A stretch of DNA of 64,000 nucleotides from Hydractinia symbiolongicarpus (lineage: Eukaryota; Cnidaria; Hydrozoa; Anthoathecata; Hydractiniidae). The DNA is taken from assembly GCF_029227915.1 (NCBI RefSeq), contig NC_079876.1, positions 25,579,828-25,643,827 on the forward strand, in the 5' to 3' direction. The translations under genes were made by a program, and so were the position numbers. A model generated the notes under the pieces. It made no database searches. It was not told the origin of the DNA and saw only the letters and a program-made list of their open reading frames with translations. Of this stretch, positions 1 through 64,000 are shown piece by piece (the first letter of the stretch is position 1; the number at the start of each line of letters is the position of its first letter).

Positions 1-1284
1 CTATACTGTAGGATCTAATATGTTTACAAATTGTTTGTTCGTATGGTATCTGTTCCGGCATGATCAAATTTTTTCAGAAGGTGAAGACACCACTAAATAT
101 GCTGCTGTTCTTATCACAGGTCACACATTTACAGAAATAACAATACTTAGTAGATGTAGTGTAGCTCTCTTCTCCATGAAAATAGATTCAAGTTTCTTAA
201 AAAAGTTATATCCTTTTTGGAATTAGATTAGCCTGGGCTATCCTCAGAAAAATAAAACAACAGTAATTTATTAGTTGCAAAGCCATCAATATATATTTAG
301 CTATATATAATATTAATACAATAATATAATATTATATAACTTCCTTAGCTTCCTTAGCCCATCAGGTTAAGTTATTGTGTTAAATCGATCGAGTATCAAA
401 CCTATATTAGGGAGTGCTGCCCAGCTTAACTAGTCAAATATGTTATTGCATTGAAACGACGTGTGGCTTGAAACAAATCATGACTGATTTATTTATCTCA
501 AATTTTCTTAGCTTTTAAAGAAATCATTTTCCCCCTAGAATGCCTATTTACTACTATTTCATTAAAATACACAGTTTTCTCTAAATTATTAGCTATTGGG
601 CTGTTTAAATTCGAAAACTCAAGTGCAATACAAATTTTCTTCATGGTAATTCCATCAGATTGTCTAACAAGATCACTCTGTAGAAAAGTTATTTTTACAT
701 GCAGTTTTTCGAACTTTGCAGGCTTCTTGAGTAAAAAAAAGATTTTTGACTTAAAAATTTGGAGTGCTTTAAAGTCAATGCAAATGAGTTAATATAAATT
801 TTTGTGTAAGCTGTACTGTAAGATTATGTCCAACTTCTAAAAAATGTGTGATTACTTTTAGCAAAATGTTGTGATCAAGGCTGTGCTGGTGTTAAGGTGT
901 ATTTTTGCTAGATCAGAAACAGTACTAATTTTTGCTGACCTCGGCAGGCACCAATCCTATGATTTTCTGAATTTCTTGTCGGGAACAAATTGTTTCATAA
1001 TGCGGACATTGTGGAAAGTGAAGTTTTCGCATTTTTGATTTTGGTAACTTGGCTTGCACCCTTGCAAAAGTAAAATTGCGCAGCCGTCGTATTCATAGTA
1101 TCGGTTAAGTGATGCTAATAGGCCATTTTGCGAATTAGCCAAAAAACGGTCCTTCCCACAAATATTATGTCCAGGGATGTACTTATATGTACAGATATAA
1201 TTCCCACTAATATCCTAATAAACATAATGCTATGTGATAGTGTTTCCTTAATACTATTAGAATGTTTTTAAACGTTTGACTTAC
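1..1284. other. No recognisable gene
   Basis: AT-rich sequence with only short chance reading frames. A run of TATA/AATA-type simple sequence lies near 290-340. I see no protein motif, RNA gene or long repeat. Confidence 0.5.
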
Positions 1285-1554
1285 AATTGACAGTTATGTT
1301 GTATTGATTTGATGACATCTGCTTGAAACCAGTTCTATTTTCTGCAGTGCAGAAATATATACCCGCATGATCTTTTGTAATATTAGTGATATGCAATAAT
1401 TGAAAGGATTCCAAGATGATTCTGCCATCTTTTAACCATTCAAATGTGACATTTCGAACATCTGTGTCGATGCTACAGTTAAGTTGCAGTTCTGATCCTG
1501 TATCTATCGTTGTGGAGCCCTTCAAAATTTCGACCGTAGGTTTTGGTATTGTTC
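1285..1554 (-). CDS. Immunoglobulin-domain exon, partial gene
   Basis: Read on the minus strand, this stretch encodes about 90 residues with an Ig-fold pattern: ELQLNC (first Cys), FEWLKDG (core Trp), then KDHAGIYFC (tyrosine-corner-like segment and second Cys). The product is probably a cell-surface or secreted Ig-superfamily protein. The exon is bounded by a pyrimidine-rich acceptor ending TTTAG (just above 1554) and a consensus donor GTAAGT (1284-1279). Both junctions are phase 1, the usual symmetry of an Ig module that can be shuffled. No neighbouring exon, signal peptide or membrane segment could be joined to it in the window, so it is either one exon of a gene with long introns or an orphan copy. 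Ig-type allorecognition or adhesion proteins are possible, but nothing here decides the function. Confidence 0.6.
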
Positions 1555-1604
1555 CTAAATTAGAATGTACGCACAAATTATACACTTGTATAGCTAGCAC
1601 TCAC

Positions 1605-2282
1605 GGGACCCCCTTTTATGCCGTGGGTGGGAGTAGTAGTATTGCTAAAAATAGAACTAATAATTATTACATTGAACAAAACTAAATCTCTTTTCCAGGT
1701 TTTCTTATTACTACTTTGATTTCTCTTAATATATACAAGGGTTTTTATTAATTTAAGCAATTTACTGATGGTTTGGTTTGTTTGAAATAGTTCAAATAAC
1801 TCACGTCCTATGGGCCTAAATGCGTTTGAGCTTTTTTTGTTAAGTGGTGTATTGTCAAATTATCATATACTTTGAGTTTTTCTTGCAGCTTGATCCGTTA
1901 ATCTGCACGAAATATATGCTGTATTTTGTTTTTACACTGAGAAACGAGTGCAATTTTTACTTATACAATATGCAAAAAGCTTATATCCTTCCTTTGATTG
2001 GCTGATTTAGCGTGTCAAAAGCTTATATTTTCCCCTGATTGGTTAAAAATTCGTCAGGAAAAATTATGTTCTTAAAAACGAAAACTGTCGGTGAATTTAT
2101 TTTAACAAATATACATAAATTATGATTCGAAAACTTTCTTTGTTTCAACAGTCATTAAATAGTAATTAATCATAGAGCACGCGCTCTCCACCGTTGATGA
2201 AAAACAATGGGATTATATCAGTCTACTTCAAAGAATTATATAATAGCGCGATGATGGAGTTCTGTGTTTTCTTCTTTCGGTG
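1605..2282. other. No recognisable gene
   Basis: AT-rich, no coding signal. Two similar stretches with AAAGCTTATAT and TGATTGG occur near 1975-2010 and 2015-2045, a short direct repeat with inverted CCAAT-like boxes. No other structure seen. Confidence 0.4.
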
Positions 2283-2729
2283 TTAAGGCTAAAGTACACG
2301 GTAAGTTTAAACGGACCGTTTAGTTGTAAGAAAAAAACTTATAACTTCAGTTGCAGGTACTACACCTGTCGACACGTTAAGTTAAAATGTATAAGTTTTT
2401 CTAAAAAATTTTTTTTTACAATAAATAACAAATAAAAAACACGTTCATCTTTCATTGCGGTTATTGCTATAGCAGCAGAAGGGGTAATCGTAGGAAAAAA
2501 AAACGGACTACTGGTTAGAAACCGAAAATATATGCTCAAATCTTTAGTTTAACAATAGCTGATTAATTATTCTGTTAATTTCAATAGAAAAAACTTAGCA
2601 AAAGTTGAACATGTCCAACTTTTAAAAAAACTTATAAAACCGAGAAAAGTTGTACATCTTTGCTGTTTACACGCTGTTTTTTTTACATTTAAACGGTCCG
2701 TTTAAACTTACCGTGTATTTTAGCCTTAA
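2283..2729. mobile_element. MITE with TTAA target duplication
   Basis: A 439-bp non-coding element (2287-2725) lies between TTAA at 2283-2286 and TTAA at 2726-2729. Its ends are inverted repeats of about 36 bp beginning GGCTAAAGTACACGG on the left and, read from the right, GGCTAAAATACACGG, with one visible mismatch; each arm runs on into AAGTTTAAACGGACCGTTTA. The inner half of the arm is itself palindromic (AAACGGACCGTTT). TTAA duplication is the hallmark of piggyBac-superfamily transposition, so this is probably a non-autonomous piggyBac-like element. The high arm identity suggests it is fairly young. It sits just upstream of the Crypton remnant. Confidence 0.85.
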
Positions 2730-2789
2730 TGTTTACTGAACTTACTATTTTACGTGGTTCTTATTAATTGTTGTGCACAAGTTTTTTTC

Positions 2790-3907
2790 ACAGCAGCTAA
2801 TATAAACCGATTCACTACAACAGATGAAGAAGAAATAATGTCACTACTAAATAAATCGAAAAGTGAAAATACTAATAAAGCAACTAATTATTGGTTACGT
2901 GCCTACCAATCATGAGCAAAATTCAGAAGTTTTAACGAAGATATTAGTTTGTACCCACCGGACGAGTTGTACAATGTTTTACAGAGATTTTACGCTGAGG
3001 CAAAAAAGCAAGACGGGAAAGATTATGAGCTAACATCACTGGCTAATTTGCAAGCAGCTATTGAAAGAAAATTGAAAGAAAACAATTATAAAGTTTCAAC
3101 TTTGACACATGAGCTTTTAATGGATCAAGGGATGTATTGGAGGAGAAAGCGAGGTTACTACAAGAAAGAGGCATGGGTAAGAAGCCACATAACGCAGCTA
3201 GTTTGACTAGTGCCAAGGAAGAAGTACTCTGGTCTTGTGGACAATTATCCCAATCAGTTGTAAACTCACTCTGGTTTTTATTTTGGTTTGCGTGGCCGTC
3301 AAGAACACCACACCATGCGAATCGAAGGTTTTACATTTAAAATAGACAACGATGGCAATGAATATGTTACTTACGCTGAAGGAGTAACCAAAACTAGACA
3401 ATCTAGCCTGCAGGAGAAAAATAGATTAACAATTCCCAAAAATATTTGCGACGAAAAGACAGAGATGCCTAGTGGGTATTTTCAAGTTTTATCTTTCAAA
3501 ACGACCCGCTGAACACAAGAAGTGTGGACCATTTTACCTGGCTATCATACACAATCCATCCAACAAAAATGTTTGGTTTAAAAAATCTGTTATTGATGTA
3601 AATTCTATAAACAACATTATGAAAAACATAAAAATAAATTTTCGTTAGATAACGTGGATAAGAATTAACAAATCATTCTGCACGGAAAACTGTTGAAAAG
3701 AAATTGAAAAGTAGCACAGCACCAAGGAGCGAGATAATTGGAATTACCGATCATCGTAGTGAGGCTGGCTTGGATGACTATGACTCTGCCGACGAATTCC
3801 AACAACGTGAAATATCATTCCCTATTGATCGCTCACATGGTAAAGCTATCCAAAAAAGTCAACCAAGCAAATCTCTTTTAACCTCTGCTCAAATAGCGAA
3901 GAAGTAA
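2790..3907 (+). pseudogene. Crypton-type tyrosine recombinase, broken
   Basis: Fragments in several frames line up with a Crypton/DUF3504-like tyrosine recombinase. An acceptor-like TTTTTTTCACAG near 2793 opens a frame with NKSKSENTNKATNYWLRAY, interrupted by TGA, followed by YPPDELYNVLQRFYAEAKKQ. Further on, RGRQEHHTMR (about 3290-3320) would supply the first catalytic Arg, NHSARKTV (about 3668) the H-x-x-R motif, and GITDHRSEAGLDDYDS (about 3730-3785) the region with the nucleophilic Tyr. The tetrad is spread over shifted frames with at least one nonsense codon, so it is not functional as it stands. Cryptons integrate as circles by site-specific recombination and have no terminal inverted repeats; the adjacent MITE is a separate element. 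Confidence 0.75.
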
Positions 3908-5940
3908 TTTTAAACCAAATTTTAAACTTATGCACATTCATGAACATAGATTTTTGTATAATATTCTTGTAGTTTTTAAAACTTTGAGTTTCAATTCTCT
4001 ACTTTTGTGAAAAACAGTTTGAAGTTTTAAGATTAATTTTTTTTGATGACATATGGATTTGATAATGTGAGTTTAAACTAATCAAGTTTTACCCAGGTTT
4101 TGTGTTCTTGACAGAACATCTCATCTATCAATCCTTGATAAAAGAAAAGTTTGAGTAATGAAACTATTTCTGTTTGTTGTTATTTTGCTTCACAATGATA
4201 ATTTATTCTTTTGAAAATTCAAGCGTGACATGAACATAATTTGTTATAATGATCTAAATCGCACGTGACTTCATAAATTCAAATAATTTATAAGTTTATG
4301 AATATAAGTGATTTGCAGTGATTTTATTGGCCCCCATAACAATGCTTGTCAATATTGTGAACACAATAAAGCAGCGTGCAACCGACTATGTGAAATTAAC
4401 ATGATATAAGACCGAGTATATGATAAACAAGTTATCGCACATGCCCTCAAAAATATCGGCTGATACTTTTTTTTAAATTCTCGAATATTTTACTAGCCTA
4501 AAGGCTCGTGAAATAAGGAACAAGAACATAAACACACTCAAAAAATATTGCCGATATTTTTCTCGGCAGTGTTCGATAACTAGTACTTATTCATGCATCT
4601 GCTTCAAAAGGTGTTGGTAAACTAAGGACAAATTGATAGGATAAAAGTTAACCAACCATCCCACCTTGTTCGATATGTTTTGAATAACAGTTTAAGTATA
4701 AAACTCTTCTTAAAAATACACTCTTAAAAAAACACACACACAATCCTGACAATCACAATCAACAAACCTTGTACAGGGTACGCCAGCACAAAAAATAAAA
4801 TCCAATTCATCTTACTTGTTGATAAATCTCATTTAACGGATAGCAATGCCTATAAGCAAACGATATTTTTAAAACTGATATTGATGCAGTGTTTAAAATT
4901 TATTGCTAATTTAAGTAGTGTTTCCGGCCAGCTAACACGTAACAATAAAGTCGAAAGAGGCCCCATTTTGTCACTAAACATTACATACACGTTAGAAATG
5001 TGTTTTACTAACAAAACTTTTAAAACGTATAGTTAAGAAAGCTTATAATTTTATAAAAATTATGTCACTGCTACAGAATAACACAAAAATAATTTGTTTT
5101 TATTCTGACCCAGTCCCTGTTGTTGTGAAGTGAGTAGTAAGAAACAATAAAGCGCGAAGTAGCCGGTATTTTTGTCGACAAACACTACCTAGACCCTAAA
5201 AATGCAATTTAACTTTTATTTAACAACAAAACTTCCAAAGTGAATAGTTAAGACAGCTAATAGTTTTGTCACTGATACTACTGCTTGTTAACTAGCATAC
5301 ATCCCAGTCACACGAATATCAACTATATCAGAAATATTATTAGAGCGAAAGAACTGAAAGCTAAATTAAAAGTTATATCTCTTAAATGCATATTTAATGT
5401 TGTTATTATGTACTTTAAACAGATCCTTTTTTTAATTTTTAAAAGAAAAATACCAGATTATATTTTAAAGTTGTAATTTAGTTTAATGCCGGCTTTATAT
5501 GTATAGAATATTAAAAAAGCATAGCTTCAATGCATTTGTATATAAACAAGTTATTATCATTTTTTTATCACATGTCTCACAAAAGTTGTTTTATATTTCT
5601 TTACCAAAAAACCTCAATCTTTTTGCTGGGACAGTCCCCAATTGTTAAAGTCGGAAAAACAAAACTGGGAAAAGAGTAAATGTAAAAAGAATGTTGATCA
5701 TTTTTGTTGGAAAGAGTTTCATTGCCAATATACGATTATATTTAACAAAAGTGTAATTAAGTGAAATGTATAAAGTATGTCCAGTCGATTTAGGAAAGGT
5801 ATAAATGTTGGATCTGTAGACAGGTGTAGAACACTTTTTGTGACAATTAAAATTTTTTTAACCCCGCGATAACGATCAGTTGTTACGTCAAAATTCGAAG
5901 GTCAAGTCCAGAGAGCACTTTAAAAAATTAACCTTGTCTC
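3908..5940. other. Non-coding stretch with weak repeats
   Basis: No gene recognised. A 12-bp inverted repeat AAAAATATCGGC (4449-4460) / GCCGATATTTTT (4550-4561) encloses an AGCCTAAAGGCT hairpin and could mark a small foldback element. About 4935-5080 and 5138-5285 look like a strongly diverged tandem duplication: both contain ACAATAAAG, then AACAAAACTT, then TAGTTAAGA and TTGTCACTG-like words in the same order. Confidence 0.35.
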
Positions 5941-5949
5941 ACAGAAAAC

Positions 5950-6925
5950 GAATACAAGAAAGTTGTATCTACAAGGTTCCAGCCCTGCTCAGTTTTATGG
6001 TATCGCCAAGGTTCAGAAGATACCACCTAAATCTACAGTGACTGAGGATTTACCATTACGACCCACCCTATCAAATATTGGATCTGCTACTTATAACACA
6101 TTAAAGTACCTTGCAAAATTGTTAACACAACTAACAAAGTCAAAATATACTCCTGAAAGCTCTTCAGAATTTATATCATCATTGAATAGAGAATATATAC
6201 CTTATAATTACCAACTAGTATCTTTTGACGTCACTAGTTTATCCACCAACGTCCCTTTGGAACAAACGATAGACATAATATTGAAAAAGATAAATATCGT
6301 AAAATCAAGCGAGAGAAATTGAAACCTCCATTCACCTGATGTACAACACATACAGATTTCAATTACAGTTTCAACAACCAACTGTATATTCAGGTTGATG
6401 GTGTAGCAATGGGTCCGCCTCTAGGATCAGTTCTTGCAAATATCTTTATGGTTGAATTAAAGAGTGAAATAGTTCCAAAATTAAAAAAATTAGTAAAAAT
6501 CTGGAAGCGATATATACACTTAATTGTGACCATTCAAGTATCCAGTTCAAATATGAATTGTTATGAGATAACAAGACAGCAAGCGTTTCCCCATACAAAG
6601 GTGATTGTGGTAAGTGCTTAGTTAAGCGTCTAAATAGTACTTTCAAACAGTTTCTACTTGCCAATATCAAGCCACGCATTGCTTATCAATGTCAAAAGTT
6701 ATCTTTGGTATTTTCTGTGAAAGATAGAACCAAAGATAAATACAAACATGGTGTTGTGTACAAGTATACCTGTTCGCTGGAATCGTGTGATGCTACATAT
6801 ATTGGAAAAACAGCAAGGAGGCTAAATGTAAGAATGATAGATCCCCAAAAGCGCGATAAAAACTCTCACATCCTAACACATTCAGTCACTGAGAATCACC
6901 CACCTGCTGAACAAAACAACTAATG
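5950..6925 (+). pseudogene. Penelope-like element, RT and GIY-YIG remnant
   Basis: Three shifted frames make up a decayed Penelope-like retroelement. 5963-6320 has FYGIAKVQK, LPLRPTLSNIGSATYNTLKYLA and YQLVSFDVTSLSTNVPLEQT, the early RT blocks including the first catalytic Asp. 6370-6480 continues with VDGVAMGPPLGSVLANIFMVEL. The expected next block with the YVDD-like catalytic pair is not visible; the sequence passes directly to a cysteine-bearing linker (GDCGKCLVKRLNSTF, about 6600-6650). 6740-6905 then encodes HGVVYKYTC and ATYIGKTARRLNVRM, a GIY-YIG endonuclease. This RT followed by GIY-YIG order is typical of the family. The frame shifts and the missing RT block mean it is dead. Neither terminus was identified. 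Confidence 0.85.
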
Positions 6926-9900
6926 TTCACCAATTTAAAAAGGGAAAAATAGCCGAGACCATGTATATTGGTGATAGCAGCTGTTTTTAATTATATATTA
7001 TTTATACTCAACAAGGGGAGGAGCGTATTTGTGCTCCGAGCGGTCTACGTTACGCTTACCGACGGTATATACAGAAACTGTACAAAAATAATACAGAAAC
7101 TGTACAAATATATAAATACAAATTATTTAATGTGTGAGTTGAGAAATTGATATGCAGAAAAATCATACTTGCAAATGGAGGATTTCATAGTGCAAAAAAT
7201 TAACCTTGTATGCACCTATCCTAGTAGGCAGGTTGCAATGATAACTCACAAAAGGCAAGTTTAAGGTGAGCTTTTATTTTTTAACGCAAAGATAAGTTCT
7301 ACATTTGCACATATCTTTCTGTGCTAACTTAACTATGAAAACAATTTATTTCGTACAAAAACTTAACGTTGGCAACATAAGAGGAAAAAAGTGCAATACT
7401 GGCAGAGTATGCGTCAAGGTTTTCTTTTTGTACCAACAACAATATTTTTTCCTACTTTTACAAAAATATTCCAGAACGCAGAATTAATAAAACGTTTTTG
7501 ATTTTCGTGCATAATTCAACCCTATACTAACATAAAACGTTAAAAAAAAAAAAAAATTTGAGATCATTCCAGGTTTAACAAGGCTTTGTAGATATTGATG
7601 TTAATATCAACGTCCCAAACGTACAAGGCAGAAAACCGTTGTGGAATCTTGTCAAAAATAACTTACAAATACTCATAAATGGTATGTGTAATCTTTTTAA
7701 GAATTTTAGAAGAAATTAAAAAAATAATATTAAGTCCCGTCTAAATTATTAACACCACAGGTGAACAATTTTAAATAGGTACGTTTCTGTAGGTACAAAA
7801 AGACATAAAAATAAAAGATTTTGTATAATGTTAAAAAACAAAACTCAAAATCCTATTTTAGCGAAAAAAGAAGGGTAATAGCCAAATAAATATCGCAATA
7901 TAATTTCATTGAATTGAGTTTTCTTCTACTTTGTTTAATAACGCAGATCTTATTTTGTCCGCTTCTTGGCTTGTCTTTCAGATCTTTCGCATACAATACA
8001 TGAAAATGTAACCAATGTTATTACCTTTTTCAAATCAATTGGATCTCTGCATTAAAATATTCAATCCTGCATTGGAATTCGCAACACGGGACTTCTATTC
8101 TAACGTTACTCGTGTCTATAGTACTGTCCATTGATTGGTTGAATTTACTACCTGCTGATTGGTCCATATTCTTCTTTTCATTCGAGGTTTCAATTTCTGT
8201 TGACAAGGTTGGCTCAGTTAGGCGGGCTGATATTTTATTGAAGTTCATATAAGGTGACCTGACCCGGTTAGGCGGGCTGAAAAAAGTCACGAAAGTTTGT
8301 TTATATATTACAACGCGTTCTGAAGTAAATTTAAATTAAGGGTTCTTCAAAAAAATGTAAGCCATGAGAATGCTAACAAATAACGCTTATTTTGTCTTTT
8401 TATTGTTCTCCATGAATATAATATAATTATTTTTACCAGTAGTTTATAACGTGGTATAAATTGACAAAAAAGTTAAACCTCTTCGTACATGTTTTTCTAC
8501 AAATAAAATAATTCTATCATGCACAAAAATGAAGAGTCCGCCCGGTTCTTATACGAGAACATGCATTTTTTATAAGGTTTTCTAAAACATGGCGAGATCT
8601 CGCCTAAGTGAAGCTGCCTGGTCAATCAGGTCAGCTTGCCTCCATATGAAGAGCCTCTTCGTTTACATTGCACTTCGCGTAGGGTCTCATGCTAAACCTT
8701 AAGCATGTTAAGATAATTTTGGGCGAAATTTAAATTTTTTTTTTCCGCGAAATCATGTCAAAATTAGCAAGACTAGACAATAAACTAAAATGAAATTGTT
8801 GAAACACAACTCTGTTCAAAGGCTGCCTTAATCTCCCCCTTCTTCAAATGTTCCTGCAAACACGATGTGCCCAAAACTATATCATAAAAAAGCGAACATG
8901 CACGCAAAAAAGTAACGGTGTACGTATTCACAACCTCGATCTAAAAACGAACCACGACGAGATTTTATTGTATTTTAAAGTCATATTTCAGGTAAATAAT
9001 TTCACTCGCGACAAGAAACTCCATGTAAATGACTTTTTACAAAAATTGACAACACTGGCACCTCATCCTAATCATCCGATAAAACATATAACAGAATAAC
9101 AACTAACGAATTAAATGACTCATCTTTCCATTACTGTGTATACATTTAGCCATTATAATTCACGTCAAGGGTCAGCAATAGCCGATGCGAACGTCAATGT
9201 ACTAACAAACCAAGCAGGGACATATCCTATCACGTCGGCATTATTTTGCCTACGGGGACAAAATTAAATTAGAAAGGCTGACATTAAATCCGAAAAACAA
9301 GAGCGCAAAAGTAGGTTGTGTTGCTAATAGAAAAATAGCACTGAATGTTCTTTGAAAAGATGCATGCTTATGGGTCGTCATACTAATTTAAGTAAGCCAG
9401 TAAAAAGCCTCATTCAGCTGAAACAATAAAAGACACGTCAATAATGGACTTTATTTCATTTGCACACGACAATGCAATACATATATTATAACATAAAATC
9501 GACTTCATTTGACGAATTTTCGGTGTAGCACATAATGGTATGCTAAAGTTCAACTATTATTGCGTTGCTATGTACAACAAGTATACTGGGACAGCACAAA
9601 ATCCTTTCGTCGTGTAGAAAGGCCAATGACTTTTAGCAGACTCTAATTCGTTAGTGCACAATTAGTACCAAAAGACTATTTTGTAATTGCGAATTAACGA
9701 AGATCCTATTACTATGACCATAACAATGCTTCAGATCAACATTCTGTTCTATATGCCACAAACACATCTCAGACGCATCTTTCCTAATATTTCTTTTGAA
9801 CACACTTGTTCGTTTTTAGATGTTTTAAAATGTGACCTTTTATTTTTTAAAAGAGTAAAGGAAAAATTACAATAAAAAATGAACTAAAATTAAATCTCAC

Positions 9901-12900
9901 GTCATCGAAAAATCTAATGTAATGTGAAAGAAATAAAATAATTTTCGAAAAAGAAATTAATATAATTCACCAAAATCTTCCTCCACCACTACATAAATTA
10001 TGATGAGAGAAAATTACTGGTGCATCTAATTAATCACCTCCTTTTTCAACCAATCAACAGCCCATTGCTATTTCAGTGAATGAGTGATCAAGAACTCCTT
10101 AACGAGTGGCAATTTGCTGGATGTTACCACCAGAAAATTGATGCACTGGTATGCTCGTTGTGCATTGTCCGTATGTGAGGAGCGTATTAAACCCTAGGTA
10201 GAGCAGAGCGCGTTACTTTTGCACCTCATGTCAGAAGAAGAATATCAGTTTCATTAGCAAGTCAAAAAGTGCAACATAACTTACTAAATAAACCGTCAAT
10301 GTTATCATCACAAGAGCCTTCTATAAAAAATTGTAACCTTTTTTCTTCGTATCATCTTGTACGCTGTTTGATCAAAAATATAAGATAAACAGTATATAAC
10401 TCCCAATATAATTCATTTATCGTTTTGGGAACTTTGTAAAGGCACTAAACACAGTTACAGAGTGCAGCGCACTACACCCAACAAAATATAGAGAAAAAGA
10501 ATTAACTGATCACGTCACGCCATTTCTAAATTCTAAATTTCTAAATTTCTAAATCAGTTAATTATTTTTCTCTTTATTTCGTTTGATTTCTTAGGACCAT
10601 TATGATTTTTATTTTGTATATACTGACTGAATAATTGTAACATAGTAACATTTTATATGTACTGACGATGGTTTTATACCGAAAAGCTTTTGCTTTATTT
10701 TAACTTGTTTGTTTTTACTTTTATAACTCATCAATTTTCATGGCGAATCATACCAACAAAGTAATTATGCATTCCATGATCCTTAAATACCGAACTCGAT
10801 CCTCCCTTGCTGTACGTTGTAAGTCCTTTAACAACTACGAAATTGGTTATTCAAGTTAAACGATTCTGAAAAGTCACTTCAGTAAAAAAGAGAAATTGTT
10901 GAGCCTGAGTTCGAAGAGTTGGATGATCAATGCTTAGATATACAAGAGAAAAAAAGAAAACATCCCTACATTTCTGATATGAACCTGGAAAAAGAAGTTT
11001 ATTGACTTTGAATGTAGCAGACATTGTAATCAAAATACGGTTCAACAGCGAAAAAATAAAAGATAAAAGCAAAGATATTACGAATACTTTGTTAACAAAT
11101 GAGGGGAAAATGATACAACATGTCTTTGGAAAACTCAAACACACTGTAAAAATACGACAAGTTGAAGTACGAAATCAAACGAAAATATCAAAAAGCTCGA
11201 AGAAATAAAGTACTGGATACACTCGCACCACTGCAGACTAGTGTTGTGGAAATAGTAAGCGAATGGAAAGAGATGTCGAAAGCTGGGAAAGAACATCGTT
11301 CTTAGAAAAAAACTAAAGGTAACCTACTAGGACAGCCGTATAAATAATTATGAAATTTGGAATAAAATAAAGCGTATTAAAATGGGTTATGGAATAATAA
11401 TTTTTAAGACATTTTAAGCTTTACTACTCGCAAGTTTTTAGCAAGGCTTCACCAAAGACTCCAATATTAATATATTTGTAAGCCTCTGATTACTTTAAAT
11501 ATTCATTGCACGACTTGCCCAAAGTCGCATTTCTTGATTGCGGTGAAAAAAAGACAAGCCTTAGCCGACATACTAAATCAAAAAGGAAGCTAACATACGT
11601 TTGCTGACAATGAATATCTTTAACGGGATACAATCAATCAAGATTTCTAAAGTCTCGCTTATTTCAGCCTTGTCAAAACCTTTGCGAATTGTGTCTAGGC
11701 TATTTTGCGAATGGTCGTACAGGCCAATGACCCAATTTAGATGATAGGTTTTAAAAATAATAACCTAAGCAGAATTTAAAGGTAGTAAACATTCTTTCTC
11801 CTGTCAATCTGATCTGTAATCTGAAATGCGTATTATGATTTAAATGTTTGCTTCAGAAACTTCGCGACTGGACTGTTAACAGTCAAATCTACAATTACAC
11901 AACTATTACTTTCCACAACCTCCTGAAAAGTGGCTGTTGTCTGTCTCTTGGAAACATTAAAGATAAAAAGAACTTTTTGCACTGAAAGATTTAGCCTGCT
12001 TTTTCAATTACGGCAAAACAATATTCTAAATGTGTTGTGTGGCTTTCTCTCCGTTGCTTCAATGATTTGGAGTGAACGTGATGTCGAAAACTTCAGGAAA
12101 ATCAACGATAGAAGTTACCAGGTTTAGAAACCATGACAGTACCTGTAATCTTCTTTTTATCCCTTTAGCGACAATTAGGACACCTTTTTCGTGTGGCTAG
12201 AGCGACAAACGGTAACAGCGTTAAAATCTTTAGGTATGTGATGCTATGCTTGTAGCTGTTTTATCTTTCGTCAAAAATCAACTTTGTTTCCTTTAAAACA
12301 CCCGAGCTTTTGAAGTCGTTGCCATCTTCTTTCCCATATCTCCATCTTGTATAGAATCTTGAAATCCTCCAAGTTCAATCAGAATACTTTGGTCATGCGC
12401 CATAACAATACATTCCGCAATCGCATTAAACACACCTGAGGAAACTGGCGCACCTTTAAGAGGTAAAGCAGCTACAGTCTATAGTTTCTTTTATTAAATC
12501 TTTTGGTAGAATACAAGGTATTTACACATACTTTTACTTTTTAGTTCCCGATAAGCTTTAGGAAATAGACTGATTGTTTGTCAAGTTAATTCGGGATTTT
12601 TTGTTTTTAAGCACAGGAGAGCGGACTTAATTTCACGATTAAACGCATATTTCCCAATCTTTTTTTTTTTCTTCAGCTTGTACGCTCTATACTTTTCTAG
12701 TTTCTTATATTTATTTTCTGCAATCTTTTTGGTAATTTTATCTTTTTTACTTGTATAATGTTCTCTGCTTTATTCAATGATGGTATCTTTAGTTGCTGGT
12801 TTAGTACACGCAACGTTCTCTTCCAAAAGAAACAGCGAGTGTACAAAGTAAATTTTCCTGTTTAACACTCTCACGTCAAAGCTCAGAAATAACACTTGTT

Positions 12901-14394
12901 TTCCTATTTATAAAATTAATTAAAAAGTGGTGTGAGCCATTTTATAAAACTTTCTGTTCCGGTTTGACTGTTTCGTAATTATCTAAAATTGTTAAATAAA
13001 CGAATCAGATACCATTTATAGATAAAACAATTAAAAAAAAAAAAAAACACGAAAACTTTGTCGAAAACAAAAGGATTAAAATTTGTTATGCAACTACGTT
13101 CATGCGTGACCTAGCAAGCCGAAGCTGGAATGTTTATGGAAAAAACAGTTTAGGCAAATCCGAAAAAAGGCAAAATTCTTTATACGATCGTCGTTTCCCC
13201 ATAGCGAAAGGGGGGCTTAGAAATCTTTTTAGTATTATTCCGAGAAGTCAAATTTCGGACGAAAAAAATTTCCGATCTCAAAAAACCCCGAAAGTTTGTC
13301 CGTCTGAAAATATTTTGGTTTATAATGTAAATCAGAACATATTCTTCTTCTTCTGAACTTATTGTGGCTAAAAAGATTAACGCACAACAACGACTTTGGA
13401 ATTAAAGAAAATATTGTAAAAAAATTCCAAAACTGAATGTACCTGGCTAAACTGCTTATCATTTTTAACATTCTTTGTGTGAAGCTAGCAAGGAAAAACC
13501 TAAGTATATTATTGTTACCTTTTTAGCAACACATTGTTGTGGACTATGTAGCTTGATACTTCTTTGCAGAAAAGCTTTACTTTTGTAGCCATAAAACCAG
13601 ACGCAGGATAAAAGAAAATGAGGTGTGAAAGACAGATACAATACACTTCTTGGTAACTTTAAAAAATCTTAAAGTTAAGAAATTTAAGAACAGCTGGTTA
13701 TTTGACTTGTTAGAAAAACTTAGGAACGTAGGAACAAAGAAAGGCTGTTAAGGCAGAAAGGAGACTATGGGCAAGACTAGAAAACCAGACCAGAAAAGGA
13801 AACACCAAGAAGAAAGAGCCTGGTACAAAATAAATGAACGGGCAGGGTCTGAAACTGCTTACTTATGGGAAAAGTCACAACAGGAATACGAACCTAGGGA
13901 ACGGCAGCCGAGAATTAAAAAAGAAGGGAAATTGTTCCGGGTTACTCTTAGTTACTCTTGCAAAGTCAACAAAAACCAAGCGATGAAATGAAAAGCTTTA
14001 TGGTAACATTAATTGAACACCTAAAAGTTATTCAGTCAAACATGTTTATACACATTCCCTTTTGTTGATGATAAGGTGACAAAACAGGTGGTTACGTCTA
14101 TGTAGAGGTTGTACCCTCTAAAGATTCCGAATTAATCTAAAATCTTCCTTGTTGCAAGGATTTGGCGAAATATGCATTGACCACTTTGACTAACATAAAA
14201 GTAATACAGTACACAAGAACAAAGAAGAACAAACTTCGAATACAAATACTTGTCCGCAGAAGACATTAAACAAAACAATGATGAGAACAGCTACAGTCAG
14301 AAACAATAAAAACAACTGATTCAAACTGAATCAAGGAGTACATAAAATAAATAAAACTTATTATAAAGCGAAAATAGGTTTTGGAATGTTGAGT
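6926..14394. other. Long stretch without recognisable genes
   Basis: Only short reading frames of random composition occur. Notes: a 14-bp direct repeat GTTAGGCGGGCTGA near 8218 and 8267; an inverted repeat at 10484-10579 listed separately; homopolymer A runs near 7541 and 13032. A 74-codon frame at 13767-13988 is highly charged but matches nothing I recognise. Around 14104-14120 the hairpin-like TAGAGG/CCTCTA resembles one hairpin of the USP-retroelement 3' end, a possible old fragment. Confidence 0.4.
10484..10579. repeat. 27-bp inverted repeat, possible foldback element
   Basis: Arms 10484-10510 and 10553-10579 are complementary over 27 positions with two mismatches (core AATTAACTGAT / ATCAGTTAATT). 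The 42-bp spacer holds a CTAAATTT-type simple repeat. The whole could fold into one hairpin and may be a tiny MITE; no clear target duplication was found. Confidence 0.5.
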
Positions 14395-14781
14395 TAATAG
14401 GTCTTCCAGGAGATTGTGTTACGACTCAGTTTGTTAAAGATATTAAATTTGACGGAGTTAGATATATCATAAAACTGCCTTTCAAACCATCACATGATGT
14501 AATACCAGATAATTTTAATGTTTCCGGTTATTTTATTTAAGTAAACGATTAAAAGCAAATAATTTAGTAAACAAATATAATAAAGTGTTTAAGGACTATC
14601 CTAATGATGAGGTAGCGAAGGAACTAGGTAGTGTGCATTATCTTCCTCACAGACCAGTTGTCCGGGAAGATAAAGACACAACCAAAATTAGAGCAGTGTT
14701 TGATGCATCTTGCAATAAAAATGGTCCATCACTTAACCAGTGTCTTTATTCTGGGACAAACCGTATTGATCAAAATTTTTA
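14395..14781 (+). pseudogene. BEL/Pao retrotransposon pol, first part
   Basis: Shifted frames contain KFDGVRYIIKLPFKPS and then VHYLPHRPVVREDKDTTKIR followed by AVFDASCNKNGPSLNQCLYSG, the region entering the reverse transcriptase of BEL/Pao LTR retrotransposons. The frame breaks off at about 14780, where unrelated DNA begins, and RT homology resumes near 15385. No LTR, gag or protease could be seen upstream. It is a remnant. Confidence 0.8.
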
Positions 14782-15384
14782 AGAGAGAATAGGAGTAACT
14801 ACATCGCAATGCAGATAAAACTAGTCTTTTAAGACGGAAAGTTTAATTAAAAAAAAGAGGTTTCTCTCCAAAGAATAAGAAGCTGCTGGAGAACTTCTGC
14901 ATTCTCCCCTTTACAGGGATAATCGGAAAGTTATTGGATTTCGACTGTATTGAAACAAACACCTATGAATGTGGAAACACGAGGATTGGTGAAATTCACT
15001 CATGCTTGGGATCTGGTGCGGGCCCTTGAGTAAGCATCCCCTGCCTCCTGCAAGACACCAGCCACATTCATTGACACCGTCCGCCAAAACCAATAACTTT
15101 TGTTAAACTTTGGAAAAAAAAAGTCGACAGCTGCAAATCGTATCGTTGTTGCTTTTACCTACTGACACAGAGCCCAGGGCTAAGAGAGGTAGACTTGGAA
15201 CCCAGCCCATAGAGAGGTTGTGACAAAGAATAAAAAGCAGCAAACCTGGAAACAGAAAAGCTTTTTGACCTTAGACATGAACACTTGATAAATCGTATCG
15301 TAATGCTTGGGCTGACCAAGAAACCGCCCCTTAGAAAGGTAGACTTGGAACCCAGCGGCGGCAACCCAGAAAACCATTACATAT
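14782..15384. other. Insert interrupting the BEL/Pao RT
   Basis: About 600 bp separate two consecutive blocks of one RT gene. The insert is of unknown type and contains a direct repeat, GAGGTAGACTTGGAACCCAG near 15185 and AAGGTAGACTTGGAACCCAG near 15338, about 150 bp apart. No clear terminal repeats or target duplication were found, so the class of inserted element is open. Confidence 0.45.
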
Positions 15385-16965
15385 CGTCTCGATTATTAAA
15401 ATTCAGAAGAAACAAATTCTTGCTGATATAAAGCAGCCTTTTTTAAATGGTGGCATTTCGAGTATACATACTGATTTTCTGAGATTTCTCTGGTATGATG
15501 TGGATTACCCGTAAGAATTAAAGTTAACTATATATAGGTTTTTACGTGTTGTGTTTGGAGTCACTTCCAGTCCTTTTTTTACTTAATGGCACAGTGAGAC
15601 ATCATATGGATAAGTATGATGATAACAAATTTGTTGAACGATTCATTGAAGATTTGTATGTTGATGATAAAACAACAGGTTGTAACACTATTGGGGAATG
15701 TAAGATTTTTTATGACAAGGCTAAGAAGATGATGTCTGAGGGTGGTTTCTGTTTAAGGAAGTGAATTTCCAATAGTTCGGAATCGCAAAAGCATTTTGAT
15801 GAGAGAAAATGTTTGGAAGTTTAGATGATGAAGAGGAGTTGTCGTTTATTGACACACAAGTGTTACCAAGTGAAAGTGTGTATCAATGTGTCTTTGGCTT
15901 GGAATGGGATGAGGATTTTTTTTTAACTTTAAAGAATTTTTGGAGAAATGTAAGAACATGAATGTCACTAAACGAAATGTTTTAAGTGTTTCAGCTTCAT
16001 TGTATGATCCGTTGGGTTTGATTTCAGCTATTACTGCTCGTATGAAAGTTATTTTTCAGTTTTATGTAAGGACAAAATTTATTGGGATGGTGAGTTTCCT
16101 GTAGAAATAATGACCGTGTGGAATGACTTTCTAGCAGCATTAGAAAGGGTTGATGTGGTGAGAATTAAAAGGTTTGTGTGTGTTGAGATTAGTGAAGTAA
16201 TACAAACCATAGAACTACATGGGTTTGGTGATACCTCTAAAGAAGTTTATTGTGGGTTAGTTTATTTACGTATTGTGACCAATTTTGGAGTGAAAGTTTC
16301 TCTTTTAGCATCAAAGACCAAAGTAGACCCTTTAAAATGCATGTCCATTCCTCGTTTGGAACTTTTAGGGTGTGTGATTCTTGTTACTTTTAAAACTTTT
16401 AAAACCTTTTAAAAACTTTTAAAAGATGTCAGGTTGGCTTTTAATAACCGTGTTAATGTTAAGGATACCTTTTGTTGGACAGATTCCACAGTGGCTTTGT
16501 ACTGGATAAGGGGTACAGAAAAGTCATGGAAAACCTGGGTGGAAAATCGACTTGTAAATGTAAGAAATGTTGTTCCTAGGGAGAAATAATTTCATGTGTC
16601 AGGCGGGTTGATCCAGCAGACATCCCTACTCATATGGTCAATGATTTCAGTGATTATTCTGTAGTTCCCTGGTTTGCAGGTACCTTGTTTTTTTCATAAC
16701 CGGGTTGTAAAATAAAATGCTGTTGGGTCAAAGAACGTAAGGCTTGATGATGTTGTTAAGGAAGATAAAAAGTCTACTAAGTTTCAATTCGACAATCTTG
16801 ATATTTTTACAACTGACAACCCTGACAAATTTGTTTTGACTAGTGTTATTAACGAACTGTCGTTTCCACAAAACTTGACTGACAATTGTACTACTGAAGT
16901 TTGTTTGAGCAAAATCATTGATTGCCAACATTATAAGAATGAAATTTACAAACTGCACGCACAAT
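15385..16965 (+). pseudogene. BEL/Pao pol, RT and RNase H region
   Basis: Frame-shifted continuation of the BEL/Pao polyprotein. HTDFLRFLWYDVDYP and LLNGTVRHHMDKYDD precede RFIEDLYVDDKTTGCNT (about 15640-15690), the YVDD catalytic box of RT. SLYDPLGLISAITARMK (about 15995-16045) is the conserved segment typical of Pao-family pol after the RT. ELHGFGDTSKEVYCGLVYLR (about 16210-16275) and KCMSIPRLELLGC (about 16335-16375) mark the RNase H. FCWTDSTVALYWIRG (about 16470-16510) follows. Homology fades into NVRLDDVVKEDKKS (about 16740), the linker before the integrase, and stops near 16965 where the 3' part of a USP retroelement begins. Multiple frameshifts and a TTTTAAAA-type expansion near 16385-16425 disrupt it. 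Confidence 0.85.
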
Positions 16966-17330
16966 GATAAACTGGAACAGTTAAGTCTTAGAATTTAAAT
17001 TCTAGAGGTTTTGCTCCTCTAAAGAATATGCTCATGTGAAAGAACACCATTCTTCCTTTTTCCAAGAAGATCATTGGCACAAAAACTGAACAAACAAACA
17101 GAGAGAGTAGGACAGGACTTCTGTAAAGGGTACAAGGGTTTCGACTCATACTCCTTAATTAAGGTACCCAAAATGTCTAGTTGAGTCACTTAAAAGAGGT
17201 CTGCGAACAGTCTTCAGCAGAAACTAGATATTTCTTTCATCCATAACTCTTCATCTGTCCTATTCTGTACAATCTTGTGTGACTGTATAATTCGTAAGAG
17301 AAAGACGTGTTTTTTATTCTCTCTCTAAAA
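16966..17330 (-). repeat. Old USP-retroelement 3' end, separated by a LINE insertion
   Basis: On the minus strand this diverged stretch keeps two hairpin regions of the family-2 USP retroelement 3' UTR: the TAGAGG/CCTCTA stem near 16992-17015 and the 63-nt H2 region at 17171-17233 with outer arms ATGTCTAG / CTAGATAT. Order and orientation match the USP fragment that resumes at 29.33 kb on the other side of the LINE. I therefore read both as one old element split by the LINE insertion. Divergence from the 30.3, 53.7 and 61.4 kb copies shows it is the oldest of the set. Confidence 0.6.
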
Positions 17331-17403
17331 AATAAAAAATAAAAAACTTTATTATAACTTTTTATAATAACACATATTATATTATATTACATAACACAAT
17401 TAT

Positions 17404-18174
17404 ATGAGGATGGCACAAAAAGATGTGGTTGATATGAACGTGTCAATTTCTTTGGTTAGAAACATATTTAAAGAAATGTTTGATGAAGATAGAAAAGCAC
17501 GTGAGAGGAGGATAAATGAACTGGAAAAGACTTTATTGCAAATAATAAGCTCCAACACAGTTATTATGAACCAAAGACTGGACAAGCTAAATCCAGAACT
17601 CGATGACTTAAAGGAAGAAGTTAAGCTGCTTTCCAAGGAAAAAACAGAAATTGCAGATAGTCTTCAAGTTCACCAAAACATGGTGGATGACAAACTTGAA
17701 ATTTCCAAAACCCACATAAAAACTGGGGATGAAAAGCTGAAGGATTTAAAGGAAAAACTTCGTGAAATGGAGGATAGATCGCGAAGAAATAATCTCCGAA
17801 TTGATGGTTTGGCAGAACATGAGAAAGAAAGTTGGGAAGATTGCAAACAGAAGGTAAAAAATCTTTTGAAACAGAAACTGAATCTGAAAAATATAATAAT
17901 CAAAAGAATACACAGAGTTCGACCAATGACGGAAAAAGAAGGTCCCAGAACTATAGTGGCTAAATTGTTAAACTGGGAAGACAAGGAAGCAATATTGATG
18001 AATGCAAAGAAGCTTAAAAATACTGGTATTTATATTTATGAAGATTTCTCTGCGGCAACAAGGCTTATCAGAAAGGAGAAATGGATTGAAGTTCAGAGAC
18101 TTAAGGAACTTGGTAAATATGCAATTTTAAAATATGACAAATTATTTTCTAGGGATTTCAAACCAAAAACATAA
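17404..18174 (+). CDS. LINE ORF1 protein, coiled coil plus RRM-like domain
   Basis: A 256-aa open frame typical of L1-type ORF1 proteins (Transposase_22-like), nucleic-acid chaperones that bind LINE RNA as trimers. Residues about 20-125 are rich in Lys, Glu and Leu with heptad spacing and form a long coiled coil. MEDRSRRNNLRIDGL (about 123-137) is the signature at the start of the RRM-like domain, followed by IKRIHRVRP and PRTIVAKLLNWEDKEAIL. The C-terminal part is basic. The stop TAA at 18172-18174 is two bases from the ORF2 ATG at 18177, which suggests coupled termination and re-initiation. The frame is intact. Confidence 0.85.
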   Translation: MRMAQKDVVDMNVSISLVRNIFKEMFDEDRKARERRINELEKTLLQIISSNTVIMNQRLDKLNPELDDLKEEVKLLSKEKTEIADSLQVHQNMVDDKLEISKTHIKTGDEKLKDLKEKLREMEDRSRRNNLRIDGLAEHEKESWEDCKQKVKNLLKQKLNLKNIIIKRIHRVRPMTEKEGPRTIVAKLLNWEDKEAILMNAKKLKNTGIYIYEDFSAATRLIRKEKWIEVQRLKELGKYAILKYDKLFSRDFKPKT

Positions 18175-18176
18175 AT

Positions 18177-19569
18177 ATGTTTCCATTACGCAATAAGACA
18201 ATAGATTTGCTTTTTCAAAAGATGGCTGAAACCATAGGAGAAAATTTTGAAAAATTAGTTTTCGGAACTTTTAATTCGCAAAGTATCCTCTTAGATAATT
18301 CAACAGACCCTGACGTAAATCTAAACAAAACTTTTTTATCAGATACAAAGTACTTCACCGTAGATGAAGCAAAACAAAATCTACATCATGAAACTTCTTT
18401 TTCTATTTTACATTTAAATATAAGGAGTATAAAAAAGAACTTAAAAAAATTTAAAAACTTTCTGTCAAATTCAGAACATAAATTTAAAATAATATGTTTA
18501 ACAGAGACATGGTGTTGTGAAGATAATTGGGCAAATTCTCTTTACAGTTTGCCAAATTACTCCTCAAAACATCAAATTAGAGATAAAAGTTCTGGAGGAG
18601 GAGTTAGTATTTTCATTCACAATTCTGTAATGTTCAAAGTGCGTCCTGAGTTGAGTATTAATAATGAGCATGTTGAATCACTTTCTGTAGAAATAATCAA
18701 TAAAGCCACCAAAAACATTATTATTAATGCTGTATACAGGAAACCTGCTGGCGATTATAAACCATTTCATAACTACTTGAAAGATTTACTCAGACCTGCT
18801 GTTCTGAATAATAAACCAACCTATATTGTAGGTGACTTGAACCTAAACTTCTTAGATCACGAAACAAATGCAAAAGTTAAAAAATTTACACATTTTATTT
18901 TCGAAAGAAGTTTTTTTCCTCTGGTTAACAAGCCAACTAGAGTAACAAGAAAGAGTGCCACTTTAATTGACCACGTGTTATCTAATATAAATCTAGATGA
19001 TAAAACAAGTGCAGGTTTCATAAAGACTGATATCTCGGACCATTTTCCAATTTTTGTGATCACGCGATCTCAGCAAGTGACTCGCAAATAATATATAAAA
19101 GAAATATAAAAGACAAAACAATTGCAATTTTCAAAGAAAAATTAAGTAACGTAGATTGGTCCTATATCAAAAACATAAGTGATGCAAACATAGCCTACAA
19201 CGAATTTCTTAAATTATTTCTCTCATTATATAATAAAACATTTCCAAGAAAAGAAATAAAAGCAAAATCTAAATCTTTACTAAGTCCGTGGATGACAAGA
19301 GGGCTCATAAAGTCGTCAAAGCGGAAACAAAAATTATACGATAAATTCCTTAAAAAGAGAACTATGTTGAACAAGGAAAATTATAAAGCATATAAAACCT
19401 TATTTGAATCTATTAAACTAAAATCACAAAAACAACACTATGCAAATCGACTAAAACAGTATCAGTTTGACATTAAAAAAACATGGCAAATTATTAAAGA
19501 AGTTATTGGGAATAAAAAGACAGTAAGTTCATTCCCAAAGAGACTGATTTCAAATGGTGATGAAAAAGG
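18177..19569 (+). pseudogene. LINE ORF2, N-terminal APE-type endonuclease
   Basis: An APE-like endonuclease that would nick target DNA for reverse transcription. The open part (18177-19091, 304 aa) has the ordered motifs LHLNIRSI (Asn), CLTETWCCED (Glu), AVYRKPAGDY, YIVGDLNLNF (Asp/Asn), ATLIDHVLS and KTDISDHFPIF (Asp-His). After TAA at 19089-19091 the linker continues in another frame (RNIKDKTIAIF onward, LSPWMTRGLIKSSKRKQKLYDK near 19285-19345), so a small indel breaks the ORF before the RT. The reading frame is then cut at 19569 by the USP-retroelement insertion and resumes at 27396. Confidence 0.85.
19559..19569. repeat. 11-bp candidate target duplication
   Basis: GATGAAAAAGG at 19559-19569, in LINE sequence, recurs exactly at 24946-24956 between the two USP-retroelement copies. 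It behaves as the target-site duplication of copy A, or as the junction of a tandem duplication. Confidence 0.6.
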
Positions 19570-20312
19570 TTTACAATACAGCAAGCTGCACTGAAGTATC
19601 TTGTCTACAGGGACGGTGGATGTAAATAAAATTGGGATTAGGCTCCCAGAAGAAGGTGCTGAATACACTTTCTTGCTTATTACAAGCATGAGTACTGTCC
19701 AACTTGGACCTATAACTATTCACTGAGAAAATCTTAAAGAGAAAAAACAATCCTTCAATCACAAACAATACGACACAAGACAGAGCTAACAACATAAACG
19801 GACTGGTTACAGAACAAACACAAATGGAAAAAATGTATATGTCAAAAATATATAATATAAAAAAAAGAATTATATAAAACCCTCCTGTGCGCCAGAACTT
19901 GTGACTCTGGCTGTAGCTTTCCACATGTGTTACAGGGCCCCAACACTCAGCCTTACACAGGAGGTTGTCATGACAGGACCAGCCTGTACATATTTTGACT
20001 AAGGACAGCAGGGTTGTCAAGCCTGAAGACCAAGTTAGTAAACTTGGGCACCTTACTGAACTGGGGTAAAAAGTGGGGTCGTTACACCCAAAGACAAGCT
20101 GAAAGCAAACCCCCTTGCTAAGCTTCTTTTAAGTTACCAGAGAAGAGTGAGCTGAACTCTTTACCCTCTGGGTATTGACGGCAAACTGGTTCGAATGAAC
20201 TAGCTGGGGTAATATAAAACCGCTCGGATTTACATTTTCCTCCCCCATGACCCTGGAAGTACAGGTTTTATAAACGTAATGATAAATGTATAAGAAAGAA
20301 AGAAAAAGCGGA
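19570..20312 (-). promoter_or_regulatory. Family-1 3' UTR with conserved hairpins
   Basis: The 3' UTR contains two short hairpins also present in other families of the element: H1 (GGG...CCC around GTAACG, 20076-20089) and H6 (GCCAGA/TCTGGC, 19891-19911). Between them lies the conserved word GGGCCCTGTAACACATGTGG. Related sequence occurs at 25.0-25.7, 55.7-56.05, 60.35-60.74 and 63.6-64.0 kb. The probable role is recognition of the transcript by the element's own RT during target-primed reverse transcription, as in R2; this is inference. Confidence 0.6.
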
Positions 20313-23300
20313 TCAACAGCGAACGTAACAAAGAATATAACATGAATTGTTGTTGAGAATAGGTGGAGAGCATTTGCAAACCGCTCTATCATTGCAGTGG
20401 TACCAAGAATTTGTGGCAGGATCCTTAACATAAGCCCAATAATGACCTGCGGTTAATGTACCGGAGTGATTAATTGTTGCTAACAATGAGTAGTTCTGAT
20501 TAAACATTGTGTCCGTATCACTGACGAGAGGTAGTTGCAGGAGAGAGTCACGTAAAGAAACACATTCAACAACTCTGTTGTCTTTTACCAGATGTTCACC
20601 ATGTTTTAAAAACCTTTTAAGATGCAGGAATAAGATTTCACTACTCCTGCTGATTTGCGTTTCTCTAGTACTCTCTCTATGTGCAAAGCATTGCGGACAA
20701 AACCACTTGTTTCCATCAGTTAGAATTTCCGGTTCTAAAAATTTGCTGACACAAGATTGGATTTTAGATGTCATTGGCAGTGTTAAAATGTCCTGCATTT
20801 CGACATTTACCGAGGTGCACAGGCAGGTGTTACAGCTTACGGACATTGAGATTTCAGTTGAGATTTTATCTGCAGCAATCGGGGAAAATCCCTTAAGGGC
20901 GTCCAAAACCACAAACAAAATCTCTGCTACATCTTGCTGAGTATTAAATTGGAAGTCCAGTTTCCCATCAGAGTGCATTTGACGTTCAAGGGCCCAGAGA
21001 AAATTCGAAGGGTCAACAGGTGACAATGATTGCTTCAGCTTCGCCATGTTAAGCGAAATAGACCTCGCAATAGGTGATAAATGAAACGATTCTGACCCAC
21101 TCTGGCACCAGAGTGTTGGAATGGTACTTAATACTTGCAAAATGGCGTTGGCGTAACAAGTGTTGCCTTTGTTTAAAAAACCGATGTTTTTATAGACACT
21201 AATTGGTTGAGTGTCATTTTTATTTTGGCTAACCTTTTTAGATGGCCCCTTTCGGCGAGATGAAACACCCTTGGTCTCCACAATGGGCAAAGCCTGCTTG
21301 GATTTGGGTAATTGCATTAAGGAGTCAGTTGACCAAACATTGGATTCACGTGCCAGCCAGATACAAAAAGAAGACCTCATACTGATTTTACCGAGATCAT
21401 TTGCAGTGGAATAAGCAAGTTTGTTGGTGAAACCCATTCTTTTTAAACAGGCAGTGGTGGTTCTTGCACAATATCCTCTTGCTCCTACTTCCACTGCGAA
21501 GAAATCAACTTGCCAGCCATTAACCATAATCACATTCATTAAACAGGAATATTTGGCAACTTTTGTGGAGTGCCAAGCATTCATGTTTTCCTCACATGGG
21601 CAAGTGAGTTCTACAATAATAACGCGCTTAAGGTCATTTGAATATAACACAAGGTCCGGTTTAAGCTCAGAAATGGCAATATGGCTAGGAAACACATAGT
21701 TCGAGTGTGTGTCAGCAACAATCTTCCAATTTTTGGTAAGGTGCAGTATACCTGACACTTTAGATTTTGTATGTGCCTTTGACCCGGCTCTCAGAAAGGT
21801 TATTTTTTGACAATTTTTAGGAGGTTCAGAAGGAAGCTCAAAAATGAACTTTTTCAAAGTTTCTACCAAATGGGTAAGTACAGAATCGTGTCTAAAGGTA
21901 TATCTACCCTGGGAAAGAGCAGTTTTACAAGCACCAAGAATGTGAGCAGAAGTGCAAATTTCTTTGTGACATAGGAAACATGATGGTTCTGTATTTATTT
22001 TCCACCTCCTTAGGTTACTTGGTGATGGCAGAACATCGTAAGTGGATTGCAGGCAGAAAGATAAGAGATTAGGAGGAGTTGCTAGGATGTTCTTCCATGA
22101 AAGATCAAACTTTACGTAGTTCTCCCATCTTGTCCATTGGCCCTGCACCTGAAGTTGCAGTGCCTTAGATAGATAGCTTTCCTCGTCAATCTCAGCCGAT
22201 GTTTTTGCGATTAACTTTCTGTACTTGTGAGTGGTTTTTGGTGGTATTACTTCCACTTTACAAATGCCAAGACCGGTTCGTCCACGCTGTACAGGACCCC
22301 TTATGGTCTTGTACTTTAATTCACCCTCAGCTATGTTAACTGCATCGCTCACCTTCCAAGAACCTGCCTTTAAAGATGGATCGAGTGTTGACAGAATCGG
22401 ATCTTTGGAGTGACGCAAAAGTAGGTGGCCGCTAATCTTTGCGGATTTTAAAATAGAAGTGAGGCTCTTAATGGGCAGAGGGCAAGGAGAGGAGTCAGCA
22501 TATAGGGAAATGTTTGTAATGGAACGGTGTAAGTTCAGCCATTTTCGTATGAACACTGAAACCTTTTGCTCTAGGCGCCCAGCAACAGACATCGAGACCT
22601 CGTATATTAACAGTGGCCACTGAATTCGCGGGATCAAAAGATGTTGCAAGATCCAAAGTTTTTGCGCTCCAGTGTATAAGGACTTATTAATGACACCAAG
22701 CCCTTCTATCAGCTTTTCCTCCAATTCGTTGATGGACTTCCTGTCTGAGATAGAACAATTAATAATCCGGCCTAAAAATCGCACTGGCGAGGCATGAATA
22801 GATGGGATATACTGTGAGAAATCAATGTCGTTTTCAGGGCTACTTACACTAAAAGGGGTGCTATTGATAGATCTTCCCTTGATGATCACAAAACTACGGG
22901 ATTTTTCAGCGCGAAATGTCATATTGGCCCAACTTAGAGCTGTGGTGCACCTGTTAAGGAGTACTTGTGTTCCAGCAACAGAAGAAGACATGATGTTTAT
23001 GTCGTCCATAAAAGCCCTTATCAAAGGTAAGGATACTCTGTTAGAGGTGATGTAGCATGACACAGATGTTGCCAGCGTATACTCCAAAATAACATTTATG
23101 CCTGATAAAAACAAGACGATAGACAGGGTGCAGCCAGCGAAGATGCCCCTGAAGTGCTGGTGCCAATTGCTTGGAGCAGATTTGGAGAATGATTTGCTGT
23201 ACAGCCCAGAATAGTAACCCTTTACAATGGCAATCCAACTAGGAGATATACCATACCTTTCCAAAGCAAAAAAGATTAATCTGTGCGGTATTGAGGGATA

Positions 23301-24578
23301 CGCACTTGCGATATCCAACCAAATGGTGGCAAGATCAGTTCTTGCAGAGCGTGCATCTTTTAAAGCTGCCCAGATTGACGACATGTGTTCCCAACAGCCA
23401 GGAACATTCGCCATGCACCCCTTTTGAACAGACGTGTTAATAAACTTATTGTTATGGATGACATGTGTTTCTAGTCGCCTTGAAAAAATACTAAAAAATA
23501 ATTTTCCTTCGACATTTAGGAGGGCTATAGGTCGAAAATCTTTTAGGTTAGATGGTACAGGAGTTTTGGATTTGGGAATGTAAATTTCTTTGGCATGACG
23601 CCATTGAAGAGGCACAACACAATTTTTTAAACAACACTTAAATACATTAAACAAGAAGGATGAAATTTTCGTACATTTTTTGTACACTTTGTAAGATATG
23701 CCATTTAGCCCAGGAGCTGAGGCGTTCCTACGCGTATATAAAACACTTGCGAAATCAGAAAATTTGAAAGATGTGGCTGAGAAAGCTTTCTTGATCTGCG
23801 GAGGTGGTGGAAGACCTGGAAGAAGGGGAAGAGAAGAGTCGTGAAAATTATCAGATAAGCTAGATAATTTATGGTTGTCCAGAACAGACTGTTCAACACA
23901 AAGACGAATATCTGATTTAGGGTTAAGCAGGTCCTTTCCTGCTTTGTAGGGATCATTCCTAAAAACCTTTTGGGCGTTCTTAAAGCTCCACTTTCTTCTT
24001 CTTCGTTTCTCACCTCGACGCATCACCCTTATTTTTATTCGAACTTGTTGCAACAGTTCTTGCAAGGCAGTTAGTTCCTCCTTGATGGTTGATGAGGCAA
24101 TCTGCGCTAACAGAACATTTTTCTCCTTAACCAGATTAATGGAACGTATTGTACGCCTGTTAATACTGGCAATGTTTTTTGTTTTATTTGAGGAGCGGCA
24201 ACCAAATATTTTTGAAGCCTCTTCGTAAATTAAAGTTTCGAGTGTTTTAACTTTCTCAGAAATGGATAGATTGGTACAAGCCTTTAGCTTGCTATGCACA
24301 GCACTGTCTAAGTCACTCCAACGCTTATCATTCATCTTACCCCATAGAATGGGGGCTTTCTCATCGAGGTTCTGAAGTTTGTTTTTTTCCGTGTGACACA
24401 ATTTACTTTTGTGGGATGAAACCGAAGTAGAGATTGTGATCTTAAGCTTTTCAGCACCACTGAGAGAACAAACATCCTCCAAAACAACTTTACAGCTTTT
24501 CATCAAGTGCTTTTGGAGTACTGTATCATTTTGTTTATTGCAATGATTCTTTTCGAAGTTGGGTATAAAAGAAGTCAT
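20313..24578 (-). CDS. Retrotransposon polyprotein: zinc finger, RT, RLE, USP
   Basis: A 1421-aa intact ORF. About 300-560 is reverse transcriptase: KDFRPIALLNVEGK, TIWLDIASAYPSIPH (first Asp), IFAGCTLSIVLF and RAFMDDINIM with the FMDD box at 523-526. About 855-885 is a CCHC-type finger (CFLC, then HILGAC). About 930-1060 is a PD-(D/E)XK restriction-like endonuclease: KPDLVLYSN (D975), VELTCPCEEN (E990) and FFAVEVGARGYC. About 1130-1421 is a ubiquitin-specific protease (peptidase C19): GNTCYANAILQVL with the catalytic Cys at 1141, QQDVAEIL, zinc pairs CNTC and CPQC, and GHYWAYVK with His 1379 followed by WYHCNDRAV (Asn 1396/Asp 1397). All USP catalytic residues are present. The product should nick DNA, reverse-transcribe its RNA and remove ubiquitin from itself or host factors; the last point is inference. 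NeSL-type elements carry an unrelated ULP1 protease. Confidence 0.9.
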   Translation of the reverse strand: MTSFIPNFEKNHCNKQNDTVLQKHLMKSCKVVLEDVCSLSGAEKLKITISTSVSSHKSKLCHTEKNKLQNLDEKAPILWGKMNDKRWSDLDSAVHSKLKACTNLSISEKVKTLETLIYEEASKIFGCRSSNKTKNIASINRRTIRSINLVKEKNVLLAQIASSTIKEELTALQELLQQVRIKIRVMRRGEKRRRRKWSFKNAQKVFRNDPYKAGKDLLNPKSDIRLCVEQSVLDNHKLSSLSDNFHDSSLPLLPGLPPPPQIKKAFSATSFKFSDFASVLYTRRNASAPGLNGISYKVYKKCTKISSFLFNVFKCCLKNCVVPLQWRHAKEIYIPKSKTPVPSNLKDFRPIALLNVEGKLFFSIFSRRLETHVIHNNKFINTSVQKGCMANVPGCWEHMSSIWAALKDARSARTDLATIWLDIASAYPSIPHRLIFFALERYGISPSWIAIVKGYYSGLYSKSFSKSAPSNWHQHFRGIFAGCTLSIVLFLSGINVILEYTLATSVSCYITSNRVSLPLIRAFMDDINIMSSSVAGTQVLLNRCTTALSWANMTFRAEKSRSFVIIKGRSINSTPFSVSSPENDIDFSQYIPSIHASPVRFLGRIINCSISDRKSINELEEKLIEGLGVINKSLYTGAQKLWILQHLLIPRIQWPLLIYEVSMSVAGRLEQKVSVFIRKWLNLHRSITNISLYADSSPCPLPIKSLTSILKSAKISGHLLLRHSKDPILSTLDPSLKAGSWKVSDAVNIAEGELKYKTIRGPVQRGRTGLGICKVEVIPPKTTHKYRKLIAKTSAEIDEESYLSKALQLQVQGQWTRWENYVKFDLSWKNILATPPNLLSFCLQSTYDVLPSPSNLRRWKINTEPSCFLCHKEICTSAHILGACKTALSQGRYTFRHDSVLTHLVETLKKFIFELPSEPPKNCQKITFLRAGSKAHTKSKVSGILHLTKNWKIVADTHSNYVFPSHIAISELKPDLVLYSNDLKRVIIVELTCPCEENMNAWHSTKVAKYSCLMNVIMVNGWQVDFFAVEVGARGYCARTTTACLKRMGFTNKLAYSTANDLGKISMRSSFCIWLARESNVWSTDSLMQLPKSKQALPIVETKGVSSRRKGPSKKVSQNKNDTQPISVYKNIGFLNKGNTCYANAILQVLSTIPTLWCQSGSESFHLSPIARSISLNMAKLKQSLSPVDPSNFLWALERQMHSDGKLDFQFNTQQDVAEILFVVLDALKGFSPIAADKISTEISMSVSCNTCLCTSVNVEMQDILTLPMTSKIQSCVSKFLEPEILTDGNKWFCPQCFAHRESTRETQISRSSEILFLHLKRFLKHGEHLVKDNRVVECVSLRDSLLQLPLVSDTDTMFNQNYSLLATINHSGTLTAGHYWAYVKDPATNSWYHCNDRAVCKCSPPILNNNSCYILCYVRC

Positions 24579-24823
24579 AACTATAGGGGTTGATTATGCA
24601 CAGGATAAGATTGTCAGCCCTGCGTTGCCTGGCGCACAGGGTAAGGCTATAGTTTTCACAGCGGCACCAAGACTGTGAGGATTCGCTAGCGACTAATTAA
24701 CCCATTAGCCATTCATCCGTTGACGCGTACCGTGGATTAGGGTCCGGTTATAATAAAATCAAAATCAGTATACACAATCGAGTCCTTTAAAACGGTCATG
24801 TCGATCCAGTTGCAAACAGTTTA

Positions 24824-24918
24824 CCGGTCTTTCCCAGTGTCACTAGTCTCTCCCAGTGTCCCTAGTCTCTCCCAGTGTCCCTAGTCTTTCCCAGTGTCAC
24901 TAGTCTTTCCCAGTGTCA
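24824..24918. repeat. Five 19-bp tandem repeats in the element leader
   Basis: Five contiguous units of CTAGTCTTTCCCAGTGTCA type (first unit begins CCGG, some have CTC for TTT) lie 245 bp upstream of the ORF start on the minus strand. They may be promoter or RNA-binding units; iterated 5' leaders are seen in several LINE families. Confidence 0.85.
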
Positions 24919-24945
24919 GGTTGAAACCATTGCGGTCAACAATAA

Positions 24946-24956
24946 GATGAAAAAGG
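24946..24956. repeat. Second copy of GATGAAAAAGG
   Basis: Exact repeat of 19559-19569, lying at the joint between the 5' end of copy A and the 3' end of copy B. Confidence 0.6.
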
Positions 24957-27395
24957 TTTACAATACAGCAAGCTGCACTGAAGTATCTTGTCTACAGGGA
25001 CGGTGGATGTAAATAAAATTGGGATTAGGCTCCCAGAAGAAGGTGCTGAATACACTTTCTTGCTTATTACAAGCATGAGTACTGTCCAACTTGGACCTAT
25101 AACTATTCACTGAGAAAATCTTAAAGAGAAAAAACAATCCTTCAATCACAAACAATACGACACAAGACAGAGCTAACAACATAAACGGACTGGTTACAGA
25201 ACAAACACAAATGGAAAAAATGTATATGTCAAAAATATATAATATAAAAAAAAGAATTATATAAAACCCTCCTGTGCGCCAGAACTTGTGACTCTGGCTG
25301 TAGCTTTCCACATGTGTTACAGGGCCCCAACACTCAGCCTTACACAGGAGGTTGTCATGACAGGACCAGCCTGTACATATTTTGACTAAGGACAGCAGGG
25401 TTGTCAAGCCTGAAGACCAAGTTAGTAAACTTGGGCACCTTACTGAACTGGGGTAAAAAGTGGGGTCGTTACACCCAAAGACAAGCTGAAAGCAAACCCC
25501 CTTGCTAAGCTTCTTTTAAGTTACCAGAGAAGAGTGAGCTGAACTCTTTACCCTCTGGGTATTGACGGCAAACTGGTTCGAATGAACTAGCTGGGGTAAT
25601 ATAAAACCGCTCGGATTTACATTTTCCTCCCCCATGACCCTGGAAGTACAGGTTTTATAAACGTAATGATAAATGTATAAGAAAGAAAGAAAAAGCGGAT
25701 CAACAGCGAACGTAACAAAGAATATAACATGAATTGTTGTTGAGAATAGGTGGAGAGCATTTGCAAACCGCTCTATCATTGCAGTGGTACCAAGAATTTG
25801 TGGCAGGATCCTTAACATAAGCCCAATAATGACCTGCGGTTAATGTACCGGAGTGATTAATTGTTGCTAACAATGAGTAGTTCTGATTAAACATTGTGTC
25901 CGTATCACTGACGAGAGGTAGTTGCAGGAGAGAGTCACGTAAAGAAACACATTCAACAACTCTGTTGTCTTTTACCAGATGTTCACCATGTTTTAAAAAC
26001 CTTTTAAGATGCAGGAATAAGATTTCACTACTCCTGCTGATTTGCGTTTCTCTAGTACTCTCTCTATGTGCAAAGCATTGCGGACAAAACCACTTGTTTC
26101 CATCAGTTAGAATTTCCGGTTCTAAAAATTTGCTGACACAAGATTGGATTTTAGATGTCATTGGCAGTGTTAAAATGTCCTGCATTTCGACATTTACCGA
26201 GGTGCACAGGCAGGTGTTACAGCTTACGGACATTGAGATTTCAGTTGAGATTTTATCTGCAGCAATCGGGGAAAATCCCTTAAGGGCGTCCAAAACCACA
26301 AACAAAATCTCTGCTACATCTTGCTGAGTATTAAATTGGAAGTCCAGTTTCCCATCAGAGTGCATTTGACGTTCAAGGGCCCAGAGAAAATTCGAAGGGT
26401 CAACAGGTGACAATGATTGCTTCAGCTTCGCCATGTTAAGCGAAATAGACCTCGCAATAGGTGATAAATGAAACGATTCTGACCCACTCTGGCACCAGAG
26501 TGTTGGAATGGTACTTAATACTTGCAAAATGGCGTTGGCGTAACAAGTGTTGCCTTTGTTTAAAAAACCGATGTTTTTATAGACACTAATTGGTTGAGTG
26601 TCATTTTTATTTTGGCTAACCTTTTTAGATGGCCCCTTTCGGCGAGATGAAACACCCTTGGTCTCCACAATGGGCAAAGCCTGCTTGGATTTGGGTAATT
26701 GCATTAAGGAGTCAGTTGACCAAACATTGGATTCACGTGCCAGCCAGATACAAAAAGAAGACCTCATACTGATTTTACCGAGATCATTTGCAGTGGAATA
26801 AGCAAGTTTGTTGGTGAAACCCATTCTTTTTAAACAGGCAGTGGTGGTTCTTGCACAATATCCTCTTGCTCCTACTTCCACTGCGAAGAAATCAACTTGC
26901 CAGCCATTAACCATAATCACATTCATTAAACAGGAATATTTGGCAACTTTTGTGGAGTGCCAAGCATTCATGTTTTCCTCACATGGGCAAGTGAGTTCTA
27001 CAATAATAACGCGCTTAAGGTCATTTGAATATAACACAAGGTCCGGTTTAAGCTCAGAAATGGCAATATGGCTAGGAAACACATAGTTCGAGTGTGTGTC
27101 AGCAACAATCTTCCAATCTTTGGTAAGGTGCAGTATACCTGACACTTTAGATTTTGTATGTGCCTTTGACCCGGCTCTCAGAAAGGTTATTTTTTGACAA
27201 TTTTTAGGAGGTTCAGAAGGAAGCTCAAAAATGAACTTTTTCAAAGTTTCTACCAAATGGGTAAGTACAGAATCGTGTCTAAAGGTATATCTACCCTGGG
27301 AAAGAGCAGTTTTACAAGCACCAAGAATGTGAGCAGAAGTGCAAATTTCTTTGTGACATAGGAAACATGATGGTTCTGTATTTATTTTCCACCTC
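24957..27395 (-). mobile_element. USP retrotransposon family 1, copy B, 5'-truncated
   Basis: Matches copy A at a constant offset of 5387 bp from its 3' end to the CCHC finger (A coordinate 22008), then stops and LINE RT sequence resumes. I noticed one substitution between the copies (near 21738/27125, Asn to Asp in the endonuclease region). 5' truncation is the usual result of incomplete reverse transcription. No target duplication is visible at its 5' end. Confidence 0.85.
25700..27395 (-). pseudogene. Truncated RLE-USP polyprotein, copy B
   Basis: The C-terminal 560 codons or so of the family-1 polyprotein: end of the zinc finger, the whole PD-(D/E)XK endonuclease and the whole USP with its Cys, His and Asn/Asp residues. 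The reading frame is open to the truncation point; the first in-frame Met gives a 518-aa product (to 27256). It lacks the reverse transcriptase. If transcribed, it could still yield an endonuclease-USP protein, though there is no evidence that it is expressed. Confidence 0.8.
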
Positions 27396-29088
27396 AGACG
27401 CTAAAACAATAGCTGAAATTTTCAATAAATTCTTCGTTAATGTCGGACCTAAACTTGCATCAGCAATTCCTAACACTCAGCGAAAATTTGACGCGTATAT
27501 AAACAGAAATCAAGAAAACATGAAGCAAGAAACATTGACTGATAAAGAAATAACTGATCCTTTCCTCTCTCTTAAAATTAACAAAAGTCCAGGATATGAC
27601 GATATCAGTTCGAATGTAGTTAAGAACTGTCAAGATCAACTATTTGAACCACTAAAACACATTTTTTCGATATCTCTAAAAGAAGGTATTTTTCCCGAGA
27701 AACTAAAAATAGCACGAGTATCTCCAATTTTTAAAACTGGAGACGACTTGTTACCAACAAACTTTAGACCAATATCCGTACTGCCCTGTTTCTCAAAATT
27801 ACTTGAACGAATCATGTACAATAGATTATATAAATTTCTTTTAGAGCATAACATTTTATATGAAAAACAGTTTGGATTTCAACATGCACATGCTACTGAA
27901 CATGCAATTGTCCAACTTGTTGACCAAATACTCCAGTCATTTAATGAAAATAAATATACAATAGGTGTATTCATAGATTTATCAAAAGCCTTTGACACCG
28001 TAGATCACGAAATTCTAATAAAAAAACTCGAATCTTATGGTATCAGAAACATATCACTCAATTGGTTTCGTAGTTATCTCTCTCAAAGAAAACAGTTTAT
28101 AAGCTATGAAAAAGGTAAAGCTGACTATGAACACATACTTTGTGGAGTACCTCAAGGCTCGATATTAGGCCCACTTTTATTTTTAATATACGTAAACGAT
28201 TTGAAACGAGCTACAAAATTGCTCGATCCAATAATGTTTGCAGATGACACGAATTTATTTTACTCTCATAGCAACATAAAGGATTTGTTCGATTCTGTAA
28301 ATACGGAACTTATCGATATAAATGAGTGGTTCCGTGCAAACAAATTATCTTTAAATATAAAAAAAACGAAATATACTTTTTTTCACAAATTTAGTAGAAG
28401 AGATCACATTCCTTTGAAACTACCAAAATTAGCAATAAACAATATAGAAATTGAAAGGGAAACAGAAAGTAAGTTCCTTGGAGTAATCCTAGATCAAAAT
28501 ATTACTTGGAATAAACATATTGAATTGGTAGAAAACAAAATCTCGAAAAATATTGGTATTCTTTGTAGAGCTAAATCTGTTTTGAACCAGATGTGTTTAA
28601 AAAACATATACTTCTCACTAATTCACTCGTACATAAACTATGCAAACATTGCATGGGCAAGTACACACAGGACCAAATTAAAACCAATTCTGAGCAAACA
28701 AAAACAAGCAACTAGGATAATTTACCACCAGGATCATGGCACTCACTCATGGCATTTAATGAAAGATTTAAAGGCGCTTAACGTTTATCAAATAAATATC
28801 TATCAACACTTAATCTTCATGTTTAAAGTTAAAAACAAGTTAGCACCACAAACATTCCACAATAGTTTTGAGCTAATAAATCACAATTTTCCGACTAGAT
28901 TTCGTGAAAATAATCTAAGGCAGCCAAAAATTGTTACGCAGCGAACTAGTTTTGCTATATCTAAAAGAGGACCACGTTTATGGAATAACTTTTTAGACAG
29001 AGATTTAAAAAAGTTAACATCATTATGTGTTTTTAAGCAGTGTGTGAAAAATTTTATTGCGAAATTTGAAAACGAAGTTACTTTTTAA
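27396..29088 (+). pseudogene. LINE ORF2, reverse transcriptase part
   Basis: Continuation of the CR1/L2-like ORF2 after the insertion, open for about 563 codons but cut off from its endonuclease. RT blocks: RVSPIFKTGDD, NFRPISVLPCFSKLLERIM, GFQHAHATEHAIVQLVD, VFIDLSKAFDTVDHEIL (first Asp), GVPQGSILGPLLFLIYVND, PIMFADDTNLFYSH (FADD box, about 28235), SKFLGVILDQNITWNKHI. The C-terminus, with RGPRLWNNF near the end, is typical of jockey/CR1-group proteins. The first codons before 27396 come from copy B and are not LINE sequence. Confidence 0.9.
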
Positions 29089-29329
29089 ACAACAACAAGG
29101 AATAATAACTCTCTACTCTAACGAAACTTAAGGGGGGGGGGGGCTTGGTGATAAGGCAAAATTGCTTTCTGCAAGCTCCAGTCAGTCTTTTAAACTTCAT
29201 CGTATGGTTTGAGATCTTTATTTTACTAGCTGATGTATGTATATATTTTCTATTTACTTTTAAACGATACGAACTTGTATATATAAACGATCTTGTAACT
29301 CTCTTTGACGAAAAAAAAAATACACACTA

Positions 29330-30062
29330 CTACTGGAGTAAGAAGTGGAGTCGTCAATCTCCAAAGACAAGACTACAAAAAAAAATAATAAACAAATAAG
29401 AATAGTCAAACCCCCTTGCTGACATAAACCGGAAGTTGTGGTGCTGACTGCAATTTACCTAAGTTCTTCAAGGAACAGGATGTAAGGGTGTACACCATTT
29501 AGCAAGCTCTGTTTGCAAGGGACCACTGCTCTGTCGTTGCAATTAAACCACTTACCATGCACTTGGTTATAAGCAACAGTAAGTGTAATGGCTATTGTTC
29601 AAATTTCCAGAGTTAATTACAGCCCTTAAGTTGTAGTACTTGCAACAAGAGACTTCACTGTCTACAGTTATAGGCATAGAAACGGTGCCCGGGTAAGATG
29701 TGACAAGGGGAACAAACCTTAGACACAAGACCTTTCTTATAGGCAAAGCGCTTTAATAGCAGAACCAAAATTAAAGTGCACTCTGCGACCTCTTTTTCAA
29801 CTGTTACAGTTTGGTAACTATTACAGTAGTGACAGAAGTACGAGTTGACACCTGACAATTCTTCGCTCTCCAAAAAGTTGTCTATTGAAGATTGTACAGT
29901 CGATGTCAAGGGCAGTTGATGAAATGGACTTACTAGCTCAGAGGTGCTAATATTTATGCAAGCACTGCAAGTAGTGCAGTTTTAACACGAGTGTTGAATA
30001 ATCTACCAAAAAAAGGAAAGGCTAAAGACACCTCTGGTATGACATACTCAAGAATCTCTAGG
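29330..30062 (-). pseudogene. Older USP retroelement, C-terminal USP fragment
   Basis: On the minus strand, decayed frames give the later USP segments: SIDNFLESEELSG then NSYFCHYCNSYQT (zinc pair), LLLKRFAYKKGLVSK (about 29720-29760), and downstream WFNCNDRAVV (about 29540) equivalent to the box after the catalytic His. H1 lies at 29337-29372. The piece is most like family 2 (58-61 kb) but clearly diverged. It ends at the LINE 3' end (29319) and is interrupted on the other side by the copy at 30063-30720. With 16966-17330 it makes one split element. Confidence 0.7.
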
Positions 30063-30720
30063 AGGAAGAAAAAAATTTACAAAGAGGTGGCAAGCCACCG
30101 CAATGATGAACTCAAGCTGTTAGGTCTTTGGAAATAAGCTAGAGGTTGTACTCCTCTAGAGAAAATCTCTCTAAAAGCACATTTCTCCCTTTTTACAAGA
30201 AATTAATTAAAAAAAATATAAAAAATAAAAAGGACACAACACATTTGAAAAGATGAACAGAACTTTACCAAGGGCAGGTAGGTTTCGACCCATATTTCTG
30301 AACCTAAGTACCCTGGATGTCTAGCTGGATCACCTCGAAGAGGTCCGCAGACGGTCATCAGCAGAAACTAGACATCCCTATCTTCCTAAAGTAAACTTTG
30401 ACCACTTTCTGTTCAACTGTGCTATTCTTTGTTTTTAACTCAGGTAATAAGTGGAGTCGTTACTCTCCAAAGACAAGATCATGTGTGATAACCCCCCCCC
30501 CCCCCCCCTGCTAATATTTTTTTTAACTGGGGTAATAAGTGGAGTCGTCATTCTCCAAAGACAAGACCTAGACAAGACCTAGTATGACCATTATTTAAGT
30601 TGCCGCAATGGTTGATAATAGTTCTTAATTGAAAATTTTAACGATATTTCACTTCTCCGTCTACGGTAAAAGGCATGGAAAGGGTACCAGTGTTTAGATT
30701 TTTAGGAATTAGCCAATACG
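30063..30720 (-). mobile_element. USP retroelement family 2, 5'-truncated copy
   Basis: Minus-strand insertion in the older USP fragment. It begins in the end of a USP reading frame (PFTVDGEVKYR, then IINHCGNL, about 30600-30700), then carries two H1 hairpins (about 30532-30566 and 30433-30468), the 63-nt H2 region (30315-30377), the H3 stem near 30135-30155 and the GGTGGC/GCCACC hairpin near 30080. A 19-C run lies between the H1 copies. It shares the 3' end CCACCTCTTTGTAAAT with the copies at 53.4, 55.4 and 61 kb. Confidence 0.75.
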
Positions 30721-31091
30721 GCATCACTGCTTTTTACGGTTCAGCATAGCTTGAGGGATGGGAGACTGGTCAATTCTCACTCTTTTTTTAAAAAAAGATC
30801 TATCCCTTATTTACTTAGATATGTTTTGGATACATGGGAACTATTTTAAAGGTGCTTGTTTCGTCTTGTTTGAATATGAAGGAAAAGAGTGATATAGACA
30901 GAATCGTGTAGCAAATGACATCTTGTGAGATGCGTAGTTAACTTATTTGTCTCTTCAATCTATACTACTTGTCACTTAGGCCGTGGGCTATGCAACAATA
31001 TCGTTCAGTTTCGTTGTCCAAATTTGGTGACCGATATTTTCTTCCAAAAGTTTATAGAAACAATGTTCTATATGAGAAAAAATGATGTTAA
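30721..31091. other. No recognisable gene
   Basis: Spacer between the USP retroelement fragments and the left end of the Ginger-like element. Nothing coding is seen. Confidence 0.4.
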
Positions 31092-31669
31092 TGTTCTGCT
31101 CAATCTTGGAACGCGCCCTGTCTTAAGACTGGCCTGGCCAATCTTCTGACGCACATGCCCAATCTTAGAACGCGTGGAGAAGGCCATTGAACAAGTAAAA
31201 TTTTAGGCTATATAAGTTCTACAATACCATAAACTGTTGAATTTTCTTCCTAATTTAAAAAGCTGACATATTATATCAGGTACGTTTGATATGAAACTTT
31301 ACTTATATGTAAAAATGTATATATGTATATATGTATAGACGAATTTCCGTGTGACGTCACATAACCAGTTCCCAAGCCTCTGCGCAAATCGACAGGCAAA
31401 ATGGCAGGCAAGATAGTAAACAAATAGGGTAATTGCTTATTAAACGATCGTTTTAAATCGCTTAAAAAGTAAACAAAATTTTCGATCGAAACTTGCACTA
31501 CCATTATGAACTCCGTTACTAAGATTTTAATGATATTCTCCATCGCGGGCTTTTATTCTCGACCATTACTTCGGCTTTACAAGCCTACACACCAGGAGTA
31601 CGCGAGTAAGCAAGTCCTGCATTGTGTTCGACTAAATAGCTGCGTTTAAACTGCGACGTTTTTATATCC

Positions 31670-33386
31670 TTGCCTTGGAAATTTTTGTGGGTAATTGATA
31701 CAGCCCAAAATATGTACGCGAGGTATAAACACAGACCAAGAGTTGTACAGAGTATAATGCGACAAAACGAAAGCGGCCGCCTCGTGGTCTTCACTTCCAA
31801 TATGTCGACCGAATACTTCTCGAAATTAGTAAGTGAAGATAAACAGCATTATTCAAAAAAACTCACGCTTGCCAACGGAACACTCCTACGCGACCCTTTT
31901 TCACTGAAGGGAGAAGATTGGAGCGACGATGTATCATTGCTACCCGATGTTACGCATATGGATTTGTATGTCTATCTCATCCATACACCCAGTGAATTTA
32001 CAAATGAATCTTTGAAAGCTTATAAATCCTTAGAAGCTTACAACTTTTATCTTTCTGGGCATGTTCAAGATGTTTATTGCCACCTCTTGAAAGACGTTGA
32101 ATTTTGCTACATTAAATCCTCCGTACTACCTAGTCAGAGACAAGGACAAAAGCAAAAACTATATGATGTATGGATCATTTTACACACAAGTGGATGGGTA
32201 CTTTCAGCAAATTGTACCTGCGTTGCTGGGTAAAAATTCACATTAGCTTTCCTTCTTCACTAACAATTTTTTTTCTTTTTGAAGTGACTAATAAAATTTT
32301 TACTTTTAGCCTTGGCTCGGCATGCAGTCATGTTGCTGCCCTTTTGTTCAAACTGGTTGCTTGTGCTACATTGGAGTTAAACAAAAAAGCTTGCACAAGC
32401 AAATTATGCTCATGGAAAAAATCTAGAAAAAGAGCACACCCTGCACCTCTGAAGCACATAAACTTCAAAAGACCAAAAAAAAGCGAAGTCCTGCCTACTA
32501 TAGACGAACCTTTTGAAGGTGAATTGAAAGGATTCACATCAGTGGATCCCTTGAAATTCGTAACAGAAGAGGAAAAACAACAGTGGATTTCACTCAGTCA
32601 AATTGCTCCAGATGCAGTTGTACTTAAAAATATAAGTCTGGATTTAGGTGAAACAACACACCATGATGATAGCGAAACAGAAACTGCGGATGAAAATGAA
32701 AAAAACATTCTTCCTGAACCATTGACATACATATACGACTCCGCTGCCATAAATAAAAATGAAATAGAAATAAATAACATTGCTCAAAAAAATTACAATC
32801 AATACAAATCCTCGTGCTTTGATATACAGTTTGAAAACTTGAAAAAATTCCTGATGGATTAGTGAAGTGCAAATGTCATGGTCAGAGTTTAGTTGAGATC
32901 AAATGCCCATTTAAATATAAAAAAAGTTTGAAGCTATGGAGAAACGATAAAAATTGTCCCATTGATAAAGCTGGGAAATTCAAAAAAAATCATGCTTATT
33001 ACTTCCAAGTACAACATCAAATGTTAGTAACTAAAATGAATTATTGTGACTTCTTTGTTTTTTCACAAGGAAAGCAAGAAAATGATACTTTTCTGATCAG
33101 GGTTACAAAAAATGAACCATTTTGTCGGAAACTTCGTGAAAAACTGGCCATTGTATTCGAAAAGGTTTTGTTACCAGAGCTTGTCACTCGGAAAAGTGAT
33201 CCCAAGTTACTAAATGAAGAAAAGGTGTATTGCATACGCAGAAGACCATCCTTCCCACCTATGATTGGTTGTGACAATTTAGGCTCATGTGACATAGAAT
33301 GGTTCCATTATTCTTGTGTGAAGATAACAAGAGCACCGAAAACTTGGCTATGTTCTACCTGTCAGAATAATATTAAAAAAAAATAG
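31670..33386 (+). pseudogene. YqaJ-type nuclease with SWIM and PHD fingers
   Basis: The accessory protein of the ISL2EU element. Exon 1 (31670-32229) and exon 2 (from 32310) join across an 80-bp intron (donor GTAAAA, acceptor TTTTAG). The junction completes a SWIM zinc finger, CTCVAGLGSACSH (C-x-C-x7-C-x-H). About 32860-33100 holds the PD-(D/E)XK nuclease core with LVEIKCPFKY (Glu and Lys of the ExK motif) and a downstream YYFQVQHQML segment typical of YqaJ-like exonucleases. The C-terminus is a PHD finger (MIGCDN, EWFHYSC, TWLCSTC). A one-base shift in an A run near 32845 separates exon 2 from the nuclease core. The first Cys of the PHD pattern appears replaced (CIRRRPS). The start at 31670 is the first Met of the frame, and an upstream exon cannot be excluded. 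Confidence 0.8.
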
Positions 33387-33478
33387 TGTGTCACATTATA
33401 TCAAAGTAATATATGTAATATAAATATAACAATATGTTAGTTGTGTGCGAAGTATCAAATTCTCTGTAATAATATATG

Positions 33479-35091
33479 TTATATAATGCCTTTGTTCAAG
33501 TTCACCAAAGCACATATAACGATAAACACATCGTCCAATAAATCTACTTGAGTGATAGGTATGGTTGTGTTCAAAATTTCAAACTTTCTCAAACGTCCAA
33601 TAACTCTCTCAATGTGGATTCGAACATTGGCTATTTTTCGAGATCGATCTACATCCATTGCTGACATTTGTTCCTTCCCTCTGGTAAATTCAGGTATTTT
33701 TTAATACCACGCCTCGTGTTGCCAACTCTTGCTCGATAAGGAATCCTCGATCAGCCAAAACAAGATCTCCATTTTCGACTAAATCCAAAAAACCACTTTT
33801 TATTGTTATTTCCTTATCAGAGACTCTACCTCCCCATCCTTCTGATAGGAAACTAACACTTCCTGTTGGAGAACATGCAACCAAATACTTGATGGTATTA
33901 GTATTCTTGTAATTAGACCATGTCTGTGCTCTGGCATTGAGATTTAATGGACGTTGTATGAATATCTCAGTGCAGTCAATGATGCAGCGACAACTTAGGT
34001 ACTTTTTGAAACACTTCGGCATATGCTTACGTATAGCTTCCTTCTCAGGCCACACAATTAAAAAAAGTAAAGATTTTGATAATACTTTAAGCAAGCTTCG
34101 ATAAATTTTGGTGACCATTTTGCATGTAATTCCAAACCTGAAAGCGATATCTTTGTTATACAAGCCAAGTTTCAATTTTACCAGGACAACAACAAGGTGA
34201 TCTTTCGGTGTCAATATTCTGCTGATACGTTTCATTTTATTTTTGATAATTGCAAATACCCAGTTGAAGCGTGCTTGGTCCAATCCAGTATAAAAATAAA
34301 AATAATTTTTGTGACTTTTCAAATGTCCATAATTTAGTTGGAATTTTCTTGACAAATTGTTTTTATTTTTTAACTGATGGATTTCAGCCATCCTGTTGAC
34401 AAGTTCATTTTGGATGCTACAGTATTTCCGAGTCACTTCCTTGATGTTATTTTCTTTTTCTTTAACAACATTCTCTATTTCTGTCACTTTTTGTTTTAAT
34501 TTTTCAATCTCCATATCTTGTGGGCTTAGCTCTTCCTCCTCTGGTTCCAAAACTTCACTGGGCTCTTCCACAACAGGAAGATTTGAGCGCTGCTTAACTC
34601 TCAGACGTGCACGTTGGAATCGATCCTGTTTCTCTTTCTTTTTTTCCTCACTCATTTTTTTCCCAATTCAGTCGAAAACTGATGGCACAAAATCAGGGCT
34701 CAGTGGGTCCTTTGATTTTTTTCCTACAAAAAGAATAGAATATTCCATATATTCACAGTGACTAGATGTGCAAAACATTGACTTACTGGGAGTGAAAGAA
34801 TCTCAGTGCGGTAGTAAATACGAGACAGGGAGGCCTCACCCAGAGGGGGAAAGAGGGAGTTTCAAACGTTTATGGACAAGAGAAATGAATATACATACCA
34901 GATGTGAAATGCAGATGGCATACTTTAGCATTTCCAATTAGCTGTTCTGGCCAATCCACCCTGCCAATCGCAATCAACCATCTTTTTCTGACGTCTGGGT
35001 ATTTCTTCGAAGGAATTCGAAAAAAACCACCACTTCCATCGCCTTTCTTGCGTCTGTTCGTACAATTCGGTACACATCAACTATCAGGCAT
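33479..35091 (-). pseudogene. ISL2EU transposase, THAP plus DDE domain
   Basis: Exon 1 (35091-34899) encodes a THAP zinc finger: CVPNC, RKRWLIAI with the core Trp, and VCHLHF. A TGA at 35079-35077 interrupts it just before the first Cys. After a 175-bp intron (donor GTATGT, acceptor TTTGTAG) exon 2 starts at 34723. A second TGA lies just before [10 protein letters not shown] (34655). Then come an acidic and coiled-coil segment (about 34640-34380) and a DDE_Tnp_4-type catalytic domain: [13 protein letters not shown] (first Asp), [11 protein letters not shown] (second Asp) and HIERVIGRLR (Glu, about 33600). A frameshift in an A run near 33695-33700 separates the last Glu. It would cut and join the element ends. 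All domains are recognisable but broken at three points. Confidence 0.85.
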
Positions 35092-35328
35092 CCTTCCACA
35101 ATCAGTACTTCAACGTTTACGACGAATATTTTAAATAATTTTAAGTTTTTTCTCTCTAACTATCACAACACGTCTTCCCTCTTCGATAACTTCCTTATGA
35201 AAGAACGAAGGCGCGGCTAATGTTTTGCCTGTCGATTTTTACGGCAAGCCGCGCATGCGCAGAAGTGCCGAAAAATGTAAACATTGAAATTCGTCTATAT
35301 TGGTTTGTGTTGTGAAAACATAACTTTT

Positions 35329-37430
35329 TTACCTTGAGGCTGTCTTTGTGATGTTTCTACTGTTTGTCATAATACTTGCACTTCGCAGAGAAATACACTT
35401 ATTTTCTGCTTCTTCCACATTTATGTCAAAGTGACCTTCATACTTTTCCAAGTCACCAGCTCTGTAAGTACAATTCAGCACCCCAAACTCAGATAAAAGT
35501 TTATAGTATTTCATTTTTTCACCTGTCACTTCAATAACCACGCATGGCAAACGAAGTAGGTCTGTGCTTGTCCTATCCTTTGGTGGAATGCGGACAGAAA
35601 CGTTATCTCGAACAACAAAGTATGCTTTCCTAGATTTGTGTTTTTTCTCAAACCTGACTTTCATGATATTTTGAGCGCATTTAATGTTTTTCGATGCAGG
35701 TTGACGCACTTTCTTATGACGGTTTATTGTTGCTAAAAGCATAAAAAATATAGTTAGTTGATATTAGTAATATCAGTTACTAAAATTTAAACTGAAAGTA
35801 TTAAAGTCAAAGTAATATTTTTTCAAACTTACTAACAAAATCATCTTCTTCATTGTCAATAGCAACTTGGTTAACATTTTCCTCTTCTAATTCCACAGCT
35901 GCAGAAAGTTCAGAGTTATCAGTTTTTCTGTTAGGCAGATCTGCATCATCTAAATAAATAAAAAAAGTATATGAAGATATTTTTGTTTTTGAATGTAAAA
36001 ATTAACCACTTGTATTTGTCCTGTAATTGATACCTGTATTTCCCCCTTTAGCTACCATGTGCTTTTGCTGTTCATCTGTTGGCAGTGAATGGAAATCTAT
36101 GTTCTCGTTGTTATCCAAGTTTGGATCATGTATAATAGAAGATTTTCCTGTGGTTGGGATGATTGCAGAAGGAGGGCGCTGACCAAAGACCAATTCATAC
36201 GGTGATATACCAGTAGCACTGTGGTTCTGAGTATTGATGGCATATATTATAAGAAATACACAGTATACATGTAAGGTTTTCATGCAAGTTATATTTTTAT
36301 AATTATACAACTGAAAGTCAAGTTGCCTACAACAAATATGTGGCAGCCACTTGCTCCATTCTGCAGATTCATTTTCAGATAATTCTGTTATTTTGGCTGC
36401 TATTTTAGTCTCCACGTTTATGTGGGCTTGTTCCACCATGCCCTGACTTTGAGGATGTCGTGGTCTCCCTTGTATTATTTGCACTTTTGATGGCCATGAC
36501 TCTAGCATTTCATGTAGGCATTTGTTCACAAACTCACGTCCATTGTCAGAGTGAAAGATACTGGGCGGACCAAAGTAGCAGAAAATCTTTTCCAATTCCA
36601 CACGAATGTTAATTGCTTCTTTGCTTTTTAGAGGTGCAACAAAATTAAATCTGCTCCAGTAGTCGATGGCATGTAAAATATATTTGTAATCACCATCAGG
36701 CAAATGCATCATGTCAATGAGATCAACCTGAAAGGATAAAAACTTTGTAAAGTTAAGAAACATTGAGGCTGAACGAAAAAAGTGTTTCTTATGAACACTC
36801 GTGAATGAATTAATCTACACTTTCTATTACCTGTAAACGCTTCATAAAATCATTTGATATAATTGGTTGTAAAGGAGGAGATGTAATTTGATGTTGTTTT
36901 AAGTGACATGTAGCACATAGGCGAATAAATTCTTCGACGACGCATCTTGGTATTCCCTAATATAAAGAAGATATCTAAAAAAGTGTCATCAATGTCACAA
37001 ATATTTTAAGCTTTTGTTAAAAAAATTATTTAAACAAATACATACCTTTGCCTGTGTTTTTTTACACCTGAGTGTATTAATGTTTTGCAATGTATTTCCT
37101 CTATAATCTTGTGAAAGTCTTCAACGTACGCTACACGAGCGAAACCATCAGGTATACCTTTCGATACACCATCTATAACCTAAGATAAAATAAGAAAATT
37201 TAAAATTAACAGGAAAAATTAAAAAAGACAACAGTAAAAAACTTACCGCATTCTTGCATGGAGCTATTAAGATATCTCTTAATCCAAGTGCTTCGTATTG
37301 AAATATCTGAAACCTATTTTTTTTGACAAAAAATTTAAACTTTCTATCAACATTCTCCCTGCCAGATTTTAAAACTTCACAATTTTTTCCCCAACTTGCC
37401 GTGTCATGACGGAACTTTTAATCCGTTTAC
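35329..37430 (-). pseudogene. Ginger-type integrase transposase, spliced
   Basis: At least six exons on the minus strand: about 37247-37430, 37046-37179, 36831-36956, one from 36727 to about 36005, about 35835-35948, and about 35329-35740. Most borders fit consensus sites (GTAAGT, GTATGT; TTAG, TTTCAG); the donor after NTSG near 36003 is weak. The protein has an H2C2 zinc finger (HCKTLIHSG, then RLCATCHL) and a DDE integrase core: VDLIDMMHLPDGDYKYIL, HSDNGREFVN (second Asp) and RHPQSQGMVEQAH (Glu region). Its C-terminal SH3-like segment (KAYFVVRDNVSVRIP) resembles Ginger and KRBA2-like proteins. An A-run deletion at the end of the 37046-37179 exon shifts the frame between HSGVKK and the next exon. 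The stop TAA lies about 30 bp from the ISL2EU end. Confidence 0.8.
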
Positions 37431-37837
37431 CGTCAGCTAGTTGATATTTTTTTAAATAATTTTAAAATGTCTCTTCACTGTTTAACGAAGACATCATGTG
37501 TGTTTAATCGCAGTTCAGTTGTATCTGTTGCCTAAACACTTGCAAAAAGGGATTTATTTGTTTCTTTGTATCAACTTCGTTTTTAACTGTATTTTATATT
37601 GTATAAGAAATAAGCAGGAGGTCTAAGTACGACTTTATCTATCATAAACTAACAGGTAATTAGAACGTTTGGTCGTACCTCGTCCTTGCCTTTTGTTCTC
37701 AACCCCCTTACATTTTTTTAAAGAATTTTTATGCGAACCTGGGCTCTAAGTTTGTGCGTAATTGGTGGCAGCAGGTTCATTAAAGATTTTCATTTATTCG
37801 CGATCAATTTTGTGCTTGTGTAAATGTCTTCATGTGC

Positions 37838-38545
37838 TGTTTTTTTACTGTGTCCAAAGATCGGCCTGCCCAATCTTAGGACAGGACTATTTTTTTGGCA
37901 TGGAAAATAATTGATAGCATCTATTCGCCGTCATTTCAGTACTCGAGATAGTGCGTGATATTGGTCAACCAAGGAGATCTGGTTTGAGGTCTTTATCCTG
38001 TTTTTTTTACTGTGTCCAAAGATCGGCCTGCCCAATCTTAGGACAGGACTATTTTTTTGGCATGAGAAATAATTGATAGCATCTATTCGCCATCATTTCA
38101 GTACTCGAGATAGTGCGTGATATTGGTCAACCAAGGAGATCTGGTTTGAGGTCTTTATCCTGTTTTTTTTTTACTGTGTCCAAAGATCGGCCTGCCCAGT
38201 CTTAGGACAGGACTATTTTTTGGCATGGGAAATAATTGATAGCATCTATTCGCCATCATTTCAGTACTCGAGATAGTGCGTGATATTGGTCAACCAAGGA
38301 GATCTGGGTCGAGGTCTTTATCCTGTTTTTTTTACTGTGTCTAAAGATCGGCCTGCCCAATCTTACGACAGAACTTTTTTTTGGCATGGAAAATACTTCA
38401 TAGCATCTATTCGCCATCATTTTAATGCTTGAGATAGTGTGTTATATTGGTCAAAACTAAGGAGATCTGGGTCGAGGTCTTTATGTGCTGTTTTTTCACT
38501 GTGTCCAAAGATCGGCCTGCCCAATCTTTAGACAGTACTGGCAAA
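37838..38545. repeat. 162-bp tandem array in the Ginger element
   Basis: Four full units and one partial, period about 162 bp, each starting with a T run and ACTGTGTCCAAAGATCGG. Each contains CCTGCCCAATCTTAGGACAGG or a variant, which includes the core of the transposon's terminal repeat. The first three units are nearly identical; the fourth and fifth are more diverged. They lie 0.4-1.1 kb from the right end, upstream of the transposase gene. Confidence 0.9.
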
Positions 38546-38799
38546 TTAGCTTTTTGCTTCTAAACCCGAAATTTGATGTGTTAAAATAAATAGTGTTTAT
38601 TTATTTCATTTATTTATCCTTTATTCAACTTCCATTAGATAATGGTTCTTCTGCCTAAATTAAATTCTGCCTAAACTTTTTTTTAATGAATAAATAAAAA
38701 AAGTATTCACAGGTAAAACCGCTGCAGTAAGGGATAGTGTTTAAGTTTCGTTACGGGCTCCTGCGTTCCAAGAATAGCGCATACGCACCCCATCCTGTT

Positions 38800-38959
38800 C
38801 AGAAACACAAATCTGAGAAGCCGTCCGAAGATTGGCCTAACCTGGCTTCCCGCCCAATCTTATGACGTCCTGCCTAGTCTTAAGACCGGCCGGCCAAGTC
38901 TTAAGACTGGGCAATTCTGTGTCTTAAGATCGTTCGGTGTCCTAAGATTGGGCAGAACA
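38800..38959. repeat. Iterated TIR-like motifs at the Ginger right end
   Basis: At least five variants of a CCCAATCTTAAGAC-like motif in both orientations (GCCCAATCTTATGAC, GCCTAGTCTTAAGAC, GCCAAGTCTTAAGAC, CCTAAGATTGGGC) crowd the last 160 bp. A matching set lies at 31095-31175. They are candidate transposase-binding sites. Confidence 0.7.
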
Positions 38960-39600
38960 TTACCAAATCTGTAAACCCACAGTTTTTTCAAAAAATACAA
39001 TTATAATGACAAGCTTTTTCGACGATCTGACAAGTCTTTCTCCGCCTTATTTAGCAGTTTGTTGTGATCTAAGAACCACCTGCTACAATACGGAATGACC
39101 GAAAATCTATTTTGCCCACTGCGATTTTCAGTTGGTAAAATTTCATTTTGAGAAAAAATGCTCACCACGCGATTTACAAAGTAAACAAACTTGAATGAGC
39201 GCGAAAGAAAAATGGAAAACGAAAGCTTTTTTTTTATTCATTTGGATTGTGTAGTAAACGGAACCCTCGTACGTTGTAGTAGTGCAGGATTGCGTCAAAT
39301 TATAGAATTTAGGAAAGAGTGGATTAAATAGCGTAGAGTGTGCAATTGCCCAACCTTCTTACGATGTATTTTCCAAGAGTGAAGAAAAGAAACTAGAAAA
39401 CAAGGAATTTCCGCCTCTGTGTTATCACAGAAAATGTTATCAGTTGTTTACCAACATCAATAAATTATAACGAACGAAAGATAAAAAACAAAAGGAACTT
39501 GAAATTTCTAAGATATGTGTTTAAGATTTCAGCTGCAGAGTTAGTTTAATTGTGTATAGCTATATTTTATATGTATTCTTTCTGTAATTCGATTTTTCCA
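38960..39600. other. No recognisable gene
   Basis: AT-rich spacer to the right of the Ginger element. No motif or repeat recognised. Confidence 0.4.
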
Positions 39601-40161
39601 TAGAATTATGCAGTCAAAAAAACAAAAGATGATATTGTACCTCCTGCAAGAAAAAGTTGCAGAATTTCTCAGCCTACGAAAATTTCTGAAAGATCGAAGC
39701 ATGTTCTAGCCTCGGAGTGTATTATTTGTGAAAAGAATATCATTTATACAACTGAAAAAGTAAGAATATTAAATTTATAGCACATTATTCGAACGATCGA
39801 ATGATCGAATAATATTCGAAACAATTTATTTTTAGATTAGTGGCAAGCGAACTCGTATAACTCTTTCACGAGCTGAGACTCTGACATGCGGTCAGTTAAA
39901 GGCTGCGGCTGAATTTTGACAGTGTTGAGAGAAAAAGATTGTGTTGCGCTCGAAGTACAATATCATAAACCCTGCTGTAAACGTTATGTTAAAAATCAAC
40001 AAAAGAATTTGACGCAGTACGAGTCTTGCTATGAGATGTTTTGTGAAACTTATGTCAAAATGAAATTAATAGAAGAAAAAAAGATTGTCAATATGACTAC
40101 TCTGGTTAGAAAATTTAGATATATTGCTGCTAGACAGGGTAGCAATTCTTTCAATTACTAG
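39601..40161 (+). pseudogene. Zinc-knuckle protein fragment, probably transposon-derived
   Basis: A first exon with ECIICEKNIIYTTEK (C-x2-C) ends at a GTAAGA donor near 39760. A second exon opens after TTTTTAG near 39836 with SGKRTRITLSRAETL. After in-frame TGA codons and a shift it continues as KDCVALEVQYHKPCCKRYV. The C-x2-C plus H-x2-CC pattern forms a putative zinc-binding unit seen at the N-terminus of multicopy cnidarian and mollusc proteins, probably from mobile elements; the family name is unknown to me. The frame ends at 40161. Confidence that it is a real, decayed coding piece is moderate. Confidence 0.5.
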
Positions 40162-40164
40162 TAT

Positions 40165-40400
40165 AGAAAGTGTTGCGGAGAGGTTGCCAAGGCAAAGGCA
40201 TGAAGCACGGCAAGGACAGGGCACGGCAAAGGCAGGCAAGGAAGCAGGGCACGGCAAAGGGCACGGCAAAGGCAGACAAGGAAACAGGAAGAGGAATCAG
40301 TAAGGCAGGGGTAGGCAAGGCATGGGCATGGCAGCCACCAGAAAAGGCATGGGAAGGGTAGGTAAAGGCAAGGGATACGGCAAGGAACGGGCAAGTGCCT
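40165..40400. repeat. Degenerate GGCAAGG-type repeat array
   Basis: About 230 bp of strongly purine-biased sequence built from GGCAAGG, GGCACGGCAAAGG and similar words with irregular period. It is much more G-rich than its surroundings. No protein is likely; the frames across it are repeat artefacts. Confidence 0.75.
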
Positions 40401-41197
40401 TAATAGAAATTCGTCCCTTTACAACTCAAAGATTATGTATTCTCTAAGCTTGTATCATATTCCGGGAGCATTAGAAAATATCCAGGTGTCATAACGTCAA
40501 AAAACTATCATTGTTTGATAAATTTGAGATTAAAAGATAACTTGGCACCAATAAATTTCATTAACAATATTGGTATTTCATAACTCTAAAGTCAAGGTAC
40601 AGAAATGATCCAAGGACGGCAACTGGTAACTATGCTCCGCAAAAAGTCATACAAACAAAGCAAAGCGTAAAGGCAAACAGGTATACCAACCTCGTCCCCA
40701 GGACTTTACTGAGCCTATGATATCCCCAACCTCCATCCCAGGGCTTTTTTTTATATAAGGAGGAACGGCGTTATAAAAAGAGACAAAGACCCTGAAGGTC
40801 GAGGTTTCTTCCCCCGGTTTATTAATTAGGCAAAAAAATCATTTTTGAAAGAAGTAAACTACGCGTCATAACATTGATGAAAATACTCAGGAAAAAAACA
40901 AGACACAAGTGAACGCTAAGCTTGGTTTCCATCTTATGTTAATTTTTTCGCGCTAATTTTTTACCTCAGAGTTAATCACATTGCGTATTTAGCGGAAGGA
41001 AGTTCTTATTAAAATTATATCTTTCACGCCCTCCATTTCTTTATTTTTTTACCACATAAAGGTACAAATTTGGGGGCTACATCTGGTGATTTGATTTGCA
41101 GTTTAAAGAAAAAATTTTTAACAAAGTATAAATATATTCAATAAATATATGGAACAACATATATACAATATATATACAAATGACGAAAACAGGTCTT
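40401..41197. other. No gene; 3' flank of the micro-exon gene
   Basis: Contains TATATA-rich sequence near 41150-41180 directly downstream (minus strand) of the micro-exon gene stop codon. Nothing else recognised. Confidence 0.4.
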
Positions 41198-42173
41198 TTA
41201 GCGCTTACGTCTGTGTTTTTTACGTGCGGCATCCTCCCGGGTGAAAAAGTCTTTTCCCCCGGAAGCACGCCACAGGTGAAAATTCTCTTCGCACGCGTAA
41301 GCGCCAACAGACCTGTTTTCGTCCACGTGCTTCTTAAAGCCTTGCCACGTTAATATCTTCTTCTAAAAAAATTAAGAATCAACAATTTAAACTACAAATT
41401 GTTCTCTAAAATAAAGACGACTATTAAAGGCAGAGCAACACGAGAAGCACTTACATTGTTTTTCAAAGTTGAAATTTCCTCTGCTTGGTTGTTCTAAAAT
41501 AGAGAAAGACGAATACCCATTGTTTATATTTATATATTATCACATTGTTATTTGTTTTTGTTTAGCGAAATAATTAACTTCAGCCTTAAGATAATTTAAT
41601 TAAAAGAAATTTTACTTACCAACTTTTCCTTTAATGTTTTTATTTCTGCCATATTTTCATTCTATAAAAAGCATGATATATCAAAAGTTAGCAGGTATAT
41701 TATGTAAAATATTCGGTTTATTTGTTCTGCTGATACTTAAGGTGAAAACATTTTGTTGTATTTGCAAATAAAAATGTAAATACTAAATATGAACTCACCA
41801 ATTGTTTTTTTAACGAGGTTGACTCCTCTTCAACTTTGATTATTTTGCTTCTTACAAAAGCCTACATTAAAATGAAAAAACCGAATGTATTGGCAACAAA
41901 ATGGCATAATTAAAAAATTGTTTTTCGAAATAGTTTTTTTATTTAAGATTAATGACACTTACCAGTTCATTTTTTAAAGAGGTTATGTCCTCGTGCAGTC
42001 TTTTACCACCTGTTCGGCGAATCCTTTTTTTCTAAATAAATAAAAAAGAAATAACAATTAATTAACAATTAATTAACAAAGGAAGACTTTAGAAGTACGG
42101 CGTGCGTTAAAAGAAGCATTTAAAATGAAACGTAATATTGACGGAACTAGATACATACATGAATGCTTGCCAT
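41198..42173 (-). CDS. Six-exon micro-exon gene, coiled-coil nuclear-type protein
   Basis: A complete 130-aa product can be read from six exons on the minus strand, all joined in phase 0: 42173-42159 (15 nt, MASIH), 42031-41963 (69), 41861-41799 (63), 41661-41620 (42), 41493-41455 (39) and 41362-41198 (165 with TAA). Every border has GT/AG and most match GTAAGT or GTATGT and a pyrimidine tract before AG. Exons 2-5 each add a heptad-like segment ending in Leu or Asn (SLKNEL, SLKKQL, TLKEKL, STLKNN), so together they form a coiled coil. The ends are basic (KKRIRR, RKKHRRKR), nuclear-localisation-like. The last exon has FKKHVDENRSVGAYACEE, found again at 51.2 kb. The family is not recognised. 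No break was found, unlike most genes here. Confidence 0.75.
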
Positions 42174-43105
42174 CTTTATCACACCAAAAGTTTGTAACAC
42201 TAAACGTAATATTGACGGAACGAAATCTTTTTCGTTAGGAAGAACAGCTTATATATTAACCATTAGTCCTTTCTTTGTCTTTCATTAGCTGTAACATAAC
42301 AGGTAGAGCACAGTTTTAAGAGAGGGTACAACAAAGTCTTAATCAGCCTAGTGAACTACCGCAATTGTCTGAACTTTAATTTTTTTATTTTTTGCACACA
42401 CACTCACAATGCAAAGTCCAACTCTTAGAAAGGTTACCACCATTATTAACCAAATAATCACCAAATTATTCAATATATAACGTTTCTTTTGGTGAAATGG
42501 TCACGATAATTTGGATGGCATTCCGATAAATGGACAACTTTGTGGTTTTAATTAACGATAATCTTCTCACAAATGTCCTAGCAACATACTATGTGTTGCT
42601 TTTAAGCCTCCTACCTCCACTCCACCTCCATAAATGTTAAGTTTTTATAATAAGCGTGCTGGAATGTTTTCTTTGCAACAATAATGGAATACATTATGCG
42701 ACATATGCATGATATAATTATGATACATGATTACGATAATTTGGCTGGTATTTTGATATGCGGACAAGGCTGTTTGTCTTTGCTTTGACATAGGCAGAGC
42801 AGTGCTAAGAGAGGGTGCAACAAAGTCTAAATGACCTTGGTGAGCAGCAAGCAATCGTCTCAACTTTGATAATAAAAAAATTACCAAATCGTATCGTTTT
42901 TGCTTACACACTCACAATGCAAACTCCAACACTTAGAAATGATGCCACCATCAGTATCACCATAATTAACTAAATTATCACCAAATTATGCAATAAAGTT
43001 TCTTTTGGTGAATTAATCACGATAATTTGGCTGGCATTCCGATAAATAGACAACTTTGTGGTTTAAATATAATGGTGATATATAGGTTTTCGATCCTGAT
43101 TATCA
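42174..43105. repeat. Diverged tandem repeat beside the Helitron
   Basis: A block of about 270 bp occurs at about 42297-42560 and again at about 42783-43065. Shared words in order: AGAGAGGGT.CAACAAAGTC, CACACTCACAATGCAAA, ATCACCAAATTAT, GTTTCTTTTGGTGAA, CACGATAATTTGG, GGCATTCCGATAAAT and ACAACTTTGTGGTTT. A part of it (GATAATTTGGCTGG) also lies near 42737. It lies just 3' of the Helitron helicase (minus strand) and may be its 3' terminal region or accumulated Helitron ends. Confidence 0.65.
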
Positions 43106-45358
43106 TTACAGTGTAGATTTACATACAATACATGTGCAAACAGTAGATTGAGATGGACAAACTGCATCTTCAATTTCATCATTGCAAAATTCGTCAAGTT
43201 CCCTTAACAGATCAATATATCTTTGAGTAGTAATACTAAACTTCTCAACTGTTTTACCTGATAACAATTTCAATCGCTTTTCTTCTTCTTGTCTTGCTTT
43301 CATACGTGGGTGTGAATTAATGTACAAGAGTCTCTCCTGGGTAAGTGGTTCAACAAGGGCCCAATTTTTCTCCTTCTCGCAACGTGAAAAGGCAGTATAG
43401 GCTGTACCAAGGTTATTTTTCTCCATTTCAATTCCTTGTTGTAACTTTATACGCATACGTGTGGCAGTTTTACCATCTCCAATAGACATACCTTGACTTT
43501 TTGCAATTGTTATAGCGTAACCTGGCATTAATGGTAATCCACTTCTAACGCAACAATCTGACTCACATAATCCTTCCACAGGAGTAATTAGTGCCCATGT
43601 GGCATGTTCAACAAGCCATACTGGTCCTTTATAATTTGGAAAATTGACAACAACAGCAATAGGGAATTCAGGCGGTGATGTATCTGGAGCATAAAGAATT
43701 GCAATCATTTTACCCATTGCACCATTATTAAGGCCAAGTCCAGTAAGACCCTTTTGGTTCTTAGTTAGTATTACACTGGCACCAACCGCAATCAAAGACC
43801 GTGATGGAATTTGTCCCAATTGTTTATCAGTTAATGAATGATGTTTACCACGACCCGTTGATGGAATAACAGCAACTGGTACACCAAGGTTAGCTAATTT
43901 ATTGTGGTTTTCTTCATTAACTTCCTTGCATGTTTCCATTAATGTGAGCACACGGTCATGTGAAAAGTTACATTTCTCAGTTTGTGACAAGGCGCCTTCA
44001 TAACGACTATTAATATCTAGCCAGTCTTGTTGGGTAATTGAACCATTACGTATACGAAGAAGCCGCTGTAAAAGAGGTAACTGATCTGGCCCTTGACGCA
44101 TCGTTTCAGTAAGAACAATAACATTTTCAAATGAGCGATAGATTGCATAACCAGCTAAGTTGATGGTTGAATCATCATATTTAGGAGGTTGATGAAGATC
44201 TAAAGCACGCACTGGCCCAAGTTGGCCAAGGTCACCAAAGAAATTGACAGTTGGTATTCCTCCATAATAATTATCAAAATCACCTGTTGACTCGCATAAT
44301 CGTTGACTGCACCAGGCTACAAGAAGCTTAGACTGCATGCTACGCTCATCAATGTTCAGTTGAAATAACTTAAGTCCATTGTCTTCATGCAGACCTGTAT
44401 ATTTTCTCAATTTCCTCAAAGATGTATCACCTAATGGATAATCAGAGAGCTGAACACAATTTGAATCCTTATCTTTTTTTAATTTATGTGGTGGTGGTGT
44501 CATGGAATGTATAGTTCGCCCATTTGGTATAAGAACAGATGCGGCACCAGTTGGGGCCAAGTTCATAACAGCAGAATTTCGATTTAATAAACGACGAACA
44601 ATTCTGGTGAGAGCGGTGATAATAAATGTTTTTCCAACACCAGCTGTGCCTTGAATTAACAAATTTAATGGCTTGGTGCCTGTTGGCAAATTTCCTTTTG
44701 CAACTAGTAGCAAATGCTGAAGATTTATTCCAATGACTGTTCTTTGTAGTTCATTAGCTTTTAGGACATTTATCACAGGTAATGTGCAATCATCACCGTG
44801 AGTAAATTCATTTCTTTCAGCTTCTACAGATACAGATTTCAACCAAGTATCAGCGTTATTAGGCCATTGACAACCAAAACATTGAATTGCATAATTATTC
44901 CAATCAAAAAAAGATCCCCCATCAGGAAGAATCTGTTCTACATTTGGCTCGTCCATATCAGAAACATGATTTCTAGCGATATCTCTCATTATTGCCCTAC
45001 CTATGTTCATATTTGCAAAAGTTGAATCTTGAGAACTTGCAATGGTAGATTGGGATGATTGTGATGAAGGCTGAGTGTTGTTATCATTAATTGGTCGTAC
45101 ATGATATTGTGTTTTTCTTTTTTTCGAGTCAAAAGATTTTTTGGCTTCTTTTAATGCATTAGTTAGTATTGGCGGACAGTTATCAGATTCAACTAAGTCA
45201 GCCAATGCGCCAGCAAACGACTCCTGTTGTCCCTTTAATTCTTCCACAATGCGCCATGTTCCAACAGTAAATATCATGAGCATGGCTTTTGCAAAGTCCT
45301 CTGTAACAGGCCAAACAGGTTTTGTTGATAATCCTGTGAATACTGGGACATGATCCAT
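43106..45358 (-). CDS. Helitron Pif1-like helicase segment
   Basis: 750 codons open from the first Met after the stop. Residues 237-244 are Walker A GTAGVGKT; then APTGAAS (motif Ia), LNIDERSMQ (Walker B, motif II), FFGDLGQLGPV (motif III), LTETMRQ (motif IV), and near the C-terminus GYAITIAKSQGMSI and TAYTAFSRCEKEKNWALVEP (motifs V-VI). This is the SF1B helicase of Helitrons, which unwinds donor DNA during rolling-circle transfer. The first 200 residues, with a Ser/Gln-rich linker, belong to the Rep-helicase junction. It is separated from the Rep part by a TAG stop at about 45379, so as sequenced it is not joined to it. Confidence 0.85.
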   Translation of the reverse strand: MDHVPVFTGLSTKPVWPVTEDFAKAMLMIFTVGTWRIVEELKGQQESFAGALADLVESDNCPPILTNALKEAKKSFDSKKRKTQYHVRPINDNNTQPSSQSSQSTIASSQDSTFANMNIGRAIMRDIARNHVSDMDEPNVEQILPDGGSFFDWNNYAIQCFGCQWPNNADTWLKSVSVEAERNEFTHGDDCTLPVINVLKANELQRTVIGINLQHLLLVAKGNLPTGTKPLNLLIQGTAGVGKTFIITALTRIVRRLLNRNSAVMNLAPTGAASVLIPNGRTIHSMTPPPHKLKKDKDSNCVQLSDYPLGDTSLRKLRKYTGLHEDNGLKLFQLNIDERSMQSKLLVAWCSQRLCESTGDFDNYYGGIPTVNFFGDLGQLGPVRALDLHQPPKYDDSTINLAGYAIYRSFENVIVLTETMRQGPDQLPLLQRLLRIRNGSITQQDWLDINSRYEGALSQTEKCNFSHDRVLTLMETCKEVNEENHNKLANLGVPVAVIPSTGRGKHHSLTDKQLGQIPSRSLIAVGASVILTKNQKGLTGLGLNNGAMGKMIAILYAPDTSPPEFPIAVVVNFPNYKGPVWLVEHATWALITPVEGLCESDCCVRSGLPLMPGYAITIAKSQGMSIGDGKTATRMRIKLQQGIEMEKNNLGTAYTAFSRCEKEKNWALVEPLTQERLLYINSHPRMKARQEEEKRLKLLSGKTVEKFSITTQRYIDLLRELDEFCNDEIEDAVCPSQSTVCTCIVCKSTL

Positions 45359-45379
45359 CTTACAAGTGCAATTGCATTT

Positions 45380-46067
45380 CTAGCTCCAATCCCATAAAGT
45401 GATTTCAGGTTCAGTCTGTCTTCGCTTATCACTTAAAAATTTGTCAAGTGTACTGCTTTTTGTCACAGTTTCATCTTCACCAGATGTATTTAAGGTCCGG
45501 AATCCACTTAGACCAATGTAACGGAAGTTTCGAGTACATCTAGTCAAATGACCACCACTATTAATAAAATCAGCAGCAGCTGCTGGCACATCCACCATCC
45601 CTGTAATTTTTTGAAGCAACCTTTGAGCTAAATTTTTTACTGTGCTTCCATCAGCAGCATTTTCTATTAAATGTCGATAAATATGTACAAAATCTTCAGT
45701 TGAAGCTGCTCCTTTGCAAGCATAGCCAGCAATGTATTTTTGAAGGGCAATAAGATCCTGGTCAATAATTACTTGACTGTCACAGTTTGCAAGCCAACTA
45801 AGTAAACGCGTCTTGACATGCATTATCATGCGGCTGTGATCTATAGGTCCTTCATACCTTGGATGTTCCCCTTTTGTTATGATTGGGTGAAAGGGGTGAA
45901 TTTCTTTGCCACTTGTTTTTTTGGTTTGTGGATCGACATCACCAAAGTGAAAGCGGCAGTACTTTTGTGGAGCAGTATCCCTTTCGCTTTTTTTTACGAC
46001 GGTAACGCAAACAACTAGAATTACAGTTATGTAGTCCTATTCTATTTACAAGATAAATGTGCTGTTC
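45380..46067 (-). pseudogene. Helitron Rep, C-terminal part with catalytic tyrosines
   Basis: After the stop near 46066 the frame continues with HIYLVNRIGLHNCN and SCLRYRRKK, shifts one base in an A run near 45990 and goes on with KYCRFHFGDVDPQTKK, a cysteine-rich segment typical of Helitron Rep. The open part 45829-45380 contains ALQKYIAGYACKGAAST, whose Y-x3-Y-x2-K arrangement is the two-tyrosine catalytic motif that attacks the transposon ends. It would be contiguous with the ORFs on both sides in an intact element. Confidence 0.8.
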
Positions 46068-49000
46068 TTATATACCACCTTCATGGTTTGCAACATCTGA
46101 AAGTTGTTGTGTCAATGGGTTATAGCCAAGAGCTTCTTGAGTTCCTTCCGGGACTGCCCATTTATCTTTGTTTGGTACCCACGTTGTAACTCCAGTGACA
46201 TCGTCTATCATTTCAGTCCCTCCAGCAGGATGTAATGAAGTAAATTGGGGAGAAAATATTCCATCTCTATCTTCATTTGTAGTTTGTAACCATTGTTGAA
46301 GGTCATGTGCAGCAGTTTGGGATGCTTGAGAGTCAGTAGCATCATCAGATAAATTATCCATTATTGTTTTAACCTTTTGTGCATGTTTAGAGGATGATAT
46401 GATAGAGTGACTATGAATTTCACCTCTGCCTTTAGCAAATTCATAGCGCCACCAATAATCATCATATTGAAATACTTCCTTGTTGATAATGGCAAAGTAA
46501 TTTATAGTCATGGCATCAAAGTACTGTGTGACAATGTGAAGATTATGCAAGATTAATTCCCGTTTGAATTTTCCATCACTTTCTACCTGGCTACGCACAA
46601 CCTGTTCATCTAAATTGTTTATTAATGCATGATACTGTATCAGCAGTTCGTGTAAGGGCTTCCAATGAAATTCTGCACAACCATTAGTATCAAAATAGGC
46701 TGGCAGATCACCAAACTCCTTGCGTCTGAAAAACAACATGGCATCTACCTTCTTTTTTTGTTCTCTCCAGTAAGGGTCAGTATGTACCAAGTTTTTACCA
46801 ATGCTGATAATTTTCCGCGGAACAGAATCATCATTGTTTTGCAAATTTTCTCTCAGTTCCGCAATTGTGAGATGAGCATCATTTAATTGCTGAGAAACAA
46901 CAAAGCTACCCTGTTGCAATGCTTGCATCCGCAATCGCATGTTCAATAAGAAAAATTTTAAGTAAGGATGTTTGGTTACACGGTTATCTGTGCAGTGGTA
47001 TATATGTTCAATGTAGTCCTCAAATTTGATTTTTTGTAACCTCGGAACAGTAAAGTCACAATGACCATTGATAAAAACAGTAGGGTATGCCATTGTAAAA
47101 AAGCCTGGAGTTTTTAATTCACGAATTGGCCTTTCTCGGGTGTATTCCAAATTTGCACTAGCAACTGTGCCTTGTTGTAGAGCTTGATTGACTGCTTCTT
47201 CTGATCCTAACATCTTTTGTAATATTGTTCTTAATTCTTTGTCAGCATCTTTAGGTTCAATGGGGCATACTAAACCTGATCGAGTGATACTTTCATCATC
47301 ATCAGGAAGATCTTGTTGGAATTGATTTTCGACAGGACCCTTGTCTCCTTCAGGTGTGATATGCGGTAACTCAACAACAGGTAAATCAGGTAATTCTGAG
47401 CGTATCTCAGGTAAATTTAGAATGCGATCGTTTTTGATAGAGACATCCTTGTAGAACTCGTTAGGTAAATACCGAAAGTAACGTCTTCTTAATTTATGAT
47501 TAATGTGGTCAGGGCCATTATATAGATGCTTGTTTAGAATATCTGGCTGGTCAACTCCACCTTCAGGAAAACCAAAACACAAACCACGCAAAGCTTTGTC
47601 AACTTTACTTCTTTTCACAGTATATTGTTGAATTGAATTCCGGCTTCCTTTTTTCTTTATAACAATTATCCCCACATTTGCTGGCAATGACGGTAACTCA
47701 GTAGCAATTTGCATTCTTTGTGGAAAACTAATACAATGACCTTTAGATGCAAGCATGCCATAACGCAAGAGGTGTACATTCATAATAACGGTGATACGAC
47801 GAATCAGTGCTTCTTCTAATATTGTCAAGTTTTGAAGATACGGCGGTACAGGTGAAAAATGCATATCGTTATGACGAATATTATCTTGTATTGGACCCAA
47901 ATCGTCATTGTCGACACTAAATATACCCGAATATCTGGCAGCTATCACCATATTTTGTTTTGAATTACGAATACTTTCAGTATGACATCTGGAACACCTT
48001 CCATCACTTGAAATTTTCCAAGGTTTGAGAGAAATTGGTTTTGTTCCATTTTTTGCAGTTTGATTGATGGGTGAGGTAGCATGAAATACTGGTCGGATTT
48101 CAAGACAAGTTTTACAAGAGGCTAAACTATGTAACATTTTGCCCTCCTCAAACTTTTGTACAGCTGCAACAACATCAGGATTTGGATGAATGGTAGAAAG
48201 TTCTGTTTGAAATATTTCTTTCTGGCTAACTGGTTGGTTGATAGTAACGCTAGAGGGTATTGGGTGATTGACAGGTAAATTCACTGATATTGACTTTGCA
48301 GTTTTCGTTTCTGGGGTTGGTAAATTTGTTGGCAATATATTCCCTTTACTACTCTTAGACACTGGTTGTGAAACTGTTGTTTTTCGAAAAGTAGAATGAG
48401 TTTGTGAACGTTTTAGTCTATGAGTTTTTCGGTTACGTCTTTTATTGGTTTCAGTAGTTATTTCGTTTACTTTTGGTTCCTCATATGTAATATTTGAATC
48501 AACACATTTTTGCTTTAAAGCATACTCTTTAGCTGAAAATTTGTTCTTTAATTTATTGGCTGACATGATAGAACTCATTATTTTTGCCACTAGAAAATCC
48601 TGGCTTTGGCTGAAACTGTTCGCTCCCAAATGAGTTTTTTGACAATTTATATTTTTAGGTTGAATGATATGTTCTGATGACAACCGAGTAGTTTTTTTAG
48701 GTGGACTACTTGCAGAATTACTAGCAGAGGTGTTCACACTGTTATGAAATATTAATGACTGGTAGTAATTATTATTAACCCTTCCAAGCAAAATAAAGAA
48801 GCCTTCATTTATTATTTGTGCTGCCTGTTGATCAGCAGAAAGTTCATCAGTTTCTTCAAAAGTAGGAGCTATAACAGTATAGGGATGCTCAGCAGTGGTA
48901 GTATCTGATGTTATTAAAATATTGATGCCTAACATTATTGCTGCAGCCCGTATAAAAATCTCTTCAACGTCCACAGTTGGTCTTGACTGAGCTTGTAAAA

Positions 49001-49670
49001 AATGTTCCCATTGTTCAGGGCTGATTATTTCAACAGTTCTACTAACTACAAAAACTGGCATATCGTTATTTTTTCGTACAAAATTAACAACAGCCGCACG
49101 AAGTTGGAGGTGATCCTCAAAATGTAGTGCATTGGGGATACGCTCCCTAATTTCGGGTCTATTAAGTTGTTGTATCACTGCTCTATAGAAACAATTACCA
49201 TCACCTGCTGTTACTTCCTGATATGTGACATTCGACAGACCAATACTTCTAGCATGTGCAACTATTTGATTGGCGGAATTTGAGTTGTTAAAAAGATGTG
49301 TGGCATATGATTCCTGACATGCAATCTGGAAGTCAATATCATTATTGGTAAAAGGCCCAGGATTACTTTCAACGTCACCAGACAACAACAACAGTAATTT
49401 TAATGACACAAGGTTTATATTACAGCTCAGCAATGACACAAAAATCATTAAAATGAAAGTTCTTAAAAAGCAAAAATAATCTTGGCTAGTAGTGTCGAAA
49501 ACCAATTTATGATTTGATAACTTGTGGTGGTTATGATTTATTGATGTATTGTTATGGCAGTGACTAGCAGCTGCGGTATAAAAAGCACCAATGGTGGATC
49601 GATATGCTTGAATTGATATCATGATTTGTGGGCAAAATAAAATAAGGCTTGTTTGGGATCCTTGAGACAC
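46068..49670 (-). CDS. Helitron N-terminal protein: 2A-like motif, OTU, Rep HUH
   Basis: A 1200-aa open frame. About residues 65-97 are hydrophobic (FILMIFVSLLSCNINLVSLK) and run into GDVESNPGP at 98-106, a 2A ribosome-skipping motif. About 150-305 is an OTU cysteine protease: TAGDGNCFYRAVIQQL (Asp 157, Cys 160) and later EGFFILLGRVNNNYYQSL. The middle is Ser/Thr- and basic-rich and holds CKTC and CSRCH zinc-like pairs. The last third is Helitron_like_N and Rep, with RYEFAKGRGEIHSHSIIS (H-x-H of the HUH nuclease, x being Ser here) near residue 1120. It stops at TAA near 46066, within the Rep domain. If the 2A works, a short hydrophobic peptide is separated from the OTU-Rep-helicase protein. 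Confidence 0.8.
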   Translation of the reverse strand: MSQGSQTSLILFCPQIMISIQAYRSTIGAFYTAAASHCHNNTSINHNHHKLSNHKLVFDTTSQDYFCFLRTFILMIFVSLLSCNINLVSLKLLLLLSGDVESNPGPFTNNDIDFQIACQESYATHLFNNSNSANQIVAHARSIGLSNVTYQEVTAGDGNCFYRAVIQQLNRPEIRERIPNALHFEDHLQLRAAVVNFVRKNNDMPVFVVSRTVEIISPEQWEHFLQAQSRPTVDVEEIFIRAAAIMLGINILITSDTTTAEHPYTVIAPTFEETDELSADQQAAQIINEGFFILLGRVNNNYYQSLIFHNSVNTSASNSASSPPKKTTRLSSEHIIQPKNINCQKTHLGANSFSQSQDFLVAKIMSSIMSANKLKNKFSAKEYALKQKCVDSNITYEEPKVNEITTETNKRRNRKTHRLKRSQTHSTFRKTTVSQPVSKSSKGNILPTNLPTPETKTAKSISVNLPVNHPIPSSVTINQPVSQKEIFQTELSTIHPNPDVVAAVQKFEEGKMLHSLASCKTCLEIRPVFHATSPINQTAKNGTKPISLKPWKISSDGRCSRCHTESIRNSKQNMVIAARYSGIFSVDNDDLGPIQDNIRHNDMHFSPVPPYLQNLTILEEALIRRITVIMNVHLLRYGMLASKGHCISFPQRMQIATELPSLPANVGIIVIKKKGSRNSIQQYTVKRSKVDKALRGLCFGFPEGGVDQPDILNKHLYNGPDHINHKLRRRYFRYLPNEFYKDVSIKNDRILNLPEIRSELPDLPVVELPHITPEGDKGPVENQFQQDLPDDDESITRSGLVCPIEPKDADKELRTILQKMLGSEEAVNQALQQGTVASANLEYTRERPIRELKTPGFFTMAYPTVFINGHCDFTVPRLQKIKFEDYIEHIYHCTDNRVTKHPYLKFFLLNMRLRMQALQQGSFVVSQQLNDAHLTIAELRENLQNNDDSVPRKIISIGKNLVHTDPYWREQKKKVDAMLFFRRKEFGDLPAYFDTNGCAEFHWKPLHELLIQYHALINNLDEQVVRSQVESDGKFKRELILHNLHIVTQYFDAMTINYFAIINKEVFQYDDYWWRYEFAKGRGEIHSHSIISSSKHAQKVKTIMDNLSDDATDSQASQTAAHDLQQWLQTTNEDRDGIFSPQFTSLHPAGGTEMIDDVTGVTTWVPNKDKWAVPEGTQEALGYNPLTQQLSDVANHEGGI
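49353..49379 (-). other. 2A-like ribosome-skipping motif GDVESNPGP
   Basis: The nine codons match the core D-(V/I)-E-x-N-P-G-P exactly, and a leucine-rich stretch (LKLLLLLS) precedes it, as in functional 2A sequences. Separation would fall between the final Gly and Pro. It lies between a hydrophobic segment and the OTU domain. Confidence 0.85.
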
Positions 49671-50589
49671 TGTGAAATATCAGCTAGCTAACTTCCGGGG
49701 AAAAGAAATTGCACAGAACACAAAACTTTCAAAAATAATCTAAAGTAACTCAGCAGGCTAAATTCGGGGAAATGAAGTTATCCAACCAGGCAAACAAAAT
49801 AAACCAAAAAATAACTTTAAAAATTAACTATATAAAGTTTATCAAACTTGTGGCCTCCCCAACCACCTGTCGGCAAGAGAAGTTATCCAAAAGCAGGCAA
49901 ACAAAAAAAATAAACAAAACACAGAAGTTTCAAACACAATCCAAAGTAGTTATCAAATAATAACTTATTTAATAAACCAAAATTATCAAATAATAACTTA
50001 TCCAATAATCCAAGGCTTGTTGTCAAGAAACTTTCATAAAAACACGCACCCGAAATTTCCAATTTCAAGAGGGTTTGAATAAAATAATTTAAGCGGGAAC
50101 TTTAAGTACAAGCGCAATCACGCCCGGACACAAAACGCTTTGGTCAAATAAAATCGAAGCACGTGATCAAATCTGACGAATCAGGATTCGTCGGCATCAC
50201 TTTGTTAAATTTCCATCCGCCGTAATAAACTGAACCGGATTCGTCGTACTCGTACGAATTAGAGACCAATGCAGTGTTAAACTTGTTAAATGCCCACAAC
50301 GAATTTAGACTTTTTTGCGACCAATCAAAGTTATTCTGTTAAAATTTGGTTAAAATTTTACGAGGCAAGCATGAACAACATTCCTCAACTTGCAGCGAGT
50401 AGATCCCTTGCATTCTCTTATTACCTCGATTACTGCAATAGCCAGGGCACCATACAAAGCATTTTAGGAAAGGCCTGTCCACATTACCACAAAACTTCAT
50501 ATCCTGTAGTGTAATAAACACTTATATACTCATCCTAATTATGCTCTCATATTGAGGGTAATATCATTGACATTACCATTTTTTGAAAA
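49671..50589. other. Helitron upstream region, short repeats, no gene
   Basis: GGCAAACAAAATAAAC-like words and AACTTATCCAAT / TCAAATAATAACTTAT recur several times at 49770-50010, a weak local repeat. A TTCGTC-rich stretch with CGAATC/GATTCG words lies at 50180-50270. No coding signal. Confidence 0.45.
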
Positions 50590-51130
50590 GCAATGACTAT
50601 AGTTTGAACTGGACAAAGTTGTTTTGACGCATCTCACATTGCGGTAAGCATAACATAAATTTAGCAAAATTTCCACAAAGCAGAGAAAGAGTAAAATCAA
50701 AATGAGTCCTTTGGGAACACTGTATCATTTTAAATTAAAAGAAATGGCATAACATGTTACACATTCAAATAAAAAAAGTTTACAATACATCTGAATTGGA
50801 CGAAATTAGCCTTTTTAGCATGTTACATTGATCCTTCAACAACAAAAGTTTAACAAACATTCTACAAAGTAGGTAAAATCGAAGTCTGTAAAAATTAATT
50901 CTTCTGTGCATTGTAAAGTGCAACAAATACACAAATATATTACTATTAAGAAAAAATAGCTTTCTTGGCATATATTACACTGTTAACCACAACAAAGGTT
51001 TAATAAAAATATTTGCAAAACAACCCAGCAAAACTGAAATCCTTCATAATAAGTTCTTTACGCACACTGAAGTGTTAATGCCAACAAATAACATGAATCA
51101 GGCAAAATTAGCTTTTCCACAATGTACGTC
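50590..51130. repeat. Diverged minisatellite, about 160-190-bp units
   Basis: About four units share, in order, a GACAAA(A)TTAGC-like start, GCAT.TTACA(T/C)T, CAACAAAAGTTTAA, TTC.ACAAAG.A, TAAAATC.AA, and TTCTTT.(G/C)(G/C)(G/A)CA. Starts are near 50615, 50797, 50955 and 51105. It lies between the Helitron and the second copy of the micro-exon gene's last exon. Confidence 0.6.
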
Positions 51131-51145
51131 AAAACGTGTTAAGTG

Positions 51146-51246
51146 TCAATAAGTGGTCATTTTCATATACAATTCTTTTTCCTCGCATGTGTAAGCGCCA
51201 ATAGACTTGTTTTCCTCTACGTGATTCTTAAGGAAATCTTCTTCTT
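51146..51246 (-). pseudogene. Duplicate of the micro-exon gene's last exon
   Basis: After a long pyrimidine tract ending CTAG, the minus strand encodes FLKNHVEENKSIGAYTCEEKEL, matching FKKHVDENRSVGAYACEEN of the exon at 41.3 kb, and ends in TGA. The basic C-terminus of the other copy is missing. The segment matching the other copy's phase 0 would be out of frame from the acceptor, so it is probably not a working exon. Upstream exons were not found. Confidence 0.6.
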
Positions 51247-52334
51247 CTAAAAAAAAAAAGAATAATAAAAAAATGTAAGCCATAAATTGTTCTGTAAAAT
51301 AATGTTGTTCATCCTTCTTGCTTCCTATTTCAACGGGCTGTCGAAAAGATAACAGGGGAGAAGGTAATGGGTTGAGTATCAATCGTCCATACGTCAATAA
51401 AAAGATAAAAATTATTTGTCGATGGCTCATACCTAAGTCATACCTAAAATTACTTTGAGTAGATCAGGTGTCTTGTTGCATGCCCCCATGTATGTTGCTA
51501 AATAACAGCTAATGTTATTCTAAAAGTATAAATTTGCTTTAAATTAAAAGGGATGTGATAACTTGAGTGGGTGAAAAACTGTACTTTCTTATTCTTATCA
51601 AATTATTCTTTTTGTGGGTGGCTCTTTTTTTAATTGGGGGGGGGGGGGGGATTGTTTAAAATATTACAACAGTACTGCTTGTTAGCTATAGATATTAGCT
51701 AGCTAGCTACAGAGTAGAATTACCTCACTCACCAAAATTTATGCTAGCTACATTGGTAGTTTTATCCCAGTTATGTAGTTAATTTTATGCTAGCTTTGTA
51801 GCTAGTTTTATGCTATAGCCCTTTTTTTATAGCTAGCTAAACGGTTAAAGTAAGCTAGCTATATGTTATCTAAGTTCTGTTATTATGCCAGCTAAGTGGG
51901 CAGTTTTATACTAGCTAGCTTTAGGTGGCAGTAAGGATAAGAAGGGGTTCATCAATGTAAAGAAATAGTGATCTACTAGCTGTACATACCCTTTCTTCGT
52001 TTTCCTCAAAATACCCTTCTACCCTATCAAGCTATCATCAACTAAATTTTTGTTTCAAGCGCTATGTATCTGAGGAAATGTCATGTGATATTAGTAAGAG
52101 TAACTTATGAATCACGTGGCTAATGCTGTATGCCGACCTGATCTTAACTGAAAACGGCGTGTCTCGACCAACCGGATTTTCACGGAAGAAATGACCATAA
52201 AAAATATTTGGATAAGTGGGTCAAAAATCGGACGTTTTAAAATTTGATGTACTAGGAGAAAACGCGGAAATTCGTTACGCTCTAATATATTTATGGGAAC
52301 GAGGAAAGTAGCTCCGTTCGAGCAATGGCTCTCT
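51247..52334. other. No gene; TAGC-rich palindromic stretch
   Basis: A G run of about 12 lies near 51640. From about 51690 to 51920 the word TAGCTAGC and its variants recur more than ten times, making the sequence strongly self-complementary. No coding signal. Confidence 0.5.
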
Positions 52335-54500
52335 CTCCGCAATAAAGCTTCTAGACTGCGGTTAAAGTTACAAAAAGACTTCCCTGAACTCGTCTTCTAT
52401 CGCCGAAAATTTCGCAGAAAGAGCTACATTGTCTATGTAAAAGAATATGAGGCGGGGACACGTTAGAATCTGCAGATCTAACAGAAAGTGAAGGTACAAC
52501 ATCAGAGAGTTCTTCCAGCGACGAAAGTGAGTGGGGTGATAACGCGACCCAAGGGATTCCGAGCAACTATCTCTACCATGCAGCATTTTGCTTGTGCAAT
52601 GTCATCAAGGCGTCACAATCGTTCATCGTAAAAAGAGATGCTCGAGAATTTGTTCCTCCATTACTGTACAATTTCATGGCCTGGCTACTCAATATGAGTG
52701 ACGAACCTAATTTTGAGACACGCATTAACATCAAGGACTAGAAAGACGATCGAATCATTTTGTCGCTAGCACAAGATCTGATTTATAACGCGACAAATGG
52801 GAGAACAGTTACACCTAAATCAATGGCCTTGTCGATGGCTGTAAGACAACTAACTGGTAGCTCCAAGTTGATTAATATTTTAAACGGTTTCGGCCATTGC
52901 ACTTCCTACTCCTCTGTGCTATGTCATGATACTGCATTGCAGAAAAAGCAAGCTTGCGCTCGTCTGATTTATCAGAAAACGTCGATCGCAAAAAATTTCT
53001 TACCGTTGCTGTAGACAATGCTGACTTTGCTGAGGAAACTAAGAAGCAAACACACATCACCAACATGATCATGATTCAAAACAATGTCACAGACAATCAA
53101 ACAAGTGTGTCATCGATAAAAAGATCAGAAAAAGTCTTGATGTTCCTTTAAATGATTTAAAGTCTTTTAAATTGGGTAAAAAAGAAACTCCTACTTTTTC
53201 TTCTAATGTAAATCTAACGAAAATAGCATATGAACATCACGCCTTCACAGGTTGCGATTCAGTTAGTTTCTTTCATGGAAAAGGAAAAAAGAAATGCTTT
53301 GACGTAATGAAAACCAAGCCACTTTACATAGATTTTTTTTTAACCCTCAGAGATGTAGCCGGTGCTACGGAAGAGAGCTATAATAAAGCTGCTGTCTTTG
53401 TTTTCAGTTTATACGGTTCTCAGACAGTATCCAGTCTTGTCTATGGAGAGTGACGACTCCACTTATTACCCCAGTGAAAAATAAAACAAAATCAAATAAA
53501 AATTAAGTTAGCAAGGGTGTTTGATCATACTAGGTCTTGTCTTTGGAGAGTGACGACTCTACTTATTACCCCAGTTAAAAAAAAAAAAAAATAAATAAAT
53601 AAAAAAAAAATATTAGCAGGGGGGTTTGATCACACATGATCTTGTCTTTGGAGAGTAACGACTCCACTTATTACCTGAGTTAAAAACAAAGAATAGCACA
53701 GTTGAACAGAAAGTGGTCAAAGTTAATTTTAGGAAGATAGGGATGTCTAGTTTCTGCTGATGACCGTCCGCGGACCTCTTCGAGGTGACCCAGCTAGACA
53801 TCCAGGGTACTTAGGTTTAGAAATATGGGTCGAAACCTAACTGCCATTGGTTAAAGTTCTGTTCATCTTTTCAAATGTGTTGTGTCCTTTTTATTTTTTA
53901 TTTTTTAATATTTTTTTTAATTCCTTGTAAAAAGGGAGAATTGTGCTTTTAGAGGCATATTCTCTAGAGGAGTACAACCTCTTGCTTGTTTCCAAAGACC
54001 TAACAGGTTGAGTTCATCATTGCGGTGGCTTGCCACCTCTTTGTAAATTATTTTCCTCAACAATCAATAGTACAAGATTGTACCTTTTCACTCGTGGAAA
54101 ATGCAGCGAAGATCTTTTGCCACCAACAGACCATGCCTTGCGCTACCATCTTTTAAGAGCTATATACCAAGCTTTTATCTGGAAACGACGCACTGTTCAG
54201 TTCATTCCAGATATTAGCATAACCGACCATGACTGGACGTTGAATAACAGCTCGCTTGTAATCAGATGGCTCGATCAAAAACCTGCAACACAAGCATTAC
54301 TTCAAACAGCAACGTGCCAATGCAAAAAATCATGCACCAACAATGCTTGTGGTTGCAGAAAAAGCGGTCTCGAGTGCTCCAGTTTATGTTTATGTGAAAA
54401 CTGTGAAAACGCGAAGCCTCTTGAAGCTGATGGTACTAGCACCGAATCATCTGATAACAACTCAGAGAGCGATGAGGACATAGATTTTAACGTTTCTTAA
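52335..54500 (+). pseudogene. FEN-like / Cys-rich multicopy protein, interrupted
   Basis: Shifted frames form one gene of a large family in cnidarians and other invertebrates whose name I do not know. LQKDFPELVFYRRKFR (about 52370) and FVPPLLYNFMAWL (about 52650) precede a TAG codon and MALSMAVRQLTGSSKL with ILNGFGHCTSYSSV (about 52820-52910). VAVDNADFAEETKKQTH (about 53000) and YEHHAFTGCDSVSFFHGKGKKK (about 53230-53300) resemble the acidic strand and GCDY..GIGKK motif of FEN/XPG-type nucleases. After an inserted retroelement (53437-54048) comes LYLFTRGKCSEDLLPPTDHAL. A Cys-rich tail, CQCKKSCTNNACGCRKSG, is followed by an acidic end. The nuclease assignment is inference from the motif. Stops, shifts and the insertion make it a pseudogene. 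Confidence 0.55.
53437..54048 (+). mobile_element. USP retroelement family 2, 3'-end-only copy
   Basis: A 5'-truncated insertion in the FEN-like pseudogene. It begins at the first H1 hairpin, has three H1 copies about 100 bp apart (about 53437, 53533, 53637), then the H2 region (53741-53803), the H3 stem CTAGAGG/CCTCTAG near 53965, the ACCT/AGGT hairpin and GGTGGC/GCCACC near 54030. It ends in TTTGTAAATTATTTTC. Host coding sequence resumes directly after. Confidence 0.75.
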
Positions 54501-55430
54501 CATATGAAAGCAGCGTTTTCATTTCATTTTATTTTATCGGGTAGCATGAAGATCATCGCTATGATCTTCTGAGACTTAACATTCTTAATATTATACTGTC
54601 TAACAATCATAAAGGCTTAGGCAAGAATATAATAACTAATGGCGACAAAATTTTGTCCATTTACAGCCAAAATGTTGCTTTTTCATGTTATCGAGTATCG
54701 ATACATAACGATATCACACGATAAAGGAATAATCGCATGTTAAATGCAGTTATTGAAAATATTTTTGCATTAAGTAAGTTAGTTGTACGTACTTTTTAAA
54801 AAAGAAAAGTTTTGGCTTTGTTGTAATGTTATTATTAGTTAGAAACGCGTAAAATCGATAATGCACTATATCACACGATAACACATTTTTAAACCCTTAA
54901 TTACACGAAAACTGCGGGGTATCGAAATTGGTAACATCGATAATATAAACCAGTACAACCCAAAGCGCTAATTTAACCAAAAAAATATTGCTCACCAAAT
55001 ATGGGCAACGAAAGTTATTTTAGAGAGCTTTTTATTGAACATAGCCCACGGCCTAACTACTAATGATTTATTTCGTAATGTAGGTTAAAATACAAAGGCA
55101 GCTTAAAAGCTGATGTGGACCTAAGAGAGTTCCTAACTTTTTTGTGTTTCTTTAACTAGATTTAACATATTTTGTTTTCTCTCTTTTGATATTTGTAATC
55201 ATTCACAACCAGATTATGTTCTTCTGAAATTGGGTTTGGAATCTCCTGAAATAACGTCACATTGCTTTTGCCATTACAAATCGATGTGCCCATATGACAT
55301 GTACTGCTGATCTCCTCTCTATATGCTGATTTGGTTAATGATAGATACTCTTCAACTTTTTCTTCTATTCTGGTTAATGTTATGTCCAGGGAGATTAATT
55401 TTCACAGTGGGTTGACCCTAACTGTTCTTT
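54501..55430. other. No recognisable gene
   Basis: AT-rich. ATCGATA words and CACGATAA occur several times at 54685-54950. No other signal seen. Confidence 0.4.
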
Positions 55431-55541
55431 TAGAGGCATTTTCTCTGGATGAGTACAACCTCGAGCTTATTTCCAAAGACCTAACAGGTTGAGTTCATCA
55501 TTGCAGTAGCTAGCCACCTCTTTGTAAATTATTTTCTTTTT
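55431..55541 (+). repeat. Short family-2 3'-end fragment
   Basis: Only the last 110 bp of the family-2 3' UTR: a diverged H3 stem, CCTAACAGGTT and the final CCACCTCTTTGTAAATTATTTTC. It shares the 3' end with the other copies, as expected for extreme 5' truncation. Confidence 0.65.
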
Positions 55542-55689
55542 CAGGTAAACTGTGTTGCTCATTCCCATAGGCGTAACAGCCTTTACCAAAAAAGCAGAAT
55601 GGGCTAAGCACTTAGTACAGTTAAACAGAGCTGAACAGGTGTATAGAGGCGCAATACCATTTTCCAAAAAAAGTTATTTACAACTTTGG

Positions 55690-56690
55690 TTTAAATGAAA
55701 ACTTCCAGGGTCGTGGGGGAGGAAAATGTAAATCCGAGCAGTTTTGTATTGCCCTAGCTAGTTCATTCGAACCAGTTTCCCGTCAATACCCAGAGGGTAA
55801 AGAGTCCGGCTCACTCTTCTCTGGTAACTTAAATGAAGCTTAGCAAGGGGGGCTGTCTTTGGGTGTAACGATCCCACTTATTACCCCAGTTAAGTTTACT
55901 AACTTGGTCATAACAGCCTCCTGTGTAAGGCTAAGTGTTCGGGCCCTGTAACACATGTGGAAAGCTACAGCCAGAGTCACACCTGTAACCAGTCCGTTTA
56001 TGTTGTTAACTCTGTCTTATGTCGTACTGTTTGTGATTGAAGGATTGTTAGTGCCAACGGCCTTGTGTCAAAAATTGCCTCTCATATTACTGCTTACCCT
56101 GGTACCCTTTCCATACCTTTTACCGTAGATGGAGAAGTGAAATTTCGTGAAAATTTTCAATTAAGGGCTATTATCAACCATTGCGGCAACTTATATAATG
56201 TCACTACACAACCATAGCCTTCGACCAAATGGTTCACAGGTGGATACATTGCAACGATAGAGCAGTAATTTTCTGTTCTATTAACAGTCACGAGTCATAT
56301 GTTTTCTTTTTGGAAGAGCTGAGGTAAGAATATTTTAACCAGAATGAGTCAGCAATTGGGATTGACTACACTCAGTCTTGTCTTTGGAGAGTGACGACTC
56401 CACTTATTACCCAAGTCAAAAATAAAAACAAAATCAAGTAAAAATTAAGTTAGCAAGGGTGTTTGATCATACTAGGTCTTGTCTTTGGAGAGTGACGACT
56501 CCACTTATTACCCCAGTTAAAAAAAAAAAAATTTAGCAGGTGGGTTTGATCACACATGATCTTGTCTTTGGAAAGTAACGACTCCACTTTTTATCTGAGT
56601 TAAAAACAGAGAATAGCACAGTTGAAAAAAAATTGGTCAAATTTTACTTTAGGAAGATAGGGATGTCTAGTTTCTGCTGATGAACTCCTG
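55690..56690 (+). pseudogene. Partial USP retroelement copy, USP end and 3' UTR
   Basis: It begins with family-1-like 3' UTR sequence (55690-56055, H1 at about 55853), then the USP end: TAGTGCCAACGGCC, VDGEVKFR, IINHCGNL and WIHCNDRAV (about 56060-56275). Three H1 hairpins follow (about 56383, 56473, 56563), then the first 40 bases of H2, where similarity stops at about 56690. It closely parallels 60352-61390 but with a 56-bp deletion between two GGTC words near 55908 and small losses in the USP frame. Confidence 0.7.
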
Positions 56691-57800
56691 CACCTTTGTG
56701 AACTCAACAAACTACTCTTCAATGACCTTAACCAAATTTTGTGTTTTTCGCAACTTTTGTGTTCAGTATGGCTGAATTAGTATGCGTGTGAATTTTTCAG
56801 TGTCAGGAAATCCTTGTGGTGCATTATTGTTAGTGTCAAGTTATATTGTGCCAGGGGTTATTTTTAAAACTTAAAATTGTTGGAACAAAATAATAAATAA
56901 CCTTGGGAAGAGTTCATTTATTATTTTTTGCGATAATATCATTCTAGACTTATTAATAAATTTATAAGAAGAATGACATTTGCCACCCATAATATAAAAG
57001 GTCAATAAATAAACTAATCGAAAAATTTTCCTCCTCTAAAAAAATTTGTGGAAACGAAAGAAAGTTTTGTCAAAGAAACATTGGATTGTAAACCTTAAAA
57101 TACTTTTCAGCAGGAACCGGTCGATTTATTAATTTGTTTTTTAATAACTTACAGTTAAAAGTTCTTCTAATATCAGCCTGGTTTTTCTTATGATCATGTT
57201 TCTTATTATAAAAAATATATATGATATTTATTAGAACGAAACTAGGCCTTATGTGTGCACTCCTATGTGTATAGAAACAATTGTTGTAACTTGTGAAATT
57301 TCAGTGTGATTATGCTTGTACTAGGATAATGTGTTAAAATAATTTTTGTCGTTTTCTTATGGGTTCTTTTGGGGGGGGGGTTGTTGTTTTAGGTCATCTT
57401 GCTACATTTCGGAAGGCTGGAAGTTTACTGTATAGACAAAAATGTTACCTAACTATGTGCGAGACTTGTTCAAACGATTAAACAAGCAAATTAAACCCTA
57501 TACAATGTTGTCATTATTATTTTGTAAATTTTTTGATTTAAAAGATTAGATTAAAAGTCACGTTTTAAAGTTAATTTTAAGTTTTAGAATGCTTTCAGAA
57601 ATCTGCAAATGCGATTAAATTTTCAAGCAGATAGTTTCGTTTTATTATTTTCTGCACCCGGTTTCGTCAGATTTATATTTGCGTTGTGCTCAATGCCTAT
57701 ACAACTTCCGAATTCAGTCCTACTTTGTTCTCACTTTTGACACTTACGGTAGTAAAGGTAGAAGTGCAAGAAAAATCAGATTCTGGTTTGCTCTTATTTT
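56691..57800. other. No recognisable gene
   Basis: AT-rich spacer with a G run of 10 near 57370. No coding or RNA signal recognised. Confidence 0.4.
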
Positions 57801-57906
57801 CTAACAAACTTATTGATACTGAAGGTAATAAAAACAAGATCCCAGACCAACCCCTAACAAACTTTTTGATACTGAAGGTAATAAAAACAAAATCCCCGAC
57901 CAACCC
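57801..57906. repeat. 53-bp tandem duplication at a truncation point
   Basis: Two adjacent 53-bp units (57801-57853, 57854-57906) begin CTAACAAACTT and end ACCAACCC, with a few substitutions. They abut the 5' end of the family-2 copy. Confidence 0.85.
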
Positions 57907-57909
57907 CCA

Positions 57910-60900
57910 ATAAAAGCTTTTATGGATAATATATTCTTAATGTCCACGTCTATTCCAAGCACTCAAAATTTATTAAACAGGTGTACAACAGCTCTTGATT
58001 CGGTAGGCATGTCGTTTAGGCCTTCTAAATCACGCAGCATTGTTATTGATAAGGGAAAAGTCGTCCAAAGTTCACCGTTTACAGTTGGCAGCGAAAAAAT
58101 TCCATCCATTCATTCTAATCCAATTAGTTTTTTAGGCAGAACAATAAACTCATCCTTGTCTGATTCTGCTGCAATACAAGTATTTCTAAATGATGCCGAA
58201 GACAAACTTATAGCTATAGACAGGTCCCTTCATAAAGGGGTCCATAAGGTTTGGTTTTTACACCATCTGTTAATTCCCAGAATCCGCTGGCCATTATTAA
58301 TTTATGAAGTTTCTCTATCTACTATCACAAAACTAGAGCAAAGATTTTCTGTTTTCATTAGGAAATGGTTAAAACTACATCATTCAATTTCTAACATTTC
58401 CTTATAATCCTTGACATCGCCTTGTCCTCTTCCCCTGAAAAGTCTTGCATCTGTTCTCAAATCTGCCAAAATCAGTGGACATCTGTTACTAAGAGATTCT
58501 ATCGACCCTTGTGTGTCTAAGTGCGTACCAGATTTGAAAGCTGGAAATTGGAAAGTTAGTGAGGCAGTTCTTTCGGCGGATAGTCAGCTGAATTTCAAAA
58601 GGATTTTAGGCTTGCATCAGACTGGTCGAGCTGGCTTAGGGCTCTTAGACCACAAAAATATACCACCAAAAGCACTTATGCTTACCGAAAGCTTGTTTCC
58701 AATATCATTGAAGAAAATGAAGAAGATATTTACCATGCCAGAGCTGTACAGTTGCATTTGCAAGGCAATTGGACGAAATGCTGCTCTTATGTGAAAAATG
58801 ATTTATCTTGGAGAACAATTCTTTCACTGCCACAATGTCTAACTTCCTTTTGTATAGGAGCAACCTACGACACCCTTCCCTCCCCAACCAATCTTGTGAG
58901 GTGGGGAATTGAGAAAGACAAAAGTTGCATTTTGTGCAAGAAACCATCCTCAAATGTCTCCCACATATTGGGTGCCTGTAGGACCTCCCTTACGCAGGGT
59001 AGATACACATGCCGTCATGACTCGGTTTTAATAGTTTTGGTTAAGGCATTAAAAGAGTTTTTGGTATCATATGAACCTCTTAAGGTTTCCAAGTGCAACA
59101 AAATTAATTTCATTCCGGCCGGTCAATCACCATCTAAGAAGAGGCATACAAAGTGTCCAGACCTTCTTCACCTTGCTTCTGATTGGAAAATACTGTCAGA
59201 TTTAGATTCTGTTTTAGTTGTTCCACCATACATTGCAATAACACAACTACGCCTAGACGTGTTATTAATATCCAGTTCTTCCAAAACTGTAATTATGTTA
59301 GAACTGACTTGTCCATGTGAAGAGAACACGGAATATTGGCACAAACGAAAGCTTAGCAAATATTCTTCACTTTGTTATGCTATGAAAAACAATGGATGGA
59401 TCGTGCATTTCTTTGCCATTGGGGTGGGTGCAAGGGGTTTTTGTTCAGAATCAGTAAGGACCTGTTTTCGTCACCTTGGTTTCCCTAACAAGCCTTTACG
59501 TTCCCTATTAAAATCCCTAACTTTTACCTCCATGAGTGCTACTTTTTACATCTGGATGTCTCGAAATTCTACCACTTGGGTTGAGCCTGAAAAAGCCCCA
59601 ATCATTCAAGTTTCTTCTGTTACAAATATGGAATGTAAGAAATCTAAAACCCCTGAGAAATCTTCCGCAAATCACACAAAATCTTGTAAAATCAAAAAAC
59701 CCGAAAAACCTGCTACAAGGTCTTCCAAAACAACAGTCGCATTGCCATCTAACCCTGATTTTAGGAATAGCGGTCTAGAAAACTTGGGAAACACATGTTA
59801 TGCAAACTCTATCTTACAATATTTTTATAACCTTCCAAAAGTTAAAGAAGCCATTTCTGTCAGCAAAACAACCTCAAAGTTAGGCGAAGCATTTGTAGGT
59901 GTTCTTCAAAGTTTGGCTGTTTCTAGAAGTCCAGTTGATCCCTCCCATTTTTTGCGTGCTATGAAACATCATATCTCAGCTGCGAAGGGAAGTGCATTTA
60001 ATATCCTTGCTCAGCACGACGTCCCCGAGGTTCTTGAATATCTCCTACCTGGTCTGTCATTAGACTTTCCATTTCTTGGAAGTCTTTTTAGTATTGGCAT
60101 CAAGACATCAACTACTTGCAATTCATGTCATATTACCAGCTCCTCAGAAGTTATAGCACCATGCATCCAACTTTCTCTGCACCCTACGTTACAATCTTCC
60201 TTAGATAATTTCTTCGAAAGCGAGGAGTTGTCAGGCACTAATGCCTACTTCTGCCATGTTTGCAACGCTCATCAAACTGCTCTAGTTGAAAAAGAGGTAG
60301 TGTCGTGCGGTTCCCATCTCATTTTACAGCTGAAACGTTTTGCCAGTGCCAGGAAAATGTAAATCCGAGCAGTTTTGTATTGCCCTAGCTAGTTCATTCG
60401 AATCAGTTTCCCGTCAATACCCAGAGGGTAAAGAGTCCGGCTCACTCTTCTCTGGAAACTTAAATGAAGCTTAGCAAGGGGGGTTGTCTTTGGGTGTAAC
60501 GACCCCACTTATTACCCCAGTTGAGTTTACTAACTTGGTCTTCAGGCTTGACAACCCTGCTGTCCTTAGTTAAAATATGTACAGGTTGGTCCTGTCATAA
60601 CAGCCTCCTGTGTAAGGCTAAGTGTTCGGGCCCTGTAACACATGTGGAAAGCTACAGCCAGAGTCACACCTGTAACCAGTCCGTTTATGTTGTTAACTCT
60701 GTCTTATGTCGTATTGTTTGTGATTGAAGGATTGTTAGTGCCAACGGCCTTGTGTCAAAAATTGCCTCTCGTATTACTGCTTACCCTGGTACCCTTTCCA
60801 TACCTTTAACCGTAGATGGAGAAGTGAAATTTCGTAAAAATTTTCAATTAAGAGCTATTATCAACCATTGCGGCAACTTAAATAATGGTCACTACACAAC

Positions 60901-60994
60901 CATAGCCTTCGACCAAATGGTACACAGGTGGATACATTGCAACGATAGAGCAGTATTTTTCTGTGATGACCGCCTGATTAACAGTCACGAGTGA
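57910..60994 (+). pseudogene. Family-2 RLE-USP polyprotein, truncated and interrupted
   Basis: RT thumb region 57910-58794 (KAFMDNIFLMSTS, then FRPSKSRSIVIDKG) with a TAA near 58408 and a one-base shift near 58660. The frame from 58752 has the finger CILC / HILGAC (about 58930-58980), the endonuclease LELTCPCEEN (about 59300) and FFAIGVGARGFC, then the USP: LGNTCYANSILQY (Cys codon 59796-59798), AQHDVPEVLEY, CNSC and CHVC, and LQLKRFAS. After the insertion at 60352-60736 the frame continues with NGLVSKIASRITAYPGT, NNGHYTTIAFD (His) and WIHCNDRAVFF (Asn/Asp). The second Asp of the RT box reads Asn here. Precise excision of the insert plus one 7-bp duplicate would leave one continuous USP frame. 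Confidence 0.85.
60352..60736 (+). mobile_element. Short family-1-like insertion with 7-bp duplication
   Basis: 385 bp of family-1-like 3' UTR (H1 at about 60485-60520) lie between AGTGCCA at 60345-60351 and AGTGCCA at 60737-60743. This is a target-site duplication of a 5'-truncated retroelement or of a SINE that borrows the same 3' end. Confidence 0.75.
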
Positions 60995-61695
60995 TTTGTT
61001 TTCTTTTTAGAAGAGCTGAGATATGAATATTTTAACCAGAATGAGTCAGCAAGGGGGCTTGACTACACTCAGTCTTGTCTTTGGAGAGTGACGACTCCAC
61101 TTATTACCCCAGTCAAAATAAAACAAAGTCAAATAAAAATTAAGTTAGCAAGGGTGTTTGATCATACTAGGTCTTGTCTTTGGAGAGTCTTATTACCCCA
61201 GTTAAAAAAAAAAAAAATAAATAAATAAAAATATAAAAAAATATTAGCAGGGGGGTTTGATCACACATGATCTTGTCTTTGGAGAGTAACGACTCTACTT
61301 ATTAACTGAGTTTAAAACAAAGAATAGCACAGTTGAACAGAAAGTTGTCAAAGTTAATTTTAGGAAGATAGGGATGTCTAGTTTCTGCTGATGACCGTCC
61401 GCGAACCTCTTCGAGGTGACCCAGCTAGACATCCAGGGTACTTAGGTTCAGAAATATGGGTCGAAACCTACCTGCCCTTGGTTAAAGTTCTGTTCATCTT
61501 TTCAAATGTGTTGTGTCCTTTTTATTTATTTTTTTTATATATATTTTTTTAATTCCTTATAAAAAGGGAGGATTGTGCTTTTAGAGGCATATTCTCTAGA
61601 GGAGTACAACCTCTAGCTTGTTCCAAAGACCTAACAGGTTGAGTTCATCATTGCGATGGCTTGCCACCTCTTTGTAAATTATTTTCTTCTTTTTT
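60995..61695 (+). promoter_or_regulatory. Family-2 3' UTR, chain of hairpins
   Basis: Order: H1 at about 61074, a partly deleted H1 at about 61172, H1 at about 61271, the H2 region 61372-61434 (outer arms GGATGTCTAG / CTAGACATCC enclosing CCTC-TTC-GAGG), the H3 stem CTAGAGG/CCTCTAG near 61605, ACCT-AAC-AGGT near 61635 and GGTGGC-like/GCCACC near 61660. Poly-T tracts lie between. It is shared with copies at 30.1, 53.4 and 55.4 kb and, diverged, 17.0 kb. Confidence 0.7.
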
Positions 61696-61734
61696 TTCTT
61701 TCCATCGGAAAAATATTAGGGTAATAAATATCCA

Positions 61735-63490
61735 CTAAGATCAGTGCACACTTGCTGCTAAAGGAGAAAGATCCATTGGTTTTAACGGCTGTGCCAACGT
61801 GAAAGGCCGATAGATGGAGCGTGTCTAAATCAATTAGAATTGCTAAAGCAGTATTGAAGATAAGGAAAATATGGGTTCACCCCACCTAGGTAAGGGCGGT
61901 TTAGGTCTCTATTCTAAACCTAAGGTACCTTCTCTTACACAGTCTCGCCCTTACATGAAAATAGTATCAGTGACTGCAAAAGAAATCGATGAAGAAAAGG
62001 ATACGGGCAGAGCTTTGCAACTGCAGGTGGAAGAAAGTTCGACCAGATCGGCCAATTATATTAGGAACAACTCCTCCTGGAAATCTTTGCTTGCCATAAC
62101 ACCAAAACTGTTGTCGTTCTGTTTAACCTCCACCTACGATGTTCTTTCTTCGCCAAGTAATTTAAGGCGTTCGCCTATATGTACCAAATCCTTCTGTTTC
62201 TTGTGTGAAAAACAAGTCTGCACTACAGCTAACAATTTAGGTGCCTGCAAAACCGGGGTAGATTCTAGTTTCGTCACGACTCCGTCTTGTGCGAACTTTC
62301 ACAGTTAATAACTACGTTTTCTAAATCTATTTCCTCTCCTGTAAAGCACCTAAATATTATAAAATTTGTTACAACCGGTAGGCACACTTCTAGCAAGAAA
62401 TCAAAACCAATAGGCCTTTTGCATCTTGCCATTGGTTATTTCATTCAGATTTAAACAGTGGACTAATTTCTCTTCGAATCTTGCCATAACATCGGATAGA
62501 CCAGATCTTGTACTGTATTCCAACAACAGCAAATTATTTTAATCAAACTTACTTGCCCGTGTGAGGAAAACATGGAAACCTTTGGTTAATATCATCGAGC
62601 ACAATGGGTGCCAGGTATATCTGTTCGCAATCGAAGTGGGTGCGCGTGGACATTTCTCTCGGTTGTTTGCCATTTGTTTAAAAAGATTGGATTTCCCAAA
62701 CGAAGAGGCTTTTCAAGCCAATAGTGTCTAAAGGTCGCTTACGCCCGGACCCAGAATCACCTACCAACAGCACTCCAGTAAAACCAACTCATGCCGGCCT
62801 GTTGTCTGAATCCACCATGGTGTGGTAGACCCTTCCACCTTTCTCAGAGCTTTACAACAAAAGATGTCTAATGATGGAAGCAACCCATTCAATATCAATA
62901 TTCAGCAGGATGTTCCTGAGATTCTACACCATGTATTGAACGAGTTAACACCGCCATCAGTTATTGCTATCATTACCAACATAGTAATTACAACGATATC
63001 ATGTAATTCATGCCTCTTCATGTCTTCTAATAGGGAGGAAAGTATGCCCATTGTGCCACCCCCTATTTCAAACAATATAGCAGACTTCATTAATTGTATT
63101 TTGCAACCAGAATACATGTCTTGAAATGACACATAGATGTGTCCACAGACCTCTTTCCATCAAGACAGTACAGTACCCGAGAAACTGCCTTCGCCCAATG
63201 TGGAGATATATTGATCATCCAACTGAAGAGGTACAACTACCTCCAAGGAAGATCTGTGAAAAATAATAAATATGTTTCTTGCCTCGCCCAACGGTGGCGA
63301 CACCTTGAAAGTTCATTCCTTCCTGCGGATGATTTATCATTCCCAAACCCATATAAATTAACCACCACTATAATCATTCGGCACACTGGCAGCTGGTCAC
63401 TATTGGGCCTTCATAAAAGATCAGAGTGTCAATACCTGGTTAAAATGTGATGATAGGGCAGTGATTAGTGTCAAGCCAGCTGACCTGAAT
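61735..63490 (+). pseudogene. Family-3 RLE-USP polyprotein, decayed
   Basis: A third, more decayed family. 61871-62308 is close to family 1 (GKGGLGLYSKPKV, KEIDEEKD, RALQLQVEES, LSFCLTSTYDVLSSPSNLRR and the finger CFLC / NLGACKT). Around 62540-62650 the endonuclease remains as TCPCEENM and IEVGARG-like pieces in shifted frames. The USP part (62822-63450) has VDPSTFLRALQQKM, IQQDVPEILHHVL, CNSCL, IIQLKRYNYLQG and, around 63385, IRHTGSW with the shifted GHYW-like His box, then a CDDRAV-like box near 63450. The Cys box GNTCYAN is missing. Several stops and shifts are present. Confidence 0.75.
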
Positions 63491-64000
63491 AACGCACGAA
63501 AACAGGAGTAAATTATATCAAAAGGCGGAGAGATCTTTTTTCTTAACGGTTTTAAATTACCCCTGTTGTGTGTTTCAGATACAGTTTACCGTTAAGCACG
63601 AGTTGGCTCACTTGCCACTTTCCTAGAAAGTAATTATAAGAGGCTTAGCAAGGGGTCTTGGCAATTGCTTTGCCTTTGGGTGCAAAGACTCCACTTATAA
63701 CCACAGTTCTGTAGGGAGGCTAAGTTGCCTCACTTAGTCTACAAGGTTAACGATCCTGCTTTACCTGATGTTAGGAAGAAGCTATGTAAGGTTCTTTTAT
63801 CTTTCTTGTTTCCGTGACATTACATCCACAAAGATTACTCCACCTTCTTCAGGCTGGTCCTGACCTACGGCTGGTCCGAAGCAAATGGCTGGTCCAAAGC
63901 GACAACTACCCGTGTAATGTTAAGTGTTGGGATCCCGTAACACATATGGAAAGCTACTGCCAGGTTCACAAGTCCTGGTGCTTGGGAGGTTGTCTGCTCA
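63491..64000 (+). promoter_or_regulatory. Family-3 3' UTR, running off the window
   Basis: Contains H1 (GGGTGCAAAGACTCC, about 63676-63690), a word CCCGTAACACATATGGAAAG matching the family-1 box, and H6 (CCAGG 63960-63964 / CCTGG 63974-63978). The end of the element is beyond the window. Confidence 0.65.

Follow-up and report, generated by a model that had tools for sequence, protein, structure and literature searches.

A C19 ubiquitin-specific protease domain at the C-terminus of the single protein of a predicted RLE-class LINE from Hydractinia symbiolongicarpus

The presence of Ulp1 and OTU proteases in mobile elements points to a conflict between transposition and the ubiquitin and SUMO systems, a conflict on which, to our knowledge, there is little experimental handle. 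The nematode NeSL and Utopia-1_TSP elements are described as RLE LINEs with a Ulp1-like protease (part of PMC4640811). Ginger1 and Helitron transposons carry OTU or Ulp1, and one C19 case is mentioned, a Trichomonas transposase_11 with Peptidase C19 (part of PMC2836005). Open-licence full texts contained, among the matches listed, no RLE element with a ubiquitin-specific protease (USP), in keeping with the preliminary description of the present locus, which knew of none; Repbase and most subscription papers lie outside the scope of this statement.

The window, that is the whole stretch of DNA analysed, comprises 64,000 nucleotides of H. symbiolongicarpus contig NC_079876.1. Table 1 collects its features. 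The computational analysis shows the arrangement of the domains, which is close to certain, as well as their predicted fold, the retention of catalytic and zinc residues, and linkage of the USP to the RT-RLE part in the relatives examined. Element A (5387 bp) is larger than its single ORF, for which the preliminary description had given the exact length, strand and coordinates. Its 5' end is placed at 24945 because the 3' end of copy B stops there.

Table 1. Features of element A and its relatives in the window (positions in the window; aa, residues of the A ORF)
Feature	Position	Strand	Evidence or remark
Element A, full unit, 5387 bp	19559..24945	(-)	repeat with copy B: spacing and left end
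Single ORF, 1421 aa	20313..24578	(-)	order RT-CCHC-RLE-USP
5' UTR, ~367 bp	24579..24945	(-)	
19-bp repeat, 4.8 copies	24827-24918		inside 5' UTR of A
3' UTR, 754 bp	19559..20312	(-)	without poly(A)
RT domain, aa 334-604; D422, D525, D526	22767..23579	(-)	Pfam RVT_1 E=8.3e-16
CCHC finger, aa 867-884; C867, C870, H879, C884	21927..21980	(-)	motif
Restriction-like endonuclease, about aa 895-1085	21324..21896	(-)	motifs, phmmer, fold
USP/C19 domain, aa 1132-1418	20325..21185	(-)	Pfam UCH E=5e-32
Cys1141 codon	21156-21158	(-)	
5'-truncated copy B, starting near aa 858	24946-27395	(-)	head-to-tail with A
Decayed relative C, spanning the RT catalytic region, RLE and USP	57904..61003	(+)	39-57% identical to A
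Decayed relative D, aa 712 (past RT core) through RLE to USP	61731..63493	(+)	33-51% identical
USP fragments	29476-29972	(-)	
C-type 3' end	30065-30693	(-)	
C-type USP fragment F, then C-type 3' UTR repeats	56202-56306	(+)	

The CCHC finger and the PD-(D/E)XK-type endonuclease are located C-terminal to the RT, and the endonuclease motifs of A are R896-H-D, K973-P-D975, E990 within VELTCPCEEN, and K1006. The zf-RVT profile of Pfam-A reached 24.2 bits on the ORF, under its cut-off of 27.5. In phmmer comparisons A is colinear with R2, the RT matching strongly and the finger and RLE weakly (2.5 and 3.7 bits). The predicted fold of A aligns well with R2 across the whole RT-RLE part, to model residue 854, and the matches of the RT part include both R2 and LINE-1 ORF2p; RLE clades other than R2 are absent from the match lists, an absence that tells nothing. 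No terminal repeats of at least 60 bases, and thus no long terminal repeats, were listed between the two ends of A. An RT with catalytic Asp residues, a C-terminal CCHC finger and RLE, a 5'-truncated copy and the lack of LTRs are all traits of an RLE-class LINE, and the motifs together with the R2 fold over the RT-RLE part support this predicted assignment. The preliminary description had arrived at the same class, and at the same RT, finger and endonuclease within one ORF.

A significant UCH/USP match had been set beforehand as the test of the C-terminal domain, and the UCH profile of Pfam-A scored 111.9 bits against a cut-off of 23.9. The Cys box, NKGNTCYANA, contains Cys1141, correctly identified in the preliminary description; the His box, AGHYWAY, contains H1379 and is followed by N1396-D1397, and the zinc pairs are C1249/C1252 and C1294/C1297, so that the complete boxes and both zinc pairs announced at the outset have been located. 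The predicted fold is that of a USP with zinc-binding Cys pairs, as in peptidase C19. Profile, catalytic residues and predicted fold thus support an in-frame fusion to a true C19 USP.

A host USP gene could in principle have been joined to the LINE by read-through or assembly error, and the public gene model P0099, a piece of the element, is indeed named USP2-like. However, copies B, C and D all carry the USP, and the RT-RLE-USP order is common to 75 public proteins, which refutes a private read-through or host gene fusion and leaves an artefact with negligible probability; some relatives elsewhere are without a USP. Since pieces of such elements have been entered as host USP genes in Hydractinia, annotators should be cautious.

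Matches to H. symbiolongicarpus proteins, of 97% over 780 residues and 99.5% over 404 residues, support a cnidarian host. Among 76 proteins drawn from 163 scanned, 75 retain the catalytic residues of the USP (P0099-P0218, found by their USP alone, stand outside those 163, and P0230, which ends within its USP, was left out of the 76). The USPs of P0223, P0225, P0226, P0227 and P0229, and the partial one of P0230, are located at the C-terminus. Public databases hold predicted ORFs, which biases such sets toward intact proteins. The USP is the least conserved domain among relatives (32% identity, against 46% for finger-RLE and 56% for RT), as might be expected of a ubiquitin-binding or structural module that does without catalysis; yet the retention of catalytic residues makes such a module very improbable. 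In other DNA collections, a near-mode search of phage DNA gave no match and viral contigs no confirmed match; genome contigs yielded none in a first scan and one distant relative, L001 (28%), in a second.

Two branches within the lineage have no USP in a 109-row tree, and the domain is therefore dispensable for some members. In a first tree of 78 rows, the AU test left one unbroken USP clade unrejected (p=0.297), but the larger tree requires at least 3 changes in USP presence, and an unbroken clade is therefore not claimed. The pattern may reflect either a single gain followed by two losses or several separate gains. Both are 'quick' trees rooted on the long-branched P0094; 17 proteins with at most 85% of RT-RLE columns filled were dropped from the first row set, USP status was unknown for 8 rows of the first set and 16 of the second, and P0095-P0098 were excluded as outside the lineage, as was P0271 from the 109-row set. 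In a USP tree, the 76 element USPs are split from 11 cellular USPs with weak support (SH-aLRT 79). A wider scenario, possible though doubtful, is that an unreported, long-lived RLE lineage acquired its USP from a cell, probably in one event, and has kept it active for ubiquitin editing at its own insertion complex, where it would protect that complex against turnover and also alter ubiquitin marks where the target is nicked; it would be a counter-defence enzyme in one polypeptide with RT and endonuclease.

The explanation that we favour, with a probability of about 0.5 as a whole, is that A is a young member of an RLE-class LINE lineage whose single protein terminates in an active, cis-acting USP that shields its complex. 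RT, CCHC finger and RLE would insert the element by target-primed reverse transcription in the fashion of R2. The USP would be tethered in cis to the ribonucleoprotein by a variable linker and would strip ubiquitin both from the protein that the element encodes and from host factors close by, allowing the complex to escape proteasomal turnover until cDNA is made. We infer all four of its parts: USP activity, ubiquitin as substrate, action in cis and a benefit to stability. That many related elements have the same fusion suggests a gain from escaping or editing host ubiquitin tags.

Linkers between RT-RLE and USP measure 37 to 321 residues (45 of the 64 complete proteins). They bear on whether the USP might instead be a polyprotein protease that cleaves itself from the RT-RLE part, a role in polyprotein processing that is described for some viral proteases of the deubiquitinase type, such as TYMV PRO (part of PMC3744425). 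By eye, 45 of 64 linkers, each up to 130 letters, have no cleavage-like motif or site in common, and no ubiquitin-like domain was above cut-off in the ORF with Pfam (APG12, E=0.041, is below its cut-off). Self-processing was judged very unlikely.

As to substrate, USP2 chains rank highest among the structural matches to the element USP. These top-ranked chains are ubiquitin-specific and argue against removal of another ubiquitin-like modifier, although rank order is no proof of substrate; USP18 with ISG15 and USP36 with Fubi belong to the same structural family and appear in the match lists, and we consider such a substrate unlikely. Also in those lists is USP1 bound to ubiquitylated FANCD2, which might hint that an active USP, instead of protecting the complex, acts where the target is nicked on components of chromatin or repair, such as ubiquitylated histones and PCNA, and thereby facilitates synthesis of cDNA or completion of the second strand, but the match is not specific, many other USPs being found too. 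The USP directly follows the RLE, which acts on target DNA, and for Ginger elements Bao and colleagues put forward that the Ulp1/OTU domains take part in transposition and DNA repair (part of PMC2836005). This target-site role seems unlikely on balance, yet is the most credible of the competing roles. Complex protection and action on ubiquitinated histones at the target, both raised in the preliminary description, would be the leading candidates; protection is tentatively taken as the main role, at slightly less than even odds.

Copies A and B differ once in 2450 bp. Residue 950 is Asn in A and Asp in B, and a nearly invariant Asp in a 19-row alignment; A itself may therefore not be fully active. 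The flanks of A encode the APE endonuclease and RT of another LINE and, once joined, can be read as an open frame; no target-site duplication longer than 3 bases was found for A and B in the range tried. A 3' UTR module near ~20119 is conserved across 11 aligned copies. A structured 3' UTR RNA was dropped as a claim: for none of six stretches was the fold distinctly better than that of shuffled sequences (z -1.25 to +0.83), and of the 10 pairs in the consensus fold 3 have both sides changed, with a covariation term of only -0.37. Rfam gave no match over 17000-31000 at E up to 0.5, and therefore no known 5' ribozyme was found.

The protease of this element, fused to an R2-like machine, is predicted to be a canonical USP; probes and assays for this class are readily available, and one cysteine mutant could directly test whether a LINE needs deubiquitination.

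Compared with R2 (R2Bm, R2Tg and R2 of Platysternon), A shows 16-21% identity in fold alignments and no detected N-terminal C2H2 finger, and it carries a USP, unlike R2. Whereas R2 resides in 28S rDNA, A, a single insertion, sits in an APE-type LINE. With NeSL and Utopia it shares the combination of an RLE LINE and a ubiquitin/SUMO-type cysteine protease (part of PMC4640811); however, their protease is Ulp1-like (C48) and N-terminal, that of A is C19 and C-terminal, and the Ulp1 family has no match in the A ORF (Pfam to E=0.1), a comparison that concerns the protease-carrying NeSL/Utopia families and not the protease-free ones. Ginger1, Helitron and the Trichomonas transposase_11 likewise join a mobile-element protein to a deubiquitinase-type protease, but these are DNA transposons and A is an RT/RLE element. 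Finally, the cellular USPs USP2, USP8, USP15 and USP21 agree with the USP of A in their fold as well as in catalytic residues and zinc pairs, with 26-30% identity in fold alignments; unlike them, the USP of A is fused to a retrotransposon protein.

The preliminary description had read element A as an RLE-class LINE whose intact 1421-aa ORF joins a reverse transcriptase (RT), a CCHC finger, a restriction-like endonuclease (RLE), and a C-terminal ubiquitin-specific protease (USP). This architecture is borne out by the ORF call, by the Pfam-A matches to RVT_1 (aa 334-604, E=8.3e-16) and UCH (aa 1132-1418), and by the motif residues. The UCH match is far above its cut-off (E=5e-32; 111.9 bits vs 23.9). 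A zf-RVT match lies under the Pfam-A cut-off; the residues of the CCHC finger are C867, C870, H879, and C884. The RLE, situated after the finger and before the USP, carries RHD (896-898), KPD (973-975), E990 within VELTCPCEEN, and K1006. When A was compared with PDB sequences (phmmer), R2 proteins matched its RT part (E=1e-19), and its finger and RLE were colinear with R2 proteins in a weak alignment. No N-terminal C2H2-type finger was detected in A.

Comparison with copy B, its near-identical neighbour, set the full unit of A at 5387 bp, with a 5' UTR of about 367 bp that holds a 19-bp repeat (4.8 copies) and a 3' UTR of 754 bp without poly(A). The two copies show a single difference over 2450 bp, at 21731, where residue 950 is Asn in A and Asp in B; this column is a nearly invariant Asp in the 19-row alignment, from which A deviates. 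Together they are inserted inside another LINE, which we take to be CR1-like, with an APE-type endonuclease on the left and an RT on the right (Pfam-A). Once joined, the flanks give one open frame at 5 of the 15 junction offsets tried, and no target duplication of more than 3 bases was found in the junction range tried. The order of target, complete A, and truncated B is that expected if the RT completed A and then switched to a second RNA template, starting at its 3' end; such a jump is a candidate origin for the pair, and template jumps in vivo have been reported for R2 (PMC3414825). The same pair could also have arisen by two insertions in succession or by tandem duplication.

Coordinates of element A, its relatives, and the Helitron-like genes in the window
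Feature	Position	Strand	Basis or remark
Element A, full unit	19559-24945	(-)	comparison with B
ORF of A, 1421 aa	20313-24578	(-)	single open reading frame
Copy B, 5'-truncated at ~aa 858	24946-27395	(-)	adjoins A upstream, head to tail
A-like coding fragments	29.5-30.0 kb and 56.2 kb		tblastn
Helitron-like block (presumed)	43106-49670	(-)	two ORFs
ORF with PIF1-like helicase	43106-45358	(-)	Pfam-A
ORF with DUF6570 and OTU protease	46068-49670	(-)	Pfam-A; OTU E=2.5e-5, over cut-off
Decayed relative C	57904-61003	(+)	tblastn; RT catalytic end, RLE, and USP
Decayed relative D	61731-63493	(+)	tblastn; from aa 712 onward only, RLE and USP

The preliminary description had named copies lacking the USP as the finding that would make the fusion a private read-through. 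Within the same window, C and D share 33-57% identity with A over the stretches listed, and RLE as well as USP sequence is present in each; the fusion is thus older than their split. A piece of about 390 bp resembling the 3' UTR of A lies within the USP of C (~60340-60760), with AGTGCCA on either side, possibly a 7-bp target duplication; fragment F, a C-type USP fragment, shares its 3' junction and reaches further 5'. A pattern search located a conserved 3' UTR module (TAGCAAGGGGGTTTG ... TTTGGAGAGTGACGACTCCACTTATTACCCC) in 14 places. Its folding was not clearly better than that of shuffled sequences, and covariation among the 11 aligned occurrences was slight, so we treat it as conserved sequence only. 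The module is single in A, B, and D, and tandem (~100-bp units) in C-type copies (53377-53694, 56318-56614, and 61015-61325). A separate tandem array of ~162-bp units occupies 37817-38539 (3-5 copies by repeat family, 68-98% to the reference).

Public databases were searched with the whole ORF (98 proteins), the USP segment (best 120 of 188 proteins), and the 19-row alignment (best 120 of 124, scoring only candidates that shared most words). Two Hydractinia symbiolongicarpus proteins match A at 97% over 780 residues (P0003) and 99.5% over 404 residues (P0099), and these matches assign the window to the genus Hydractinia. A profile built from 16 element USPs was scanned against A and 162 proteins (P0001-P0098 and P0219-P0282), and 87 proteins, 76 from elements and 11 cellular, covered >80% of it. 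The RLE is followed by the USP in all 76 element proteins; the same ORF holds an RT core in 63 and a whole RT in 54. Cys1141, C1252, C1294, and C1297 are present in 76/76 element USPs, C1249 in 75/76, and the catalytic Cys, His, and Asn/Asp set in 75/76 (the exception being P0078, where the His and Asp columns are gapped), counts biased toward intact proteins since the databases hold predicted ORFs. Among 43 complete proteins, mean pairwise identity is 56% for the RT, 46% for finger-RLE, and 32% for the USP, with a correlation of 0.86 between RT and USP identities. Some USP-bearing relatives have C2H2-type N-terminal fingers over the Pfam cut-off (zf-C2H2 in P0228 and P0229, zf-met in P0224). 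Among the matches listed, Hydractinia is the only animal named for USP-bearing element proteins; two others, P0032 and P0065, carry bacterial MAG labels, most likely through contamination. Branchiostoma, Mytilus, Dreissena, and a fish are the sources of the named relatives without a visible USP (best 120 of 124), and several of these proteins are truncated. The Hydractinia symbiolongicarpus annotation splits such elements or mislabels them as host USP genes: P0099 bears the name 'ubiquitin carboxyl-terminal hydrolase 2-like' and aligns with aa 1018-1421 of A; P0126, named '51-like', aligns with aa 925-1420 and hence includes RLE residues. Host USP gene counts in Hydractinia may be inflated accordingly.

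On an RT-RLE tree of 109 rows, all 65 USP-bearing rows fall inside one 90-row group (SH-aLRT 99), which also holds 13 rows without a USP and 12 of unknown state. USP presence and absence require three changes on this tree, forced by starred branches; one reading is a single gain with two losses and another is repeated gains, between which change counts do not discriminate. An earlier 78-row tree did not reject a single USP clade (p-AU 0.297). In the USP tree, one weakly supported split (79) separates the 76 element domains from the 11 cellular ones, which is compatible with a single capture under thin sampling of cellular USPs. Several USP-less relatives (P0066, P0071, P0073-P0076, P0231-P0235, P0238, and P0240) end within ~30 residues past the RLE, near where the USP linker begins in their USP-bearing sisters.

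Computation shows a USP whose active site is complete and whose fold is predicted, retained on one polypeptide with RT and RLE. We infer that the USP of A is active, takes ubiquitin as its substrate, and acts in cis. The role we favour is protection, in which the USP would shield the element's RNP and integration complex against turnover that depends on ubiquitin. Our grounds are that LINE-1 ORF1p has been described as a target of polyubiquitylation (PMC5570191) and that the fusion holds the enzyme on the complex. The main rival is that the USP acts at the target, on chromatin or repair factors. Self-processing of the polyprotein is unlikely, as no shared site was seen in the linkers (37 to 321 residues long; 45 of 64 examined).

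Counting the USP of A and the OTU protease of the block we label Helitron-like, this 64-kb window contains two different deubiquitinase-type proteases carried by genes that resemble those of mobile elements. The preliminary description knew of no RLE element with a USP, and among the matches listed in open-licence PMC full text we likewise found no report of an RLE or non-LTR element that carries a USP. Known systems combine related proteases with mobile elements in other ways: an Ulp1-like protease is described as N-terminal in nematode NeSL and Utopia-1_TSP (PMC4640811), OTU or Ulp1 occurs in Ginger1 transposons and OTU in some Helitrons, and one C19-transposase fusion is mentioned in Trichomonas (PMC2836005).
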